A stretch of DNA of 64,000 bases from Candidatus Saccharibacteria bacterium (GTDB lineage: Bacteria; Patescibacteriota; Saccharimonadia; Saccharimonadales; Saccharimonadaceae), in assembly GCA_016789455.1 (NCBI GenBank), contig JAEUQU010000002.1, positions 992,001-1,056,000 on the forward strand, given 5' to 3'. A program made the translations under genes and the position numbers. Below, piece by piece: positions 1 through 64,000 of this stretch. The notes below the pieces were generated by a model. It worked only from the letters and a program-made list of their open reading frames with translations. It did no database searches and was not told the DNA's origin. Numbering within the stretch: position 1 is the first letter of the stretch; the number at the start of each line of letters is the position of its first letter.

Positions 1-2
1 CA

Positions 3-128
3 ACTTTTGGAAAAGCACATGTTTCGTCTTATATCAAATACATTATGCTTGAACGACGCTTACGGGAATTTTCAGAGAAGCGGAAGAGTTTACATTTATT
101 GTCGGATGTAGTAAATGCCTCATCGTAG
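3..128 (+). CDS. C-terminal fragment of an unrecognised protein, cut by the window edge
   Basis: An open frame runs from the left edge to a TAG at 126-128. The 41 residues are helical and rich in charge (for example IMLERRLREFSEK), which looks more like a real protein tail than the alternative frames do. I do not recognise a family. It ends 26 bases before the 3' end of the opposite-strand membrane-anchored gene, so the two would be convergent. Without the upstream part, the frame choice is uncertain. Confidence 0.3.
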   Translation, partial: TFGKAHVSSYIKYIMLERRLREFSEKRKSLHLLSDVVNASS

Positions 129-153
129 TACTTATGCGGGTGGGATATGTTGT

Positions 154-882
154 TTACGTAAAGCTGATATAGTGAATCATCTCGTCCATTAAGGCTGGAG
201 TGTCCGGATTCATACTCTCGCAAAAGAAGTGAAATGTACGGTCCGGTATCTTCGACTCAATGTAGTAGACGACTATTGTGCGAGCCTGCTCCGAGCCTGA
301 GAACCGATACGTTTCCTGGTAGCGGATTGCTCGTTGCCCATTCAGAGTGAAAGCATCACTTTGTTTGATGTCTCGCCAAGCTTTGTCCAGCGCTGGATCG
401 ATGGTGCCGGGGTCATCATCATCGCCTCCTTCATGGGCTGCCGTGGCTTCTTCGAAGCTGATTGGTCGTGTGGCTATTGTACACCTGTCGTCGGAAGAGT
501 CACTGGACAGTGAAATTGTCCTAAGTGATTGATTTGGGTTGGAAGTGAGCGGAGATCGTTCTTCTGTAGTCCAGCCGTTTGGATAGTGAATTTTAATTTT
601 TGCAGTATCGGCTGCGTGTTTTTTCCAGTCGGATGGCGCTGGTACGCTAGTAAGTACCTTTAGATTATCAACGCGCTCAATTATGCTTGTATTGATAGGT
701 GCAGAGGGTGCGGGGCTGTTCGAAGTTGTGTCAGCATCAGTATCACCTTGTTGGGGTCGGACTTGTGAGGATATGTACATCGTAGTTGCAATTGAGCCAG
801 CGATGGCCACAAGTAGAACTAAGACTATGTAAAGTATTTTCTTTCTTTTGCTTTTCATGCGTTTTGCAATCTCCTCACCCAT
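154..882 (-). CDS. Membrane-anchored extracytoplasmic protein of unknown function
   Basis: This 242-residue protein has a short basic N-terminus (KSKRKK), one membrane segment at about residues 14-34 and then an extracellular-type domain rich in Ser, Thr and Asp. No catalytic motif is visible. Its ATG follows directly after the TAA of the upstream metalloprotease-like gene, so it is probably translationally coupled to it and may be its partner or inhibitor (inference). Base composition is AT-richer than most of the window and matches the 3' half of the upstream gene, so the two may have arrived together. Cysteines at residues 134 and 221 (approximate) could form a disulfide. Function is unknown. 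Confidence 0.75.
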   Translation of the reverse strand: MGEEIAKRMKSKRKKILYIVLVLLVAIAGSIATTMYISSQVRPQQGDTDADTTSNSPAPSAPINTSIIERVDNLKVLTSVPAPSDWKKHAADTAKIKIHYPNGWTTEERSPLTSNPNQSLRTISLSSDSSDDRCTIATRPISFEEATAAHEGGDDDDPGTIDPALDKAWRDIKQSDAFTLNGQRAIRYQETYRFSGSEQARTIVVYYIESKIPDRTFHFFCESMNPDTPALMDEMIHYISFT

Positions 883-3432
883 TTAAAAGCACAGAACCAT
901 ATGCTCTTCTTCATTACAATCAACAGTGTCGAGCCCTGTAGTGGTGAAATCTAATTCAAATTTAAGCTTAGGCAAACTGAAGTCCTTCATGCCCTTTTTT
1001 ACAGCTACCCAGTCGTTGTGGTCGTCGTTATACAAACCTTCTGAGTAACTCACACTGCTTAGAGGGCTAGTATTCGTGCCAATGTTGTAATTCATTATGC
1101 CGTAATAACCAGTGCCATTCTCCGTCATTGAATGGGTGACGGATGTAGCTCCATCAACCTTAGAGTATATACAGGTACTATCCTGGAACTCATACCTGGC
1201 GATGGGCGTTAAGCACAAGCTATGTCCCATCTCGTGCATAACTGCTTTTGATAACCTCACATCAAAATCGTTTGGTGCTACAATGCCCACTGATTCATAT
1301 GCTATCAACATGTCATCATCTCCGCCTATTGCCGTGCCGAGCTTAATAGAGTTGGGATCATCGTCAGGAATAAATCGACTAAATAACATGTAACGCCACA
1401 CCCCTCTTCGTTTATCACTGAAGTTCGAAGTCAGATTGTTTTGCGTGTCGCCTTTTTTGTAGTCTGTAATGTCAAGGCTAAACTCATTTAAGTCTACAGT
1501 GTCGCCTCGATAAGGCACTTGATTGCCTCCGCCAAAATCTTTTATGTCATCGTCTACGCCCACGCTTAAGGCACTGCCTATATTATGGCCTACGTCGAAG
1601 TGTGTTTCGATGCCAAACTCTCTAAAAGCCTCTACGACGGGCATCAGTTGATCGGGGGTTGGCTGAGTTGAGTAGTTATTGTCTTTTGTCCAGTCAATCT
1701 GCACAAACAAATCTTTCTGAAGAGGATTTGGAGCGGCGCAGTTTATGGGATTATTTTGAGTATCTGTATTGCAATAAGTTACGATTTTATCTGAGTACCA
1801 CTCGGACTCTTTATTGTCATCGATGCCATCATCGTCAAAGTCTTGCGAATAATCACTTGTACCTTGCTGGTTCTCATGGAACATATTTAACTTATCGCCA
1901 TCCATATCAATCTCTTCATAGTCATAACTCGTCAGCGGCTCAGACCGCGGATACCTATCCCCAATAACATTGACCAGGTCCAGCACCGTCACATAGGTAT
2001 TGTTGGCCGCCCCACAGAAGTTCGCATACCACTCCAGCTTGCATGATACGAAGTATGCTTTGCCGCCTTGCAGGTCGACCTTCGTGCCGGCCCCGAACTT
2101 ATCCTGCCCGTTCGGATCCATGGTGTAGTCGTCCGACGAGGCATAGACAATGGACATGGTGCCGGTGGCGTCCACCTTACGCACCACCACGTAGCGGTCG
2201 GAGTTGCTGTACTGTGTGACGTCGGCCGTCGACACCAAAATGGCAACGCCGTTGTTGTCAACCGCCGGCTGGCTGGTGCGCCGCACAGTAGCAAAACCAT
2301 CGCCGCTCATGTTATTGAGGTCTTTGTTGTACACCACCGCGTCACTCACCGAATACTTGACCAGCATGTCGTCGTAGGCGCCGGACGTGCCCGGTTGGGC
2401 ACCCAGCACCACCACGCCGTTGTCTGGTGATATGGCCACGCTATCCGGCACGAAACTGCAGGTACTGACCGGCACAGTGGAGCGGCCGGGCGTGCTACCA
2501 CTGGCGGGTGTCGCCCGTGCCAGCTCAACCGAGCCCGTGCAGGAGGCGTTGAGGTTGTTGGCGTCAGAATTGGCACCATTAGACAAGATGGCATAAACAT
2601 AGCCCGCCCCGTTACCGCTGGCATGCAGGATGAACTGACCGGAGGATGAGGCAAGGTCAATGGCAGTGTTAGTACCTTCTGTCAGCTCGTCGTCGCCGAT
2701 ACCCGGCGTGTTGTTGGTGTCGAAGGTCGCGTAGCGGACGTTCGTGCCGTCCAGGAAGGCCACGCCGTTCTCACCGGGGAAGACGTGGTCGAACTGCTTG
2801 GGGTGCCAGGAGCCGGAAAGGTTCGGTCCCTGCAGCGGCAGGCTGTCGATGACCTTGCCATTGAGGGCGTTGAGCATGTAAAGGCGGTTGTCCGGGCTGC
2901 TGCAGCCGGAGGGCGCATAAGCATAGACGAAGACGTACCCATTAAAGCCAATGGTTGGAAAGAACAACTCGCCCTGCTTGCCTTCCGGCGTGCTGGCTGA
3001 CGGGCAGGTCTCGGCCGTGAATGGTGTCTGCCACATTTCGGCGTTGGTGCGGTAGGCCGACAAGCGCCGCTGGAAATTCCCGTTACTGTCCTTGACTTCT
3101 TAGGCGTAGACGGTGTCATCCAGGCCGACGCCCATGCCGACGTTGTCGCAGTATGGTGCCCACCATGGCTTGTTACTGTCGCGTGTGACGGTATCGGTGA
3201 CGGCATGGCTGGGTGAGTAGGTTTTACTATAGGTCCATGGCGTCGTGGAGCTGTTGCATACCGACGCGTTGTAACTGCCGTCCTTGTGGGCGTAGACGTA
3301 CTCGGGGATGTATGACCCAGTACTGGTGTGGATCGCTGCGGCCTCCGCCGCTCTTGAAGTAACTGTATTTAGCAATACCGCGCCCGCTAACACAGCAGCC
3401 GCCAATATACTCCGCGTAAAGATTTTCCCCAC
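883..3432 (-). pseudogene. Secreted metalloprotease-like protein interrupted by an in-frame TAA
   Basis: Two open stretches in the same frame, 3432-3103 and 3099-886, are separated by one TAA at 3100-3102. The first begins at GTG 3432, five bases after AAAGGAG, and encodes a signal peptide (MGKIFTRSILAAAVLAGAV...). The second has no plausible start of its own (only TTG), so this reads as one gene of about 850 codons with a nonsense change; CAA to TAA would suffice. The N-terminal half looks beta-rich and propeller-like. The C-terminal half has an acidic calcium-binding-type loop (DFDDDGIDDNKESEW) and a zinc protease motif HEMGH inside KAVMHEMGHSLCL. The DNA changes from GC-rich to AT-rich near 1925. 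Stop-codon readthrough, a sequencing error or a true pseudogene are all possible. Confidence 0.7.
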
Positions 3433-3505
3433 CGCCGCTCCTTTTTTAGAATTACCCACCACATGCCCCATATCTGCTGACCTAATGATGCTAGATGTAT
3501 TGCTT

Positions 3506-3511
3506 ATTATA
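3506..3511 (-). promoter_or_regulatory. -10 box for the metalloprotease-like gene
   Basis: TATAAT on the minus strand, about 70 bases before GTG 3432. The -35 region is weak. This fits a single transcript covering the signal-peptide part, the protease part and the coupled gene at 154-882. Confidence 0.45.
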
Positions 3512-3537
3512 CAGCAGCGCTACTCTTTCCGACAGAA

Positions 3538-3566
3538 ACTGCCCACCTGCAAAGTAGGTGGGCAGT
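3538..3566 (-). terminator. Hairpin downstream of the small secreted coiled-coil gene
   Basis: A perfect 11-bp stem (ACTGCCCACCT with AGGTGGGCAGT) and a 7-base loop. It lies about 70 bases past the stop of the gene at 3639-4223 on the minus strand. The following T-tract is short (AGTTTCTG), so termination strength is uncertain. Confidence 0.55.
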
Positions 3567-3638
3567 CGTGCTATGCGAGGGTGTATTTAAGCCAACGTGT
3601 CTGCAGCGGGCATCACAGCACCACAACCAGCCTACCCG

Positions 3639-4223
3639 CTATTGCTCAGTACTGGTGTCAGATTGGCCGCTGGCGCCACTGTCCTGGGCGGTACCATCCG
3701 GCCTGCCAAACCCACCCGGACTCCCAGGCCCACCATGTCCACCCCGCCCGCCCATCAGGTAGCGGCCGTAGGTTTCATCGATGCCATTGTCGCTGAGCCA
3801 CTGCTGCAGCTCCTGGCGCTTGGTGTCCATTTCTTCGCGCTTGCCCTCCATGGCGGTCTGGCGGTCTTCGTCGCTGAGGCCTTCTATTTCGGTGCGCTCG
3901 GCTTGGCGCTCTGCTTGAAGCTCGGCGCGCTTGTCCAGCAGCTTCTGCTTCTGGTCTTCGGTCAGCTTACCGTCAGTGACAGCTTGGGTCAGCGCTTCTT
4001 CGACTTGCTGTTTCTGGGCGGCTTCGCGTTCCTCATGCGCCTCGTCAAAGACGGCCTTCACCTCGTCCTGATTCAGGTTGAACTTCTCCGCGATCTTGGT
4101 GATGAGGTTGTCGCCACTAGTGCCGGTGGTAGTCATAGCACTGGCGGTGCCGACGGCGGCCAAGCCAGCGATTCCCATGCTGGTGGCGACGCCGGCGACC
4201 ACTAGGTTCTTTGGTATGTGCAT
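3639..4223 (-). CDS. Small secreted coiled-coil protein, DUF2680-like
   Basis: The 194-residue protein has a signal peptide at residues 1-29 ending near AVGTASA. A segment resembling DUF2680 proteins follows (IAEKFNLNQDEVKAVFDEA), then a long charged helix dominated by Glu, Lys and Gln, and a Gly/Pro-rich tail (GGRGGHGGPGSPGG). DUF2680-type proteins are common and uncharacterised in CPR bacteria and Gram-positives. The start is supported by AAAGGAG five bases upstream of ATG 4223. It appears monocistronic, with a hairpin beyond its stop. It could act as a periplasmic or surface chaperone-like spacer, but nothing in the sequence shows this. Confidence 0.7.
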   Translation of the reverse strand: MHIPKNLVVAGVATSMGIAGLAAVGTASAMTTTGTSGDNLITKIAEKFNLNQDEVKAVFDEAHEEREAAQKQQVEEALTQAVTDGKLTEDQKQKLLDKRAELQAERQAERTEIEGLSDEDRQTAMEGKREEMDTKRQELQQWLSDNGIDETYGRYLMGGRGGHGGPGSPGGFGRPDGTAQDSGASGQSDTSTEQ

Positions 4224-4386
4224 TCATGCTCCTTTCATTACTTTTCATTAAATCGGCGGCTACACTGATTTAATTAACTGTTCGTTGTCATCTGGATCCT
4301 AAATGACAGGCCTTATACTAGTCTCCTGTTTTGAAGCTTTCCTTAATGAACCTTAAAGCCGCCTCAGTAATCAAAACGGCAGTTTT

Positions 4387-4415
4387 TTGACAAAATTAAG
4401 CATACGTGCTATAAT
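4387..4415 (+). promoter_or_regulatory. Orphan consensus promoter pointing into the 3' end of the cupin gene
   Basis: TTGACA at 4387-4392, a 17-base spacer, and TATAAT at 4410-4415 form a perfect sigma-70-type promoter on the plus strand. Transcription would start near 4422. No credible plus-strand gene follows before 4925; the transcript would run antisense to the cupin gene at 4478-4849. It may drive an antisense or small RNA, or a long leader for the ATPase-like operon. Confidence 0.6.
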
Positions 4416-4477
4416 TACAGTATAGACCCGTGTATCCAGCTCGGGCTTCTTCCCCGTCCTATTGGGCGCGTTCCAGC

Positions 4478-4849
4478 CTAATCTTTAGCTGGCGCAGCAA
4501 CCGACTCATCCGTCTCCACGAACGTACTGGTGTTCTCATGCACCGGCGGCGATTCATAGCAGACCACACCCTCCGGTCCGGCATCGGCCGAGTGCACCGT
4601 CTCCGGCGGCAGGATCATCTTGTCGCCCGGCGTAAGCAGGATGTCCTCGCCATTAACATGAAAGGTTATTTCACCAACAGCACACCACAGCGTCTTCTGC
4701 AGGCCATGCCAGTGCCCCAGCCAATGTTTATCGGGTTCGCCGGTCCAGCGCATGGCGCTGAGGCCGCTGGCGCGGATTTCTTGCTTGACCAGTTCTTCGG
4801 TGGCGGGTTCGGGGTGGCTCCACTGTATGACTTGAGGGATGGTTTCCAT
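4478..4849 (-). CDS. Cupin-domain protein
   Basis: A 123-residue single-domain cupin. The region around GEITFHVNGEDILLTPGDK followed by ILPPETVHSA matches the second part of a cupin barrel, with HWHG upstream as likely metal-binding histidines. Cupins of this size bind small metabolites or metals, and the substrate cannot be read from sequence. I start it at the ATG of METIPQ (4849). A minus-strand -10 box TATACT (4856-4861) lies exactly six bases before that ATG, predicting a leaderless transcript; the TTG start 18 bases further out would fall inside the promoter. It is divergent from the ATPase-like operon. Confidence 0.75.
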   Translation of the reverse strand: METIPQVIQWSHPEPATEELVKQEIRASGLSAMRWTGEPDKHWLGHWHGLQKTLWCAVGEITFHVNGEDILLTPGDKMILPPETVHSADAGPEGVVCYESPPVHENTSTFVETDESVAAPAKD

Positions 4850-4855
4850 ACATAT

Positions 4856-4894
4856 AGTATACGGCAAATAGCCAGCCCCTCCCCCGCCTGCTAT
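4856..4894. promoter_or_regulatory. Divergent -10 boxes for the cupin gene and the ATPase-like operon
   Basis: On the minus strand TATACT (4856-4861) precedes the cupin ATG by six bases. On the plus strand TATACT (about 4892-4897) precedes ATG 4925, with AGAGGAA between them as a ribosome-binding site. No strong -35 box is seen for either. Confidence 0.5.
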
Positions 4895-4924
4895 ACTTAA
4901 GCACTAGAGGAATACAACAGACAT

Positions 4925-5791
4925 ATGAAGGCACAGCGTCCGCTACTTACGGGCCGCATCAGCTATGCGGCGGTGCTGTCCTGTCTGCGCTCCGGCGGGC
5001 TGTGGCTGGCGGCGCTGGGCATCCTGAGCCTACACCTGGCGCCAATCGCGCTGGCCAACACCTCCATTACGCAGGGATACAACGTCAAGGAGCCGCTGCC
5101 TATCGGCTCGATTGTCAGCATCGAGAAGAACACCACCGACACGGTCTTTGCCGCCTCCACCAGCAACATTGCCAACCTGCTGGGCGTGGTCATCAATCCG
5201 GAGAGTTCGCTGATCACGCTTTCTAACGGCCAGCGCTCGCAGGTCCAGGTGGCCACCAGCGGCACGGTGCCGGTGCTTATCTCGGACATGAACGGCAAGA
5301 TTGCCCGCGGTGACCACATCACTGCCTCGCCCATTCCTGGGGTGGGTATGAAGGCGACGGCCAGCGTCATGGTCTTAGGCATCGTCCAGGGTGACGCCGG
5401 CAACGGCACGGTGCAATCGTACAAGGACAAACAAGGCAAAGAGCATAAAGTGACGCTAGGCCAGGTGCCGGTACTGTTGAACGTGGCCTACTACTTCAAG
5501 GAACCCGAAAAGACCATCATTCCCTCGGCCATCCAGAACGTCGCCAACGCCTTGGCTGGCAAGGCGGTCAGTTCCACGCCTATCCTCATCAGTGCGGCTA
5601 TCTTTCTGGTGACCATCATCGTGGTGGTCAGCATCATCTACTCGATGATCCGCAGCAGCATCATTTCTGTCGGCCGCAACCCGATGTCGCAGTCGGCCAT
5701 CTACCGCAACCTGCTTCATATGTCCACGCTGGTCCTATTGATATTGGGCGGCGGTTTTGCAGCGATTTATCTGGTATTAACACGGTTATAG
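4925..5791 (+). CDS. Secreted beta-domain protein with a C-terminal subunit-c-like hairpin lacking the ion-binding carboxylate
   Basis: First gene of the F1-like operon, in the place where subunits a and c normally sit. The 288 residues comprise: a signal peptide or first membrane helix (about 20-44, ending PIALA); an extracytoplasmic beta-rich domain (about 45-200) whose pattern of VPVLISDMNGKIARGDHITA and PIPGVGMKA resembles a domain found in phage-tail-like and CPR surface fibre proteins; and two C-terminal membrane helices (about 222-243 and 266-286). The loop between them (SVGRNPMSQSAIYRN) and the end GGGFAAIYLVL resemble the loop and outer helix of F-type subunit c. Aligned on the AxxIY pattern, the essential Glu/Asp position is Gly277. 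The inner helix also lacks the usual GxGxG repeat. Ion translocation through it is therefore unlikely. The assignment to the c family is by eye. Confidence 0.65.
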   Translation: MKAQRPLLTGRISYAAVLSCLRSGGLWLAALGILSLHLAPIALANTSITQGYNVKEPLPIGSIVSIEKNTTDTVFAASTSNIANLLGVVINPESSLITLSNGQRSQVQVATSGTVPVLISDMNGKIARGDHITASPIPGVGMKATASVMVLGIVQGDAGNGTVQSYKDKQGKEHKVTLGQVPVLLNVAYYFKEPEKTIIPSAIQNVANALAGKAVSSTPILISAAIFLVTIIVVVSIIYSMIRSSIISVGRNPMSQSAIYRNLLHMSTLVLLILGGGFAAIYLVLTRL

Positions 5792-5800
5792 GGAGTACTT

Positions 5801-6430
5801 ATGGATCCACAGCAATTACAAATCTTCCTTCTGGTCAATGTCTTTTTGATGGGCATCCTAGCGGCGGTCGGTTTCCGGCACGCCCGGGCGCATTTCCGGC
5901 CGCAGGAGCATGATGGGCACGGGCATGACACTAAGCACGAGGCTCATGCCGGTGATCACGCCACGCTTCCCGCCCGCGAGCGCGCCAAACTGCTTGAAAA
6001 AGCCCAGGCTGATTACGCTAAAGTGCTTGACCGCTCGGTGAAAGATCTCGAGCATGATCTGCAAGGCACCACCGGCAAACTGACCAAACAGTTGGAGACG
6101 ATGCTGGGCGCCATGGTAGAGAGCGAAGTTGAGCGCTACAAGGCCGAACTGGCCCGCCTGCGCGCCGAGGCCGAGCAGGCCACTGCCAAAGCCCAGGCAG
6201 ACATCGGCACCCAGCACGACGGCCTCAAGGAAAAGCTAGCCCAGGAGCTGGCCGCCGAGAAACAGAAACTGGTGGACCAGCTCGATGGCAAGCTGGCGGA
6301 TGCCGTCGCCTCTTTCCTGACCGAGACGCTGCAGCATAACGTGGACCTGGGCGCGCAATCCGCTTATCTTACCTCCATGCTCGAGGCCCATAAGGACGAA
6401 CTGGTGCGAGGCATCCGCGATGACGGCTAA
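5801..6430 (+). CDS. atpF: F-type ATPase b-subunit-like stalk protein
   Basis: The 209-residue protein has one N-terminal membrane helix (about 7-26), a histidine-rich linker (HDGHGHDTKHEAHAGDH, about 38-54) and a long charged coiled coil to the C-terminus, the architecture of an F-type b stalk. It sits between the c-like gene and the delta-like gene, as atpF does. It starts nine bases after the preceding stop, and its 3' end overlaps the next gene by 11 bases. The His-rich linker is unusual and could bind metal. Sequence identity to known b subunits cannot be judged by eye because b is poorly conserved; position and shape carry the call. Confidence 0.65.
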   Translation: MDPQQLQIFLLVNVFLMGILAAVGFRHARAHFRPQEHDGHGHDTKHEAHAGDHATLPARERAKLLEKAQADYAKVLDRSVKDLEHDLQGTTGKLTKQLETMLGAMVESEVERYKAELARLRAEAEQATAKAQADIGTQHDGLKEKLAQELAAEKQKLVDQLDGKLADAVASFLTETLQHNVDLGAQSAYLTSMLEAHKDELVRGIRDDG

Positions 6431-6923
6431 GCCCGCCGGACTGCGCCTGCCCGACAGCGTCTCCTCCCTGCAGGACCTGGCAACGCTGCAGCTTGAAGTG
6501 CGGGCCTATGCCCGCTGGTTGTCGCACGAGGCAGTCAAGATCAAGGTGCACGCCAAGAATATCTCTGAACCGCCACCGCTTTCACCTGCCGCCAACCAGT
6601 TGATCCACGATTACACCGCCGGCAAACCGGCCACACCCGCCGGCCTGGACGAACTGGTGCAGCAGCTGGAAGACCGCAAGAAGAAAGCCCCGACCCTGAC
6701 CATCACCCTGGCCGGGCCGCCGACGCGTGGGCTCAAGGGGACGTTGGTGGGCTGGTGCCGGGAGAACATCGCGCCGGACGTGCTGGTGAACTTCCAGTTC
6801 AATGCCAGCATCCTGGGCGGGCTGGTGGTGCGCAGCGGCAGTCATACCTTTGATTGGTCCTTCCGTCGGCAGATATTAGATAACCGTGCCAAGTTCCCGG
6901 AGGTGCTGCGCCATGTTCGATAA
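6420..6923 (+). CDS. atpH: F1 delta-subunit-like protein
   Basis: 167 residues, close to the usual size of delta. The C-terminal half contains ENIAPDVLVNFQFNASILGG followed by LVVRSGSHTFDWSFRRQI, which matches the conserved end of delta/OSCP (the GGlvvrvGd...D.S pattern). The first half is helical, as expected for the domain that binds the top of the alpha/beta hexamer. ATG 6420 overlaps the b-like gene by 11 bases, and its own end overlaps the alpha start by 11 bases, so translation is probably coupled. The call rests on the C-terminal motif and gene order. Confidence 0.75.
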   Translation: MTAKPAGLRLPDSVSSLQDLATLQLEVRAYARWLSHEAVKIKVHAKNISEPPPLSPAANQLIHDYTAGKPATPAGLDELVQQLEDRKKKAPTLTITLAGPPTRGLKGTLVGWCRENIAPDVLVNFQFNASILGGLVVRSGSHTFDWSFRRQILDNRAKFPEVLRHVR

Positions 6924-8397
6924 CCAGGCATTCCAGCGGCTGGTGGAAGCCGATAATCTGACGGGTGAAGTGGTCGGCGTCAACAGCTTCATCGTCGAAG
7001 TCAAAGGCCTGGAGGGCGTGCGACTGGGCGCGCAGGTACTGTTTGAGGACGGTCAGCGCGGCATCGTGCGTGAGGCCTACGGCGACCGTGTGATTCTTTT
7101 TAACATCGATTCGGAACGGCTGGCGCCAGGAACGCTCGCCGTTGTCGAAAATGACGTACTGCAGGTGCCGGTGGGCCGCGAGCTGATCGGCCGGGTGGTG
7201 ACGCCAATGGGCGTGCCGCTGGATGGCAAGGGGCCGGTCCATGCCAAAAAGACTTCCAGCATCTTCAATCCGGCGCCCGGTATCATGGCGCGCAGCATGC
7301 TGAACGAGCAGCTGGCCAGCGGCGTGACGGCCGTCGACAGCTTCTTCCCTATCGTGCTGGGACAGCGTATCGCCATCCTGGGCGACAGTAAATCTGGTAA
7401 GAGTACCTTCCTGAGCCAGCTCAGTGCCAACCAGGAGGGGTCGAATAAGATCGTGGTGTATGTGCTGATGGGCAAACGCAAGGTGGACGTGGAAAAACTG
7501 CTGTCCGGGCTGCGTGAATCCGGCGCCATGGAACATACCATCGTGGTCATGGCCGATATCTTTGATTCGTTGACGCAGTCATACCTGGCGCCCTATGCGG
7601 CCTGTGCCATGGCCGAATTCCTGTGGTACGGCACCGGTGCCGACGGCAAAGGCGGCGAGGACGTCATCATCATGTACGACGACCTGAGCAGCCACGCCGA
7701 AGCCTATCGCCAGCTGTCGCTGCTCCAGGAAGTAGACCCGGGCCGTGATTCCTACCCGGGCGATATCTTTTACGCCCACTCCTCCCTGCTGGAACGGGCC
7801 GGCAAGCTCAAGACCAACATGAAGACGCTGACCTCACTGCCGGTCGTACTGACGCCGAACGACGACATCACCGCTTATCTTTCCACCAGTATCATGTCCA
7901 TCACCGATGGTCAGATCATCTTCGACCTGGGTATTTTCAGGCAAGGCATCCGGCCGGCGGTCAATGCCGGTCTGTCAGTCTCCCGTGTGGGCGGCCAGGC
8001 GCAGACCAGGCGGCAGAAACGGCTGTCATCAACCTTGTTCAAAACAATTGCGCGCTACAAGCAGGCCGAGGAATTCTCGCACTTCTCCTCGCAGCTTTCC
8101 AAAGAAACCCGCATCGACCTGACCCTGGGTAAATACATTTTTCAGGTATTGCAGCAGCCGCCGGAGGAACGCCGTTCGCTGATCGAGCAGATGTTGCTAC
8201 TGGAGACCATCATGCTGAGCGGCGGTGAGATGGAGATTGATGTGACGGCACTGAAGGCATCAGTGCGTGAGGTGGCGCATAAGGTCAAGGACGTTACCGA
8301 TGAGGAGACGTTCGATAAGTTGGAGGCGGAGCTGTTGAAGAAGCATGGGGCAACGCAGTTGGAAGCGGCGCCGGCTGATGAAAAAACAACAGCATAA
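6913..8397 (+). CDS. atpA: F1 ATPase alpha-like subunit
   Basis: 494 residues from ATG 6913 (MFDNQAFQRL). The protein has the beta-barrel domain, the nucleotide-binding domain and the C-terminal helical domain of F1 alpha. The arginine finger region is intact (GIRPAVNAGLSVSRVGGQAQ). The P-loop reads GDSKSGKS instead of the canonical GDRQTGKT, so the usual Gln is Lys, although the Walker lysine and hydroxyl residue remain. The N-terminus is about 20 residues shorter than typical alpha, which removes part of the delta-binding segment. These differences mark a divergent alpha that should still complete a catalytic site with beta. It overlaps the delta gene and is followed by an unrelated cassette. 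Confidence 0.9.
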   Translation: MFDNQAFQRLVEADNLTGEVVGVNSFIVEVKGLEGVRLGAQVLFEDGQRGIVREAYGDRVILFNIDSERLAPGTLAVVENDVLQVPVGRELIGRVVTPMGVPLDGKGPVHAKKTSSIFNPAPGIMARSMLNEQLASGVTAVDSFFPIVLGQRIAILGDSKSGKSTFLSQLSANQEGSNKIVVYVLMGKRKVDVEKLLSGLRESGAMEHTIVVMADIFDSLTQSYLAPYAACAMAEFLWYGTGADGKGGEDVIIMYDDLSSHAEAYRQLSLLQEVDPGRDSYPGDIFYAHSSLLERAGKLKTNMKTLTSLPVVLTPNDDITAYLSTSIMSITDGQIIFDLGIFRQGIRPAVNAGLSVSRVGGQAQTRRQKRLSSTLFKTIARYKQAEEFSHFSSQLSKETRIDLTLGKYIFQVLQQPPEERRSLIEQMLLLETIMLSGGEMEIDVTALKASVREVAHKVKDVTDEETFDKLEAELLKKHGATQLEAAPADEKTTA

Positions 8398-8425
8398 TCC
8401 AGGACGCCACCGGCTCCGGATGCGG

Positions 8426-8431
8426 TATGAT
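8426..8431 (+). promoter_or_regulatory. -10 box of the first cassette gene
   Basis: TATGAT 29 bases after the alpha stop and 42 bases before ATG 8474. Together with AGGAG at 8464-8468 it gives the inserted gene its own start signals. No clear -35 box is seen. Confidence 0.45.
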
Positions 8432-8473
8432 GCACATAAGGCATGTCCACCGCACCTCTGCACAGGAGCTGAA

Positions 8474-8944
8474 ATGTTCACATTGGCACAACGGGTCAGC
8501 GGCATCTGGCACATCGAACACCCTGGCTTCGCCGCGCCGGACAGGGCTGTTCTGGAGCGTCTGCGCATCGAGTTCTCTACGCGCATGCTCGGCTACGAGC
8601 CCCTACGGGGCCTGGGCTGTGACCGTTCATGGCGGGCGTCCTACGTCCACGGCGCTCCGGATGGCTGGCTGGCCCGCTTCCGGCATGATGCCAAGGGCCT
8701 GCAGTTCCATCTGGGCGACCCTGGAGGCTTCGGCAGACGGGCCGGTGTCTTCCAGCATGTGATAGCCGCCCTGGTACACCAGGCGTTGGAGCGGGGCTTT
8801 AGCGCCCTCTATCCCATGACCTACGAGGTAGTCATGGAGGAGGACAAGCGCAGCTGGCACGTCGCCCTCCTCAGCGATTACATACCGCCGTTGAGGGGCA
8901 CGACGCGGCTCAGGCCGGCGCTACGCAAGCCGGCCATCGCCTGA
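8474..8944 (+). CDS. Uncharacterised protein inserted between the alpha and gamma genes
   Basis: 156 residues from ATG 8474, chosen because AGGAG lies five bases upstream; in-frame codons further up overlap the alpha gene. The protein is soluble, rich in Arg, Gly and aromatic residues, with no membrane segment, no P-loop and no recognised motif. It has its own -10 box and a strong terminator directly after its stop, so it is a separate transcription unit inside the F1-like operon. It does not resemble any ATP synthase subunit or assembly factor I know. It could be a passenger cassette or a dedicated accessory factor. Confidence 0.65.
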   Translation: MFTLAQRVSGIWHIEHPGFAAPDRAVLERLRIEFSTRMLGYEPLRGLGCDRSWRASYVHGAPDGWLARFRHDAKGLQFHLGDPGGFGRRAGVFQHVIAALVHQALERGFSALYPMTYEVVMEEDKRSWHVALLSDYIPPLRGTTRLRPALRKPAIA

Positions 8945-8947
8945 ACC

Positions 8948-8990
8948 GTCCTGGGGACCCTGCGGCAACGCGGGTCCCTGGGACATTTTC
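8948..8990 (+). terminator. Intrinsic terminator with a GNRA loop after the first cassette gene
   Basis: The stem GTCCTGGGGACCC pairs with GGGTCCCTGGGAC (two G-U pairs) and continues as GCG-GCAA-CGC, followed by ATTTTC. It begins three bases after the stop codon. It should block transcription from the alpha region into the gamma gene, which has its own promoter. Confidence 0.8.
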
Positions 8991-9019
8991 ATGCACATCT
9001 TCATCCATAAGCATGATGG

Positions 9020-9031
9020 TATACTGCGTGT
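9020..9031 (+). promoter_or_regulatory. Leaderless-type promoter of the gamma gene
   Basis: TATACT at 9020-9025, then six bases (GCGTGT) and ATG 9032. The spacing puts the transcript start at or next to the A of ATG. No Shine-Dalgarno sequence is present. Confidence 0.6.
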
Positions 9032-9880
9032 ATGACCCGTCGCCCCAACGCGATTGAAAAAGAAGCCAAACAGATCGGCACCGTCAAGGACCTGACCGGT
9101 GTCTTTGAGAGTCTGGCCAGTACGCAGGTGGCCAAAGTCAAGACGAAGGTGGAGTTATCAAAAAGCTTCTTCCAGCTGATTTGGAAGCGCTATAGCGCCA
9201 TCCGGGCCGATCCTAATGCCCGCATCACCAACCGGGAACTGGGCGATGGCCGCACGGTTTTTGTCGTAATTTCTGCCGAAGCCGGCCTGAGCGGTGATAT
9301 CGACCAGCGGCTGGTCGAGACCATGAGCCATGATTACGACCCCAAGACGACCGATGTCATCGTGCTGGGTTCGCACGGAGCGTCGCAGTTATCTCAACGT
9401 GGTATTCCTTACATCAGATTCTTTCAAGTGCCAGAGACTGACCGCTATATCAACGTCATGCCGGTGATAGAAGCAGTGCTGCCCTATTCGCAGATTATCG
9501 TGTATTACGAGGAGTATGTGTCGCTGGGCGTGCAGGATATCAAATCAATCGACCTTATCTCCAGCGTCAAGACGATGAGCGAGGCTTCCGACGAAGACAC
9601 CATGACAACGGCCGAGACCATCTTTGAGCCGTCGCTTGATGAGATTGCCGACCAGATGGAGATGACGATGATGACCCTGGCTCTCAGCCAGTCCATCATG
9701 GAGTCGAGCCTGGCACAGTCCGCCAGCCGCTTCAACGCAATGGCCGTCGCCAAAAAACGGGCCAATGAGCTACTGGGCGACTACATGCTGGAATTCCACC
9801 GCGCCAAGCGTGCCGAGAGTGACCGGCGGCTGCGCGAGGTGCTGATCGCGCTTAAGAAGAAGCGGCGGACGCAGGCCTAA
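9032..9880 (+). CDS. atpG: F1 ATPase gamma-like subunit (rotor shaft)
   Basis: 282 residues, normal for gamma. The N-terminal helix (KEAKQIGTVKDLTGVFESLA) and the C-terminal helix (SQSIMESSLAQSASRFNAMA...) correspond to the coiled-coil rotor shaft. The central Rossmann-like part contains VFVVISAEAGLSGDID, equivalent to the conserved GLCG region of gamma. Several positions differ from typical gamma, in line with the divergent alpha and beta. It has its own leaderless-type promoter after the cassette terminator and is followed two bases later by the kinase-like gene, so those two form one unit. Confidence 0.85.
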   Translation: MTRRPNAIEKEAKQIGTVKDLTGVFESLASTQVAKVKTKVELSKSFFQLIWKRYSAIRADPNARITNRELGDGRTVFVVISAEAGLSGDIDQRLVETMSHDYDPKTTDVIVLGSHGASQLSQRGIPYIRFFQVPETDRYINVMPVIEAVLPYSQIIVYYEEYVSLGVQDIKSIDLISSVKTMSEASDEDTMTTAETIFEPSLDEIADQMEMTMMTLALSQSIMESSLAQSASRFNAMAVAKKRANELLGDYMLEFHRAKRAESDRRLREVLIALKKKRRTQA

Positions 9881-9882
9881 GC

Positions 9883-10404
9883 GTGCCCGGCAAGTTCCTG
9901 ATTACCGGATACCCTGGCACCGGCAAGTCCTCGGTCGCCCGCGCCTTGCAGCACCGCGGCCACACCGCCTACGATACCGAGGCCATGCCCGGCTACATGC
10001 ACGCCGAGAGTCATGGCGGCCAGCGCATCCATCTGCCCTCGCCCGTGCCCGCTGGCTGGTTTGACCGGGTAGGTGCCTACAATTGGAATGTCAGCCGGAT
10101 CGAGCGGTTATTGCAACAGCCGGGCGAAGCCTACTTCTGTGCGCTGGCCGACAATCAACCCCTATTTTATGACCGCTTTGACAAGATTTTCCTGCTACTG
10201 CTCGACGAGACCGTCATGCTGCAGCGGCTCCACTCCCGCACGGAGCGCGCCTACGGGCATGACCGCCAGGAGCTATCGGATATCATGCTGATGCACCGGC
10301 ATTTTGAGCAAAGCCTTGTGGCGCGGGGTGCAGTTGGCATTACCACGCAGAAAGCCCTGCCGGAAGTGGTCGCTGACATCCTGGCCCATTCGTACACTGA
10401 TTGA
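9883..10404 (+). CDS. P-loop kinase-like protein within the F1-like operon
   Basis: 173 residues starting at GTG 9883, two bases after the gamma stop. Walker A is GYPGTGKSS near the N-terminus, and the fold resembles small nucleotide or shikimate kinases of the AAA_17/AAA_18 type. FDKIFLLLLDETVMLQRLHS is a typical strand followed by the LID-region arginine helix. There is no recognisable substrate signature. Because it is tightly coupled to gamma, it probably acts with the complex, for example in regulation by phosphorylation or in nucleotide supply, but that is inference. ATP synthase operons do not normally contain such a gene. Confidence 0.75.
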   Translation: MPGKFLITGYPGTGKSSVARALQHRGHTAYDTEAMPGYMHAESHGGQRIHLPSPVPAGWFDRVGAYNWNVSRIERLLQQPGEAYFCALADNQPLFYDRFDKIFLLLLDETVMLQRLHSRTERAYGHDRQELSDIMLMHRHFEQSLVARGAVGITTQKALPEVVADILAHSYTD

Positions 10405-10428
10405 CTTTTCGCTTTGGCATTTTATGAT
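10401..10428 (+). promoter_or_regulatory. Promoter of the second cassette gene
   Basis: TTGACT (10401-10406), a 16-base spacer and TATGAT (10423-10428). It overlaps the stop codon of the kinase-like gene. ATG 10464 follows about 35 bases later, with GCGAGG as a weak ribosome-binding site. Confidence 0.65.
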
Positions 10429-10463
10429 AGAGCCGTAGCTGTCCCCTACCGAAGCGAGGCCCC

Positions 10464-10865
10464 ATGCCCACCACACCGGCTCCAACGGAACTGCCCGATT
10501 TCGCCGACCTGCGCCGATCGGTGACCTACTTGCCGCTCCTGATCGACGAAGCGAGGGCTGAGCCCCAGTTCTGGCTCGTCACGGTCGTGACCGAGTGGAC
10601 GGAGGACGGCCGGCCGCACATCCGTCGGGAGCTGTGGCTCCGCTGCGCCCACTGCGACTACGGCCACAATGGCCACAACAACGCGACGGTGCGCGACCTG
10701 ACGCGCATGGGTGAACTGGCCGAAGGACACACCGGGGCCTGCAGGCGGGGTGGCCGGACCTTCAGGCTGGACTCATCCGATGCCGTCCGCGCCGCCGCCC
10801 TGTCGGACCAGGCCGAGCAGGTCGTCCGCCTGGCCAGCCCGCTCGAAGCGGCCCACGACGCCTGA
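10464..10865 (+). CDS. Uncharacterised protein with a CxxC pair, inserted before the beta gene
   Basis: 133 residues, soluble, with one CAHC pair (about residue 61) and a later Cys near GACRRGG, so a small zinc site is possible. It is followed by histidine- and asparagine-rich DYGHNGHNN. No family is recognised. It has a near-consensus promoter and a strong intrinsic terminator, the same cassette layout as the gene at 8474-8944, and is unrelated to it in sequence. It separates the kinase-like gene from the beta gene. Confidence 0.65.
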   Translation: MPTTPAPTELPDFADLRRSVTYLPLLIDEARAEPQFWLVTVVTEWTEDGRPHIRRELWLRCAHCDYGHNGHNNATVRDLTRMGELAEGHTGACRRGGRTFRLDSSDAVRAAALSDQAEQVVRLASPLEAAHDA

Positions 10866-10872
10866 GCCGTCG

Positions 10873-10915
10873 CTCCACCAGCCCTGGCCATGTGCCGGGG
10901 CTGGTGGAGTCTTTT
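10873..10915 (+). terminator. Intrinsic terminator after the second cassette gene
   Basis: CTCCACCAGCCC (10873-10884) pairs perfectly with GGGCTGGTGGAG (10898-10909), followed by TCTTTTC. It isolates the cassette from the beta gene. Confidence 0.85.
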
Positions 10916-10957
10916 CACTTTGATACTAGCAGCGTGGAGTCTCTGCCGCCGCTGATG

Positions 10958-10963
10958 TATACT
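10958..10963 (+). promoter_or_regulatory. -10 box of the beta-epsilon unit
   Basis: TATACT 14 bases before ATG 10978, giving a leader of only about eight bases. No Shine-Dalgarno sequence is evident, so initiation is probably leaderless-like. Confidence 0.5.
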
Positions 10964-10977
10964 TAACCGTAAGTATT

Positions 10978-12438
10978 ATGACAAAAACCGCCTCCGCCAC
11001 TCACGCCAAGCCGGCCCCTGCCCCCGCTGCCAAGCCGGCAGCCAGCGTCGGCGTCATCCGCTCGCTGCGCGGGCTGATGGTGGAGGTGCAGATCCTGGGC
11101 GAGATGCCCGATGCCAAAGAGCTGCTGAACGTCGAGGGCTACCCGGAAATCTTCCTGGAGGTCAGTTATTTTAAGAACGGCGGCGCCGTCTGCATCAACC
11201 TGGCCAACAGCACGGCGCTGCGCTGCGGCCAGACCGTCACGCGCAGTTACAAGAAAGTCACCGTACCGGTGGGGCCAAAGACGCTGGGCCGCGTCTTTAA
11301 CGCCCTGGGCGAACCGCTGGACGAAGGCGTCGATGTCACCGAGCAGCGCCGCTCCGTCGCCGAGCCCTCCGGCACCAAAAGCTACCGCAGCAGCAAGAAA
11401 CTGGAACTGCTCGAAACCGGATTGAAAGTCATCGATTTCATGACGCCGTTCGTCAAAGGCCGTAAGATCGGCATCGTCGGCGGCGCCGGTGTCGGCAAGA
11501 CGGTTCTGACGACGGAGATGATCCATAATGTCAGCCGCAGCGATAAGAGCATGTCCATTTACTGCGGTGTCGGTGAGCGTATCCGTGAAGGTAACGAATT
11601 ATACGAGACGCTCAAGGACACCGACGTACTCAAGAATACGGTGATGTTCTTCGGCCAGATGGACAGCACGCCGGCCATCCGCTCGATGGTGGCGCCGGCC
11701 GCTGCCACCGCTGCCGAGTACTTCCGCGACGAAGAAGGCAAAGACATCCTGTTCTTCGTCGACAACATCTACCGTCATATCCAGGCGCTGACCGAGCTGT
11801 CCACCAACCTGGGCCTGATTCCGTCTGAAGGTGGCTATTCTCCCCTGGTCTTTGCCGAGCTGCGGCGCCTGCAGGACCGCCTCAGCTCCACCGAAAGCGG
11901 CACCATCACCTCCGTCCAGGCCGTCTATATCCCGGCGGATGACCTTTCCGACCCGGCGGTGCAGGCTATTTCGCAGCAGCTGGATTCCGTGCTGGTGCTT
12001 GACCGTTCCATCGCTGAGACCGGCATCCGACCGGCCGTCAACCTGCTAAAGACGACGTCGTCACTACTCACCCCGGAGGTCGTCGGCGAGCGCCATTACC
12101 GTCTGGCCGGCCGGGTGCAGGCCATCATGCAGAAGTACGACAGCCTGAAGAACATCATCGCCATCGTCGGTGAAAACGAGCTGTCACCCGCCGACCGGGC
12201 CGATTACCAGAACGCTAAAAAGTTAATCCAGTTTTTTAATCAGGACTTCTCGGTGGCGGAAAAGTTCAGCGGCCGGCCTGGCGAATACTTTACGCTGGAG
12301 CAGACGCTGGACGGCATCGAGGCCATCCTGGAAAGCAAGCCGGAAGGCGAAGAAGAAAAAGCTGCCGAGCCCAAGAAGGACGCCGAAAAGCCTGAGGCCA
12401 CCAGTGACGACAAAGGCAAAAAAGACGAAAAGAAGTAG
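10978..12438 (+). CDS. atpD: F1 ATPase beta-like catalytic subunit
   Basis: 486 residues. Catalytic features are intact: P-loop GGAGVGKTV, the catalytic Glu and Arg in GVGERIREGNELY, the Walker B region DILFFVDNIYRH, and SVQAVYIPADDLSDPA. Typical beta signatures are altered: the MNEPPGAR segment reads MDSTPAIR, and the DELSEED loop reads ENELSPAD. The protein has an Ala/Pro-rich N-terminal extension and a Lys/Glu-rich C-terminal tail of about 35 residues. ATP hydrolysis is plausible, but coupling through a standard ion-driven Fo is not supported by this operon. It is followed six bases later by an epsilon-like gene. Confidence 0.9.
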   Translation: MTKTASATHAKPAPAPAAKPAASVGVIRSLRGLMVEVQILGEMPDAKELLNVEGYPEIFLEVSYFKNGGAVCINLANSTALRCGQTVTRSYKKVTVPVGPKTLGRVFNALGEPLDEGVDVTEQRRSVAEPSGTKSYRSSKKLELLETGLKVIDFMTPFVKGRKIGIVGGAGVGKTVLTTEMIHNVSRSDKSMSIYCGVGERIREGNELYETLKDTDVLKNTVMFFGQMDSTPAIRSMVAPAAATAAEYFRDEEGKDILFFVDNIYRHIQALTELSTNLGLIPSEGGYSPLVFAELRRLQDRLSSTESGTITSVQAVYIPADDLSDPAVQAISQQLDSVLVLDRSIAETGIRPAVNLLKTTSSLLTPEVVGERHYRLAGRVQAIMQKYDSLKNIIAIVGENELSPADRADYQNAKKLIQFFNQDFSVAEKFSGRPGEYFTLEQTLDGIEAILESKPEGEEEKAAEPKKDAEKPEATSDDKGKKDEKK

Positions 12439-12444
12439 CCGCAG

Positions 12445-12708
12445 ATGGCCAGCCAGCCCGCCCTCCTCACTGTCATCGCCCGCGCCCCTTTCGAGGTGTA
12501 CTACGAAGGGCCGGCCATCGCCGTCTCAGCCCTCAACAAGGTGGGTCCCTTCGACGTCCTGCCCGGCCACGCCGATTTCTTTTCCATGCTGCTCCCCTGC
12601 GAGGTGATCATCACACTCGACATGAAGTCAGATCCGGTCACCTTCAACATCAGTAACGGCATCCTGACGGTGCGGGATAATGAGGTGATGGTGTTTGTGA
12701 ATATGTAG
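12445..12708 (+). CDS. atpC: Epsilon-like subunit reduced to its N-terminal beta domain
   Basis: 87 residues, against about 130-140 for a full epsilon. The sequence covers only the N-terminal beta-sandwich (VGPFDVLPGHADFFSMLLPC matches the conserved GxxxxLPGHA region). The C-terminal two-helix domain, which in many bacteria inhibits hydrolysis, is absent. The remaining domain would still join gamma to the membrane rotor. It lies six bases after the beta stop and ends two bases from the convergent dinD stop, with no terminator in between. Confidence 0.8.
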   Translation: MASQPALLTVIARAPFEVYYEGPAIAVSALNKVGPFDVLPGHADFFSMLLPCEVIITLDMKSDPVTFNISNGILTVRDNEVMVFVNM

Positions 12709-12710
12709 CA

Positions 12711-13547
12711 CTACTCCTCAAGCGCCTTGCGCTTATCCTCGGCAGCCACCCTCCGCATTATCTTGTCCGTATCTTCTTCGGGTGGCATTTCCTCCGGAAT
12801 GATTCCCCGCTCCAGTAATGCCTTCCTTACTTCAGTGTTGTTGCCCTTGTTTTCGTCCATAATCTGTGGGTAGCTATCAATAGCATAGTCTTCCAGGTTA
12901 GTGGCCGTCATCTCGTTAGCCAAGCTCTTGGCAGCCAAGACAACATTGGGAGCTCTGTTTGCCCATGGGATTCTTTTGTTCACGATGCCATAGGCGCGCT
13001 TCATCTCATCGGTACTCTTGCCACCAAACATGCTCTTATCGCCCTCTTGTTTAATCTGGGCAAGTCCACGAGGGTGTACGCCCTTCTCCAAGACAGCTCC
13101 AGACAAGCGCTTGTCGGACTCGGTAAATTCGTGTCGAGCAATAAGACGCTTGATATCACTGTCGTGACGCTCCGCCAACTCCTGCTTGCGAGTTTGCAAT
13201 GCAAAATAGGCCTGTGCAGCAGCAATCTTTGGCTTGCGGGCGGCACTGCCATTCTGGGCAATTATGTAGCAGCCGTACCTCGTAATCCTTACATCTCCGA
13301 TATTGCGCTCATTGCCGTAACCTATTGAAACCATTTTCGGGATATCCCGGAAATGGTTTTCCACAGCTATACCCGTATTAGCAACCGATAACTTTGCTCT
13401 ATTGATAACCTCCAGAAAGGCTTCGTATGAAGAATACTCTAGTACCGCCCCCAATTCCCTTCCAAGCCAGTACTCGTTGCCCTGGTCGTCCACATGCTTG
13501 ATCGAGTCGAACAGCGGTTCCGAGCGGCGCCTCACTCTTTTTTCCAT
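12711..13547 (-). CDS. dinD: DinD-like DNA-damage-inducible protein (BRO-N domain)
   Basis: 278 residues from ATG 13547 (MEKRVRR), preceded by GAGG. The N-terminal part (FDSIKHVDDQGNEYWLGREL, then YACYIIAQNG-like text as RYGCYIIAQNG and AYFALQTRKQEL) matches the BRO-N domain of DinD. E. coli DinD counteracts RecA filament interactions; in small genomes it often travels with mobile or stress genes. The DNA is AT-richer than the adjacent ATPase-like operon, which suggests separate acquisition. It is convergent with the epsilon gene. Confidence 0.85.
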   Translation of the reverse strand: MEKRVRRRSEPLFDSIKHVDDQGNEYWLGRELGAVLEYSSYEAFLEVINRAKLSVANTGIAVENHFRDIPKMVSIGYGNERNIGDVRITRYGCYIIAQNGSAARKPKIAAAQAYFALQTRKQELAERHDSDIKRLIARHEFTESDKRLSGAVLEKGVHPRGLAQIKQEGDKSMFGGKSTDEMKRAYGIVNKRIPWANRAPNVVLAAKSLANEMTATNLEDYAIDSYPQIMDENKGNNTEVRKALLERGIIPEEMPPEEDTDKIMRRVAAEDKRKALEE

Positions 13548-13575
13548 ATATTGACCTCGTTTAATAGGTCTCCCC

Positions 13576-13581
13576 ATTATA
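13576..13581 (-). promoter_or_regulatory. -10 box of dinD
   Basis: TATAAT on the minus strand, 28 bases before ATG 13547. The -35 region is not convincing, and no LexA-type box is evident. Confidence 0.5.
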
Positions 13582-13679
13582 CTAGGGCGCATTCAACCAG
13601 CGTCGCACCAAGAAGCAAATGAGGTTAAAAACACATTTGCGCCCCTATGCATCATTAAAATTTCATGATGAAAGTAATA

Positions 13680-14753
13680 CTACTGCATCACAATGTAATC
13701 AAACATATACGACCCCGGCGCCGCCGTCCCGGAAATACCCACCTCAAACCCACCAATCGTACGATTGATAAAGACACTACCATTGATACCCTGCCCCACC
13801 GGCGTCACCACGACTTTAGGCGTAATGGCGTACTGGCTGGTAAAAGCCACCCGCGCGATGATGCCGTTGCCGTTGCCCGGCCCCAGGTTGGCAGCGATGG
13901 TGCCGGCCATATCGTTGCCGCTCATAGAGACGGTACCGCTGGTGCCCACGGCCGGTCCGCGCCCGATGTTCGGCACGTTGCCGCGCGTAATGATGCGCCC
14001 GCCCACCGTCAGCGAGGTGTTGGCCGTCAGGCCGTTGGCCGCAAAGTTCCGTGCCGCCAGCGTCCCGCCGACCGACAGGTTGCCGGAAACGTTCAGGTTG
14101 TTGTTCACCGTCAGCAGCTGCCCCATGGTCACCGGCCCTTGCAGCTGCGTGGCGCCGGCCACGTTGAGGTTCTGGCGCAGGTTGAGGGTACTGGCCGTCG
14201 CTGCACCATTGACATTGAGCTCACTGACCGCCGTGTTGCCGGCCTGCAGGTTGGCCAGGCTGGCATCGTTCGCCGAGAACTTGCTGTTGAGGTTGAGCTG
14301 GCCGCCGATACTGACATCGCTGCCGATGGTCACCTTGCCGTTGAAGCGCGAGTTCGGCCCCACCACCAGTTCCGTGCCCAGCTGCCCTACTGAGCTACGG
14401 GTAACACCCAGCTTATCAAGGGCGCCTGGCGAGAGCGTCACCTCGCCCTGGGCGCCACCACCCGCGGTGCCATTCTGCGTGTTGCGCAGCACAAAGACGA
14501 TGACCCCGGCGTTAATGGCCAGGATGATCAGCACCACCGCGATACCCACGAAGGTCGCCTTGTGGCTCGGCCGGTACGTGCCGCGCTTCATGGCCTTCCT
14601 GGCGCGCAACGCGGCCGCCGCAGCGGTTGCCGATTGCGCAGACGAAGCATCGCCGTCGGATTGCGGCTTCAGCACCTCGGGCGCAGGCGCACCCGATTTG
14701 TCGGTCTTCTTCTCCTCTGCCGCCGGCTCGTCGGCAGATGGCTTCTTGGCCAT
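13680..14753 (-). CDS. Bitopic membrane protein with an extracellular fibre-like beta repeat region
   Basis: 357 residues. The cytoplasmic N-terminus is charged and Ala-rich (about 1-66), followed by one membrane helix (about 67-92) and an outside region made of short beta repeats such as VTIGSDVSIGGQLNLNSKF and LTVNNNLNVSGNLSVGG. This resembles phage-tail or trimeric fibre shafts seen in many CPR surface proteins. A compact C-terminal domain begins near NPQYAITPKVVVTP-like text (SQYAITPKVVVTPVGQG). It is transcribed away from the surface cluster that starts at 14869. Role: probably a surface fibre or adhesin (inference). Confidence 0.75.
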   Translation of the reverse strand: MAKKPSADEPAAEEKKTDKSGAPAPEVLKPQSDGDASSAQSATAAAAALRARKAMKRGTYRPSHKATFVGIAVVLIILAINAGVIVFVLRNTQNGTAGGGAQGEVTLSPGALDKLGVTRSSVGQLGTELVVGPNSRFNGKVTIGSDVSIGGQLNLNSKFSANDASLANLQAGNTAVSELNVNGAATASTLNLRQNLNVAGATQLQGPVTMGQLLTVNNNLNVSGNLSVGGTLAARNFAANGLTANTSLTVGGRIITRGNVPNIGRGPAVGTSGTVSMSGNDMAGTIAANLGPGNGNGIIARVAFTSQYAITPKVVVTPVGQGINGSVFINRTIGGFEVGISGTAAPGSYMFDYIVMQ

Positions 14754-14791
14754 GTTTTACACCCTTTTACGCTTTCGCTTTACTGGCCCTC

Positions 14792-14820
14792 ATTATAGCG
14801 CGGCCAAGAGGTGGTGGCAA
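14792..14820 (-). promoter_or_regulatory. Promoter of the fibre gene
   Basis: On the minus strand TTGCCA (14815-14820), a 17-base spacer and TATAAT (14792-14797). ATG 14753 lies about 38 bases downstream, with AAAGGG as ribosome-binding site. Confidence 0.7.
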
Positions 14821-14868
14821 ACCGTAAGCGGCTTGCAAAATTACCCGCTTTCATCAACAATCTAAGGT

Positions 14869-15600
14869 ATGTCAATACGGGAAGCGGGATGGGTGGCTGT
14901 ATTCGTGGCGCTGGCGGCGGTACTGTTGAGTGGCCCGCAGTCCTTACAGGCCGAGTCATTGCAATCCCCCAGCTACACCTTCGAGGAAAGTTCGCTCGGC
15001 TCCGGCGGCCTGGTACAATCCGCCTCTCCCAACTTCCAGGCTGATGGCGCCGCCGGCGTACCGGTGGTCGGTGACGCCGCCAGTGAGAACTTCCAGGTCA
15101 GCGCCGGCAACAAGACCACCCGCGACCCCACCCTCTCCTTCAAGCTGGACAACCCGGCCACCGCCTTCGGCGCCTTCTCGCCCCAGACCGCCACTACGGC
15201 CACTACCACCTTCTCGGTCTCCAACTACACCAGCTACGGCTACGTGGTGCAGATTGAGGGCACCCCGCCCAAGAACGGCCCGCACGTCATCGACGCCATG
15301 GACGAGACCGACGACTCCCGGATCGGCGAGGAGCAGTTCGGCATCAACCTGGTTGCCAACACCTTGCCGGAATCAGTCGGCGCCAACCCGGACCAGGGCC
15401 AGTTCGGCTTCGGTGTGGCCGACGGTAACTATAACGTTTCCAACAAATACCGTTTTGTCAGCGGCGAACCGATCGCTTCCGCGCCCAAAAGCTCCGGCGA
15501 GACCACCTACACCATCACCTACCTCGTCAATGTCGCCGGCCTGACGCCGGGCGGCCGCTACACCGCCAACCAGACGCTTATCATCACCGGCACGTACTGA
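14869..15600 (+). CDS. Secreted beta-sandwich surface protein, related to the two following duplicates
   Basis: 243 residues with a signal peptide (about 1-29). Most of the chain is Ser/Thr/Gly-rich beta structure. The C-terminal 60 residues (YTITYLVNVAGLTPGGRYTA... ending in ITGTY) align by eye with the ends of the proteins at 15715-16845 and 16975-18108 (NVPGSQPAGIYTTTLTYICT), so the three share a C-terminal module. QFGINLVANT also recurs as QFGMNLMANT. Likely a secreted surface component; no enzyme motif. Confidence 0.7.
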   Translation: MSIREAGWVAVFVALAAVLLSGPQSLQAESLQSPSYTFEESSLGSGGLVQSASPNFQADGAAGVPVVGDAASENFQVSAGNKTTRDPTLSFKLDNPATAFGAFSPQTATTATTTFSVSNYTSYGYVVQIEGTPPKNGPHVIDAMDETDDSRIGEEQFGINLVANTLPESVGANPDQGQFGFGVADGNYNVSNKYRFVSGEPIASAPKSSGETTYTITYLVNVAGLTPGGRYTANQTLIITGTY

Positions 15601-15657
15601 CGGTCCGCTACCGCACACCAGCTTGTGGTAAAAATTCACCTATCTGTCCGGAAAGTG

Positions 15658-15686
15658 TTGACATAATATTGCGCTCATGCTAATCT
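15658..15686 (+). promoter_or_regulatory. Strong promoter of the surface-protein operon
   Basis: TTGACA (15658-15663), a 17-base spacer and TAATCT (15681-15686), followed by an A-rich leader to ATG 15715. High expression would fit a major surface protein. Confidence 0.75.
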
Positions 15687-15714
15687 GCATATAACAAACC
15701 AAATTAAAACAAAA

Positions 15715-16845
15715 ATGAAAAAACGACTCAAATCAATCTTATACCTCTCTGGTGCCTCGCTACTGGTAGCCGCACTCGTCTTCCAGGCCCTACCGCAGCG
15801 CAAAGTTCACGCTGCAGGCGTACAGATAACCGACCGTAAGCTGACGCTTATGGCCGGCGCCACTGATGGTGGTTCCAAGCCTGGCGGTGTCGTCAACCAC
15901 ATGTTCAACTTTACGTTGCATGTCGATGACAACGTCGGTTCCATTAAGTTTGAGTACTGCACGCTGGCTGCCCTGGCCTGCGTCACGCCGACCGGCCTGG
16001 TCACCACCAACGCCACACTCGGCAGCGAGAGCGGCCTGACCGGCTTCGCCATGGACACCGACGATGTTCCCGGCAAGCCCTATCTGACCCGCACCCCGGC
16101 CGACACCAACTCCACCACCACTGCTGTCGCATTCCGCCTTGACGGCATCACCAACCCGACCAATGAGAATGAGACCTTCTTTGTCCGCATCACCACCCAC
16201 TCCGATGCAGCCGCCACCAGCGCCGCGCTTGATGAAGGTACCGTCACTGCCTCCACCGCCGAGCCCATCGACCTGGAAGGCACCATGCCCGAATCACTGG
16301 TCTTCTGTACCGGTGCCGAGGTCCTCAAGACCGACAACCTGCCCGACTGCTCGACGGCCACGCCTGGCGACATCGAATTCAGCGGCCTGTTCTCGCCGAT
16401 CACCACCGCCACCGCCACTTCACAGATGGCCGCCTCCACCAACGCCGGCCAAGGCTACACCATCACCGTCAACGGTCCGACATTGACCTCAGGTCTTAAT
16501 ACCATCACGCCGATTGCGGCGGCCGAAGGCGCCATCCTTGGTAAGAGCCAGTTCGGCATGAACCTGATGGCCAACACGCTGCTGACCTCCAACCCGATCG
16601 TCGGTGCCGACATCGATGAGGAGTCCCTGACGCCCAATCTCCGCGGCCAGGCGCTGGCCGGCTACAACACCGTCGACGTCTTCAAATATGCCAGCGGCGA
16701 GGCCGTGGCCAACAGCGGCAACCCATCGCTGAGCGGGTCTGACGCCCAGATCTATACCGCCTCCTACATCGTGAACGTGCCTGGTAGTCAGCCAGCCGGT
16801 ATCTATACCACCACGCTTACCTACATCTGCACGGCTACCTTCTAA
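15715..16845 (+). CDS. Secreted surface protein, first copy of a tandem duplicate
   Basis: 376 residues with a signal peptide ending near RKVHAAG. The mature protein is beta-rich and Thr/Ala/Asn-rich, with conserved cysteines that could make disulfides. It is closely similar along its length to the next gene: both have GVQIT-RKLTLMAGATDGG near the N-terminus, LVTTNATLGSE, EGTMPESL-FCTGA and the C-terminal NV-GSQPAGIY module. No repeats or catalytic residues are seen. It is probably an abundant surface or adhesin subunit. A strong promoter precedes it. Confidence 0.8.
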   Translation: MKKRLKSILYLSGASLLVAALVFQALPQRKVHAAGVQITDRKLTLMAGATDGGSKPGGVVNHMFNFTLHVDDNVGSIKFEYCTLAALACVTPTGLVTTNATLGSESGLTGFAMDTDDVPGKPYLTRTPADTNSTTTAVAFRLDGITNPTNENETFFVRITTHSDAAATSAALDEGTVTASTAEPIDLEGTMPESLVFCTGAEVLKTDNLPDCSTATPGDIEFSGLFSPITTATATSQMAASTNAGQGYTITVNGPTLTSGLNTITPIAAAEGAILGKSQFGMNLMANTLLTSNPIVGADIDEESLTPNLRGQALAGYNTVDVFKYASGEAVANSGNPSLSGSDAQIYTASYIVNVPGSQPAGIYTTTLTYICTATF

Positions 16846-16859
16846 AGCAGCTCCAGGCT

Positions 16860-16909
16860 GGGGAAATCTGTAACAGAGTAACCACTACCGTTTCTCCACA
16901 GATTTCCCC
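16860..16909 (+). repeat. Inverted repeat between the two duplicate surface genes
   Basis: GGGGAAATCTGT (16860-16871) pairs perfectly with ACAGATTTCCCC (16898-16909) over a 26-base loop. It follows the first copy and precedes the promoter of the second. There is no T-tract directly after it, so it may be a 3' stabiliser or a weak terminator. Confidence 0.6.
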
Positions 16910-16962
16910 ACTTCTCCACGGCCTTTTCCACACGGCTATAGACGCTGTTGAAACGCCTATGT

Positions 16963-16974
16963 TAAAATTCTTAC
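16963..16974 (+). promoter_or_regulatory. Leaderless-type promoter of the second duplicate
   Basis: TAAAAT at 16963-16968, six bases, then ATG 16975. The geometry is the same as for the gamma, cupin and 32182 genes. Confidence 0.5.
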
Positions 16975-18108
16975 ATGAGAAGACTAGGTGGGAAACGCGT
17001 CAAGCCGTTATTATTGTGTGCTGTAATGGCTATCGCTACGGTCGGTCAGGTGCTGCAGGCGCCGGTTGCCCATGCTGCCGGTGTGCAGATTACTAACCGT
17101 AAGCTGACGTTGATGGCAGGTGCTACTGATGGCGGTTCACTGCCTGGCGGTGTCGTCAACCACCTGTTCAACTTCAATATCCATGTCGACGATAATGTCG
17201 GTTCTATCCGGTTCCTCTACTGCACCACCGCCAGCGGCACCTGCACCATGCCGCTCGGCCTGGTCACCACCAACGCCACGCTTGGCAGCGAAAACGGCGC
17301 TACCGGCTTTGCTATCGACACCGAAGACGTCAATGGCTCTCCCTACCTGACCCGCACGCCGTCCGACACCAACTCCACCAACCTGGCGGTCGCTTATCAG
17401 CTGAACAGCATCACCAACCCGAGCGCAATCAACCAGACCTTCTTTGTCCGCATCACCACCCACGCCAACACCACCGGTACCGGCACGGCCTTGGACGAAG
17501 GTACCGTTGCCGCCTCTACCGCCCGTGAGATCGAGCTGGAAGGAACGATGCCCGAGTCGCTCATCTTTTGCACCGGCGCGACCGTAGCTCTGGACGCCGG
17601 GCTGCCTGACTGCTCGGACACCACCCCTGGCGACGTCGTCTTCAACCAGTTGTTCTCCCCTATCGACACGGCCACCGCCACTTCCCAGATGGCAGCCTCC
17701 ACTAATGCCGACAACGGGTACAGCATCACCGTCAACGGCACTACCCTGACTTCCGGCCTCAACACCATTCCTGGCATGGCCGTGGCCGCCACGCCGACGC
17801 CCGGTTTCAGCCAGTTCGGCATGAACCTGATGACGAACACTACCGATGTCTCGACCGTCCCCGTCGGCTCGGACATTACACCGATATCTGACGGCGCCCA
17901 GCTGCGGGCTCAGCCGGCGGCAGGCTATGGCACTGTGGACAGCTTCAAATTCGTCCCTGGCGAAGTAGTGGCCCGCAGTGACTTCAACACGCCAGGACCG
18001 TCCAATGCCCAACGCTACACCGCTGCTTATATCGTCAACGTCGCCGGTAGCCAGCCAGCCGGTATATACGCCACAACATTAACCTATATCTGCACCGCCA
18101 CGTACTAA
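16975..18108 (+). CDS. Secreted surface protein, second copy of a tandem duplicate
   Basis: 377 residues with a signal peptide ending near PVAHAAG. It parallels the previous gene from GVQITNRKLTLMAGATDGG to the C-terminal NVAGSQPAGIYATTLTY. Substitutions are scattered, as expected for an older duplication whose copies now diverge. The DUF916-like gene starts six bases after its TAA, so it is cotranscribed with the downstream envelope genes. The pair may offer antigenic or binding variants of one surface subunit (inference). Confidence 0.8.
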   Translation: MRRLGGKRVKPLLLCAVMAIATVGQVLQAPVAHAAGVQITNRKLTLMAGATDGGSLPGGVVNHLFNFNIHVDDNVGSIRFLYCTTASGTCTMPLGLVTTNATLGSENGATGFAIDTEDVNGSPYLTRTPSDTNSTNLAVAYQLNSITNPSAINQTFFVRITTHANTTGTGTALDEGTVAASTAREIELEGTMPESLIFCTGATVALDAGLPDCSDTTPGDVVFNQLFSPIDTATATSQMAASTNADNGYSITVNGTTLTSGLNTIPGMAVAATPTPGFSQFGMNLMTNTTDVSTVPVGSDITPISDGAQLRAQPAAGYGTVDSFKFVPGEVVARSDFNTPGPSNAQRYTAAYIVNVAGSQPAGIYATTLTYICTATY

Positions 18109-18113
18109 TACTT

Positions 18114-19208
18114 ATGAAAAAGACTGCCCTCCTGACACTGACCCGACTATGCCTTGCGGCACTAGCCGTCGGCGTGGTCATGCCGGCAGTGCCCGCCGGC
18201 GCCGCCCAACTGCTGCCCGGCAGACAACAGCCGGCTCCTGCGCCCGCGGGTAACAATGAGAGCGGCCAGGCACTGGAAATCGGCCCGCCCGTCATAAATC
18301 TGAAGGGCGACCCGGGCCAGACACTGAAGACGGAAATCATGGTCCGCAGCGTTTCCAATGGCAAGCTGACGGTCAAGGGCCAGGTCAACGACTTTACGGC
18401 CGGCGGTGACGACGGTACGCCGAACCTGCTGCTGGAAGAGGGCGAGGTCAGTCCCTTCTCTATGAAGAGCTGGGTGACGCCGCTGCCACAGATGACGCTT
18501 GAATCAAAACAGCTGAAACAGCTGCCAGTCACTATTACGATTCCGAAGGATGCGGCGCCGGGTGGCTATTACTCTGTCATCCGCTTTACCGGCACGCCGC
18601 CGGAGCTGGAAGGCACGGGCGTGTCGTTGTCTGCCAGCCTTGGATCGTTGATCTTCCTGAAAGTCAACGGCGACGCCAAGGAAGGCCTGGAGATCGCTGA
18701 GTTCTCCACCAACACCTACCGCAAGGCAACCCGGCCCGGCGACCCGGACAAATACACGCCCACCGGCCTGTTTGAGAGTGCGCCGGTACACTTTGTGCAG
18801 CAGCTCAAGAACACCGGCAACATTCATGAACAGCCCGGTGGCCAGATTATCATCAAGGATATGTTTGATAAGAAGATAGCTGCCGTCAATGTCAACCTGC
18901 CACCGCGCAACGTCCTGCCGCAAAGCACGCGCAAGTTCACGCAGGTGTTGGACGGCGGCCAACTTGGCAGCCGGCAGCTGTTTGGTAAGTATACGGCCAC
19001 TATGAAGCTGTCATACGGCACCAACAACCAGTCCGTCGAGAAGACGATTACGTTCTGGGTACTGCCCTACAAGCTCATCGCGATTGTCATAGCAGTACTC
19101 ATCGGCGGGTTCTTCCTCTTCCGCTTCCTGTTGCGCCGCCACAACGAACGCATCATCCGCCAGGCCACGCAGCAACGCTCATCCAGGTCGCGCCGGCCGC
19201 GCCGCTAG
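18114..19208 (+). CDS. DUF916-like cell-surface protein with C-terminal membrane anchor
   Basis: 364 residues: signal peptide (1-30), an extracellular region of two Ig-like beta domains (about 55-310), one membrane helix (about 320-342, LIAIVIAVLIGGFFLFRFLL) and an Arg-rich cytoplasmic tail. Features such as IGPPVINLKGDPGQTLKTEI and VTITIPKDAAPGGYYSVIRF match the DUF916/WxL-interacting family, which in Gram-positives is encoded with WxL-type surface proteins. Here it follows the duplicated secreted proteins directly, suggesting that it anchors or assembles them. The gap to the upstream stop is five bases. Confidence 0.75.
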   Translation: MKKTALLTLTRLCLAALAVGVVMPAVPAGAAQLLPGRQQPAPAPAGNNESGQALEIGPPVINLKGDPGQTLKTEIMVRSVSNGKLTVKGQVNDFTAGGDDGTPNLLLEEGEVSPFSMKSWVTPLPQMTLESKQLKQLPVTITIPKDAAPGGYYSVIRFTGTPPELEGTGVSLSASLGSLIFLKVNGDAKEGLEIAEFSTNTYRKATRPGDPDKYTPTGLFESAPVHFVQQLKNTGNIHEQPGGQIIIKDMFDKKIAAVNVNLPPRNVLPQSTRKFTQVLDGGQLGSRQLFGKYTATMKLSYGTNNQSVEKTITFWVLPYKLIAIVIAVLIGGFFLFRFLLRRHNERIIRQATQQRSSRSRRPRR

Positions 19209-19225
19209 GCAAAGGCGGTAGCGCG

Positions 19226-20197
19226 ATGCGTCACTGGCTCACCACCCACCTCAAACTCAGCCACCACAGCCATAGCGGCCAGATACGGCCGCATGAGTTC
19301 ACCTCGTATATTCCCCTGCTGCTTCTGCTGGTCGTGGTCGGCTTGGCCCTGGGGACATACACCGCCACGGCAGCGACCACCTCGCCAGGGCCGGAGAAGG
19401 GCTACATCGGTCTGACCGGTGCCGTACCTGGCAAGCCGCCGGCCTCGGGGGCGGTCATTCTGGTGCCCGGTAGCGGCGCCCGTTTCAGTACGTCGCCCAT
19501 CACGGTCAGTGGCACCTGCCCAGCCGGTACGCTGGTGGAGGTCTTTAAGAATGACATCTTTGCCGGCTCGACGCCGTGCGACAGCGACGGCACCTTCTCG
19601 ATTGAGATTGACCTGTTGTTTGGCAACAATGTCCTGGTGGCGCGGGTATACGACGCCCTTAACCAACCCGGACCCGATTCCAATGCTGTCAGCGTCTTCT
19701 ACGATGCCCTGCCCGGCCAGGGTGGCGCACTGGTACCGCTCGACTTCGGCGGAGCGCAGCTGCTGCTTAATACCGACGCCGTCTTCCGCGGCTCCTTCCC
19801 CGGCCAGGAAATGACGATGCCGCTGGAAATCCTCGGCGGGTCGCCGCCATACGCCGTCAACATCCAATGGGGCGACACCACCAACAAGCTGGTGCCGCGT
19901 AATGACAACACGCCGTTCCAGGAATCGCATGTCTACAAGAAGGCCGGCACCTACCAGATCACCCTGCAGGGCACCGATGCGGCCGGACGGGTGGCGTTCC
20001 TGACGGTGGCAGCCATCATCAACGGGCAGCCGCCGGTGGAACAGGTGGCAGGCGTCAAAGAGACCACCAACCAGCTCCTGCTGCTCTGGCCGCTCTATGT
20101 GGCGACCGTAGCCGTGGCCATCGCCTTCTGGCTGGGCGAGATGCGGGAGAAGCAGGTGCTGCGCAAGCGCGGACTGCTCATCTACAACGATATTTAG
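19226..20197 (+). CDS. Membrane-anchored protein with Ig-like and PKD-like domains
   Basis: 323 residues. An N-terminal membrane segment (about 28-50) is followed by an Ig-like domain (about 75-155), then a PKD-like domain (YAVNIQWGDTTNKLVP with KKAGTYQITLQGTDAAGR, about 205-270), and a second membrane helix near residues 285-305 with a short basic tail. This is a typical adhesive or scaffold architecture. It is 17 bases downstream of the DUF916-like gene, with AAAGGCGG as ribosome-binding site, so both belong to one operon. A GC-rich hairpin after the stop probably ends the transcript. Confidence 0.75.
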   Translation: MRHWLTTHLKLSHHSHSGQIRPHEFTSYIPLLLLLVVVGLALGTYTATAATTSPGPEKGYIGLTGAVPGKPPASGAVILVPGSGARFSTSPITVSGTCPAGTLVEVFKNDIFAGSTPCDSDGTFSIEIDLLFGNNVLVARVYDALNQPGPDSNAVSVFYDALPGQGGALVPLDFGGAQLLLNTDAVFRGSFPGQEMTMPLEILGGSPPYAVNIQWGDTTNKLVPRNDNTPFQESHVYKKAGTYQITLQGTDAAGRVAFLTVAAIINGQPPVEQVAGVKETTNQLLLLWPLYVATVAVAIAFWLGEMREKQVLRKRGLLIYNDI

Positions 20198-20208
20198 ACG
20201 GTTTCTTG

Positions 20209-20226
20209 GCCGGCCGACCGGCCGGC
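20209..20226 (+). terminator. GC-rich hairpin ending the surface operon
   Basis: GCCGGCC-GACC-GGCCGGC, a 7-bp stem 11 bases after the stop. A T-rich stretch (20241-20255) follows after a gap, so it is an imperfect intrinsic terminator. Confidence 0.55.
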
Positions 20227-20261
20227 TGTTGCCCACCCCCTATTTTTTGCGTTTTTACCCC

Positions 20262-20290
20262 TTGTCATTTCCAAACATAAGGTTTATGAT
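20262..20290 (+). promoter_or_regulatory. Promoter of the 1174-residue fibre-like gene
   Basis: TTGTCA (20262-20267), a 17-base spacer and TATGAT (20285-20290). The leader to ATG 20373 is about 75 bases. Confidence 0.65.
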
Positions 20291-20372
20291 GTAATCAGGT
20301 AAAAAGCTTTCATGAGAGACTGCTTTGTATCGTTAGCGTCAACAAGCGTATAACAAAAGAAGACAAAAACGT

Positions 20373-23300
20373 ATGGGTGTGACAAAAAGAGTTCGCAAAT
20401 TATTTGCGTACGTCCTATTTCTGGGAGTGACCGTCATCATCGCCGCTGTGAACATAGTGGCGACGCCCGTTCATGCCGCCGTCGGCATCAACCAGCAGAT
20501 CAATTTCCAGGGCCGCCTGCTCAACGCCCAGGGCGCCACCGTCCCTGACGGCTTCTATAACATTGAGTTCAAGATTTACCAGGACGGCACCGGTACGGCC
20601 GCCGGCAACCCTGGCGGCACGCTCAAGTGGACGGAGAGCCACCTGAACTCGGCCGGTAAGGGCGTGCAGATTAAGAACGGTTTCCTTTCCGTACAGCTGG
20701 GCTCTATCAATGCCTTCGGGAGCCAGGTCGACTGGAACCAGAGCGTGCTGTGGCTGAGCATGAACGTCGGCAATACCAACGGCAGCTGTACGCCGATTTC
20801 GTCCTGTTCGCCCGACGGCGAGATGTTGCCGATGAAGGCGATGTCCTCTACGCCTTACGCCATCAACGCCGGCATGCTCGGCGGGCTGACCTCGGCCCAG
20901 TTCCTGCAGATAGCCCAGGGAGTCCAGACCGATGCCTCCACCAACACCAGCAGCATCCATATCAACAAGACCGGTTCCGGTAATTTCTTATCCTTACAAT
21001 CCGGAGGTATTGATGCGTTCCAATTGACGAATGCCGGAGACATAGCCTTCGGCTCGAATGCGAACCATACGATATCCATCGCGACTGCAGGCAGTGGCGC
21101 CGCCGGGCGCTCTTTGTCGTTAACGGGCGGTGCGGCGGGTACCGGCGCCAGCGCCCTGACGGGCGGCAACCTGGTACTACAAGGCGGTGCCGGCGGTGGC
21201 ACGAACGGCAATGGCGGCGACCTGCTGCTGGACGCCGGGGCTGCCAACGGTAGCGGCACGCACGGCAGCATCAACATCGGCACCAGCTACGCCAGCACCA
21301 TCCAGATCGGCAGCTCCAGCCTGGCCGGCGGCACCCAGACGGTCAATATCGGCAACAGTAACGGCGCCGGGACCACCAACGTCACCATCGGCAGTAGCGG
21401 CAGCGCGGGCGGCGGCGTCACCATCCTGCAGGGCAAGGACAGCGTCGGCCTGGCTACCAACGGCGTCACCCGTGCCACCTTCAACAATGCCGGCAGCCTC
21501 TATCTTGGCAACGGCGTCACGGCGGCCGCCCCCAGCAACTTCACGGTCAGCGGTACCGGCAGTACCACCAGCGGCGTCGCCGGCGGCAGCCTGACCGTAC
21601 AGGGCGGTAACGCCACCGTCGGCAACGGCAATGGCGGCAACCTGCTGTTGAGCGGCGGCACCGGCACGGGCACCGGGGCGAACGGCCTGGTCGTCATCAC
21701 CACGCCCACGTTCTCTACCACAACCAACGACCCCAACTGCTACACTGGCGGCGCCCCGGTGGCCAACAACTGCACCATTGCCACATCATCAGTCAACAAC
21801 TCGGCCGCCATCCTGGTCGGCTTCAACCAGGGCGGCCGCATCGCCACCCTGCCCAGCCCGACCATCGCCACCGCCGGACGCGTCATCTACGTCACGGCAG
21901 CCAACGGCACCTCGGATTTCACCCTACAGGTCAACGGTGGCGGCGCTGGCAACGAAATTGCCATGCGCCAGAACACGACCGCCACCATGATCTGGAACGG
22001 TAGCGCCTGGACGGCGGCTGGCGCCTCCAGCTCTACCACCCTGCAGGCAGCCTACGACAACACGCTGCAGAGTGCCGGCGGCGCCGAGCTGGTCGTCTCC
22101 AAGACGTCCACTACCGATGGTCTGACCATCCGTGACAGCTCAGTGAACCCGGTCAACGGCACACTGTTGACCGTACAGACAAAATCGGCAGCCGGTCTGC
22201 TTTCCGTCAACAGCAACGTCACTGATTATGCCACTGAGAGCGGCGCTGAGACTGCTGGCAGCGGCGGCATGGCTACCTTCCCGGCCAATACCTGGAGCGC
22301 CGTAGGCGCCACGACCGTCAGCCGTTACACCACCACCGGCAACTTTGTCGCTACTGGCCAGGGGTCAGTTTCGGTGGTAACGCCAGCCACTGCGAACGTG
22401 GGTGTCAAGAACCGTCTCTCCACCACGCTGACCGCCGGCACCACCTATAACGTTTCCTTCACCAGCCGCCTTGCCAGCGGCACGTTCACCGACATGAATG
22501 TCTACTATTCGATTGATGGCTCCGCCGCCTCAGTACCCTGTACTACCGCTCAGGCCGTCAATACCAGTGTCTGGACCAAGGTGAACTGCACCTTTGCGGC
22601 ACCCGCTGCCGGCATCACAGCCAACAATGCCCTGCTCATCCGCCAGACAGGCGGCACGGCACGGACGTTCTACGTCGATAACTTGAGCATCACCATCGCT
22701 GCGGACTACAACTATGCGACCGACGGTAGCGTGAACGACGGCACCAACTTCGCCACCAACTGGTCGTCAGTGGCCAGCGCCGGCGTCGCACGCAGCACGA
22801 CCGTGGGCAATGATGCCAGTGACAGTGCCCAGGCTACCACCACTGGCACCGGCCAGGGCGTACGAAACAGGCTGTCCATCAACCCTCTGCCCGATACGCT
22901 CTACCGCGTCACGGTATACGCCGCCAGCTCGACGGCGGGCTTCAACAACTTCACCGTCCGGTACTCCCGCAATAACGGCACTAACTTTGTGAACTGTGCG
23001 GACTACAATACCCAGACCGTGTCTTCATCACTGACATCGTTCACCAAGATTACCTGCTACATCACGACCGACAGTACTGCCGCCACCGCACCGTACGTCT
23101 ACTTCACGCAGACGGATGCGACGGCCCGCGTCTTCTACGTCGACTCGCTCAACATGACACTTTCTGACAGCACGACACCAAACGTTCAGATTGGCGGTGG
23201 CATCCACGGCGGTCCGGTTACCCTGCTGACCCTCGACCGAGGTGCATCGGCGCCGATCGCCAGCGACAACGATGCCCTGCTCGGCTCGATGTACTACGAC

Positions 23301-23897
23301 ACCACGCTCGGCAAGCTGCAGTGCTACGAGGCGGACGGCTGGGGTGCCTGTGGTTCGAGCCCGGACAACGTGGTCACCATTTCGCCGGAGTACACCAACG
23401 CCGTCATGCACGGTACCGGCGTCGGCACGATGACGTCTGACATCTGCTCCTCTACGTTAAACCTCAATGATGGCACTTCCGGCCAGGCCACCATCTGCGG
23501 TGCGAACGAGACATACAACTTCTACAAATGGACCTCGCCGCAGGCCAGCGCCCAGAACTACGGCATATACGTTACGTATCAGCTACCCAGCACCTTCAAG
23601 AGCTTCGCCTCCGGCCAGACCTCTATCATGGGGCGCACCGATAGCGGCAACGCCAGCGTTCAGTACCAGGTATACCGCAACGACCCAGCTACCGGCCTGA
23701 CCCCCTGCGGCAGCACAGTCACCGTTTCGTCAGGCTCAGTCTCGTCGTGGCAGACTGGTGTCGCCAGCGGTGCCGCCGACCCCTCGACCTGCGGTTTCGC
23801 ACCGGGCAACAGTATCGTCTTCAAGATTAATGTTACCGCCAGCCAGAACGCCAATGCCTATGTGGGCAATCTCAACTTCACCTTCAGCAACCGGTAG
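20373..23897 (+). CDS. Large secreted fibre-like surface protein with twin carbohydrate-binding-like modules
   Basis: 1174 residues. After a signal peptide (about 1-36) comes a domain starting INQQINFQGRLLNAQGATVP and VPDGFYNIEFKIYQ (about 38-180), a module common at the N-terminus of CPR fibre proteins. Residues 200-470 are low-complexity Gly/Ser/Ala/Asn beta repeats. Two jelly-roll-like modules follow (about 670-770 and 830-935), each with a pattern of NRLS, then Y-V at a strand, and FYVDxLxxT at the end, recalling carbohydrate-binding modules. The C-terminal 200 residues form another beta domain. Probable adhesin. It is transcribed alone from its own promoter. Confidence 0.8.
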   Translation: MGVTKRVRKLFAYVLFLGVTVIIAAVNIVATPVHAAVGINQQINFQGRLLNAQGATVPDGFYNIEFKIYQDGTGTAAGNPGGTLKWTESHLNSAGKGVQIKNGFLSVQLGSINAFGSQVDWNQSVLWLSMNVGNTNGSCTPISSCSPDGEMLPMKAMSSTPYAINAGMLGGLTSAQFLQIAQGVQTDASTNTSSIHINKTGSGNFLSLQSGGIDAFQLTNAGDIAFGSNANHTISIATAGSGAAGRSLSLTGGAAGTGASALTGGNLVLQGGAGGGTNGNGGDLLLDAGAANGSGTHGSINIGTSYASTIQIGSSSLAGGTQTVNIGNSNGAGTTNVTIGSSGSAGGGVTILQGKDSVGLATNGVTRATFNNAGSLYLGNGVTAAAPSNFTVSGTGSTTSGVAGGSLTVQGGNATVGNGNGGNLLLSGGTGTGTGANGLVVITTPTFSTTTNDPNCYTGGAPVANNCTIATSSVNNSAAILVGFNQGGRIATLPSPTIATAGRVIYVTAANGTSDFTLQVNGGGAGNEIAMRQNTTATMIWNGSAWTAAGASSSTTLQAAYDNTLQSAGGAELVVSKTSTTDGLTIRDSSVNPVNGTLLTVQTKSAAGLLSVNSNVTDYATESGAETAGSGGMATFPANTWSAVGATTVSRYTTTGNFVATGQGSVSVVTPATANVGVKNRLSTTLTAGTTYNVSFTSRLASGTFTDMNVYYSIDGSAASVPCTTAQAVNTSVWTKVNCTFAAPAAGITANNALLIRQTGGTARTFYVDNLSITIAADYNYATDGSVNDGTNFATNWSSVASAGVARSTTVGNDASDSAQATTTGTGQGVRNRLSINPLPDTLYRVTVYAASSTAGFNNFTVRYSRNNGTNFVNCADYNTQTVSSSLTSFTKITCYITTDSTAATAPYVYFTQTDATARVFYVDSLNMTLSDSTTPNVQIGGGIHGGPVTLLTLDRGASAPIASDNDALLGSMYYDTTLGKLQCYEADGWGACGSSPDNVVTISPEYTNAVMHGTGVGTMTSDICSSTLNLNDGTSGQATICGANETYNFYKWTSPQASAQNYGIYVTYQLPSTFKSFASGQTSIMGRTDSGNASVQYQVYRNDPATGLTPCGSTVTVSSGSVSSWQTGVASGAADPSTCGFAPGNSIVFKINVTASQNANAYVGNLNFTFSNR

Positions 23898-23932
23898 CAC
23901 CCCTTCGGTAACATCTTGTCGCTTATGGTAAA

Positions 23933-26900
23933 ATGGGAGTACGAAAGTGTGAGGTTTGCTCTTCAATGTGGAGCTTGGGTAATAGAAAAAAGCACAAAAC
24001 GGGGGGATTGTCGCTGCGCCGACGGCGTCGGCCGTCTTTCTGGCACCCTGCCTTCTTGTCACAGCTCAAGCTTCCGCCCTTACGGCAACGTCCTACATCC
24101 CCCTTGCAACGCGCCAGTGAGCAGCTCGGCCTGCCTCGCCTGCGCTCGCGGCTGCCCCACCGGCTTCAGCGATTGCTACCGGGAGCACCTCATCCCCGCG
24201 TCAAGTACGGCTTAATTGGCATCGCGGTGATCCTGGTGGTGGCCGAGCTGGTCATCATCATGGAACCGTACATCGTCAAGCGCACCTACGCGCTGGGACA
24301 GGCCGCATCGCTGCTTCCTCCTGCCAGTCCGACCATGGCCAGCAAAGTAAAATTTGATGCCGCCCGCCAGGCATTCACCTTCAATAGCGGTAAAGGAATG
24401 CCAGCCGGCGAGGGCGTACTCAGCGGCCCGCAGCATGTCGAAGCCGTCGCAGCCAAAGACCCTGTCAAGGGGCTGATAGTCACCGATACCGTTAACAAGG
24501 TTGATTTCAGAATGACACCGAAATTCGGACTGCGCGAAGGTATGCAGGAGGATAACCGAATCATCTACCCCCTGCGTAACGGCGCGGGCTGGGCTGTGTA
24601 TGCCATGCAGGGGTCAGGCGTCAAAGAGGACATTATCCTGGAATGGGCATCCGACGACACCATGAGCTTTGAGTACGAACTAGACCTGGGCAAAGGCCTC
24701 CAGGCCAAACTGGAAACAGATGGCAGTGTCGGCATCTACGGCAATACGCTGTTCAGCGGCAATATCACCACCAGCACAGAAAAAGATGCAGAAATTCTCA
24801 ACAAGGCCCGTAAAAACGCCGCCAAGGATACTCTGCTTTTCACCGTGCCCAAACCGTTTGTCGTTGAGGCTGGCAAAAAGCAGTCCGACGTCAAGGTTGC
24901 GTATGATCTGAATGGCAATACGTTGACCGTCCGGGCCGCCGGTTTAAAAAAAGCGAGTTATCCGCTCTCTATCGACCCCAGCATCTACGTCGTCACCGCC
25001 CAGCAGTTCATGAGCGGCAACAACGAGACTAATATCAATTTCAATGTTGACGACAAGCTGATTGAAAAGGGCCGGACGACCGGTGCACGTTTCGATACAT
25101 GGAACACCACCACTCCGTTGCCTGCCGCCACCTGGGGCAACAGTACCGCGGCAGCGGGCGGCTACATTTATTCAGTCGGCGGCACATCGTTCAGCGGCCA
25201 GGTGTACAACACCCAGGGTAGCGACAGCTTTACGGTGCCGGCCGGCGTCACCAGCATCGGCTTCAAGATTTGGGGTGGTGGCGGTGGCGGCGGCGCCGGC
25301 AGTACCACCGCCGCCGGCGGTACGGGCGGTGGCGGCGGGTATGTCGCCGGCACATTAGCAGTTACTCCAGGACAGAACCTCAGTGTGTACGTTGGCGGTG
25401 GTGGCGGCGCCGGCACGCGCAACACATCCGGCGGCGGTGGTGGTGGTGGTGGCCATTCCAGCATTTATAACGGTGGCACGCCGCTGGCGATTGCCGCTGG
25501 CGGTGGTGGTGGCGGTGGTGGCCGTAATAGTAGCGGCGATACGGGTGGCGCTGGCGGCGCCGGTGGTGGCACATCCGGTGTAGGCGGATCGGCTGCAGGC
25601 GGCGGTACTGGTGTCAATGGTGGTGGCGGCGGTACTCCCAGCGCAGGCGGTGCGGCCGGTTCGGGTGGCAACAACCCCGGTACGGCCGGCTCCTCACTCG
25701 CGGGTGGTGCCGGTGCGGACGGCCGGACCGGCGCTGGCGCAGACGGCAGCCTTTCCAACGGCGGCCTGGCCAGCGGTGGTGACGGTGGCGGCATCAACAA
25801 CACCGGCCGGGCAGCCGGTGGTGGTGGCGGTTCGGGATACTTTGGTGGCGGTGGCGGTTCAGGCTCAAGTAACACCACTGGCGGTGGTGGTGGCGGTGGT
25901 GGCTCCAGCTTCATCACCGGCACCGCAACAAGCACCCAAAATACCGCTGGCAGCGGAGCCAACCCTGGCAATGCAGGCGATGCCAGCCGCAATGGTGCCG
26001 GCACCGGCGGCAATGCCGGACCGACGAGCGGCACACCCACCGCCGGATCGGACGGCCTGGTCTACATAACTTTCGGCAGCGGCGGCGGCACCACGGTGTC
26101 TGCCGCCACCAGCTGGGCCAAATTCAACACCACGACCGGCGCCATTGACAGTGCCAACCCTGGCAGTGGCACGTGCAGCGGCTGGTGTACGACCGCCGCT
26201 TACAATCTGCCTTCCGCCCGCTCCAACTTCTCGTTAGTAGCCTATAGTGGCTTTTTGTACGCCATCGGCGGCACGGACAGCGCAGGCACCCGCACTAACA
26301 CCGTCTATATCGCCAAGCTCGGTGCCAATGGCGAACCCCAGCTCTGGCACCCGACCGACACCAACAAGACGAACTGGACGTACTGGTACCAGGGTGGCAA
26401 TCTCAGCTCTGTGCGGGCCAATACCTCGGCGGTCGCCTACAATAACCGGCTCTATTTGATGGGCGGCGTGAACCTGAGCGGCCCTGTCAGCACGGTCGAA
26501 GTGGCCAATATCAACCCGACCGGCACTTTGAGCTCATGGACGGCTTCGACCTCCCTGCCCGTCAACCTATACGGCCACAGCAGTGAGGTGTACAACGATT
26601 ATCTCTATGTCCTGGGCGGCGCCAGTACGGTCGGCGGCGCACCGCTTGCCAACAGCTACTATGTAAAAATCAATGCTGACGGCAGCCTTAACAGCTGGCA
26701 GTCCACCACGCCCATGCTATCCGGCCGTATGTCGGCTGGCGGCAAGATTTCGACGGTCTGGGGCGCCTACATCTACGTCTCGGCTGGCTGTACCGCCACC
26801 AACGGCAGCGGCTACTGCACTACCATCAGCGGCGATACGCACGTGGCCAGCATCAATGCCGACGGCAGCCTTGATGCCTGGAATACGGTCGGAGGTGTCA

Positions 26901-29686
26901 ATGATGCCCGTACAGGAGCCAGTCTCTTTGCCTGGCGGGATAGGATTTATGCCATAGGTGGCTGCACAAATCAAAATACCACGACTGGCGACTGCAATTC
27001 GGGCATGACCGACACCATCATCTATGGCACCATTAACCGCGATGGAGACGCCTCGACCGTCGGCCAGTCTACCGCCGCCGGTTCAGGCACCTGTACCGGC
27101 GGCACCCCCACCAACTGCAACTTGCCAGGTACAGCCTCTGTTGGCAATATGCTTTCGGCTGCGGTCATCGTTAACGGCTATTTGTATGTGATTGGTGGCT
27201 GCACTAACAATATATGCAGCAGTACCAGTGGCAATACCGCCTATGTCGCCATCAGCTCGACTGGTGTCATCAGTCAGCCGGCATCCTGCCCTGGCACTAT
27301 CACCGGCAATATATGGTGCGTGGTCACCGCCGGCGCGATCACGGGTGGTATCGCCGCCGCCAGCCCGGTCGTCTTTGGCGGTCGGATCTACCTGGTTGGC
27401 GGCCTTAACGGTACTGCGAACACCAACACGATCCTACGCGCCACCGTCAACACCAATGGCTCACTCAGCACTTGGACCAGCCAGACCATGACCGGCGCCG
27501 ATACCGGTACCGGCAACCAACTGGAAGCTCAGTCCTATCTCTACGCCTATGCCCGGGCCAGCCACGCCGCCGGCTCAAACAATCAGGGCAACTTATTCAT
27601 CTTCGGAGGGTGTGCAGCCAGTAATGACGCGGGCTGTACCGATTACAGTCCCGACGTTCACAAGTGCGACTTCAACACCACCACCGGCGCAGTCGAAAAC
27701 TGCAGCACCAATAACCAGTTGCAAATCGGTACCCTGCCAGGCGCCAATGATGTCGGCCTGGGACTGATGAGCGGTACCGTCTACGCCAACTACGTCTACC
27801 TCATCGGTGGCGTCGGCGCCAACCTGACCGACCTCGCCAGCGTCCGCTACGCCAAAATCGACAATAATAATAACGTCGTAGCCGTCAGCGGCACCACCTG
27901 GATTCAGAGTGACAAGGTCATGCAGAACGGCCGCCGCCGCTCGGCCGCCTTCGGCTACAACGGCTATATCTATGTGGTCGGTGGCTACGAGGCGACCAGT
28001 GGCGTCCTGGCTGATATCGAGTTCGTCAAGATAAATGTCTCCGACGGCAGCCTCAACGCCGAAGGCTTCCAGGAGTCGGCCGTGACCATTAATCAGCGCT
28101 GGGGCTTGAGCGTGCCGGTCAGCAACAGTTTCGCCTACGTCATCGGGGGATGTACTGTCGGTGCAAGCCCAGGTGGCTGTACGACCAGGACGGATGTAGT
28201 GCAGACATTCCAGATATATAACAACAACTCCGGCGCGCCGGCTGGCTATACTACCAGTGCCAACACCTACACGACTTCTCCGAACCGCATCGGCGCCTCG
28301 GCCGCCGTCCATAACGGCTACCTGTATGTCGCAGGCGGCTGCACTTCGGCCACGGATTGCACCAACGCCACCAACAGCGTCACCTATGCTCCGATCAGCA
28401 GTGCCAACGGCGCCGTCGGTGCCTGGTCCAATGCCACCAATCTGCCCGCCGACCGTACATGGGGCAGCCTGCTTGTCGCCGGGGGAACATTGTATTACGT
28501 CGGAGGGCAGGACGATACAGCGACGAATGAATCAGCAACCGTCTATTACGGCACCCCTGCCGGCAATGGCAACGTTTCTTCATGGTCAGCAGCCGCCAAC
28601 GGCCTGCCGGGCGCCCGCACCAAGTTCGGAGCGGTCAGCTGGAATAACCGCCTCTACGTCGTGGCTGGCCTGGATAGCAACGCCGCCGTCACCAGTACCG
28701 TCTACGTCAGTCCGCAGCAAAGCAGCGGCGGCAATATCAACAGCGCCTGGTCGAGCGGCACGGCCATCAATGTGCCCCGGTCCGGCGGTGCGGTCACCGC
28801 TTATGCCAATAACCTCTATCTGTTCGGCGGCCATAATGGCACAATTTATATGAGTGACAGCCAGTTCTCAAAGATCGACCCTGGCACCGGACTGCCTGGC
28901 AGCTGGAACTACACCACCAGCCTGCCGACCGCCCTCTCCCAAGCCGATGTCTTCACGGCGAACGGCTACATTTACCTTCAGGGCGGCCGCGGCAGCGACA
29001 CGACGTGCGACCCGATTACGCTGGTCGCGCCTGTCAGCGCAAACACCACCATCAGCACGGGCAACAACCCCACCGGCATCGGCGAATGGTTCGAGACCAA
29101 CCAGCGATACACCGGCGCCCGCTACGGCGCGGCATCAGCCTATGCCAATGGCAAGGGTTACGTCATCGGCGGCGGCTGTGGCACAACCCTTACCTATGCC
29201 AGCCCGGTCATTCAGCAGACGCCACTGTTGGCACAGCCGCAGGTCGCCAAATATTCAATCATGATCGATACCGACTCCGATACCTTCCCCAGCCGGTGGC
29301 TGCTTAACGGTGTCGACAACTCCATCGGTGCCCGTTGGCGCCTGACCTACCGCTCCATGACCAATACCACTACATCCTGTACCTCGCCCGCCATGACCAC
29401 CTGGGGCCAGGACACCGTCTTCGGCGATGTCACTCTCGGCCTGCCCGGCGTCTATATCCCCAAGAACGCCAGTGGCGTCAACACTAACTGTGCCCGCTTC
29501 TACTATTTCAATGTCACCGTCGACAGCTCGCAGGCCTTTGGTTATCCGGATGACACCAGCCGCGGCCCGACCATCACCGACCTGACCCTGCAGTTCACCG
29601 CCGACCCCAGTAAGCGCCTGATGCACGGCCGCACTTTCACCGGCGGCTTGCAGCAGCCGATTGATACGCCGTACTACCAGCAGTAG
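23933..29686 (+). CDS. Giant surface protein: membrane anchor, glycine-rich region and Kelch-type repeats
   Basis: 1917 residues, the longest gene here. The N-terminus is cytoplasmic, with a CEVC pair and a very basic Arg/Pro-rich stretch (about 25-90), then a membrane helix (about 92-112). Residues 120-400 form an extracellular domain. About 425-720 is glycine-rich (runs of GGGGG between short segments) and resembles secreted Gly-rich domains. From about 760 to 1720 there are many Kelch-type repeats of the form NGYLYVIGG or NRLYLMGG, expected to fold into one or more beta-propellers. A final domain closes the protein. Likely a surface adhesin. The start ATG 23933 lies just after a TAAAAT-type -10 sequence, so the true start is uncertain by a few codons. 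Confidence 0.8.
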   Translation: MGVRKCEVCSSMWSLGNRKKHKTGGLSLRRRRRPSFWHPAFLSQLKLPPLRQRPTSPLQRASEQLGLPRLRSRLPHRLQRLLPGAPHPRVKYGLIGIAVILVVAELVIIMEPYIVKRTYALGQAASLLPPASPTMASKVKFDAARQAFTFNSGKGMPAGEGVLSGPQHVEAVAAKDPVKGLIVTDTVNKVDFRMTPKFGLREGMQEDNRIIYPLRNGAGWAVYAMQGSGVKEDIILEWASDDTMSFEYELDLGKGLQAKLETDGSVGIYGNTLFSGNITTSTEKDAEILNKARKNAAKDTLLFTVPKPFVVEAGKKQSDVKVAYDLNGNTLTVRAAGLKKASYPLSIDPSIYVVTAQQFMSGNNETNINFNVDDKLIEKGRTTGARFDTWNTTTPLPAATWGNSTAAAGGYIYSVGGTSFSGQVYNTQGSDSFTVPAGVTSIGFKIWGGGGGGGAGSTTAAGGTGGGGGYVAGTLAVTPGQNLSVYVGGGGGAGTRNTSGGGGGGGGHSSIYNGGTPLAIAAGGGGGGGGRNSSGDTGGAGGAGGGTSGVGGSAAGGGTGVNGGGGGTPSAGGAAGSGGNNPGTAGSSLAGGAGADGRTGAGADGSLSNGGLASGGDGGGINNTGRAAGGGGGSGYFGGGGGSGSSNTTGGGGGGGGSSFITGTATSTQNTAGSGANPGNAGDASRNGAGTGGNAGPTSGTPTAGSDGLVYITFGSGGGTTVSAATSWAKFNTTTGAIDSANPGSGTCSGWCTTAAYNLPSARSNFSLVAYSGFLYAIGGTDSAGTRTNTVYIAKLGANGEPQLWHPTDTNKTNWTYWYQGGNLSSVRANTSAVAYNNRLYLMGGVNLSGPVSTVEVANINPTGTLSSWTASTSLPVNLYGHSSEVYNDYLYVLGGASTVGGAPLANSYYVKINADGSLNSWQSTTPMLSGRMSAGGKISTVWGAYIYVSAGCTATNGSGYCTTISGDTHVASINADGSLDAWNTVGGVNDARTGASLFAWRDRIYAIGGCTNQNTTTGDCNSGMTDTIIYGTINRDGDASTVGQSTAAGSGTCTGGTPTNCNLPGTASVGNMLSAAVIVNGYLYVIGGCTNNICSSTSGNTAYVAISSTGVISQPASCPGTITGNIWCVVTAGAITGGIAAASPVVFGGRIYLVGGLNGTANTNTILRATVNTNGSLSTWTSQTMTGADTGTGNQLEAQSYLYAYARASHAAGSNNQGNLFIFGGCAASNDAGCTDYSPDVHKCDFNTTTGAVENCSTNNQLQIGTLPGANDVGLGLMSGTVYANYVYLIGGVGANLTDLASVRYAKIDNNNNVVAVSGTTWIQSDKVMQNGRRRSAAFGYNGYIYVVGGYEATSGVLADIEFVKINVSDGSLNAEGFQESAVTINQRWGLSVPVSNSFAYVIGGCTVGASPGGCTTRTDVVQTFQIYNNNSGAPAGYTTSANTYTTSPNRIGASAAVHNGYLYVAGGCTSATDCTNATNSVTYAPISSANGAVGAWSNATNLPADRTWGSLLVAGGTLYYVGGQDDTATNESATVYYGTPAGNGNVSSWSAAANGLPGARTKFGAVSWNNRLYVVAGLDSNAAVTSTVYVSPQQSSGGNINSAWSSGTAINVPRSGGAVTAYANNLYLFGGHNGTIYMSDSQFSKIDPGTGLPGSWNYTTSLPTALSQADVFTANGYIYLQGGRGSDTTCDPITLVAPVSANTTISTGNNPTGIGEWFETNQRYTGARYGAASAYANGKGYVIGGGCGTTLTYASPVIQQTPLLAQPQVAKYSIMIDTDSDTFPSRWLLNGVDNSIGARWRLTYRSMTNTTTSCTSPAMTTWGQDTVFGDVTLGLPGVYIPKNASGVNTNCARFYYFNVTVDSSQAFGYPDDTSRGPTITDLTLQFTADPSKRLMHGRTFTGGLQQPIDTPYYQQ

Positions 29687-29709
29687 CCGCTCGCGGCATT
29701 TGCTATACT
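29686..29709 (+). promoter_or_regulatory. Small hairpin and -10 box between surface genes
   Basis: GCCGC-TC-GCGGC at 29686-29697 overlaps the stop of the giant gene, followed by TATACT at 29704-29709, ten bases before ATG 29720. The next gene therefore probably has its own near-leaderless transcript. Confidence 0.4.
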
Positions 29710-29719
29710 TATAACAGAT

Positions 29720-30574
29720 ATGGACGATATTCGGAGGGTCAATCCACGGCGCCGGCAGCAGCGGCAACCGCGACCACGACAGGTCGACAGCGCCGCCCCG
29801 CCCGCTAAGCCGGCACCACCGCCAGCGCCCGCAGAAGCCGGCACATTATTTGACGATGCCGAACTCAAGGAGCTTGATGCTAAGTTCAGTATGCCCTCGT
29901 TCGGCAGCCTTCCCAAGTTCGACCGCGACAAACTCAGCGCCATGTCAGCCACCTCCGCCCGCCACCTCAAAGGCGCCTATCAGCGGACCGTGCCAGCCGG
30001 CAGGAAGCTGCGTGCCAAGCTGCACCGCCCCAGGCCAAGCAAGAAGTTGGTCGTGGGCGGCGGTATCGCGGGCATCGTCGGCCTGGCCGTGGTGGCCGGC
30101 ATCGTCTTTTTGCCCAAGCTATTGCCCCAGAAGCCTGATGGCACGCCCGCCAGCGCCGCCACACCATCCAAGCCCCGCGCCGAGACCCTCACCAAAGGCA
30201 CGCCGGATTTCCCCACCAAGCTCCCCGCCGGCAAAACCATCGAGCAGTTCGGCGGCTGGACGCGCGTCAGCCCCAGTGACCGCAACCCCGTCTTCGCCTA
30301 CGTCGACACCATCGACGGCGTGCCCGTCAACGTCAGCCAGCAGCCGCTGCCGGCCGATTTCCGCGGCGACACCGCCGAACAGATCGCCATCCTGGCCAAA
30401 GGCTACAACGCCACCGAGAAACTGACCGCCGGCGACACCACCATCTACCTCGGCACCTCAGCCAAAGGGCCACAGTCCGCCATCCTGGCCAAGGATAACC
30501 TCCTGATACTGATGAAATCGGCCACCAAGCTGGATAATGCCAGCTGGACCACCTACGTCGACTCACTCAAATAA
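29720..30574 (+). CDS. Bitopic membrane protein of unknown function
   Basis: 284 residues: a long cytoplasmic N-terminus that is Arg/Pro-rich and then acidic (about 1-108), one membrane helix (about 110-132, VVGGGIAGIVGLAVVAGIVF) and an extracellular domain of about 150 residues. The outer domain starts after a Pro/Ala linker and has no catalytic motif. It closes the surface cluster. It may be an envelope assembly or anchoring factor, but the sequence does not settle this. Confidence 0.7.
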   Translation: MDDIRRVNPRRRQQRQPRPRQVDSAAPPAKPAPPPAPAEAGTLFDDAELKELDAKFSMPSFGSLPKFDRDKLSAMSATSARHLKGAYQRTVPAGRKLRAKLHRPRPSKKLVVGGGIAGIVGLAVVAGIVFLPKLLPQKPDGTPASAATPSKPRAETLTKGTPDFPTKLPAGKTIEQFGGWTRVSPSDRNPVFAYVDTIDGVPVNVSQQPLPADFRGDTAEQIAILAKGYNATEKLTAGDTTIYLGTSAKGPQSAILAKDNLLILMKSATKLDNASWTTYVDSLK

Positions 30575-30601
30575 AAACGCGCCAGCACTGCGGCCGGCGC
30601 G
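30572..30601. terminator. Bidirectional terminator between convergent envelope genes
   Basis: CGCGCC (30578-30583) pairs with GGCGCG (30596-30601). On the minus strand the hairpin is followed by GTTTTTATTT, a good T-tract for the gene at 30625-31146; on the plus strand it is followed by GATTCGTTT. Confidence 0.65.
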
Positions 30602-30624
30602 GATTCGTTTCAACTACCGGCGCC

Positions 30625-31146
30625 TTACTGCGTCGCGCCGCCTTCTTCACCATCTGCGGCCTCGGGCACGCCGACCACCAGGTCACCGCCCCCGACGCCC
30701 CATTTTTCACCGAACTTGCAGCTGACCCGCACCGGCCATTCGCCGCGCGGGACCGATTCTTCTACCGTCCAGGTCCACGAGACAATGCCGTACTCATCGG
30801 CCTTCTTGGGCACGAGGCCGGAATCCGTGCTCGGCACTTTGTCGTATTCAACCTTTATCTCGCAGTCGGCCGTCGGCGTCGTCTTGGCCGTCAACGAAAC
30901 GTTGGAGCCCGGGTCGACCGGCGATGTCAGCATCTGCAACGACACCCCGACCGGGTTGTTAGGGTCCGGCGCGATCGGCCCGCTGCCGGCCGGCGCGCGC
31001 TTGGTCGTCTGTGGCACCGCCGGCTCGGCGATCTCCACTTCCTGCTGTCCGGTGTACCAGATATAGCCGATCGCGCCGCCAACCAACACCAGCAGCAGCA
31101 CCACGATGCTGACCGTCGCCTGAATTACCGATTTCGGCACCGCCAC
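30625..31146 (-). CDS. Small membrane-anchored Ig-like protein
   Basis: 173 residues with an N-terminal membrane helix (about 8-31), a Pro-rich linker and one beta-sandwich-like extracellular domain (about 65-160) with two cysteines. The start is GTG 31146, which overlaps the TAG of the upstream gene by one base, so the two are translationally coupled. No enzymatic motif. Probably an envelope protein acting with its upstream partner. Confidence 0.7.
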   Translation of the reverse strand: MAVPKSVIQATVSIVVLLLVLVGGAIGYIWYTGQQEVEIAEPAVPQTTKRAPAGSGPIAPDPNNPVGVSLQMLTSPVDPGSNVSLTAKTTPTADCEIKVEYDKVPSTDSGLVPKKADEYGIVSWTWTVEESVPRGEWPVRVSCKFGEKWGVGGGDLVVGVPEAADGEEGGATQ

Positions 31147-31652
31147 TACTTCTTGCCCTGGCTCTTGTACTCGTTGATGGAGCCGGCCACCTTGCCCTCA
31201 TTCTTGAGGTTTTCAAAGAACAGGACCTGATCCTTGCTGATGATCATCTCGTCCTCCGGCCCGTGCACCTCGTCGCCCAGCTTAATCAGCTCGACATCAG
31301 CCGATTGCTCTGCGGCGGTCTCCTGCGGGTTCTGCGAGTCCTTCTCGGCGGCGGTCGCCTTGGTCTGCAGGTAGAAGATATCATTCAGCTTGAAGTATTC
31401 GTCGTTCATATCGGTCAACTTGCCGAAGTAGACCTGGCCGTTGGTAAAGAAGACTGCCTGGTACTTACTGGTGTCGATGGCCGAGCCGCGGTTCAACGAC
31501 GACAGGGCGCTCCAGCCGACGAACAATAAGATAAGCACCAGCACGGCACCGCCAATGATGCCGCCAAGTTTCAGCCAGTTACGTCCCTCTGAATCATCCA
31601 GTCCCATGCCCCTTGATGAGCGCGAATCGCGGCCTTTTGAGCCTAAGTTCAT
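31146..31652 (-). CDS. Conserved CPR-type membrane-anchored protein of unknown function
   Basis: 168 residues: charged cytoplasmic N-terminus, one membrane helix (about 28-50), then an extracellular domain starting with the pattern YQAVFFTNGQVYFGKLTDMN, which I have seen recur in Saccharibacteria and other CPR proteins without assigned function. An acidic, Gln-rich segment follows. It is the first gene of a two-gene unit with a minus-strand -10 box TATGAT at 31691-31696. Confidence 0.7.
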   Translation of the reverse strand: MNLGSKGRDSRSSRGMGLDDSEGRNWLKLGGIIGGAVLVLILLFVGWSALSSLNRGSAIDTSKYQAVFFTNGQVYFGKLTDMNDEYFKLNDIFYLQTKATAAEKDSQNPQETAAEQSADVELIKLGDEVHGPEDEMIISKDQVLFFENLKNEGKVAGSINEYKSQGKK

Positions 31653-31717
31653 ACGTATCTCCTGCGTCTTGCCTTACTTCCGTTACGGTTATCATACCAT
31701 AAGCGTAAAAATAGAGC

Positions 31718-31764
31718 GCCCCGCACGGACAGCGGCGCGGAGCGCTCTACTGCCCGTGCGGGGC
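31718..31764 (-). terminator. Terminator of the 31770-32081 gene
   Basis: On the minus strand an 11-bp perfect stem (GCCCCGCACGG with CCGTGCGGGGC) is extended by a GAGCGC/GCGCTC pairing that can compete with it, and is followed by TATTTTTA. It starts just past the stop codon. Confidence 0.75.
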
Positions 31765-31769
31765 GTGGA

Positions 31770-32081
31770 TCAGCGGGCAGCGGCCGGGTTGGCGCTGCCG
31801 AGGTGGTGGCGGATGATGCGGCGCACCTCTTCTTCACCGAGGAGATGGATCACGCTGCGCTTCCACGCGGGGCTGCCGTCGGACGGCGACACCACGATCC
31901 GCCAGAGGTGGATGTTGGTGGCGTCGGTGGTGGGCGCCTCCAGGAAGGTGACGACGCCGCCCTTGAAGTGCGGCGTGCCGCATTCACCACAGGGGACGGG
32001 CGGGACGTCCCGGCCCTCCACCAGACCGGTGAGTTGCTGGTGGGCAGCCTGAATGTTGGCGGGAGTGACACTGCTGCGCAT
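31770..32081 (-). CDS. Uncharacterised small soluble protein with a CxxC pair
   Basis: 103 residues from ATG 32081 (MRSSVTPANIQ), chosen because AAAGGA lies eight bases upstream and the promoter places the transcript start near 32126. CGEC (about residue 33) could hold a zinc ion with other ligands. The rest is a mixed alpha/beta domain with no recognised family. Monocistronic, with a consensus promoter and a strong terminator. Confidence 0.65.
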   Translation of the reverse strand: MRSSVTPANIQAAHQQLTGLVEGRDVPPVPCGECGTPHFKGGVVTFLEAPTTDATNIHLWRIVVSPSDGSPAWKRSVIHLLGEEEVRRIIRHHLGSANPAAAR

Positions 32082-32132
32082 AGCTGCACATCCTTTGCAT
32101 CGGGGGTACACCAGGCATAGGTGTATCTATAT

Positions 32133-32175
32133 ATTATAGCAAATTTATACTTAAAAGTCAAATCGACGGTACAAT
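32133..32175. promoter_or_regulatory. Divergent promoters of the 31770 and 32182 genes
   Basis: Minus strand: TTGACT (32156-32161), a 17-base spacer, TATAAT (32133-32138). Plus strand: TACAAT (32170-32175), then six bases and ATG 32182, predicting a leaderless transcript. The two start regions lie back to back within 45 bases. Confidence 0.7.
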
Positions 32176-32181
32176 AGTGAT

Positions 32182-32745
32182 ATGCGAGCGAACCCACCCC
32201 TCCCTGAAACGACCCCACTTATCTTCACTGATGGCACAGCCGTATATGACGAGCTGGCCACGACGTATCGGCGCCACACAACCGGTTATTTCATCCTGGC
32301 CCCGTCCGGCGCCGGCAAGACCCACTTCGTCAATGCGCAGGCTACCCGCGATTGGATCGATGGCGATACATTATGGATGACAACCGGTGCCCATCCGGCC
32401 GGCGAGTGGTGGCTGAAACCGCTGCCAGAGATTCAGGAAATAGAACGGCGCAGCGATGTCATCACCCTGCAGGCCAAGCGGCTGGGCTTCTGGATCATTG
32501 GCACCGATTGTTATTCCATTCTGCCCGACGCGGTGGTCGTGCCGGATTGGGAGACACATCAGCGCTACATCCTGGCCCGTGAAAACGGGAATTATGATGG
32601 CGGCGCCACCAGCGCCCAGCTGGAAGGCGTGCAGCGTTCCCGGCGGTACATCGCCAGTTTCGCCGGGAAGGGCGTGCCGTTGTTCACCTCCGTGGAGGCT
32701 GCGGCCGCTCACCTGGCCAGAAAGAACACTGCTATAGCTCAATAG
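32182..32745 (+). CDS. Predicted P-loop ATPase or kinase-like protein
   Basis: 187 residues. The P-loop APSGAGKTHF occurs near residue 38. The chain then has WIDGDTLW and a C-terminal helical region with GVQRSRRYIASFAGKGVPLF. The layout resembles small nucleotide-binding proteins, including the kinase-like protein at 9883, but no substrate motif is recognisable. The promoter is leaderless-type. Its 3' end overlaps the convergent phosphatase gene by 14 bases. Confidence 0.65.
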   Translation: MRANPPLPETTPLIFTDGTAVYDELATTYRRHTTGYFILAPSGAGKTHFVNAQATRDWIDGDTLWMTTGAHPAGEWWLKPLPEIQEIERRSDVITLQAKRLGFWIIGTDCYSILPDAVVVPDWETHQRYILARENGNYDGGATSAQLEGVQRSRRYIASFAGKGVPLFTSVEAAAAHLARKNTAIAQ

Positions 32746-33655
32746 AATATTGTTGGCCGGCCACCGCCGCAGTCGTGACCCCATCAGGAGCGATATCGAT
32801 AGTCAGGCCGCCGCCGTGCCCCACCAGTACCGCGGCCCGTTTTTCCAGATGCAGAATGTCCCGCTTTACGAAGGGGCTGATCGTGTCGTAATGGGTGCTG
32901 GCCCATATGACCAGGCGGCTCTCCGGCCTGGCCTGATGGAACAGCCGGGCGTAGCGGGAGAACACCCGGACAGCCTGGTGCATACGGTCGGCGATCTCAT
33001 CCGGCCCTTCGGCACCGAAGTCCAGGCGGGCTTCCCTCTCGGCATCTTCTTCAAAAACAATCCAGAAATCCTTGCCCATATCACCGTACTGTTCCCGCAG
33101 ATAGGCCACGAAATCTGGCGAATCAGCGAACATGCGGGGCTCACGCAGCTGGCGCATGGGACGGGGTGCGCCCCGGTTCATCAGGTCATGGGAAAGATTG
33201 AGGATGTTGCCGGACTGCACGTCATGTTCCGCCAGCAGCACCTCGGTGACCCGCTGGGCGATGGTGACAGTCTCCAGGCTGCGCTGGCCGCCGCCGGCAT
33301 ACGCCGTATCGCTGGCGACGAACAAGAAATGTAACCGTTGCCGTTCAGACGGCGAAATACCAGCCAGCAATTGAGCAACATAAGCAGCTGCCGCCTCTGT
33401 TTCCAGGCGGATGGCTTCGGGAGTCAGGCTGCCGGCATCCGGTGCCTCCCGGTCGCGCCGGTACTCGCCGTGGCGCTGCAGGACCAACTCGGTACCGCCT
33501 GGGTCCAGACGGCCAGGAACCAGGTGTGCCCGCTCCAGACGGACGGGACGCTCCAGGGATACGGCGGCATGCCCAAGCTCGGCCGCAGACAGTGCGCGGC
33601 CGCTTGACACCTCGCCGGTGCGAAGTGAATCAGCAGAAAAAGATTGTTCACTCAT
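32732..33655 (-). CDS. Histidine phosphatase superfamily-like protein
   Basis: 307 residues from ATG 33655 (MSEQSFSADS). VLQRHGEYRRDREAPDAGSL contains the catalytic RHG motif of the phosphoglycerate mutase/acid phosphatase superfamily near residue 60, and IWASTHYDTI provides the second histidine region late in the chain. The central part is a helical insert. The substrate is unknown. The start lies directly downstream of the terminator of the preceding gene, in a T-rich stretch without a clear Shine-Dalgarno sequence. Confidence 0.7.
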   Translation of the reverse strand: MSEQSFSADSLRTGEVSSGRALSAAELGHAAVSLERPVRLERAHLVPGRLDPGGTELVLQRHGEYRRDREAPDAGSLTPEAIRLETEAAAAYVAQLLAGISPSERQRLHFLFVASDTAYAGGGQRSLETVTIAQRVTEVLLAEHDVQSGNILNLSHDLMNRGAPRPMRQLREPRMFADSPDFVAYLREQYGDMGKDFWIVFEEDAEREARLDFGAEGPDEIADRMHQAVRVFSRYARLFHQARPESRLVIWASTHYDTISPFVKRDILHLEKRAAVLVGHGGGLTIDIAPDGVTTAAVAGQQYSIEL

Positions 33656-33668
33656 AACAAAAAGGCAA

Positions 33669-33697
33669 AGCCCACCCCCGGACCCCGGCAGTGGGCT
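33669..33697 (-). terminator. Terminator of the 33708-34127 gene
   Basis: Minus strand AGCCCAC pairs with GTGGGCT, with an inner GC-rich loop, followed by TTGCCTTTTTG. It lies between the small gene and the phosphatase gene. Confidence 0.7.
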
Positions 33698-33707
33698 GTC
33701 GCCGTCC

Positions 33708-34127
33708 CTAGCACTCCTGCAATTGCTGCCGGCCAACCCGCTCGCGGCTTACCGGCTCGTGCCACAGCCGCCGGCCAACCTTGCGTTGCAGGCGGCTGCG
33801 CCGGTTGCGCAGGTGCCGCTCATCGGGCGACCACTGGCCGTGCCTGCGCTTCCAGTAGAAGTGCAGGAAGCCCTTGAAGGTGGCGAACTCGTCGGCATCG
33901 CCCAGGGGGAACAGATCGTCCCGGCCGAGACAATCAGCGAAGGGCCGGTTCTCGAACTGGCGGCCGCCGTTGGTCTCGACGGCATAGTACAACTGGCCCG
34001 TGACGATGTCCTGCCAGACGGCGATGTGCCAGTTCTTGTCACGGGTGCCGTCGTAGGTGTGCCGTTCGTTCAGGTAGCCCACCAGGGCCAGGTCGTGCGG
34101 CTCGGGATTCTCAAAAACTGAAGCCAT
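33708..34127 (-). CDS. Uncharacterised small basic protein
   Basis: 139 residues. The N-terminal part is a compact mixed domain rich in Trp and Tyr (WHIAVWQDIVTGQLYYAVET). The C-terminal 45 residues are strongly basic (HLRNRRSRLQRKVGRRLW), so nucleic-acid or envelope binding is possible. No family is recognised. AAGGAAAGG precedes ATG 34127. Monocistronic with its own terminator. Confidence 0.6.
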   Translation of the reverse strand: MASVFENPEPHDLALVGYLNERHTYDGTRDKNWHIAVWQDIVTGQLYYAVETNGGRQFENRPFADCLGRDDLFPLGDADEFATFKGFLHFYWKRRHGQWSPDERHLRNRRSRLQRKVGRRLWHEPVSRERVGRQQLQEC

Positions 34128-34277
34128 TACTACCTTTCCTTGCGGGGTGCGGAGACGGTACTATAGTTTTTTACCATATTTTACGCACTAGCGCAAATCA
34201 GGCGCCCTCTGTGTGACGCCGGTCAATGAAATAAACCGTCAACTATGCTTGACTGAGAAGCGAAGGAGGCCGTAGCC

Positions 34278-34820
34278 ATGAAACACAAGGACAGCCGCAC
34301 CACCCATACCACCTCAAAGCACACCGCTCCCGAGCCCGCTCCCGGCCAGCCGGCCCCTGGCGCCACCGACAGCCCGCCGCCCATCCGCCGGCTCTACCGT
34401 CTGCCGCGCGACGGCAAAGTAGCCGGCGTCTGCGCCGGTCTGGCCGATTACCTGGAGATGGACGTGACACTGGTGCGCGTACTGTTCGTCATACTGACGC
34501 TGGCCAGTGGCGGCTTTGGCGTCCTGGTCTATCTCATCATGGCAATCGTCATGCCCACCAGCGACGCGCCGGCAAGCGGTGTCCGTACCGGCAGCGATGT
34601 CGGCAAGAATCTCAACGCCATCGCGGCCGACATCCGCGACAGCGGCGGCATCGACCGGCTGCGCAACTTCCTCGGCATAGCACTCATCCTGTTTGGTGCC
34701 TGGCTGTTGCTGGCGCAGTTCTTCCCGCTGCTGCTCAGTTTTGAATGGCATCTGATCTGGCCGGTTGCGCTTATTATCATCGGGCTGCTGGTGGTGGCGC
34801 AAAGCGGGAGGCGGCAGTAA
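34278..34820 (+). CDS. PspC-domain membrane protein
   Basis: 180 residues. After a Pro-rich N-terminus comes the PspC signature LYRLPRDGKVAGVCAGLADY followed by LEMDVTLVRVLFVILTL and a membrane helix ending in IMAIVMP. Two further helices (about 130-175) match the small DUF5668-type membrane pair. PspC proteins sense envelope stress in many bacteria. AAGGAGG stands nine bases before ATG 34278. The stop overlaps the start of the LiaF-like gene (TAATG), so the two are coupled. Confidence 0.85.
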   Translation: MKHKDSRTTHTTSKHTAPEPAPGQPAPGATDSPPPIRRLYRLPRDGKVAGVCAGLADYLEMDVTLVRVLFVILTLASGGFGVLVYLIMAIVMPTSDAPASGVRTGSDVGKNLNAIAADIRDSGGIDRLRNFLGIALILFGAWLLLAQFFPLLLSFEWHLIWPVALIIIGLLVVAQSGRRQ

Positions 34821-35719
34821 TGGACCGGCGGTTGAACTTCGGCGCCATATTCTGGGGACTGCTGCTGATACTCCTCGGCGGTTTGGCCCTGCTGCATAAC
34901 TTCAGTGTGGTCAGTGTTGATTTTGGCAACCTGCTCCGGCTATGGCCGCTGCTGCTGGTGGCAGCCGGCGTCTCCATGCTGTCGCTGCGCGGCTGGCTGG
35001 GCACCGCCCTGGCCATCGCCGTGGGCGTGGCAGTGCTGGGCAGCGTGACGGCGGCGGCTCTGGGATGGTGGCGGCCGCACACTTCCAGCAACACGCCCGC
35101 CCGAACCGTCGAGGTCCGCCAGTCCGGCCAGCAGGTCCAGCGCGCAACCGTGGCGGTGGACGGCGGAGCCGGGCGCATCACCATCGGTTCAGGCGGCGTC
35201 TCGTTGGTAAGCGCCAAGCTGGAAAGCACTGCGGCCAGTCTCAGACAACGATCGGAGACGCGCGGCGACCGGCAGAGCGTCGCCATCAGCCTGGAATCGG
35301 CCGGCCGGTGGTGGCGGGGCGACATCAAAAATGACCTGTCGGTGACACTGACCGAATCATTGCCACTGACGCTGCTGCTGGATACCGGTGCCGCCCAGAT
35401 GCAAGGTGATCTTTCGGCGGTCAAACTCGAGCGGCTGGATATCGATTCGGGCGCCAGCGGCATCGACGTGCGGCTTGGCGCCAATGTACCCAAGACCGAG
35501 GTGAACATCGAGGCCGGCATGAGCTCGGTGACGCTCGCTCTGCCAAAGCAGGCCGGTGTCAGCCTGCGCCTGGATGCCGGCCTTAGCAACCGCGAGCTGC
35601 CCGGCCTGCGCCAGACTGGCGACGATTACTTCACTTCGGATAATTATGCGTCGGCCGCGAACAGGATCGATATCCGGGGCAGCATCGGCATGTCGAACCT
35701 TGAGCTGACATATTACTGA
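34820..35719 (+). CDS. LiaF-like membrane protein
   Basis: 299 residues from ATG 34820 (MDRRLNFGAIFWG), which overlaps the PspC stop. About four N-terminal membrane helices (to residue 85) are followed by an extracellular or cytoplasmic beta-rich domain whose pattern of LDIDSGASGIDVRLG and VNIEAGMSSVTLALP resembles the C-terminal domain of LiaF (DUF2154 type), a brake on cell-envelope stress signalling. No LiaS/LiaR pair is next to it; the next gene is a Crp-type regulator 14 bases on. Confidence 0.75.
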   Translation: MDRRLNFGAIFWGLLLILLGGLALLHNFSVVSVDFGNLLRLWPLLLVAAGVSMLSLRGWLGTALAIAVGVAVLGSVTAAALGWWRPHTSSNTPARTVEVRQSGQQVQRATVAVDGGAGRITIGSGGVSLVSAKLESTAASLRQRSETRGDRQSVAISLESAGRWWRGDIKNDLSVTLTESLPLTLLLDTGAAQMQGDLSAVKLERLDIDSGASGIDVRLGANVPKTEVNIEAGMSSVTLALPKQAGVSLRLDAGLSNRELPGLRQTGDDYFTSDNYASAANRIDIRGSIGMSNLELTYY

Positions 35720-35733
35720 TACACTGGTGCCAG

Positions 35734-36396
35734 ATGACACACGATACGCCGCACAATCTAGAGCAATTCTTTTCAGACCATACCCTTCGCAGGTACCCGA
35801 AGGGTCAGATACTCCTGTACGCCGGCGATCCACCCAGCCAGGCCTATTTGCTGTTGGTCGGCACCGTCAGCCAGTACGACGAGTCATACAAGGGAGACAA
35901 GCTGATTATCAACACATTCAAGCCCGGCGCCTGCCTGCCGATGCTGCCGGCAGTCTCCGGTTTGGCGAACCGGTATTTCTATGAGGCTGACACCGACATC
36001 GAGGTTCGCCAGGCGCCGCTGGATGAGACACTGGCTTTCATCCGCTCCGACCCCGCCCTTTTGTACGACCTGCTGAAGCGCGTCTATATCGGCCTCGACG
36101 GCGTCCTTGGCCGGATGCTGCAGCTGATGGCGGGTAGCGCCAGGAGCCGGCTGCTCTATGAGCTGCTTATCGAGTGCCGCCGCTTTGGCGAGCAGCGCAC
36201 CGATGGCAGCTATTTCATAGCCATCCATGAAAGCGACCTGGCTGCCAGGTCTGGCCTGACGCGGGAGACCATCAGCCGTGAGATACACAAGGCCAGTCAA
36301 GAGGGTATGATCACTGTCGGCCGGCAAGGCATTGCCATCGCCGATATCGACTGGCTTCAACAACAGTTAGAGGGCCGGTCTGGCGGCCAGCACTAG
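35734..36396 (+). CDS. Crp/Fnr-type transcription regulator
   Basis: 220 residues. The N-terminal cyclic-nucleotide-binding-like beta roll (YPKGQILLYAGDPPSQAYLL, about 20-110) is followed by a long dimer helix and a C-terminal winged helix with ESDLAARSGLTRETISREIH as the recognition helix region. No cysteine cluster of the Fnr type is seen, and the ligand pocket arginine cannot be assigned. It probably regulates the coupled PspC/LiaF-like genes or itself. Its 3' end overlaps the convergent flavoprotein gene by 30 bases. Confidence 0.8.
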   Translation: MTHDTPHNLEQFFSDHTLRRYPKGQILLYAGDPPSQAYLLLVGTVSQYDESYKGDKLIINTFKPGACLPMLPAVSGLANRYFYEADTDIEVRQAPLDETLAFIRSDPALLYDLLKRVYIGLDGVLGRMLQLMAGSARSRLLYELLIECRRFGEQRTDGSYFIAIHESDLAARSGLTRETISREIHKASQEGMITVGRQGIAIADIDWLQQQLEGRSGGQH

Positions 36397-36906
36397 CCGG
36401 CCTTCCACACCAGACCCTTCGCGACGCATGACCAGCGGCGCGTCCCGGTAGGTTTGCATCCGTATCTCCGCAGGCCGCAGCTCATAGGCCACGTAGTCGC
36501 CGGCATCCAGCCGACTGACAGGCGGAATGGCGCTGTCGGCGGTATGCAGGGATGCCCGGAGCGTCCGAAGGAACGCCTCGTGTGTCTCTACCTCGCCGCG
36601 TACCCGCACTGCCTGGCCGGCAATACTAACGGATATCTGCCTGCCCTCATCAAATACCACCAGGCTCACCTGTGGGTTCTGTACCAGATTGCTGCTCTTT
36701 CTGGTGCCGCGCTTCGTCAGAAAACGGATGGTATACTCATCATCCAGCGCATAGTACAGCGCAGTTGCGTGCGGGACGCCTCTTGCGTTGACCGTCGCTA
36801 GGACGGCAGTCTTGTGTTCTTGTAAGAAAGTACGGATGCGCTCCTCTGGCGCCACGTCCTCATGAGCAGTCTTGTTTTTGGCATGATGTCGGTGTAGCAG
36901 GTTCAT
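36367..36906 (-). CDS. Pyridoxamine 5'-phosphate oxidase-like flavoprotein
   Basis: 179 residues. RTFLQEHKTAVLATVNARG followed by VPHATALYYALDDEYTIRFL and SNLVQNPQVSLVVFDE is the classic split-barrel FMN-binding pattern of the PNPOx-like family. Such proteins are reductases or cofactor carriers; the substrate cannot be told. AAAGGAG precedes ATG 36906 by six bases. Convergent overlap with the Crp-type gene. Confidence 0.8.
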   Translation of the reverse strand: MNLLHRHHAKNKTAHEDVAPEERIRTFLQEHKTAVLATVNARGVPHATALYYALDDEYTIRFLTKRGTRKSSNLVQNPQVSLVVFDEGRQISVSIAGQAVRVRGEVETHEAFLRTLRASLHTADSAIPPVSRLDAGDYVAYELRPAEIRMQTYRDAPLVMRREGSGVEGRLVLAARPAL

Positions 36907-37005
36907 CGCAACTCCTTTCGCTTTGTCCTGACCCTATTGTGCCAATCGTAAGCGATATTGTCTGCGAAGCTGCATAACCAGGAAGTGTGATGTGTATCAA
37001 CGCCC

Positions 37006-38019
37006 TTACAGCGGATAGACGTTCATATTATCGAACAGAGCCGTGAAGCCCATGCTCGACCACGAATACATACTGACACCGGGCCAGCCAGGCTGGAACG
37101 TGCGGTTATCGGTAATAGTGGCGTTCCAGCCGGCAGGTTCGGCGCCGGCAGGATCCCACAACTTAAGACGGTACTGGTTGCCTTGCAGCTCAAAGCGGGC
37201 GCGGACGCTGTTGAGCGTCGGGATGGTCCCCATCTGGTCAATATAGGTCATGTTGTATTGCTGGCCGCCGATGAAACGATAGATGTTGAAGTTGACGATG
37301 CGGCCATCGGTGACATTCAACGACGCATTGACGCCGTTCTGGATGCCATTGCTATCCCCAAAATCTGAAGCCAACCGCAGGTTGATGCCACCGTTGGCGT
37401 ACATGGCCTGCGGCGTCATGCTCAGCGTCACCAGCATGCCCTGGTTGGCGCTGGCAGCCATATCGGTGCGCATCGCCTTGGCATAGTTGCCGGACATTAC
37501 GGCCTGGAGACGCCCCTGCCCGCCTGAGAGGTCGGTGTAGGTGGAGCCGACATTCGTTTTGTCGGTCACCCAGTTGGACGGCCAGGCCGAACCATCGGTG
37601 CCGGTCCAGTTCTCACTGATGTTAGTGGCCGTGCCCGCGCCGGCGTGTCCAGGGCAGGCACCGACGGTTGCCTTGCTGGGCGCCGCGCTGTTCACATAGA
37701 CCGACTTGCCCTCGACCGTCGCCGTGGTGCAGAAGGTCTGCGGCGTCACTGCGTTGTCGCGGGTGTACTGGTACATCACCGTCTTGGTGTCGATGCCGGT
37801 ATCGAACAGGCTGTTGGGATAGCCGGTATTTTCCGCCTGGTACACCGAGAGCTTCTTGGCAGCACTGGCAGCAGCCGTCGTTGCCGAAGCCGTCCGGGCG
37901 CGGTCCTGGGCGCCGGTGACGGCGGAGACGGCGATGACGGCCAGGATGCCGACCACGACGATGACGATGAGGAGCTCGACGATGGTGAAGCCGGCGTGCG
38001 GGCGGAGGGTGCGCTGCAT
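37006..38019 (-). CDS. Type IV pilin fused to a lectin-like C-terminal domain
   Basis: 337 residues. The N-terminus has a prepilin leader: cleavage is expected at G10/F11 (HAGFTIVELLIVIVVVG), with Glu at mature position 5 and a hydrophobic helix after it. A globular pilin part follows (about 35-120) with disulfide cysteines. Residues 135-337 form a separate beta domain with patterns such as NWTGTDGSAWPSNWV and ARFELQGNQYRLKLWDPAG, resembling concanavalin-like (LamG-type) sugar-binding domains. An adhesive pilin that contacts a host surface is a reasonable inference. It has a -10 box close to ATG and no pilus assembly genes beside it. Confidence 0.85.
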   Translation of the reverse strand: MQRTLRPHAGFTIVELLIVIVVVGILAVIAVSAVTGAQDRARTASATTAAASAAKKLSVYQAENTGYPNSLFDTGIDTKTVMYQYTRDNAVTPQTFCTTATVEGKSVYVNSAAPSKATVGACPGHAGAGTATNISENWTGTDGSAWPSNWVTDKTNVGSTYTDLSGGQGRLQAVMSGNYAKAMRTDMAASANQGMLVTLSMTPQAMYANGGINLRLASDFGDSNGIQNGVNASLNVTDGRIVNFNIYRFIGGQQYNMTYIDQMGTIPTLNSVRARFELQGNQYRLKLWDPAGAEPAGWNATITDNRTFQPGWPGVSMYSWSSMGFTALFDNMNVYPL

Positions 38020-38029
38020 AGTACGCTTA

Positions 38030-38035
38030 AGTATA
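38030..38035 (-). promoter_or_regulatory. -10 box of the pilin gene
   Basis: Minus-strand TATACT, ten bases before ATG 38019, so the leader is about four bases or none. Confidence 0.5.
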
Positions 38036-38092
38036 AGCGAAAATCAAGTCAGCGACAATCGACGGCAATACCCCCTCACCCTGCACGGCATA

Positions 38093-39403
38093 CTACTGCT
38101 TGTGCTGTGCTTCAACCAAGCAATGCTTCCAGACAGGCAGGATTTTTACGGCAATGCCATCTACTTCCGAGACGCTTTCCGTATCGTGCGTCAGTATATA
38201 ACCTTCCGTAACACCAAGGCGGCGACAGCACGCCACCAAGCCCCGCACTTCCCTGCGAAGCGTAGCCGGATCACTGATGTCGAACGAGACTTGTATAACC
38301 TTCTCTACGCCGGCGCGACAGACCACGACAAAATCACATTCATTGTTGGTATCCTGAAAATAATATATCTGCTTGCCTTGTTTTATGAGTTCAAGCGCAA
38401 CTACCGTTTCCAAGATACGGCCAGCGTCATTGCCAAACTTAAAGTTCAAGGCAGCACCAAGCCCATGGTCTATGACATACGGCTTTCTCAGTGAATTTTC
38501 CGATTTAACAACAGAGTTGTCATACCGTGGAACAAAGCAGGCCATGTAGATAGCCTCGCAGTGCTCTTGGTACGCATAGAGGGTGTCGCGGCCCACTTTG
38601 TAGCCATTGCCTTTGAGTTCATTGTAAACGCGATTGACGCTAAACTCACCCGCACTGGCACCAATCACACGCTTACAGAAGTATCTGAGCACCGCAACCG
38701 ACGATACGCTATAGCGTTCGACAAGGTCCCGCAGCAGCATCACGTCAAAGTAGCCCTGAAGCTCCTTCTGACGCAAGTCTTCGTCTTCCTGCTCAGTTAC
38801 GGCCGGAAAACCGCCCTGGGCAAGAAACTGGTCGAAATGCGAGACTATACGTGCCCGATCGGCGCTTTGGTACATATTCAGGCCGGGCTGTTTGATGGAT
38901 AAAAATTCTGAGAACGATAAAGGATATACCTCAAAATTAAGCGTCCTGCCACGTAAGGCTGTCGCTATTTCCTTTGATAGCAACCTGGAATTGGAACCGG
39001 TAATAAAGATGTGCCGGCTTATCGTTTCATATAGCCGATCAACGAACAGTTCCCAGCCAGCCACCTCTTGTATTTCATCAAAGAAGAAGTAGCAATTACT
39101 CAGGTCAGCCTCTGGGTGCAGCTCTCTAAAGGCTTGCAGAATCAGGTCCATGTCTTCGCCCTCAAGGTGAAGGCGCTCGTCTTCAAAATTGATATAGAGC
39201 ATAGTGTCTGCCGGAATACCCGTTGCCTGCAGCGACCGCATGATTTCGTAAAGATGATATGTTTTGCCACTACGACGAACACCGGTAAGCGTGATTATTT
39301 TGCCAGTACCGATGGGTATCGTTTGCGTACGGGGCCATAATGCAGGCAGAGGCCTGCTTTGGTTGTCGGCTATGATGGTCTTTAGCAATTCTTTCCTTTT
39401 CAT
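38093..39403 (-). CDS. AAA ATPase with a DUF4143-type C-terminal domain
   Basis: 436 residues. N-terminal AAA_14 domain: Walker A LTGVRRSGKT (about 39-48), Walker B YFFFDEIQE, and sensor FITGSNSRLLS. The C-terminal half (SVNRVYNELKGNGYKV... VIDHGLGAALNFKFG and a DFVVV strand late) matches DUF4143, a nuclease-like domain. Such proteins are widespread in CPR and archaea, often as accessory or defence-linked genes with unknown partner. It stands alone behind an inverted-repeat operator. Confidence 0.85.
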   Translation of the reverse strand: MKRKELLKTIIADNQSRPLPALWPRTQTIPIGTGKIITLTGVRRSGKTYHLYEIMRSLQATGIPADTMLYINFEDERLHLEGEDMDLILQAFRELHPEADLSNCYFFFDEIQEVAGWELFVDRLYETISRHIFITGSNSRLLSKEIATALRGRTLNFEVYPLSFSEFLSIKQPGLNMYQSADRARIVSHFDQFLAQGGFPAVTEQEDEDLRQKELQGYFDVMLLRDLVERYSVSSVAVLRYFCKRVIGASAGEFSVNRVYNELKGNGYKVGRDTLYAYQEHCEAIYMACFVPRYDNSVVKSENSLRKPYVIDHGLGAALNFKFGNDAGRILETVVALELIKQGKQIYYFQDTNNECDFVVVCRAGVEKVIQVSFDISDPATLRREVRGLVACCRRLGVTEGYILTHDTESVSEVDGIAVKILPVWKHCLVEAQHKQ

Positions 39404-39446
39404 AAGGATACTTTATCATAGAAGTTTCATTATGAAAAGGAAACTT
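39396..39446. promoter_or_regulatory. Overlapping inverted repeats at the promoter of the AAA/DUF4143 gene
   Basis: AAGTTTC (39422-39428) and GAAACTT (39440-39446) form a 7-bp inverted repeat with an 11-base gap. A second one, CTTTTCATAA (39396-39405) and TTATGAAAAG (39430-39439), interlocks with it. A minus-strand TATGAT lies between. The layout suggests a repressor site across the -35/-10 region. Confidence 0.55.
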
Positions 39447-39554
39447 TTATAGACCTCCAATAACTGTTTTTTGTCCGAGAATGGCAAACTCACGCCACCT
39501 CTGTTAATGTAGGTGCATTATGAGTCTATCCATCGGCATGAACAAGACGCAACC

Positions 39555-39662
39555 ATGCCATTCAAAATCACTTTTCCCATGCCCCCATTAGATAAAAGAA
39601 CCCGAGGATATACTCCTCAATACATAAAAGAACTGCAAAAAGTAGAGGGTGGCAAGTGGTAG
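39555..39662 (+). CDS. Possible 35-residue ORF in an otherwise empty region
   Basis: ATG 39555 opens a 35-codon frame (start MPFKITFPMPPLDKRTRGY, end KELQKVEGGKW) ending in TAG at 39660-39662. There is no strong Shine-Dalgarno sequence. It may be a real small peptide, the remnant of a lost gene, or chance. The rest of 39447-39716 shows no other feature. Confidence 0.2.
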   Translation: MPFKITFPMPPLDKRTRGYTPQYIKELQKVEGGKW

Positions 39663-39716
39663 CGCATACCCCGCCCCCCCTAACTCACTATATTTCCAAA
39701 ATCCGAGAATAATTAG

Positions 39717-40081
39717 TTAGGTAGCTCTGTTAGTTAAATCGTCCAGATTATCAGGGTCGCGGCCTGCATCAGCTAACATATCGCGCCGCTTTTCCGTCTG
39801 TATCCAGTGAGGTATGTCTACAACTCCCGCATCCTCAAGCAGTAGCCCCTCAATAACCTCTTTCGCCTCAACCGCTGCTTTCTTGTTTAGACCTTTTATA
39901 TTTAGTTCGTGAGCGGTATTTTTTCCAATGAAATGGTCTTTTCCTGGATAACCAGCTCGTCAGGAAAAATATCTACCATCCAGTGGGCTTTTGCTCTAAA
40001 CAGCTCACGGTTATGGTTCTTGGTTGAAGGCAAACTGCGAGACTCAACCCTGCCGGTCTGTATCTGTGCAGGGTACGGCAT
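39717..40081 (-). pseudogene. Small gene broken by a frameshift in a homopolymer
   Basis: On the minus strand a frame starts at ATG 40081 (MPYPAQIQTGRVESRSL) and reads FRAKAHWMVDIFPDELVIQE before stopping early. In another frame the text continues as HELNIKGLNKKAAVEAKEV and VVDIPHWIQTEKRRD, ending at TAA 39717-39719. The two join if one base is added in the T6 run at 39919-39924 (A6 on the coding strand), giving about 120 residues. The protein family is unknown. It follows ClpC by 48 bases, with no terminator seen, and may be cotranscribed. A sequencing indel would explain it equally well. Confidence 0.6.
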
Positions 40082-40129
40082 ATTGCGGCCAGTTTGAGTT
40101 GTTCTGCTCGCTATAACAACCTCCCATAC

Positions 40130-42841
40130 TTATTTACCTTTTGATGCTTTGTTTAGTTTTGAAGATTTAGCAGGACGTAATGTCACACCTTCTTTGCTGT
40201 CGTGTGCAAAGGTAACGGAAGAACCTTCGGCAACCTTGCCGCTTAGTATTTCAGTAGCCAGCTTGTTCTCCACATCGGTCTTTATGCGCCGTTTCAGCTC
40301 ACGAGCGCCGTATTCAGGCTGGTAGCCGACGTCTGCCAGATAATCAACCAACGACGCATCAAAGGTCAGTTCAATGCCTTGTCCGCGGGCAGTTCTTTTA
40401 ACCCGTTCAAGCTGCAATTCAACTATCAGCTTAATTTGTTCCTTGGTCAGTGAGTGGAAGACAATCACTTCGTCAATGCGGTTTAAGAACTCTGGCTTGA
40501 AATGACCACGCAGTACACCCATTAGGTCTTCTCTTAACTTGTCGTATGATTTAATGTTTTTGCCGTCTTTCAAGTTGCTCTGTATCAAGTCAGAGCCCAA
40601 GTTAGATGTGACAATAATGAGCGTATTAGTGAAGTCTACGACACGGCCTTTTCCGTCAGTTAAGCGACCGTCATCAAATACTTGTAACAGCACGTTGTAT
40701 ACATCAGGGTGCGCTTTTTCAATTTCGTCCAATAGCAGTACGCTATACGGACGGCGACGGACCCGTTCTGTTAGTTGTCCGCCTTCGTCATATCCAACAT
40801 AGCCAGGCGGCGAACCAATCAGGCGGGCAACGCTATGACGTTCCATATACTCGCTCATATCAATACGCGTTACTGCGTCTTCGTCACCAAAGACTACCCA
40901 TGCGAGAGCTTTGGCCAATTCGGTCTTACCGACGCCAGTTGGACCCAGGAACAGGAACGTAGCAATCGGCTTGCTGCCTTCAGATAAACCAGCACGGTTA
41001 AGCCGTACTGCATTAGAGACGGCGGTGATAGCTTCCTCCTGACCGATAACACGCTCGTGCAGCCGCTCTTCCATCTTCAGCAACTTTTCTTTTTCTTCCT
41101 GAGTTAATTCACTCACAGGGATACCAGTTATATTTGCCACGATCTGAGCAACGTGTTCAGCCAACACCTCACGCGAGGCAACGCCTTTCTTCTTCCGCCA
41201 ATCCCGGGTCAGCTTGTCTTTTTCAGACGACTTGTCTTTGATTTGTTGCTCTAGTGTCTTGGCTTCCTCAAATTGCTTGTGAGTAGTTGCATATTCTTGC
41301 TCGCGCTTCAATTTGGCAATTTCGGCCTCTTTTTCCTTTATATCCTGCGAGTAAGTATCTGCCCCTATACGGACGCGCGAAGCAGCCTGGTCAATTAGGT
41401 CAATCGCTTTATCGGGCAAGAACCTGTTGCTTACATAACGGTCGGACAGTTCGCTAGCTGCCACAATCGCTTCGTCACTGATTTTGATTTTGTGGTGAGC
41501 CTCATATTTGTCACGTAGACCGCGTAATATCTCAATGGTTTGTTCTACTGTTGGCTCAGGCACAAAGACAGGTTGGAAGCGCCGCTCCAGCGCTGCGTCT
41601 TTCTCGATATACTTCTGGTACTCGTTAAGCGTGGTAGCACCGATAAGATGCAGCTCACCCCGCGCCAGTGCAGGCTTTAAAACATTGGAAACATCTAAGC
41701 CGCCTTCGCCCCCACCCTGGCCAGCTCCAACAATGGTATGCAGCTCGTCTACAAAGACAATCAGCTCGTCTTTATGCTCCACAATCTCATCAACCACGGC
41801 TTTTATACGCTCCTCAAACTCACCGCGGTACTTACTGCCTGCCACCATAGCATTGAGGTTTACCTCAACAACCCGTTTGTCCTTCAGCACCTCAGGCACT
41901 TTGCCGTTATGGATACGCTGAGCCAAACCTTCAACAATAGCCGTCTTACCGACGCCAGGCTCACCAATCAGCACAGGGTTGTTCTTGGTACGGCGCGCTA
42001 GTATTTCAATAGTGGTTTCAATTTCTTTGGCTCGGCCAATGACAGGGTCCAGCTTGCCGCTCCTAGCTAGTTCGCTCAAATCTCGGGAGTATTTATCAAG
42101 CTGCGGCGTGGTGGATTTGCTCTCAACACGGCCTTCTTTAGCGCCCTTGCCAACAACCTTAACCGTTTTTTGGCGCAACGCTTGAGAAGTGAGGCCGTAT
42201 TTGCGCAAAACGTCACCAGCCATACCTTCATCTTCTTCAGCCAAGGCAACCAATAAATGTTCAGGCCCGATATATCCGTGACCTAACTCTCGGGCAGTTT
42301 GGAATGCGCTTTCTAGTACAGACTTAATGCGTGGCGATACCGTAACATCAACTTGCCCCTCGTCAGGCTCCCTTTCGTTACCCTTCGGGGCGTTGACTTC
42401 AATATAACCCTTTAAGTCTTCTTTTGTGAGCTTGAACTGTTTGAGAATCTCGGCGGTTACATCGCTATCAGCAAGGGCATATAGCAGGTGCTCGGTGTCT
42501 ACTTCGCGTCGACCGAATTTAACGGTAGTCTCGGCAGCTTGTTGTATGATCTCTTTAGTGTGTTCGCTCAACAAGTCTTCAAGATTAGTTGCCTCCCTGT
42601 CCCGAGGCAACGGGTAGCCCATATCCGAGCTAAAGTTCCCAAAGTCACTAGGGAGATCATCAAACATATTGAATAGACTGCCGCCAAATAACGAGTCAAA
42701 AGGAGAAGCAGCATCACGTCTGCGCAGGCGGGCATAATCCTGATTACACAGCTCAGCCACCTCCCGATGCCCATTACGAGTAATTGCCACAGTATGAGTG
42801 GCTGGGCGTTGTTTACAAATATCACATAATCCTTTAGCCAT
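40130..42841 (-). CDS. clpC: ClpC/ClpE-type unfoldase with an N-terminal zinc finger
   Basis: 903 residues. The N-terminus has a CDIC...[11 protein letters not shown] element resembling the zinc finger of ClpE and McsA (about 5-35). Then come a Clp N domain (about 90-235), AAA module 1 (P-loop GEPGVGKTA near residue 293), a middle coiled coil with an UVR-like segment (about 505-560) and AAA module 2 (GPTGVGKTE near 637, with the Clp sensor and [13 protein letters not shown] end). It unfolds substrates for ClpP or disaggregates proteins. AAGGAGGAG precedes ATG 42841, and TATAAT lies about 20 bases before it. Confidence 0.92.
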
Positions 42842-42861
42842 ACGTACTCCTCCTTACTTTT

Positions 42862-42939
42862 ATTATATCCCGGTAAAAGCTTTTCGATATAGTTAGTGAG
42901 TTCCCGATCCTCGGCACCAGCACTGTGACTAATGCCGAG
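42862..42939 (-). promoter_or_regulatory. Promoter and upstream inverted repeat of the Clp gene
   Basis: TATAAT on the minus strand at 42862-42867 with a poor -35 region. Upstream, CTCGGCA (42910-42916) pairs with TGCCGAG (42933-42939); it may terminate hsp20 transcripts or act as an operator. No CIRCE, HAIR or CtsR site is recognisable. Confidence 0.5.
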
Positions 42940-42950
42940 TTGTCAGAAAC

Positions 42951-43451
42951 TTACTTGGTTTCCGATTTAGTATTGGTTAGCGAAGCTAATTTCGCCTTAC
43001 CTTTGCTGTTACCAGCTTTGATTTGGATACGCTTGGCTTCTGGTCGGTTAACGGGAACTGTAACCTTAAGCAAGCCTTTGTCCAGTTCGGCTGAAATATT
43101 ATCAGCGTCAGCACCTTCTGGCAGAACTACCCGACGAGCGAAGCTTGCGTTTCGTTCACGGACTAGATAGCTTTTCTTGCCCTCTTTTTCCTCTTGTTTT
43201 TCAGACGTCTCGCCCTTAATTTCCAAGATACCGTTGCGTACATTGAGCTCAATATCATCGGTGTCAAAACCAGGGGCTTGCATTTCAACAACCACATGGC
43301 TGTCGTCGGTGCTGTAAATGTCTACCGAAGGAAGGCTGAAGTTGCTACCGGGCAGACCAACCGTTCGCCAAAAATTGTCAAATAGCTTGTCGATTTCTTC
43401 AAAAGTAGAGAGACCGAGTGTATCATTTGGGCGACGAATTAAATCAAACAT
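42951..43451 (-). CDS. Small heat-shock protein, Hsp20 family
   Basis: 166 residues with the alpha-crystallin domain in the middle: VDIYSTDDSHVVVEMQAPGF, then DDIELNVRNGILEIKGE, and the end LDKGLLKVTVPV (about 40-140). The C-terminus carries a basic tail with RIQIK in place of the usual IxI anchor. It holds unfolded proteins for later rescue, which fits the Clp gene next to it. The ATG is preceded by AAAGGAGG, which can pair with a complementary CCTTCT further up in the leader. Confidence 0.92.
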   Translation of the reverse strand: MFDLIRRPNDTLGLSTFEEIDKLFDNFWRTVGLPGSNFSLPSVDIYSTDDSHVVVEMQAPGFDTDDIELNVRNGILEIKGETSEKQEEKEGKKSYLVRERNASFARRVVLPEGADADNISAELDKGLLKVTVPVNRPEAKRIQIKAGNSKGKAKLASLTNTKSETK

Positions 43452-43454
43452 GGC

Positions 43455-43552
43455 TTTCCTCCTTTCCCCGTCGCTGCCGCGATGAGCCGAGAAGGTTTGC
43501 TACTTAGGAGTGACGCTGCCATAGGTATTCGGCCATTTATTGCGTCTCCTAA
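43455..43552 (-). promoter_or_regulatory. Structured leader of hsp20, possible RNA thermometer
   Basis: Reading the minus strand: TTAGGAGACGC (43552-43542) can pair with GCGTCACTCCTAA (43516-43504) with a two-base bulge. Nearer the gene, CCTTCT (43495-43490) can pair with the ribosome-binding AGGAGG (43463-43458), with a UCGC-GGCA-GCGA hairpin between. Hiding the ribosome-binding site in a weak stem is typical of heat-shock RNA thermometers. The fold is drawn by eye. Confidence 0.4.
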
Positions 43553-43720
43553 CTCCGTCTGGCAAGCCTCAAGCACCACGCGGAAAAACGGTCATAACTT
43601 AGGTTTTAAAAGACACTGGTGCCGCATTTCTGCGGAGTGATTGCCTGCCTTAGAGGCTTAAACAACCACTAATTTGCTTCGATATGGTATGCTTTACTGT
43701 ATGAAAAATAGAGTCATGTT

Positions 43721-44812
43721 GTGTCCCTTCAAATAGGCATCGTCGGCCTCCCCAACGTCGGCAAATCCACCCTGTTCAACGCCCTGACCAACAATAATAT
43801 CCTGGCTGCCAATTACCCGTTCGCTACCATCGAGCCTAACACGGGAATTGTTCCCGTGCCGGACCACCGGTTGGATAAGCTGGCCGAGCTGTACAACAGC
43901 CAAAAGATTATTCCCGCTACCGTCACTTTCGTCGATATCGCCGGCCTGGTGTCCGGTGCCAGCAAAGGCGAAGGCCTGGGTAATAAATTTCTGGCCAACA
44001 TCCGCGAGTGTAACGCCATCTGCCACGTGGTGCGTGCTTTTGAAAACGACGATATCCAGCACGTCAGCAACAAGATCAACCCCAGCGAAGACATCGCCGT
44101 CATCAACACCGAGCTGATCCTGGCCGACATTCAGACGCTGGAGAACCGCCAGAACACCCTGGCCAAGCAGGCAAAATCTGACCCCAAGGCCCGCGGCCTG
44201 GTGGACTACATCGGTAAAATCAAAGCGATTTTAGATGAAGGTACTCCCCTGCACCAGGCACCAGACGTCCTAGACAGCGACGAGTGGCAGGAATTACAGA
44301 AGCAATTGCCGCTACTGACCGCCAAACCCGTCATCTATGTGTTCAATGTTGATGAGGACGGCCTGAGCAATGACGCCTACAAACAAGAATTGAGTTCGAT
44401 GGTCGCGCCGGCACAGAGCCTGTTCATCTCCGCCAGCCTGGAAGACCAGCTGCGCGAACTCGACGAAGCCGACGCCCGCGAATTATTGGAAGGCTACGGC
44501 CAGACCGAACCCGGCCTGCACCAGCTGATCCGCGCCGCCTACGAGACACTCGGCCTGCAGAGCTACCTCACCGCCGGCCCCAAGGAAGTCCGCGCCTGGA
44601 CTATTAAAAAGGGTGCGACCGCACCGCAGGCCGCCGGCGCCATCCACACCGATTTTGAAAAGGGCTTCATTGCCGCCAGCATCGTCGATTTCCACGACCT
44701 GATCGAGGCCGGCTCCGAAAGCGCCGCCCGCGCCGCCGGCAAGATCCGCACCGAGGGCAAGACCTACGTCATGCAGCCAAATGATGTAGTTGAATTCCGG
44801 TTTAACGTCTAG
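43721..44812 (+). CDS. ychF: Ribosome-associated GTPase/ATPase YchF
   Basis: 363 residues from GTG 43721. G1 motif GLPNVGKST, DIAGLVSGASKGEGLGNKFL as G3, and the C-terminal TGS-like region ending in RTEGKTYVMQPNDVVEFRFN. All match YchF/OLA1, which binds ATP in preference to GTP and associates with the ribosome. The start has TATGCT about 29 bases upstream. Its 3' end overlaps the convergent 44809 gene by four bases. Confidence 0.93.
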   Translation: MSLQIGIVGLPNVGKSTLFNALTNNNILAANYPFATIEPNTGIVPVPDHRLDKLAELYNSQKIIPATVTFVDIAGLVSGASKGEGLGNKFLANIRECNAICHVVRAFENDDIQHVSNKINPSEDIAVINTELILADIQTLENRQNTLAKQAKSDPKARGLVDYIGKIKAILDEGTPLHQAPDVLDSDEWQELQKQLPLLTAKPVIYVFNVDEDGLSNDAYKQELSSMVAPAQSLFISASLEDQLRELDEADARELLEGYGQTEPGLHQLIRAAYETLGLQSYLTAGPKEVRAWTIKKGATAPQAAGAIHTDFEKGFIAASIVDFHDLIEAGSESAARAAGKIRTEGKTYVMQPNDVVEFRFNV

Positions 44813-45384
44813 TCCGTTTGGGGACATGGCTGCCAACGCATGCCAGTGCGGTGACTGAACTGTTCTTGTAGCCATACATTCACCTCGGCCGTCGCGTCAG
44901 CATCGTCACAGATATCCTCTACCGGGCTACCCTCTATACGGTAGTCATCGATATGAACACGGCCGTCCAGCAGCATTACCTGCAACGCCAAGTGGTGTTC
45001 TAATGCCCCATCTTCTCCGGTCACCGACTCTATGAATTGTATGGTTTCCATTTCCGTAGCATCCGTGTCGCCTTCGACCGTCTCACGGACGTATACCACT
45101 TTTTCACCGAACATGGCAGCATTGCCCTCGCGATCAGCGCTTACCCTCATCGGCGTATCAATCATAAACGCTTCTATTACCGGCGCCTTGGGTCGGAGTG
45201 CGGTACGCGCCTCCCACCGGCTCGCCAGGATGACGTAGTCCAACAACTCCCGAAGTTCGCGGTACTGATATTCCATGTCGCCACGCGCCGCCTCGACTCG
45301 CTCGACCGCCTCCTCTTGCTCCTCTCTACTAAAGCCGCGTACGGCCAGGAAGTCATGAGTGTTGGCTGATCGTTTCTCGCTCAT
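44809..45384 (-). CDS. Uncharacterised acidic soluble protein
   Basis: 191 residues from ATG 45384 (MSEKRSANTHDF). A longer GTG-started frame would begin inside the predicted -10 box TATAGT, so I reject it. The first part is helical (REEQEEAVERVEAARGDMEY); the rest is a mixed acidic domain with IEAFMIDTPMRVSADREG and HIDDYRIEGSPVEDICDDAD. No family is recognised. No membrane segment or signal peptide. Confidence 0.65.
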   Translation of the reverse strand: MSEKRSANTHDFLAVRGFSREEQEEAVERVEAARGDMEYQYRELRELLDYVILASRWEARTALRPKAPVIEAFMIDTPMRVSADREGNAAMFGEKVVYVRETVEGDTDATEMETIQFIESVTGEDGALEHHLALQVMLLDGRVHIDDYRIEGSPVEDICDDADATAEVNVWLQEQFSHRTGMRWQPCPQTD

Positions 45385-45474
45385 GGGGCTGCTTCTGGCG
45401 GTTCCACCCACCCTGTCGGCACCGCCTGTTATTGCCACTATACCTTAGGGGCCGCGTATCGGGCAATAAAAATA

Positions 45475-45548
45475 CTCCCAAGGTGGGAGCTTTACAACAT
45501 ATTCATGGATGGTTCCCGCCCGGAGCGCACGTGTGCACTCCGGGCGGG
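45475..45548 (-). terminator. Double hairpin terminator after the DUF4214 gene
   Basis: On the minus strand a long stem (CCCGCCCGGAG with CTCCGGGCGGG, 45515-45548, extended by GCAC/GTGC in the loop) is followed by CTCCCA-CCT-TGGGAG (45475-45489) and TATTTTTATT. Confidence 0.75.
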
Positions 45549-45579
45549 GCCATCTACTTTCCTGATCCTCGCGTGAGGA

Positions 45580-46491
45580 TCACTGGCCGATCATCGACGG
45601 GTACGTCCCGTCGAACTCGGTGACGTCCACCGGGTTGTTGCCGACCTGCATCCTCCACTCGGAGATGATGCCGGCCGTCCAGGGCTTGTCGCCCAGCCGG
45701 TAGTTGACGTACACGGCGTTGTAGCCGCCGTTGTGGGTCTCGCCGCCGGTCAGGTCGATGATCTTGGCCCCGACCTTGAGCAGCTCGAGGGCCGTGCCGC
45801 AGGTCTTGTCGAGCTTGCCGTGGACCTTGTTGGTGATCTCGCCGACGACGCCGATGAGCACCCGGGCGCCCTTGACGTTCTTCTTCAGCCCGGTCTGGGT
45901 CTTGAAGCCCTTCATGAAGGCGCAGTTGGCCCCGTGCTTCATGGCGAGCGGGATGACCTCGTTCTCGACGAGGTCGAGCGCGTCGTTCCACATCAGCGCA
46001 CCACCAGTGGTGGTGTCCGTCCCGCAGATGCCCGCGAGACGGTTGTGGTACTCGGCCGAGGCCAGCACCTCCATGACGGCGAAGTCGACGCCGCGGTTGT
46101 TGATGTTGGTCAGCGACGTGTCCATGCCGCCGGCGTCGGGCTCGCGGTCGAGCAGCGCCGCGTAGATCGCCCCCACCAGGTCGCGGGGGTCGGGCCACGT
46201 GGCCTGGGTCAGCTCCGACGCGACGATGCGGAAGCCGGCCTGGGTCAGGCCCTGGTGGCAGCCGTCCTCCTCGGCGTACTGCGCGTTGGCCTGCAGCTCA
46301 CCGGCGTCGGGCTGCCGGTCCCAGCTGTGCACGGCGTAGGCCGTGATCTCGCCGGTGACCGACTGTTCACGTCCGTCGGCAGCGGCAGCGGTGCCGGTGA
46401 GAACGGTCATGCCGCTCACCATCACCAATGCCGCCACCAGTGCGGCCGGAAGCCGGCGCAGCCAACTCCGGCTGGTCAAGAACTCGATCAA
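45580..46491 (-). CDS. Secreted protein with a DUF4214-like domain
   Basis: 303 residues from TTG 46491, four bases after GGGGAG. A signal peptide (about 1-38, ending TGTAAAAD) is followed by a DUF4214-like helical segment (YAALLDREPDAGGMDTSLTN, then VMEVLASAEYHNR, about 108-155), a domain common in surface and S-layer-associated proteins, and a C-terminal region of about 130 residues without a known family. The coding sequence is visibly GC-richer than its flanks. The minus-strand promoter has TTGCGT, a 16-base gap and TAGTAT. Confidence 0.7.
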   Translation of the reverse strand: MIEFLTSRSWLRRLPAALVAALVMVSGMTVLTGTAAAADGREQSVTGEITAYAVHSWDRQPDAGELQANAQYAEEDGCHQGLTQAGFRIVASELTQATWPDPRDLVGAIYAALLDREPDAGGMDTSLTNINNRGVDFAVMEVLASAEYHNRLAGICGTDTTTGGALMWNDALDLVENEVIPLAMKHGANCAFMKGFKTQTGLKKNVKGARVLIGVVGEITNKVHGKLDKTCGTALELLKVGAKIIDLTGGETHNGGYNAVYVNYRLGDKPWTAGIISEWRMQVGNNPVDVTEFDGTYPSMIGQ

Positions 46492-46598
46492 CTCGCTCCC
46501 CTTTCCGGGAACAGGAAAACAGATGACGAAGACGCGCTACTCGCGCGTCCAACCCCTATACTACGCCAATTGGCGTAAAACGCAACAGTATTGTGAAA

Positions 46599-47324
46599 TT
46601 ATCGTAATGGCTTCAGCAGGTAGAAGCGTTCGCGGTTGCCCTTACTGCCAGCCACCTCACTATCCGCCTTGTCGGCGACCACTGCATACTGGCGCACCCA
46701 CAATTCAAAGTCTTTAAGAATCTGCCGCCGGACCGTATCGTTCTTGATGACCCCCTTGTTGACCTGGTGCTTGCCCGCCTCGAACTGCGGCTTCAGCATG
46801 GCGACAACGTGTGTATTTCTTGTGGATAAGTTGGTGAAAACGTGTGGAAGAATCTCCCGCAGGCTGATAAAACTAAGGTCCATCACCGTGATATCCGGTC
46901 GCTCCCCTTCTGGCAGCATAAAGTCGCGGATGTCGGTCTTTTCGTACAGCTCCACTGCGGAATTGCCCCGCAGCGACGGGTGCAGCTGGTCGGTGCCGAC
47001 ATCGACGGCAATCACCCGTCTTGCCCCGCGTTTTAATGAAAAATCGGTGAACCCACCCGTGCTGGAGCCAATATCCAATACAACTTTATCTTTAAACTGC
47101 AATCCTAGCACCTTGGCCACGCTAGCCAGCTTCAGACCGGCCCGGCTGACGAACTGCTCCTGCGCCTTCAAACGGATATCCGCCTCTACCGACACGAAAA
47201 AACCAGGCTTAGTGACCGTCTTTCCATCGACGGTCACCTTGCCCAGTTTAATCCAACTCTCGGCCTGACTGCGCGAGGCGACGAGCCCGCGGGCTGCCAG
47301 TACTGCGTCGAGTCGCTGTTTCAA
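46599..47324 (-). CDS. tlyA: TlyA-type rRNA 2'-O-methyltransferase/hemolysin family
   Basis: 241 residues from TTG 47324. The N-terminal S4 RNA-binding domain (RLDAVLAARGLVASRSQAES, then VTVDGKTVTKPG) is followed by the FtsJ-like methyltransferase fold with SAM motif VVLDIGSSTGGFTDF and ITVMDLSFISL. TlyA methylates cytidines in 16S and 23S rRNA in several bacteria. The TTG start lies three bases after the efp stop, so the two are coupled. No Shine-Dalgarno sequence of its own is seen. Confidence 0.9.
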   Translation of the reverse strand: MKQRLDAVLAARGLVASRSQAESWIKLGKVTVDGKTVTKPGFFVSVEADIRLKAQEQFVSRAGLKLASVAKVLGLQFKDKVVLDIGSSTGGFTDFSLKRGARRVIAVDVGTDQLHPSLRGNSAVELYEKTDIRDFMLPEGERPDITVMDLSFISLREILPHVFTNLSTRNTHVVAMLKPQFEAGKHQVNKGVIKNDTVRRQILKDFELWVRQYAVVADKADSEVAGSKGNRERFYLLKPLR

Positions 47325-47327
47325 AGC

Positions 47328-47891
47328 CTAGTCTTTCGCGCGTTCAAGATACTCGCCGGTGCGGGTATCGACCTTGAGGCGGTCGCCAGTCTTGATGAAC
47401 GCCGGCACCTTGATGACAAAGCCCGTCTCCAGCGTGGCGTCCTTCTGCAGGCTGCTGGTGGTATCGCCCTTGACGACGTTCTCGGCGTAGGTCACCTCGA
47501 GCACCAGGTTCTTTGGCAGCTCGATATTGATGACCTTGCCCTCAAAGAACTGCAGGTCGACATCGTTGCCTTCCTTCAGGAAATTCTTGGCTTCGTCGAT
47601 GACATCGGCCGGCAGCTGGAACTGCTCAAAGCTCTGCGGATCCATGAAGTGGAAATCGTCGCCATCGCTGTACAGGTATTGTACACTGCGGTGCTCGACG
47701 CTGGCGGGCTCAATCTTCTCGGCGCCCTTGAACGTCTTAGGAATGACGCTGCCATCGATAACGTTCTTCAAACGGACGTTGACGATACTGCCGCCGCGTC
47801 CCATGACTTTCTGTGAGTATTCGATAACCCGGAACGGCTTGCCGTCAAGCTGAATCAGCACGCCCTTCTTGAGGTCGGTTGGACCATACAT
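47328..47891 (-). CDS. efp: Translation elongation factor P
   Basis: 187 residues, three-domain EF-P from KKGVLIQLDGKPFRVIEYSQ to the C-terminal GDRLKVDTRTGEYLERA. EF-P relieves stalling at polyproline. At the tip of the first domain the loop reads KVMGRGGS: Arg32 takes the place of the lysine that is lysylated in E. coli, and no proline precedes it. That arrangement recalls the rhamnosylated arginine of other bacteria, but no modifying enzyme is visible here. It lies downstream of rpsR in the same unit. Confidence 0.93.
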   Translation of the reverse strand: MYGPTDLKKGVLIQLDGKPFRVIEYSQKVMGRGGSIVNVRLKNVIDGSVIPKTFKGAEKIEPASVEHRSVQYLYSDGDDFHFMDPQSFEQFQLPADVIDEAKNFLKEGNDVDLQFFEGKVINIELPKNLVLEVTYAENVVKGDTTSSLQKDATLETGFVIKVPAFIKTGDRLKVDTRTGEYLERAKD

Positions 47892-47927
47892 GTTGCTCTT
47901 TGCCCCTGCTCGTAGTTCTGGTTGCTA

Positions 47928-48134
47928 TTAGTTACTGGCGACGAATGGCATCAGAGCCAGGTGCCGGGCACGCTTGATAGCGATAGCCAGCTGGCGCTGC
48001 TGCTTGGTGCTCAGGCCGGACTTGGCAGCCGGCTCGATCTGGCCGTACATGTTGACGAAGCGCTGCAGCGTCTTTACGTCGCGGTAATCAAAGTACGCTG
48101 GAGTGTCTTTCTTGAATTTGGAACGTGGTTTCAT
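47928..48134 (-). CDS. rpsR: 30S ribosomal protein bS18
   Basis: 68 residues, typical of bS18: FDYRDVKTLQRFVNMYGQI, then KSGLSTKQQRQLAIAIKRAR. It forms a dimer with bS6 on the ribosome platform. It is 37 bases downstream of ssb in the conserved rpsF-ssb-rpsR order. AAGGA lies about 11 bases before ATG 48134, a weak ribosome-binding site. Confidence 0.95.
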   Translation of the reverse strand: MKPRSKFKKDTPAYFDYRDVKTLQRFVNMYGQIEPAAKSGLSTKQQRQLAIAIKRARHLALMPFVASN

Positions 48135-48171
48135 TGTAGTTGTAGTCCTTATATAACGTTAGTACGAAGTA

Positions 48172-48654
48172 TTAGAACGGAATTTCTGAAAGATCAATTG
48201 GCTTGTCGTCGATGTCTTCGATGACAACATCATCCTTCTTCTTGGAGCGCGCACCGCTGCCACCGCCGCTGTTGCCACCGGAGTAACCGCCGCCGCTTCC
48301 GCCGCCGTCGCCGTCACCGCCACCGGCGCCGTCAAGGAAGGTGACGTCGTTGGCGACGACCTCGACCTTGCTGCGCTTCTGACCATCCTGCTCCCAGCTG
48401 CGCTGGCTCAGACGGCCCTGGACGATTGCCCGCCGACCCTTGCTCAGATACTGGTTGACGCGTTCGCCGAGCTGGGCCCAGGCGACGACATCGATGTAGT
48501 CGGCCGATTCCTGCCACTCGCCGTTGGCGTCCTTGTAGCTGCGGTTCAGCGCCAGGCTGAAGCTGGTGACGTTCTGGCCGCCAGGCGTGGTACGCATCTC
48601 TGGGTCACGGGTCAGATTGCCCATGATGATAACTTGGTTGATGCTGCGAGCCAT
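48172..48654 (-). CDS. ssb: Single-stranded DNA-binding protein
   Basis: 160 residues. The OB-fold begins SINQVIIMGNLTRDPEMRTT and continues through VTSFSLALNRSYKDANGEW and KGRRAIVQGRLSQRSWEQDG (about 1-105). A Gly/Ser-rich linker leads to the acidic tail ending DLSEIPF, the tip that binds partner proteins. This is complete for a bacterial SSB. The tail includes basic KKKDD before the acidic end. Confidence 0.95.
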   Translation of the reverse strand: MARSINQVIIMGNLTRDPEMRTTPGGQNVTSFSLALNRSYKDANGEWQESADYIDVVAWAQLGERVNQYLSKGRRAIVQGRLSQRSWEQDGQKRSKVEVVANDVTFLDGAGGGDGDGGGSGGGYSGGNSGGGSGARSKKKDDVVIEDIDDKPIDLSEIPF

Positions 48655-48688
48655 GTGATCCTCCTTTTACTTCCGTCTTCTCTTTTGC

Positions 48689-49048
48689 TTATTCTTTGTC
48701 GTTTTTGGCGTCTTTAGTTTCTTTGCCTTCTTCGGCTTCGTCGCCTTCACCCTCGACCGGGCGCTTCAGGTCACGGCTTACCAGCAGGTGGCGTAGGGAT
48801 TCGTCGGTGATGTTCAGGGTGCTGTCGACCTTCTGGACACTACTGCCCGGCAGGTTCAGCTCGAAGTAGGTGTAGACCGCGAAGTCTTCGCCGCGGATGC
48901 GGTAGGCCAGCTTCTTCTTGCCCTGGTTCTCTTCTTTGGTGATTTCACCGCCGTTTGCCTTGATGATGTCGCGCACCTTGGTGAGCGGCTTTTCCAGATC
49001 GATTTCCAGATCCGGGTGAATCAGAACGGTCAGTTCGTATTCTCGCAT
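48689..49048 (-). CDS. rpsF: 30S ribosomal protein bS6
   Basis: 119 residues from ATG 49048 (MREYELTVLIHPDL), preceded by AGGAGG at good spacing; the in-frame extension upstream is rejected. KKLAYRIRGEDFAVYTYFEL matches bS6. The C-terminus has an acidic extension (EGEGDEAEEGKETKD) of a kind seen in some bS6 proteins. It heads the unit rpsF-ssb-rpsR-efp-tlyA. Confidence 0.95.
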   Translation of the reverse strand: MREYELTVLIHPDLEIDLEKPLTKVRDIIKANGGEITKEENQGKKKLAYRIRGEDFAVYTYFELNLPGSSVQKVDSTLNITDESLRHLLVSRDLKRPVEGEGDEAEEGKETKDAKNDKE

Positions 49049-49223
49049 GAAGTTCCTCCTATGGATACGCCTGCGTGGCGCAGCGCTCACGAACCTCCGG
49101 ACACTGGCAAAAGCACATACCTGGGATTGCCCCTGACATACGCCTCGCCCACTGCCACGGATGCCACCAGAGCGCAGGTTATTGACGCTTATTATTATAC
49201 ACCATCATTTGAAATAAATTCAA
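49049..49223 (-). promoter_or_regulatory. Promoter and long leader of the rpsF unit
   Basis: Minus-strand TTGAAT (49218-49223), an 18-base spacer and TATAAT (49194-49199), then a leader of about 140 bases to ATG 49048. bS6/bS18 autoregulate through such leaders in many bacteria, using a CCG-containing hairpin; GTCCGGAGG is present, but I cannot confirm the fold. Confidence 0.55.
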
Positions 49224-49254
49224 GGATAGTTAATGAGTATTTAATCTGTCGGCG

Positions 49255-49307
49255 AAAAAAGCGCGGCCCCTTCCCGCAACTCGCGAAAAGAGGCCGGCGG
49301 CGGCGCT
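49255..49307 (-). terminator. Terminator of the 49313-49729 gene
   Basis: On the minus strand an imperfect GC-rich stem (AGCGCCGCCGCCGGCCTC against AAGGGGCCGCGC) is followed by TTTTTTCG, a good T-tract. Confidence 0.65.
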
Positions 49308-49312
49308 TATCC

Positions 49313-49729
49313 CTACTCCAAGTAGCAGACAGCGACCGCCACGTACTGACGAGGGCTGAGCACCGTATGCCGGAGACTTGCGCCAGGGCGGGCATCCACC
49401 TTATCGATCATGCGGTCGGCCTGCGGCCACACCTCCCCTGTTGCGAACGTCATGGCCGTGACGCGGGCAGACTGTGCCGTCACGCTAACCGCCGCTTGAT
49501 GGGTGTACACCGGCTCGTGGCCCGGATGCGGCCGCATGGGCCGTTCAGACCGGAACGTCTCAATCGTGAAGCCACTTGCGTGCACCAGTGACTGCCCGAA
49601 CGGCACCATCGACAGCTGCTCACCGCGCAGACAGTACGTCAGGGGCGACTCGGCGCCTGCCGGTATCGCTCCCGCCATGCCAAAGCACAATGCCAGTAGC
49701 AATGCCGTCACCGTGCGAAGCAGACGCAT
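49313..49729 (-). CDS. Small secreted protein of unknown function
   Basis: 138 residues from ATG 49729 (MRLLRTVTALLLALCFGMAG), a clear signal peptide ending near AGAES. The mature part of about 110 residues has two cysteines (YCLRG and the C-terminal AVCYLE), probably a disulfide joining the ends. No known domain. GAGGGG lies about 15 bases upstream. Monocistronic. Confidence 0.65.
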   Translation of the reverse strand: MRLLRTVTALLLALCFGMAGAIPAGAESPLTYCLRGEQLSMVPFGQSLVHASGFTIETFRSERPMRPHPGHEPVYTHQAAVSVTAQSARVTAMTFATGEVWPQADRMIDKVDARPGASLRHTVLSPRQYVAVAVCYLE

Positions 49730-49832
49730 GCCTATTCCAGTCCCCTCTTCGATGTCGTCGTACGTACCATACAACTATACAGTGTTTTTGCATACCACAC
49801 CGAAACGCTTCAGACAAGCACTTGGGTGTAGC

Positions 49833-49868
49833 GCCGACCCCTCCCGCATGGGTGCAGGAGGGGTCGGC
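49833..49868 (-). terminator. Perfect hairpin after the 49879-50319 gene
   Basis: GCCGACCCCTCC (49833-49844) pairs with GGAGGGGTCGGC (49857-49868), 12 bp with a 12-base loop. There is no T-tract on the minus-strand side. Confidence 0.65.
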
Positions 49869-49878
49869 TGGCAGAGCG

Positions 49879-50319
49879 TCAGTCCTGTCCGACCGGCACG
49901 GTCCTCAGGCAGACCCGCACCACCTTGAGCGGCGCCTTGGGCCGGGTGATGAAGTCGACCGACTTGCCCGGCTGGACCGGCAGGCTGACGGCCCGCTGGG
50001 GCGACGGCCCGTTGCGGCCGACGCTGCCCGTCGGAACCAGGATGATCCCGGTCTGGGCTTCACGCGGCGACATGGTGGTGCCGAGGCGGTAGCGGTAGCC
50101 CTCGCCCTCACGGACTTGGGACAGCACCAGCAGCCCACCGTAGGTGGTCTGGCGGGTGTCGCCGGGCTTCATGGCGTACTCGGTGCCGTCCTTGCAGCGC
50201 AGCTCACCGAAGCCGCTCGTGCCATACCAGTCCGCCGCCTGGGCGGTGCCGGACAGGCCGACGAGCAGGACACCGGCGAGCAGCGATGTTGCGATGGCCG
50301 ACAACAGTCGTACCAACAT
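49879..50319 (-). CDS. Small secreted protein of unknown function
   Basis: 146 residues with a signal peptide (MLVRLLSAIATSLLAGVLLV..., cleavage near GTAQAAD). The mature domain is beta-rich with two cysteines (ELRCKDG and VRVCLRT). It starts at ATG 50319, after GAAGGAGG. The layout is like the neighbouring 49313 gene, although the sequences are not clearly related. The consensus promoter at 50373-50401 suggests strong expression. Confidence 0.7.
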   Translation of the reverse strand: MLVRLLSAIATSLLAGVLLVGLSGTAQAADWYGTSGFGELRCKDGTEYAMKPGDTRQTTYGGLLVLSQVREGEGYRYRLGTTMSPREAQTGIILVPTGSVGRNGPSPQRAVSLPVQPGKSVDFITRPKAPLKVVRVCLRTVPVGQD

Positions 50320-50372
50320 CTGAGCCTCCTTCAGAGGGTCTCATACAGCGGGAACGGTTCCCACATCATATT

Positions 50373-50401
50373 ATTATAGCACAAATTTGAAATAAAATCA
50401 A
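50373..50401 (-). promoter_or_regulatory. Near-consensus promoter of the 49879 gene
   Basis: Minus strand TTGATT (50396-50401), a 17-base spacer and TATAAT (50373-50378). Confidence 0.75.
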
Positions 50402-50431
50402 CTACGTGGGTATCGCCGCCCCGAAGTCAGC

Positions 50432-51742
50432 TTAGAATCCCTTGTGATCCGGCAAGGCCACCCCATCCCGCTTCCAATTCAGCGTATTATATTCTGTCAC
50501 CACTTCATCAGAGGTGAATACCGATTGGCCGCCGCCATTGATGGTGAAGTTAGTAAGGTCGGAGCGCAAGACCCGCGCCGCCCCATCCGTCACGATGCCT
50601 ACCTGCCGCGAAATGGCCGGATTCGTGTCGGTGATAGTGATGTCCTGCAGTACCGTGTCCTCCACGGCATATTGGTCCTGCGAGCTATAGAGGAAGACCG
50701 CGCCATGATCGACGGCCGCATTGGTGTTGGCGCCGCTGATAGAGCCGCCCAGCACCTTCACCCGCTTGACGCCATGGGTGTTCCACTGCCCTTCGGCGGC
50801 GATATAGACGGCGGCAGCATTGGAGCCTTCGATATGGATGTCTTTATAGGTGATATCCTCGCCGCCCACCACCGATATACCGCGGCCGTTGGTGTTATTT
50901 AAAATTTTTGGCGACTCGATGGTGACGGCCCGCACTACATCGACATCCTGCACATACGACACCATGGCCACGCCATCATCACCGACGCCGCTGACGAGCG
51001 GGCGGCGGATGATGCCGTCGTGAGCGCCCTGGGTGGTGTGGATGCCGTCGGCCCTGGTGTTCAGCACCTCGACGTCTTCTACCAGGAAGTTGCCGGACTT
51101 ACCGCCGATGTACATGCCGGCGGCTGCGCTGCCTTCGATCTTCACCTTGCGGATAGTGATGTCATCAGCTGCCAGACGCAGGCGCTGCTGTTCGTACGCC
51201 TCCCAGCGCTTGGTGGTGGCACCGATGGTCAGCTTGAGATTCTCCAGCGTAATGCCCTTCGCCATCAGCCACATGCCGGAGCGCTCCTCGTTGGTGGCCA
51301 TCAGGGTACCAGGACCTTCGATACGCACGCCAGGTTGGGTGATGTGCAGAAGGTCGTTGTGGCGGCAGGTCACGCCTTCGGGGATTTTGACCGTCTGGCC
51401 GGGCTTGAGGGTGCTCAGTGCGGCCTGTAGCGGCCCGGTATCATCCAGGACGCCGTCACAGGCGACGCCCAGACTGCGGATATCGAGCACGCCGGTACCG
51501 TCTGACGGCGGCACGCCCGCCGCACCAAACAGCAGGTAGCTGCCCTGCGAAGCCTGGTTGTCATTGCGCGGTTCAGCACCGGCAGTCCGAGTGGCGGACT
51601 CTGGCTCGACCATGCCGACTGCCGCCGCCGCAAAGATACGTACCAGCAGCACCGCTCCCATCAGTACGACCACGACGCTGACACCCAACGCGATGCGCGA
51701 GTTGAGCGAGGCAAAGCCACGGCTGGATTGTTTGTGTTGCAT
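50432..51742 (-). CDS. Membrane-anchored right-handed beta-helix protein
   Basis: 436 residues: short basic N-terminus, one membrane helix (about 17-40), a linker and a parallel beta-helix (about 90-430) with rungs such as GIHTTQGAHDGIIRRPLVSG, GRGISVVGGEDITYKDIHI and GAVFLYSSQDQYAVED. It begins with DIRSLGVACDGVLDDTGPL, the start common to pectate lyase-type and phage tailspike helices. Catalytic residues cannot be assigned, so it may bind or cleave surface polysaccharide. A minus-strand TATAAT (51758-51763) lies about 16 bases upstream. Confidence 0.8.
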   Translation of the reverse strand: MQHKQSSRGFASLNSRIALGVSVVVVLMGAVLLVRIFAAAAVGMVEPESATRTAGAEPRNDNQASQGSYLLFGAAGVPPSDGTGVLDIRSLGVACDGVLDDTGPLQAALSTLKPGQTVKIPEGVTCRHNDLLHITQPGVRIEGPGTLMATNEERSGMWLMAKGITLENLKLTIGATTKRWEAYEQQRLRLAADDITIRKVKIEGSAAAGMYIGGKSGNFLVEDVEVLNTRADGIHTTQGAHDGIIRRPLVSGVGDDGVAMVSYVQDVDVVRAVTIESPKILNNTNGRGISVVGGEDITYKDIHIEGSNAAAVYIAAEGQWNTHGVKRVKVLGGSISGANTNAAVDHGAVFLYSSQDQYAVEDTVLQDITITDTNPAISRQVGIVTDGAARVLRSDLTNFTINGGGQSVFTSDEVVTEYNTLNWKRDGVALPDHKGF

Positions 51743-51813
51743 GATGTGTTATTGACGATTATAGCAGAGAGTGATGTGGTGCGGTGCGGACCGCTCGACT
51801 CCTGAGTGGGCAA

Positions 51814-54099
51814 TTAGGCGTCGACGCGGACGTCATCGATCAGCGAGGCCGTCTCCTGGCCGGGGCGCATCAGCACCTCACGCGGGCGGGAACCATCAGC
51901 CGGGCCGATAACGCCCTGTTCTTCCAATTCTTCAATGATGCGGGCGGCGCGGGAATAGCCGATGCGCAGGCGGCGCTGCAGCAGGCTGGTGCTGGCCTTG
52001 CCGGCCTCGACCACCACGCGGACGGCGTCGTTGTACATGTCGTCGTCGCTGCCGCCACCGCCGTCGAAGTCGACGACGTTACTGCCATTGCCACCTTTGC
52101 CCAGCTGGACAGCCTGGGCCACGACCTCGTCATCATATTCAGGGGCGCGCTGCAGGCGGATATGGTCGGTGACTTTCATAACCTCGTCGTCGGTCACCCA
52201 GGCACCCTGGATACGGCGCGGCTTGCTCATGCTTGGCGTCAGCATCAGCATGTCACCCTGCCCCAGCAGTTTCTCGGCGCCCATCTGGTCGAGGATGGTG
52301 CGGCTATCAATCTGGCTGGCGACGGTAAAGGCGATACGGGCCGGAACGTTGGCCTTGATCAGACCGGTAATGACGTCGACGCTTGGGCGCTGGGTGGCCA
52401 GGACCAAGTGGATGCCGACGGCGCGGGCTTTCTGGGCCAGGCGCACAATCAGGGCTTCAACGTCGCGGGCGGCCAGCATCATCAGATCGGCCAGCTCATC
52501 AATGACGATGACGATGTACGGCATGGTCTCGCCGTCGGCGCGCTGGCGCTCGTTGTAGCTCTTGATGTCGCGGACCTTCTCTTCGGCCAGCAGGCTGTAG
52601 CGGCGTTCCATCTCGTTGACGGCCCATTTGAGGGCGCTGATACATTTCTCCGGCTGGGTGATGACCGGGGTCAGCAGGTGCGGGATATCTTCGTACGGAG
52701 CCATTTCCACCTGCTTGGGGTCGACCAGGATGAGCTTCATCTCGGCCGGGCTGTTGCGGTACAACAGGCTGGTCAGCAACGTGTTAATCATGACGGACTT
52801 ACCGGAGCCGGTCTGACCGGCGATGAGGAGGTGCGGCATCTTGTTGAGCTCACCCACCACGGCTTCACCGGCGATATCCTTACCGACAGCGAAGGCCAAC
52901 GGCTGCGTACCCCCGGTCCAGGCTTTGGAATTGAGGATGCCAGAGAGGCGGACGTCGGCGGCCTTGATGTTCGGCACCTCGATACCGACGGCGCGCTGAC
53001 CGGGAATCGGCGCTTCGATACGGATGGCCTGGGCGGCCAGGTTGAGGGCGATGTTGGTCTCGAGCTGAGTGATGCGGGTCAGCTTGACGCCGGCCGGTGG
53101 TTTCAGCGTATACTGTGTGACCTTGGGGCCGATGTTGGCACCTTCCATCTCGACATTGATATTGAACTCGGCCAGGGTGTCCTGGATGATTTGGGCGTTG
53201 GCCTTGACGTCGCCGGCGTTGGCGGGCGATTGTTTCTTCTCGAGCAGGTCGACGCTGGGGGCGACCCAGGTGGGATCGTTCTTGGTGGTCAGGGCGGCCT
53301 GTTCTTCGGCGGCCTTGTCGGGTTTGACGCTGTTACGCAGTGATGAGAGGCCCTTCTGTTCCTTTGGCGCGTCATCGCCGGCGGCCTGGTCGAGGGTCGG
53401 GACGCCGCGGTTCAGCTTGAGTTCGCCGATGGGCGCGCTCTTGATGGGTTCGGGCGGAATGCCACCAGCTTCGGCAGCGGCGGCGCGGCGGGCAGACAGG
53501 CCGCTGAGCGGGTTACGCAGGCGGCTGGCGGTAGCTTCGTTCTCGGCTACGCCATAATCGTTCTTAAACCAGTTCCAGAGGCGCATGAAGGGGTCGGCCG
53601 GCAAGGTCTTGAGGACGAAGACGAAGGAGATCAGGGCCAGAACCAGCAGCGTGATGCCAGTGCCCAGCTCGTCAAAGAAATTGAAGGCCAGGCTGTCAAT
53701 GCCGTAACCGACCAGGCCGCCGCCCTGCCCTGCCGAAGCCAGGGCCATCCGGGTCGGGTCGGCGACGAACAGGTGGGCGAAGCCAGCGATGAAACTCAGG
53801 CAGAAGAATGAGACGACCACCGGAACCGGTGACGGCCGCTTCTCTTCCTCGCGGAAGAGCTGGATGGCGAAATAGCCGAGCAACAACGGCAGCACATACG
53901 CCATGACGCCGAAGGTGGCGCGGCTGGCGTCAAGGATGAATTCGGGCGCCGGGCCGCCGACGCCGACCATCGCCACCAGCAGCAGGACGGAGAACGTCAG
54001 CAACAGGATGGCAGTGGTCTGCACCCAGAATCCATTGGGTACGACGTGCTTGGGAGCGCTTTTGACGGGAGCTTTCTTGCGGGTCTTTCTTTTAGCCAT
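51814..54099 (-). CDS. ftsK: FtsK/SpoIIIE DNA translocase
   Basis: 761 residues. Four N-terminal membrane helices (about 28-185), a linker, then the motor domain with P-loop IAGQTGSGKSVMINTLL and KLILVDPKQVEMAPYEDIPH, MVIDELADLMM-type Walker B (IVIDELADLMMLAARDVE) and ATQRPSVDVITGLIKAN. The C-terminal gamma domain (SLLQRRLRIGYSRAARIIEE) binds orienting DNA sequences. It pumps chromosome ends through the division septum. A minus-strand extended -10, TGATATAAT, is at about 54178-54186, leaving a leader of about 75 bases. Confidence 0.95.
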   Translation of the reverse strand: MAKRKTRKKAPVKSAPKHVVPNGFWVQTTAILLLTFSVLLLVAMVGVGGPAPEFILDASRATFGVMAYVLPLLLGYFAIQLFREEEKRPSPVPVVVSFFCLSFIAGFAHLFVADPTRMALASAGQGGGLVGYGIDSLAFNFFDELGTGITLLVLALISFVFVLKTLPADPFMRLWNWFKNDYGVAENEATASRLRNPLSGLSARRAAAAEAGGIPPEPIKSAPIGELKLNRGVPTLDQAAGDDAPKEQKGLSSLRNSVKPDKAAEEQAALTTKNDPTWVAPSVDLLEKKQSPANAGDVKANAQIIQDTLAEFNINVEMEGANIGPKVTQYTLKPPAGVKLTRITQLETNIALNLAAQAIRIEAPIPGQRAVGIEVPNIKAADVRLSGILNSKAWTGGTQPLAFAVGKDIAGEAVVGELNKMPHLLIAGQTGSGKSVMINTLLTSLLYRNSPAEMKLILVDPKQVEMAPYEDIPHLLTPVITQPEKCISALKWAVNEMERRYSLLAEEKVRDIKSYNERQRADGETMPYIVIVIDELADLMMLAARDVEALIVRLAQKARAVGIHLVLATQRPSVDVITGLIKANVPARIAFTVASQIDSRTILDQMGAEKLLGQGDMLMLTPSMSKPRRIQGAWVTDDEVMKVTDHIRLQRAPEYDDEVVAQAVQLGKGGNGSNVVDFDGGGGSDDDMYNDAVRVVVEAGKASTSLLQRRLRIGYSRAARIIEELEEQGVIGPADGSRPREVLMRPGQETASLIDDVRVDA

Positions 54100-54298
54100 G
54101 ATGCTTATTTCTATAGTTTCTTACATTACTGTGGTGTATGGGTTTTCGGTCTGGTCGCCTGCGACCGCACTACCGCGATTATATCAGGTTAGATAGCCAG
54201 TGCTACAGGCTTATTATAGCAATAATTACAATAAATGGCAAGATGCTTATGTAAATAGGAAATGAGTGGTGATAATGACAGCAGAAAGGTGGTACGGA

Positions 54299-54330
54299 CC
54301 GGTGGAGCGGGAGTGTGCCCGCCCCACCGG
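54299..54330 (-). terminator. Hairpin after the first zinc metallopeptidase gene
   Basis: CCGGTGGAGCGGG against CCCGCCCCACCGG (one mismatch), loop AGTGTG. It starts a few bases beyond the stop; no T-tract. Confidence 0.6.
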
Positions 54331-54336
54331 CCTTGG

Positions 54337-55230
54337 TCAGGCGCGGACGCCCGGCCAGTAGTTGTTGATGCAGTCGCCCGGCTTGCCGGTGTTGTAGCCG
54401 AGCAGGAAGGCGGCTGAACGCTCCTGCGGGCTGCCGTGCGGATCGGTGCCGCCGGCCACAGCGTCACCAATGGTATTGAGGCCCCAGACCGCCTCCTCGA
54501 CGTCAGTGCCCTCCAGGTACTGACTGTAGTACGCCGTGTAGGCCCAGACGCCGGCGAAGCAGTCGGCGATCAGTTCCTTCTCCTTGATGCGGACACCGCC
54601 GGGACCCTGGATGGGCGGCAGGTTCAGCTGCGCCTGCAGTTCGGCCTGGATGTGATGACCGAACTCGTGTGCCTCGACAGTTGCCGCCGCGAAGTCCCCC
54701 GCCTGCAGCGAGGGCCGCCCGAAGATCGAGCCGCCCCACATGTTCACGAAGGTCTGCAGCGGCAGGAACAGCTTACCCTGGTAGCCAGTGGCGGCGTCGT
54801 AGTCCTGGTCGCAATAGAAGGCGTTGTTGTAGTCGGCCGGGATGTACCCGCCCGGCACGCAGACGCTGACCGCGGTGGTGTCGCCCGGTGTGATCACGTG
54901 GTAGGTGACCCCGGGCTCCTGAAGACCGATCCGCAGGAAATACTCGGTCCAGACCCGGTCAAGGTCGGTCATGACGGCCAGCATGTACTGCTGCGCCTCT
55001 GGCAGCGGCGGCACCTGGCCGGGCAGCACGCCGCTCTGGAAGGCCTCGGCGGGCCCGGCCACCTCCGGCGTGGTGGTGCCGAGCCGGTCGAGCGGTGCGG
55101 GTACGGGCACGAGTACGGGCGGCTGGGCCATGGCGGTCGCCGGCAGGGCTGCGTGCCCTGTCAGCAGGATGGCCAGCACGAGCAGCAGCCTGGCTGCCGT
55201 CCGGCTGAGCCGCGGCACGGAAGGTTGCAC
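54337..55230 (-). CDS. Secreted neutral zinc metallopeptidase (YpfJ-like), paralogue 1
   Basis: 297 residues from GTG 55230, chosen because AAGGAG stands five bases upstream and the promoter starts transcription near 55282; longer frames would begin before that. Signal peptide (about 1-36), then the domain with HEFGHHIQAELQAQLN as zinc-binding HExxH and KELIADCFAGVWAYTAYYSQ with the third ligand region. This matches the PF04228-type putative neutral zinc metallopeptidases. It ends with NNYWPGVRA, like its paralogue at 55840. Confidence 0.8.
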   Translation of the reverse strand: MQPSVPRLSRTAARLLLVLAILLTGHAALPATAMAQPPVLVPVPAPLDRLGTTTPEVAGPAEAFQSGVLPGQVPPLPEAQQYMLAVMTDLDRVWTEYFLRIGLQEPGVTYHVITPGDTTAVSVCVPGGYIPADYNNAFYCDQDYDAATGYQGKLFLPLQTFVNMWGGSIFGRPSLQAGDFAAATVEAHEFGHHIQAELQAQLNLPPIQGPGGVRIKEKELIADCFAGVWAYTAYYSQYLEGTDVEEAVWGLNTIGDAVAGGTDPHGSPQERSAAFLLGYNTGKPGDCINNYWPGVRA

Positions 55231-55288
55231 TGCATCTCCTTGTTCGTCGACGGGTGTCGCGGGTAGCGCGCTGAAAACGCGCAGGCCT

Positions 55289-55328
55289 ACCATACCATAT
55301 TGACCTCTTGCTTTGAACGTTGTATGGT
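55289..55328. promoter_or_regulatory. Overlapping divergent promoters
   Basis: Plus strand TTGACC (55300-55305), 17-base spacer, TATGGT (55323-55328). Minus strand TTCAAA (55312-55317), 17-base spacer, TATGGT (55289-55294). Both lie within 40 bases and face opposite ways, so polymerase cannot occupy both at once. Confidence 0.7.
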
Positions 55329-55367
55329 TTGAACGCACTCAGATTGCGACGAGAGGAGACAGTCGAC

Positions 55368-55697
55368 ATGACGGTTCTGGCGAACTTCTGGTTCCAGACC
55401 GTGCTGCTGGGTCTGGTGGGGCCGGGAGTGGTGACGTTCCTGGCGATCCGCACGCTGGGGATCCACCCGGCGCGGGCATCGCTTAAGGTGCTGGTGCTGC
55501 TGCTGACAGCGGTGGCCGTAGCGTTGCAGGTCCCGTTCCTGGGCTTCTACCTCAGCGAATGGCCGGCCGATGCCGCGCTCCTACTGCTGTGGTACATCAT
55601 CTACGGCATCCTGGCGCTGACGGCCGTCGTCGTCTGGCAGGTGCGGCGCCACCGGCGTGAAGAACGGCGGCTGCGGCCCATCAGCCGCGGCAAGTGA
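55368..55697 (+). CDS. Small three-helix membrane protein
   Basis: 109 residues from ATG 55368, preceded by GAGAGGAG; the upstream in-frame ATG falls inside the promoter. Three membrane segments (about 6-28, 39-59, 67-88) and a basic C-terminus (RRHRREERRLRPISRGK). No known family. It is divergent from one zinc metallopeptidase gene and convergent with the other, so it may share their regulation. Confidence 0.7.
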   Translation: MTVLANFWFQTVLLGLVGPGVVTFLAIRTLGIHPARASLKVLVLLLTAVAVALQVPFLGFYLSEWPADAALLLLWYIIYGILALTAVVVWQVRRHRREERRLRPISRGK

Positions 55698-55702
55698 CCG
55701 AC

Positions 55703-55733
55703 CCCGCCCCGGCTTCGGCCGCGGGCGGGTTTT
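55703..55733 (+). terminator. UUCG-loop intrinsic terminator
   Basis: CCCGCCCCGGC-TTCG-GCCGCGGGCGGG followed by TTTTC, directly after the 55368 gene. Confidence 0.85.
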
Positions 55734-55782
55734 CAATTGTTTCATCAAAATATAATAACTATGTCATATGGTGGGGGTGTAG

Positions 55783-55817
55783 CCGGCGGGACGGGGGTAT
55801 GCGCCCCGCCCCGCCGG
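55783..55817 (-). terminator. Hairpin after the second zinc metallopeptidase gene
   Basis: CCGGCGGGACGGGG against CCCCGCCCCGCCGG with one mismatch and a short loop, about 20 bases past the stop on the minus strand. No clear T-tract. Confidence 0.6.
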
Positions 55818-55839
55818 CCGGCAGCCCGGCGCGTCCGGT

Positions 55840-56814
55840 CTAGTTGACCGTAACACCGGGCCAGTACAGCTGCACACAGGTGGCTGGACGGCCCTCGCGG
55901 TAGCCCGCGTAGAAGGCATCCACCCGCTCGGCGGCAGTGCCGTGCGGGTCGTCGCCGCCTTCCTCGAGGTCACCGATGGCCGCGATGGCCTCGATGCCCT
56001 CCTGGACGTCCGTTTCGTCGAGCCTGCTGCGGCTGTAGGCCGAGTAGGCCCAGACGCCGGCGAAGCAGTCGGCGATCAGCTCGCCTTCCTTCAGCTTGGC
56101 ACCGTTGGCCGCGGCAATCGGCACCAGTTGCAGCTGCTCCTGCAGTTCGGCCTGGATGTGATGGCCGAACTCGTGACCGATGACGACGGCAGCGCCGAAG
56201 TCGCCGGCCTGGAGCGAGTCCCGCCCGAAGATCTGGCCGTTCCACATCTGCATGAACGTCTCGACCGGGAAGTACAGGGCGCCGACGTAGCCGGTGCCCG
56301 GGTCGGCATCGCCCCAGCAGTAGAAGGCGTTGTTGAAATCCGACGGGATGGGCTGGCCGCCGGTGCACTCACTGCTGATGCCGGTACTGCCCGGCTGGAT
56401 GATGGCGTAGCTGACCGTGGGCTCGGCCAGGCCGGAATCGGCGAAGATCTGCGACCAGGTCTGGTCGGCATCCTCCACCACCGCCGTGATGTAGGCGGTC
56501 GCTTCGGCTGCCGACGGCGTGCCGGTACTGAGGACCTCGCTCTGGAAGGCCTCGTTGGACTGCGCCTGCGGCAGGCGCATGGTGGCCAGGCCGCCCAGCT
56601 CGCCGGAAGCACCGGCAGCACCGGTCGTCCGGGCCGGGGCCTGGCCGTCAGAAGCGGTCGCCAGCCCCGGTATCGGAGTCTGCCCGGCCACGCTGCTCGC
56701 CGCAGGGCTGGCGGCGCTGCCGGTACTACCAGCGGAGCCGCAGCCTGTTGTCAGCACTGCCACCAGCAGCAGCAATGCAGCTGGCAGCCGCACCTTTCTC
56801 AGCGCACTTCGCAC
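55840..56814 (-). CDS. Lipoprotein-type neutral zinc metallopeptidase (YpfJ-like), paralogue 2
   Basis: 324 residues from GTG 56814 (MRSALRKVRLPAALLLL), with AAAGGAC upstream. The signal ends in LTTGC, a lipobox, so the protein is probably a lipoprotein. A Ser/Ala linker follows, then the peptidase domain with HEFGHHIQAELQEQLQ and GELIADCFAGVWAYSAYSRS. It is paralogous to the gene at 54337, differing in anchoring. The minus-strand -10 TACAAT lies about 70 bases upstream. Confidence 0.82.
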   Translation of the reverse strand: MRSALRKVRLPAALLLLVAVLTTGCGSAGSTGSAASPAASSVAGQTPIPGLATASDGQAPARTTGAAGASGELGGLATMRLPQAQSNEAFQSEVLSTGTPSAAEATAYITAVVEDADQTWSQIFADSGLAEPTVSYAIIQPGSTGISSECTGGQPIPSDFNNAFYCWGDADPGTGYVGALYFPVETFMQMWNGQIFGRDSLQAGDFGAAVVIGHEFGHHIQAELQEQLQLVPIAAANGAKLKEGELIADCFAGVWAYSAYSRSRLDETDVQEGIEAIAAIGDLEEGGDDPHGTAAERVDAFYAGYREGRPATCVQLYWPGVTVN

Positions 56815-56933
56815 GTCTGTCCTTTCTTCAAAACCGCCCGCCCACAATAGGCAGGCGGACGGTGATGTGGCATCGTACCTTGCAATTGTACCGCATGGTG
56901 TAAGCATTGCACAAAAAATTAAACAACCGGATG

Positions 56934-56976
56934 CTTCCCGGACAGGCGGCCATCGCGGCACAGCCTGTCCGGGAAG
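56934..56976 (-). terminator. Perfect 14-bp hairpin after the 56995 gene
   Basis: CTTCCCGGACAGGC (56934-56947) pairs with GCCTGTCCGGGAAG (56963-56976). On the minus strand a short T-rich stretch follows after CATCCGG. Confidence 0.7.
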
Positions 56977-56994
56977 TCACCCGGTACGCCCCTG

Positions 56995-57543
56995 TCAGAG
57001 CCGGAAGATCCGCTTGACCAGCCGCCGGAACCTGGCCGAGCGCAGATGCGCCAGCCAAGCGGCGAAAGCGACGACCGACAGCACCACCGCTGCGGCGAGA
57101 TTGGCCAGGGCCGTATCCACGGTCCGAGCGAGCAGCCCTTGCGGCAGTGCTCCGCCCGCCCAGCGCAGGTACACTTCGGTCGGCACGGCCAACGCCATTG
57201 CTGCGACGGCACAGATGAGGGCTTTTGCGACCTCGAGCAAGGAGCGCGTCCCTGGCGACCAGCGCTGATGCAGCCGTTCATGGGGCGTTTCCCACTTGAT
57301 GACGTGCACCGTGTAGCTGATGTACAGCGCCCCGGCGGCAGGAGCAACACTCACCACTACTGCCAGCGCCATCCGCCAGACCTGCGCCAGCGCGAGGTTG
57401 AAGCGCAGTGCCGGCAGGCCAAGCAGATTGAGCGCAGCGCCGCACAACACGCTGAGCACGACGAAGATGACACAGAGCCCGCCGACGATCAGCAGACCCT
57501 GCAGCGGCAGCCGGCTTCGGATGAAGCGCCGGACCATCATCAT
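56995..57543 (-). CDS. Four-helix membrane protein of unknown function
   Basis: 182 residues from ATG 57543 (MMMVRRFIRSRLP), preceded by TTTGGAGAA; a longer open frame upstream is rejected because it overlaps the next gene and has no start signals. Four hydrophobic segments (about 15-40, 55-75, 100-122, 140-165) with a basic loop in the middle (KWETPHERLHQRWSPGTRS) and a basic tail. The layout resembles the proteins at 57753 and 58902, so the three may form one family. Confidence 0.7.
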   Translation of the reverse strand: MMMVRRFIRSRLPLQGLLIVGGLCVIFVVLSVLCGAALNLLGLPALRFNLALAQVWRMALAVVVSVAPAAGALYISYTVHVIKWETPHERLHQRWSPGTRSLLEVAKALICAVAAMALAVPTEVYLRWAGGALPQGLLARTVDTALANLAAAVVLSVVAFAAWLAHLRSARFRRLVKRIFRL

Positions 57544-57752
57544 GGCACATTCTCCAAACATAGGTAGCGGAGGACAGTGGATGAACAAACATATCATACA
57601 ATCAAACTTTGAAAATAGTAAGTTGCCGTACTTCCTTGCCGGAGCGGCAGGTGGCGCAACGGGAAACCGGACACCCAACCAGGGCGGCAGCGCAGCTATA
57701 GAAGCCTGCACTGCCGCACCTGGCGGGCGCCCGGTGGGTGCTCTCGCTCCCG

Positions 57753-58289
57753 TCAGATCCCGGCGGTCATCAGCTTGGTGCCGATGTGCCGTAGCCGGGC
57801 TTCGCCCTGCGGGCAGACGCGGCGGAAAGCCGCGTAGCCGAGGGTGAGGAGACTGACGATGGCAATGCCGATCCACACCTGCTGCAGCAGCGCCAGCGAA
57901 CCGGCGAGGCTGTAGTGCAGGCTGCCGTCCAGCAGCACCAGCGCGAGATGCACCAGCGCCACCGAGACGACGGCCTCCGCCAGCAGCGCCAGGTGGTTGG
58001 CGGCGGCCTTGATGCGGCGAGCGCGCGGCTGCTGCCCCTGTTCACTACGCAACGCGCGGTGCATGCGCAGCAGCATCAGGGCGTAGCCGACGGGAGCCGC
58101 CAGGGTCATCCAGGCCGGAACGACCCAGAGGCTGGCGGTCAGCTCGTGCAGGCCGGCGGGTTCGTGCCCGATGACCTCGCGGCCGAGCTGCCCGGCGCGG
58201 GCGATGAAGAAGGCGGCCGCCAGGCCGACCGGCGTGACGAGCACGGCGAGCTGGGCCTGACGGACCTGACGGGTGATGAAAGTGTTCAC
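57753..58289 (-). CDS. Four-helix membrane protein of unknown function
   Basis: 178 residues from GTG 58289, with GAGGGG upstream. Four membrane segments, a central basic loop (LRMHRALRSEQGQQPRARR) and a basic C-terminus. A perfect promoter (TTGACA, 17 bases, TATAAT) drives it. Topology matches the neighbouring 56995 and 58902 proteins. No motif suggests transport or catalysis. Confidence 0.72.
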   Translation of the reverse strand: MNTFITRQVRQAQLAVLVTPVGLAAAFFIARAGQLGREVIGHEPAGLHELTASLWVVPAWMTLAAPVGYALMLLRMHRALRSEQGQQPRARRIKAAANHLALLAEAVVSVALVHLALVLLDGSLHYSLAGSLALLQQVWIGIAIVSLLTLGYAAFRRVCPQGEARLRHIGTKLMTAGI

Positions 58290-58354
58290 AGCGTCCCCTC
58301 TCTTGGGGCGACAGTAGTGGACGGCGATGGGAGGGTGCGATGAGCTACCTTATA

Positions 58355-58383
58355 TTATATCAAATTATTTAGTTTTTGTCAAT
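58355..58383 (-). promoter_or_regulatory. Perfect consensus promoter of the 57753 gene
   Basis: Minus strand TTGACA (58378-58383), 17-base spacer, TGATATAAT with TATAAT at 58355-58360. Confidence 0.85.
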
Positions 58384-58447
58384 ATAGCATGAGCAGGATG
58401 AACTGGGGTGGAGAAAGCCTGGGCGATACGTAAAAAGTAGCGTAAAT

Positions 58448-58476
58448 TTGACTTTTTTATATTATTGTTATATAAT
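58448..58476 (+). promoter_or_regulatory. Consensus promoter of the 55-residue gene
   Basis: Plus strand TTGACT (58448-58453), 17-base spacer, TATAAT (58471-58476). The start of transcription is near 58483. Confidence 0.8.
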
Positions 58477-58519
58477 TTAACAGCTTTGAGGCAGGCACTG
58501 CGGACCGCTGGAGAACGCC

Positions 58520-58687
58520 ATGGCTGATCAACCTCAGCATGTGCATCAACATACCATCGAGGACGGCACGAGCACCATCGATGGTCCGGGCGAGGACGAG
58601 TACACGGTCATCGAGTACAAGGCCTGCGCCTGCGGGAAATCCTCCGTCGAGACCAGGAGGCGGGTGATGAAGAAGCCGCCGGACTGA
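58520..58687 (+). CDS. 55-residue CxC protein
   Basis: ATG 58520, eight bases after GGAG, opens 55 codons ending in TGA (58685-58687). The protein is acidic in its first half (HQHTIEDGTSTIDGPGEDE) and has YKACACGKSS, a CxC motif that could bind metal, before a basic end (ETRRRVMKKPPD). A consensus promoter in front and a perfect terminator behind make it a credible real gene. Function is unknown; regulator, toxin-like or metal-binding peptide are options. Confidence 0.65.
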   Translation: MADQPQHVHQHTIEDGTSTIDGPGEDEYTVIEYKACACGKSSVETRRRVMKKPPD

Positions 58688-58791
58688 TTGCCGGCGGCAC
58701 ATAGCACTACAACACGCGCCTCGAAGCACCGCACTACCCGGGATGCTGCGCTCACAGCACCCCCTCGTCCGCCAGAGCCACTGACGGACAG

Positions 58792-58831
58792 CCGCCATCC
58801 GTGCGCTCACACGGATGGCGGTCTTTTAATT
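58792..58831 (+). terminator. Intrinsic terminator of the 55-residue gene
   Basis: CCGCCATCCGTG (58792-58803) pairs with CACGGATGGCGG (58810-58821), followed by TCTTTTAATT. It sits about 105 bases past the stop. Confidence 0.85.
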
Positions 58832-58836
58832 GAAAA

Positions 58837-58902
58837 ACCGGACCTCGCCCGCCGGAAGCGCACCCCAGGTGGGATGTGCCTCCGGCGGAGCGGAAGTCCG
58901 GT
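58837..58902 (-). terminator. Terminator of the 58902 membrane-protein gene
   Basis: On the minus strand a long imperfect stem (ACCGGACTTCCGC with GCGAGGTCCGGT, plus an inner CCGCCGGA/TCCGGCGG) begins at the stop codon and is followed by TTTTTCAATT. The T-tract is shared back to back with the plus-strand terminator. Confidence 0.75.
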
Positions 58903-59543
58903 CAGGAGCGGCCGTGGCCGTGAGGCGGCCGCGGGCTCTGGGGCCGGCGCACCTGGCGCCAGTACTTGACCCCCTCGTAGCCCACCCAGCCCGCCAGGCC
59001 CACCAGGACGACAACCAGCACGATGCCGGTCATCTCCAGGCGGCCGAGCACCGACCACGCGGGGTTGAGGCCCTCGCTCCAGGGGTTGCCGATGAGGGTC
59101 ATCGCCAGCAGGTGGTAGCCCGCGATGACGACGACCGACAGCGTCAGGTGGCCCAGGATGTCGGCCCCGTCCCGCAGCGTCCGGCGCAGCCGTTCACTGA
59201 AGGACAGCGACCGGTCGTCCTGGTGGCGCTCGTAGGCCATCGGCACGAAGGTCGCCAGAAGCACCGGCATGGCCAGCGACACGGCCGAACCGTAGCCCGT
59301 CCAGAGCGCGGCGATGAGCGTCAGCGCCACCTCCAGTGGCACATCTTTGGTGGTCGGCAGACCCTGCGCGCGGACGTTGAGGTAGATCACGCCGCTGAGC
59401 AGGAACACGACGACGCCGAGCGCCGTCATGAAACCGACCAGCCCCACGCAGAAGACCAGGGTCTTCCGGCCGTAGCCCACCGCCGGGTTGACGTGGCTGC
59501 AGTAGCCCTTGAGCCAGGCGGTGGCTCGCTTGATGTGGTGCAT
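58902..59543 (-). CDS. Four-helix membrane protein of unknown function
   Basis: 213 residues from ATG 59543 (MHHIKRATAWLKGY), with GGAAGGAAG upstream. Four membrane segments (about 28-55, 76-100, 128-150, 170-192), a central charged loop (YERHQDDRSLSFSERLRRTL) and a His/Arg-rich tail. Shared design with 56995 and 57753. Driven by a perfect consensus promoter. Confidence 0.72.
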   Translation of the reverse strand: MHHIKRATAWLKGYCSHVNPAVGYGRKTLVFCVGLVGFMTALGVVVFLLSGVIYLNVRAQGLPTTKDVPLEVALTLIAALWTGYGSAVSLAMPVLLATFVPMAYERHQDDRSLSFSERLRRTLRDGADILGHLTLSVVVIAGYHLLAMTLIGNPWSEGLNPAWSVLGRLEMTGIVLVVVLVGLAGWVGYEGVKYWRQVRRPQSPRPPHGHGRS

Positions 59544-59595
59544 TGTGCTTCCTTCCACGCCGCAAAACGGCAGAGAGATGGACAATCCACCTATT

Positions 59596-59624
59596 ATTAT
59601 ATCACACTATACATATTTTGTCAA
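59596..59624 (-). promoter_or_regulatory. Perfect consensus promoter of the 58902 gene
   Basis: Minus strand TTGACA (59619-59624), 17-base spacer, TGATATAAT with TATAAT at 59596-59601. Confidence 0.85.
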
Positions 59625-59691
59625 AATAAAACAGCACCCTTCCCTGCCCGCGTGGGCTCAGTCAGAGTGCTGTCTCCAGAGGCAGACCGGG

Positions 59692-61878
59692 CTATGCGCC
59701 CACTTCCCGCTCCGCCGGCTTGACCGCTGGCGGCGGAATGATCGGCTGGCGCGGATTGCGGCGGCCTTGACCAGGCTGACGGCCACGGCCGGCGGCAGCG
59801 GCAGCCGGTGCGGTCTGGGCGGCGGCACGGCCGGTGGCGCGGGCGTTGACGCGCTCGCCGGCAGCCGGGGTGCTGGTGGCGGCGCTGACCTCGTTGATGA
59901 CCGGGATGACAATCGGGGTGCGGCGGGTCTGGTCATAGAGGATGTGGCTGATGTCGTCCTTCAGCTCTTTCTTGACCAGGTCGAGGTCACTCTTGCGGCC
60001 GGGGCCGAAGCTGCGGGCCACCTTCTGCTTGAGGTACTGGCGGATAAGGCCCATCAGTTCCTCGCTGTCGCGCAGGTAGATGAAGCCGCGGCTGATGATA
60101 TCCGGGCTGGTCAGCAGCCGGCCGCTTTGGCGGTGCAGCGTCAGTACGACGACGAACATGCCTTCGGTGGCCATGTGGATGCGGTCCTTCAGCACCACCT
60201 CACTGACCTCGTCACCGGAGTCGTCGTACATAATGCCACCGACCGGGATGCGGCCGATCTTGGCGGCGGTGCCGTCGTGTTTGAACTCGACGACATCACC
60301 GGCGTCACAGACGAAGATGTTTTCCTTGGGGATGCCACATTCCTTCTCGGCCAGCTCGGCGTTGTGGACCAGCATGTGGAACTCACCGTGGATCGGCAGG
60401 TAGTACTTGGGGTTGAGGGCGTTGATGAGCTTGACGTGGTCGTCGTAGTAGCCGTGGCCGGAAAGGTGCAGCGGGCCGGTGTGGTCCAGGTGGCTCTTGC
60501 CGTTCTGGAAGACGTCGGAGCCTTCGCGCATCAGGCCGTCGACGGTGCGGACGACGTACTTCTCGTTGCCGGGGATCGGGTTGGAGCTCAGTACGACGAT
60601 GTCGGTCGACTTGATCTTGATGTGCTTGTGCGAGCCGCTGGCCATACGGTTCAGCACGGCATTGAACTCACCCTGGCTACCGGTACAGACGATGGTCACC
60701 TTGCCGTCGGGGTATTTGACCAGATCTTCCATCTTGACGATGGTGTCCTTGGGGACGCGGATGACGCCGGAGCGCAGGGCGACCTCAAGGTTCTGAATCA
60801 TGCTGTAGCCGGCGAAGGCGACCTTGCGGCCGTGTTTCTGAGCAGCTTCCAGGATCATCTGGATGCGGTGGATCTGGCTGGAGAAGCTACTGATGATCAG
60901 GCGGTTATTGGGGTGGCGCTCCATTATCTGCTCGAAGCTCTCTTTGATCTCGTGCTCGCCGTGGTGGTGCGTGCCTTCGCTCTCGCAGTTGGTGCTTTCG
61001 TTCATCAGCAGCAGGATGCCCTCTTTGGTGGCGATCTCGGTCAGGCGTTCCAGGTCGAACTGCTTGCCGTCGACCGGGTTTTCCTCAAAACGCCAGTCTC
61101 CGGTGTCGACCAGGGTGCCGATCGGCGTACGGATGACGACGGCGGTCGCGTCCGGGATGGAGTGGTTGACGCGGACCAGCTCGATACCGAAGGAGTCACC
61201 CAGCTGGATGCGCTCGTGCGCGTCGGGGTTGAGGATGTGCATTTCCGGCTTGAAACCGCTGGTGGCCTCCTCCATGGTACGCTCCAGCATGCCCATGGTG
61301 AACTTGCTGGCGTAGACCGGAGCCGGAATGCGGTGGATCAGGTGGCGGAAGGCGCCGATGTGGTCCAGGTGGCCGTGGGTAAAGACGACGCCGCGGATCT
61401 TATGCTTGCGCTCCTCCAGATAGGTGATATCCGGCACGATGTAGTTGATGCCCGGGTAATCGCTGCCCGGGAACAAAAAGCCCATGTCGATGACGATGAT
61501 GTCGTTGTCGTACTCGATGGCCATCATGTTCTTGCCGATGCCCATCTCGCCAAGGCCGCCGATGGGAATGACCTTCAGGCTGGGCAGTCCGCGACCGTCG
61601 GCCTGCTGCATGCGGCGCTTGGCCTCGTTATTGAGGACGAACTGCTTACCGCCGTAGCCGTTGTATGGTGATTTGTTGACCGGCACGGTGATGACGTGCT
61701 GACTGGCGGTCATATTGACGTTCTCGCTGACGCGCCGGGCGGCGCGCTGGACCTCGCCGCGGCGGGTCTGGGTGCGGGCCAGGATGGTATTTTGCTGCTG
61801 ATTATTGTTCTTACCGTTGTTGTTCGGCCGTTTACTGACGTCATCGGCTTGCGGTTTGGCTAATCGGCGTTGTCCCAT
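59692..61878 (-). CDS. rnj: Ribonuclease J
   Basis: 728 residues. The metallo-beta-lactamase core has HTHGHLDHIGAF as the metal-binding motif, GDWRFEENPVDG for a further ligand, and SSFSSQIHRIQMI of the beta-CASP domain. The C-terminal domain with PIHGEFHMLVHNAELAE and SPDIISRGFIY matches RNase J. It is longer than usual because of a disordered Asn/Gln-rich N-terminus (about 75 residues) and an Ala/Gly/Arg-rich tail. Main 5'-3' exonuclease and endonuclease for mRNA and rRNA in bacteria without RNase E. Confidence 0.94.
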   Translation of the reverse strand: MGQRRLAKPQADDVSKRPNNNGKNNNQQQNTILARTQTRRGEVQRAARRVSENVNMTASQHVITVPVNKSPYNGYGGKQFVLNNEAKRRMQQADGRGLPSLKVIPIGGLGEMGIGKNMMAIEYDNDIIVIDMGFLFPGSDYPGINYIVPDITYLEERKHKIRGVVFTHGHLDHIGAFRHLIHRIPAPVYASKFTMGMLERTMEEATSGFKPEMHILNPDAHERIQLGDSFGIELVRVNHSIPDATAVVIRTPIGTLVDTGDWRFEENPVDGKQFDLERLTEIATKEGILLLMNESTNCESEGTHHHGEHEIKESFEQIMERHPNNRLIISSFSSQIHRIQMILEAAQKHGRKVAFAGYSMIQNLEVALRSGVIRVPKDTIVKMEDLVKYPDGKVTIVCTGSQGEFNAVLNRMASGSHKHIKIKSTDIVVLSSNPIPGNEKYVVRTVDGLMREGSDVFQNGKSHLDHTGPLHLSGHGYYDDHVKLINALNPKYYLPIHGEFHMLVHNAELAEKECGIPKENIFVCDAGDVVEFKHDGTAAKIGRIPVGGIMYDDSGDEVSEVVLKDRIHMATEGMFVVVLTLHRQSGRLLTSPDIISRGFIYLRDSEELMGLIRQYLKQKVARSFGPGRKSDLDLVKKELKDDISHILYDQTRRTPIVIPVINEVSAATSTPAAGERVNARATGRAAAQTAPAAAAAGRGRQPGQGRRNPRQPIIPPPAVKPAEREVGA

Positions 61879-61955
61879 GTAGTGTTACTTGTCTCTCTTT
61901 CTGCCGCCTGCCAGGAAAATGTATCGGCACGGCGGCTGTTATTAAACCTTAGGTG

Positions 61956-62543
61956 TTATGTGTCGCTTTTGCTCAGCTCGACGATGCGCGGCAAACGGGC
62001 AAAATCATCGAGCAAGGTAGCGCGCAGGCTGCCGTTGTAGAGCGCTGCTGCCGGGTGGAACAGCGGTACGACGACTATCCGGCGTTCTCCGAATTGGATG
62101 CGCTTCGGCTCGCCATGGATCTGGCTGATCTTCTGACCAGGCAGAAAATACTCCATGCTGTGCCGGCCAAGCGTGACGACGATGGCGGGCGCAATCACAT
62201 CCAATTGTCGGATGAGAAACGGCCAGAAGGCCTTCTTCTCTTCCGGCAAAGGGTCACGATTGTCCGGCGGCCGGTATTTGACGATGTTGGTGATATAAAT
62301 ATCCTGGCGCTCCAAGCTGACACTGGCCAGCATCTCGTCCAGAAATTTACCGGCGGCGCCGACGAACGGCAGCCCCTTCTCATCCTCGTTCTTGCCTGGC
62401 GCCTCGCCGATGAAGACGATATCGGCGTCAGGATTCCCATCCCCCATTACCAGCTGCGTCGCGGTCTTGGCCAGGTCCGGGCAGACATTCTGGGCGAGAA
62501 TATCTGATGCGATCTGGTCGAGAAGTTGCTGCTTGGTACTCAC
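61956..62543 (-). CDS. Uracil-DNA glycosylase, family 4-like, without the iron-sulfur cysteines
   Basis: 195 residues. [20 protein letters not shown] and [11 protein letters not shown] match motif 1 of family 4, [19 protein letters not shown] the central part, and [13 protein letters not shown] motif 2. In family 4 enzymes four cysteines hold a 4Fe-4S cluster. By eye alignment only one remains (NVCPDL); the one in KCRPP is Tyr (KYRPP), and the others are Asn and Phe. The enzyme should still excise uracil if the fold is stable without the cluster. Promoter -10 TATAAT at 62651-62656. Confidence 0.85.
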
Positions 62544-62675
62544 GTGGTCGTATAGGTGCTTTCACTGAAGGCCCGGTGGACCCTTCGTTTAACATTTAGT
62601 GCTATATAACGCTTGAGGCGTTGTTAGAGACTGGTATTGAGATTACCGTCATTATAGCACAGACACCTGTGGTGC

Positions 62676-62758
62676 GCAAGATGGGCCCTCCAAGTAGTGC
62701 GCGAGGTGGGGCGCCCGATGGCTTCGGAGCCCCACCTCTTGCACTAACTCGATCTTGC
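62676..62758. repeat. Nested inverted repeat in the space between UDG and NlpC genes
   Basis: Outer arms GCAAGAT (62676-62682) and ATCTTGC (62752-62758), middle arms AGTGC (62696-62700) and GCACT (62741-62745), inner arms GAGGTGGGGC (62703-62712) and GCCCCACCTC (62729-62738). Downstream, GCCCGG-CCTGT-CCGGGC and CTCCG...CGGAG form further hairpins (62785-62850). On the minus strand these follow the NlpC gene and probably end its transcript. Apart from the UDG -10 box, 62544-62847 holds no gene. Confidence 0.65.
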
Positions 62759-62847
62759 CTTGCCACTTGCCTGGTTCACACCTGCCCGGCCTGTCCGGGC
62801 CGCAGCACCCTCCGACGCCGCTGCGGAGCTGGGCTCACGCAGGGGCG

Positions 62848-63504
62848 TCAGAGACGGCGGGCGGTGTTGAATTTCTTCCAGTGCCAGGTCATGTCGACGA
62901 CCTTGACGGACGACTTCCTGTTGGGCGCGTGCACCATCTTGTTGTCGCCAAGATAGATGCCGACGTGCCCGACCGGCTTGTAGAAGAACACCAGGTCGCC
63001 CGGCTGCAGGTTGCCCTTCGACACCGGCGTGCCAGTGCGGGACAGGGCCCGGGATGTCCGCGGCAGATCCTTCTTGCCGTTGGACTTGTAGGCGTAGTTG
63101 ACCAGCCCCGAGCAGTCGAAGGCCCGGGGGCCGGCCGCTCCGTAGCGGTACGGAGCACCCACCTTGCTGAGGGCCGTCTTCATGGCGGCCTTCCTGGTCG
63201 CCGAAGAGGCTACCAGCTCGATGCCCGTGCGGCTGGCGGCCGACGGCTCGGGCGGAGCTTCATCTTCGACGGGCAGGGCCTGCCACTCCTCGAGCGGGAT
63301 GTCCAGAGCCATCTCTTCCTCGTTGATGACCGGCGTGCGGTCGCTCAACTGGATGAGATCGTACTTGATGCCGACACCAAATGCCGTCAGAGCAAGCCCG
63401 ACGACGAGCACGAGAGCGTAGAGCCGCCCGGACAGAAAGTCCTTGGGCGACCGCTTGCGGCGCCGTGGAACGGTGGTGCGCTGGCTAGCTGGGCGCGGTG
63501 GCAC
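62848..63504 (-). CDS. Membrane-anchored NlpC/P60 cell-wall hydrolase
   Basis: 218 residues from GTG 63504, four bases after GAGGAGGG. Basic N-terminus, one membrane helix (about 28-48), a linker, and the NlpC/P60 domain (about 105-218): catalytic Cys in FDCSGLVNYAY, His in VGHVGIYLG, and a third polar residue near MVHAPN. Such enzymes cut peptide stems of peptidoglycan. Expression is controlled by a strong promoter with a long structured leader. Confidence 0.85.
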   Translation of the reverse strand: MPPRPASQRTTVPRRRKRSPKDFLSGRLYALVLVVGLALTAFGVGIKYDLIQLSDRTPVINEEEMALDIPLEEWQALPVEDEAPPEPSAASRTGIELVASSATRKAAMKTALSKVGAPYRYGAAGPRAFDCSGLVNYAYKSNGKKDLPRTSRALSRTGTPVSKGNLQPGDLVFFYKPVGHVGIYLGDNKMVHAPNRKSSVKVVDMTWHWKKFNTARRL

Positions 63505-63679
63505 AGTACCCTCCTCGGGGTAGATGCGATCGGTCCGGTGCAGCCTTGCCGGCCACCGGATGATAAAGATTGAGTTAGTGCATGAGTGAACGCGTACCTG
63601 AGGGATCGCCCCGGTACCGACGCTTCACTCGCGTCCTCTTGCGGCATTGCCCGCACAGACTCGTCTCCGAGTCAAGAAC
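63505..63679 (-). ncRNA. Structured leader of the NlpC/P60 gene with a possible pseudoknot
   Basis: About 175 bases between the predicted transcript start and GTG 63504. Reading the minus strand: hairpin GACTCG-GAGA-CGAGTC (63673-63658), TGCGG...CCGCA (63655-63640), GACGC-GAGTGAA-GCGTC (63635-63619), GTACC...GGTAC (63617-63594) and CCGGTG...CACCGG (63559-63535). The loop GAGTGAA is perfectly complementary to TTCACTC (63590-63584), which would make a pseudoknot. This resembles a riboswitch-type leader; its class is not recognised. Confidence 0.5.
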
Positions 63680-63685
63680 ACTAGC

Positions 63686-63714
63686 AATATACCACAACTT
63701 ACCTCTGTTGTCAA
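63686..63714 (-). promoter_or_regulatory. Promoter of the NlpC/P60 gene
   Basis: Minus strand TTGACA (63709-63714), 17-base spacer, TATATT (63686-63691). Confidence 0.8.
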
Positions 63715-63728
63715 CACTAAAAGACAAA

Positions 63729-63746
63729 ACGGCCGCGAACGGCCGT
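63729..63746 (-). terminator. Terminator of the 37-residue gene
   Basis: On the minus strand ACGGCC-GTTCGC-GGCCGT followed by TTTGTCTTTTAG. Its T-tract abuts the -35 box of the NlpC promoter. Confidence 0.8.
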
Positions 63747-63768
63747 CAGTCTCTGTGGTCACCCCGCC

Positions 63769-63882
63769 CTAGTGGGCGCGGGCCCGTCGTTTCTTGATTG
63801 CCTGCCACACCTTTGGTGCAGCCCAGCGCAGAAACATCAGGAAGAGTTTTGATTTGAGAAGTCTGAGTAGCAGTACTGGCAT
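63769..63882 (-). CDS. 37-residue cationic hydrophobic peptide
   Basis: ATG 63882 follows TAGGAGGTCAG and opens 37 codons to TAG at 63769. The peptide is amphipathic and basic (LLLRLLKSKLFLMFLRW, ending IKKRRARAH), like small membrane-associated proteins. A good ribosome-binding site and a terminator 23 bases past the stop support it. It follows the next gene by 25 bases. Function is unknown; a membrane regulator or toxin-like peptide is possible. Confidence 0.5.
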   Translation of the reverse strand: MPVLLLRLLKSKLFLMFLRWAAPKVWQAIKKRRARAH

Positions 63883-63907
63883 CTGACCTCCTATCACTTA
63901 CTTATGG

Positions 63908-64000
63908 TTACTTGATGGCCTCCGGCTTGGCATCCTTACCGGCACGGGCGGCATCATTCGTCCCGGCACGGGCGGCATCATCCTTAGCGGCTTCCGTCAT
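63908..64000 (-). CDS. C-terminal part of an Ala/Asp-rich repetitive protein, cut by the window edge
   Basis: Open from the right edge to TAA at 63908-63910. The visible residues contain the unit DAARAG twice (KDDAARAGTNDAARAGKDA). It may begin with the ATG at 64000 or continue beyond. It is probably cotranscribed with the 37-residue ORF. Confidence 0.4.
   Translation of the reverse strand: MTEAAKDDAARAGTNDAARAGKDAKPEAIK

Follow-up and report, generated by a model that had tools for sequence, protein, structure and literature searches.

An exported protein with a subunit-c-type hairpin heads a second F1-like operon in Candidatus Saccharibacteria

The window analyzed here is a stretch of 64,000 nucleotides from a Candidatus Saccharibacteria bacterium (contig JAEUQU010000002.1, positions 992,001 to 1,056,000). 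The open reading frame at positions 4925-5791 of the window encodes a protein of 288 residues, referred to as P1, and is a genuine gene: an SD-like GAGGA precedes its ATG, 10 bases separate its stop codon from the start of the next gene, and full-length homologues are conserved, being present in 46 of 101 relatives. The initial annotation of this reading frame missed its position at the head of a complete, phylum-conserved second F1 operon located beside a surface-fibre locus. The gene order of the operon is P1-b-delta-alpha-gamma-beta-epsilon. The normal ATP synthase of this 1.44 Mb genome is encoded elsewhere and holds the only subunit a and the only recognized subunit c. The features of the locus are as follows (window positions, strand in parentheses).

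4925-5791 (+): P1, exported protein of 288 aa, putative c-like rotor
4925-5056 (+): N-terminal region of P1 resembling a signal peptide (helix 14-37, ALA-N; from sequence and model, any cleavage being putative)
5057-5494 (+): beta domain (residues 45-190) of P1, predicted to be exported and to have a phage preneck-appendage/decoration fold
5573-5785 (+): subunit-c-type transmembrane hairpin of P1, residues 217-287
5672-5683 (+): GRNP polar loop, residues 250-253 (the loop by which c subunits dock onto the F1 rotor)
5717-5719 (+): P1 position +12, His265 in the window
5735-5737 (+): Leu271, facing the carboxylate of subunit c when the alignment is anchored on the loop
5801-6430 (+): b-like stator subunit, one N-terminal TM and a long coil (position, conserved family; Pfam ATP-synt_B only E 0.92)
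6420-6923 (+): delta/OSCP-like subunit (PF00213 E 2.6e-5, above cut-off)
6886-8397 (+): F1-like alpha (PF00006 E 6e-62; below every NCBIfam alpha cut-off)
9032-9880 (+): F1-like gamma, nearly full length (PF00231 E 5e-28)
10978-12438 (+): F1-like beta, catalytic residues intact (PF00006 E 7e-65)
12445-12708 (+): epsilon, 87 aa, N-terminal beta-sandwich only (PF02823 E 4e-9)
13680-14753 (-): type-II membrane-anchored fibre protein, convergent neighbour and probable partner
15715-16845 and 16975-18108 (+): two paralogous exported beta proteins, part of the linked surface locus (family near the operon in 75 loci)
18114-19208 (+): WxLIP-like exported protein with a C-terminal TM, also part of the linked locus (PF06030 E 0.005, below cut-off; 49 loci)

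The operon retains genes for the alpha/beta hexamer with its catalytic residues, as well as gamma, delta, and epsilon; the b subunit is recognized only by its position, its coil, and the conservation of its family. Across the family of F1-like beta proteins, Walker A is kept in 109 of 109 members and the catalytic Glu of the GER motif in 105 of 109. All 46 relatives with full-length P1 homologues also have PF00006 genes. Among the loci fetched, 90 have the exact order found in the window, seven lack a detectable b gene, and four have two P1 genes. The order P1-alpha-gamma-beta-epsilon, without b or delta, was found at five loci (L150 and L156 are examples), so that not every locus encodes a standard peripheral stalk. 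At about 100 loci, P1 stands where an ATP synthase operon has its c gene. The same operon occurs in distant families of the phylum; most of the named records belong to Ca. Saccharibacteria/Saccharimonadia, others are Parcubacteria or Patescibacteria entries, and the one record labelled Chlamydiae may reflect a binning error. In a tree of beta sequences, a 100/100 branch separates the F1-like rows from the canonical ones, among which is E. coli. Individual operons also differ in gene content. The operon in the window contains three extra genes that are absent from relatives (8345-8944, 9883-10404, and 10464-10865), one of which is P-loop kinase-like. At four loci of family f114 (L137, L138, L141, and L142) one F1-like operon is flanked by two P1 genes, and in two of these loci, L137 and L141, P1 is separated from b by two genes for exported proteins. 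One genome (G090, locus L270) has an F1-like operon without P1 at the site, and a profile search of that genome found no P1.

The AlphaFold2 model of P1 (mean pLDDT 90) contains an exported beta domain at residues 48-190 and a C-terminal two-helix hairpin (residues 217-251 and 253-287), in agreement with the initial annotation, which had described an exported N-terminal beta domain followed by two membrane helices and a GRNP loop. The predicted topology is compatible with that of subunit c, with the signal-like N terminus and beta domain outside and the GRNP loop inside. The GRNP loop is invariant in an alignment of 34 rows, and the R-N/Q-P polar loop is present in 141 of 142 sequences when variants are counted; SRNP, ARNP, and IRNP occur in f114-type loci.

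The relationship of this hairpin to subunit c, also proposed initially, is not visible to Pfam. No PF00137 match to P1 was obtained by Pfam/HMMER at E-values up to 1, nor to any of 30 family members, and the hairpin was consequently examined by profile-profile and fold comparison. An hhalign comparison with 31 c subunits of relatives gave a score of 29.2, as compared to 20.2 for the best of 100 column shuffles. Masking GRNP in this small alignment abolished the match, indicating that the loop carries the profile signal. Due to this result, the hhalign set was widened to 90 non-redundant P1 hairpins and to c subunits of additional families, and a fold search was carried out with the hairpin alone. 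The wider comparison gave a probability of 90%, an E-value of 1.6e-6, and a score of 34.3 over 41 ungapped columns, with the best of 200 shuffles reaching 19.4. The hairpin-only AlphaFold2 model (pLDDT 91) produced 46 PDB matches, 42 of which are ATP-synthase c-ring chains, with a TM-score of up to 0.85 and an rmsd of 1.4 Å. Since the E-values of these fold matches are individually greater than 1, the weight of the search rests on its c-specific ranking. The GxGxG packing motif is absent from TM1, as had been noted. Profile, fold, the near-invariant GRNP loop, and gene position all identify the last 74 residues of P1 as a subunit-c-type hairpin. A profile and structure comparison showing no such relation would have refuted the initial proposal; both instead relate the hairpin to real c subunits, even though Pfam membership is lacking.

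The register of the hairpin determines which residue faces the carboxylate of subunit c. When anchored on the loop, without gaps over 41 columns, the Asp/Glu of c falls at +17/+18 from the loop proline (Pro253), and +18 is Leu271. None of 141 homologues has Asp or Glu at either position. The initial annotation placed Gly277 at the site of the essential carboxylate; the loss itself is upheld in every homologue, but Gly277 is probably the wrong residue. This residue (+24) stands opposite the carboxylate only if the alignment is anchored on AIY, and its column is mostly G/A/S/T. The sole recurrent polar site in the hairpin is +12 after the loop proline, near the cytoplasmic end of TM2, which is Gln in 82 and Glu in 28 of 141 homologues. 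A Glu in TM1 is restricted to two stand-alone P1 paralogues. Consequently, a carboxylate conserved at another membrane position, which would have counted against the initial reading, was not found among the 141 homologues. As judged from these alignments, the c-position carboxylate is lost in the P1 family. The possibility that P1 is a decayed c subunit was rejected, as the family is conserved and widespread.

The distribution of subunit a is also informative. No more than one subunit a (PF00119) was found in any genome of the 101 relatives, even though two F1 sets are present in about 40 of these, and PF00119 and PF00137 are both absent from 11 of 23 P1 genomes checked, single-contig assemblies among them. 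The lack of a duplicate subunit a, together with the 11 genomes without a or c, excludes an ordinary proton pump as the function of the P1 machine. The straightforward reading of the beta motifs and the absent a and c subunits would be ATP hydrolysis without ion translocation, an activity that is inferred from sequence.

The exported domain has been compared with phage-type domains, as the initial annotation called for, and preneck-appendage, tailspike, and decoration folds were matched. Foldseek against the PDB returned phi29 gp12 (E 5e-4) and phage capsid decoration proteins, while viral models (BFVD) returned preneck appendage proteins (E 2e-9). Based on its predicted structure, the domain is of the phage preneck-appendage/decoration type. 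In contrast to the phage proteins that share this fold, the P1 domain is cellular, membrane-anchored, and tied to an ATPase, with a sequence identity of only ~15-25%. Domains of this type also occur within large open reading frames of 370-4400 aa.

Fibre-type genes are linked to the operon. Counting all types, such a gene lies within 4 kb in at least 88 of 118 loci, as compared to 0 of 10 canonical ATP synthase loci. The fibre genes are not part of the operon, and most are encoded on the opposite strand. A homologue of the type-II fibre gene of the window is immediately downstream in 77 loci by homology search; a strict text rule recovers 51 of 100 loci. Stand-alone P1 genes adjoin giant N-TM fibres. 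Other genes surround the operon in the window. A Bro-N domain protein (PF02498; 12711-13592, minus strand) is inserted between epsilon and the fibre gene, and two giant exported proteins lie downstream in the surface locus (20373-29686, plus strand), one of 1174 aa with a CBM_4_9-like region and one of 1917 aa with kelch-like repeats. On the other side, a large protein with a HEMGH zinc-protease-like motif and no Pfam match is encoded at 883-3063 (minus strand).

The operon was also compared with known rotary ATPases. With bacterial F1Fo ATP synthase it shares the RNP loop, the fold of the hairpin, the catalytic residues, and the gene order (c-b-delta-alpha-gamma-beta-epsilon in the synthase), and it differs from that enzyme in having no subunit a, a c-type protein that lacks the carboxylate and carries an added exported domain, and a beta subunit across the 100/100 branch. 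The alpha and beta proteins of the window do not reach the cut-offs of the NCBIfam canonical models. N-ATPase (alternate F1Fo) is likewise a second F-type operon in one genome; however, N-ATPase pumps ions and possesses subunits a and c, and window alpha and beta score 344 and 415 against alt_F1F0 models with cut-offs of 750 and 752. The closest precedent is provided by the Type 2 and Type 3 F1-like X0 ATPases of Mycoplasma, which include the gliding twin motor and the MIB-MIP partner (PMC3369863, PMC11864180, PMC12994834), and which offer a precedent for surface work by F1-like ATPases (PMC11864180, PMC12994834). Common to both systems are a second F1-like ATPase beside the normal one, the absence of an ion-coupling part, and surface-related work, which is putative for P1. 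Protein 5 of the Mycoplasma clusters (MSC_0620 / MMCAP2_0577) shows the layout of P1: a large domain follows a signal peptide, and the C terminus forms two TM helices that contain no charged residue. The Mycoplasma clusters lack delta, b, and any recognized Fo homologue and use a 12-TM protein, whereas the P1 operons keep b, delta, and a recognizable c-type hairpin and have no conserved 12-TM gene. Window alpha and beta fall far below the cut-offs of the Mycoplasma NCBIfam models (MSC_0618/0619, MMOB1660/1670). Membership in the N-ATPase or Mycoplasma families was rejected, as the NCBIfam cut-offs are unmet. The CPR passages of an ATP synthase survey report the loss of canonical genes in 30% of sampled CPR and do not mention the P1 system (PMC10656485). 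No published description of a P1-type system was found in open papers, with subscription papers and preprints being outside the scope of the search.

The model that best fits these observations, in which outward-facing domains are rotated without ion flow, is an inference and had been raised in the initial annotation. P1 is proposed to be a domesticated ATP-synthase c subunit, with its hairpin in the membrane, its GRNP loop in the cytoplasm, and its N-terminal phage-type beta domain outside the cell. Several copies would form a ring, docked through their GRNP loops onto gamma/epsilon of a dedicated F1 head, which would be held by its own b/delta stator. Hydrolysis of ATP would then turn gamma-epsilon and the P1 ring. 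With neither a carboxylate nor a subunit a, no ions would flow and the output would be mechanical. Finally, the exported crown and the neighbouring membrane-anchored fibre or fibres may be turned or strained at the cell surface, possibly to adhere to a host cell, to move over it, or to deploy fibres. A rotary motor of this kind, powered by ATP and uncoupled from ions, is favoured with somewhat better than even confidence. The data establish the operon and its conservation, the c-like nature of the hairpin, the loss of the carboxylate, the absence of a second subunit a, the catalytic motifs of beta, and the linkage to fibre genes; the ring, its docking, its rotation, its coupling to fibres, and its purpose are all inferred. 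P1 was modelled as a single chain only; the ring or complex, as well as trimerization or autocleavage of the exported domain, is inferred at most, and there are no experimental data. The GRNP-dependent profile signal, the lack of PF00137 by Pfam, the fold E-values above 1, and a TM1 without c-ring packing glycines all count against the motor, as do the five loci that have no b/delta and the location of the fibre genes outside the operon, mostly on the opposite strand.

The main rival to a rotary motor is an export or assembly ATPase, in which the F1-like head powers surface-fibre export or assembly in the manner of FliI/YscN and P1 serves as a membrane platform or gate and not as a rotor in continuous motion. 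Exported beta proteins and fibres cluster with the operon, f114 loci carry two exported genes between P1 and b, and P1 pairs with giant fibres away from F1, as would be expected of such a system. It is nonetheless considered unlikely, since the operon retains gamma and epsilon, in most cases along with b and delta, as a rotor-stator machine requires, the signal-peptide-like N termini or single TM segments of the exported proteins suit Sec, and a ring of c-type hairpins has no known protein conduit. A static c-derived anchor, which would tether a regulatory or scaffold F1-ATPase to the membrane and display adhesive domains without mechanical work outside, could account for the five loci without b/delta and for the stand-alone P1 genes. 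The retention of the beta catalytic residues across a very divergent family, and of the stator in most loci, makes this explanation improbable.

The remaining alternatives concern the hairpin itself. The polar Q/E at TM2 +12 in 110 of 141 homologues leaves a slim chance that the machine continues to pump ions through an unusual site, perhaps with a subunit a borrowed from the canonical synthase. This site is predominantly Gln, is His in the window, and lies near the cytoplasmic side. Subunits a and c are both missing from 11 of the 23 genomes checked, and borrowing of the canonical subunit a was rejected on this ground. The absence of a Pfam PF00137 match and the concentration of signal in the loop might alternatively mean that the helical hairpin is an unspecific one, unrelated to c, and that its RNP loop arose by chance. 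Given that the fold ranking is specific for c, that the profile match outscores 200 shuffles, and that P1 takes the place of c in the F1 operon at ~100 loci, this explanation is highly improbable and already largely refuted.

Rotary ATPases are taught as ion machines. The P1 operon suggests that many ultra-small Patescibacteria have a second ATP-splitting rotary engine, besides or instead of the normal ATP synthase, that probably drives a surface structure rather than ion pumping. A c subunit seemingly rebuilt as a mechanical rotor would provide these tiny epibionts with a direct path from ATP to surface motion, and some P1-bearing epibionts have no ion-coupled ATP synthase. The motor is a candidate for the device by which Patescibacteria attach to hosts or move, and it offers a testable reason for the persistence of F1 genes in genomes that have lost Fo. 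Additionally, the shared layout of P1 and the two-TM signal-peptide protein of Mycoplasma F1-like ATPases suggests what their unexplained X0 part may be.

A broader proposal is that these operons encode a class of rotary surface machines, spread across the phylum, driven by ATP, and uncoupled from ions, in which the c ring has become a rotor that displays phage-type domains on the cell exterior and drives membrane-anchored fibres, with P1 rotors that can be exchanged to suit different fibres. This proposal is tentative, and confidence in it falls short of even. In three genomes (G061, G067, and G078) P1 is missing from the F1 operon, and the one full-length P1 found in each adjoins a giant N-TM fibre; this arrangement, which also speaks for the motor, links P1, fibre, and F1 in trans. 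At four loci (L060, L064, L065, and L068) a stand-alone P1 gene is located near ileS, and in three cases rplU, beside fibre proteins of 1200-3600 aa with an N-terminal TM; two of these four P1 proteins have Glu in TM1.
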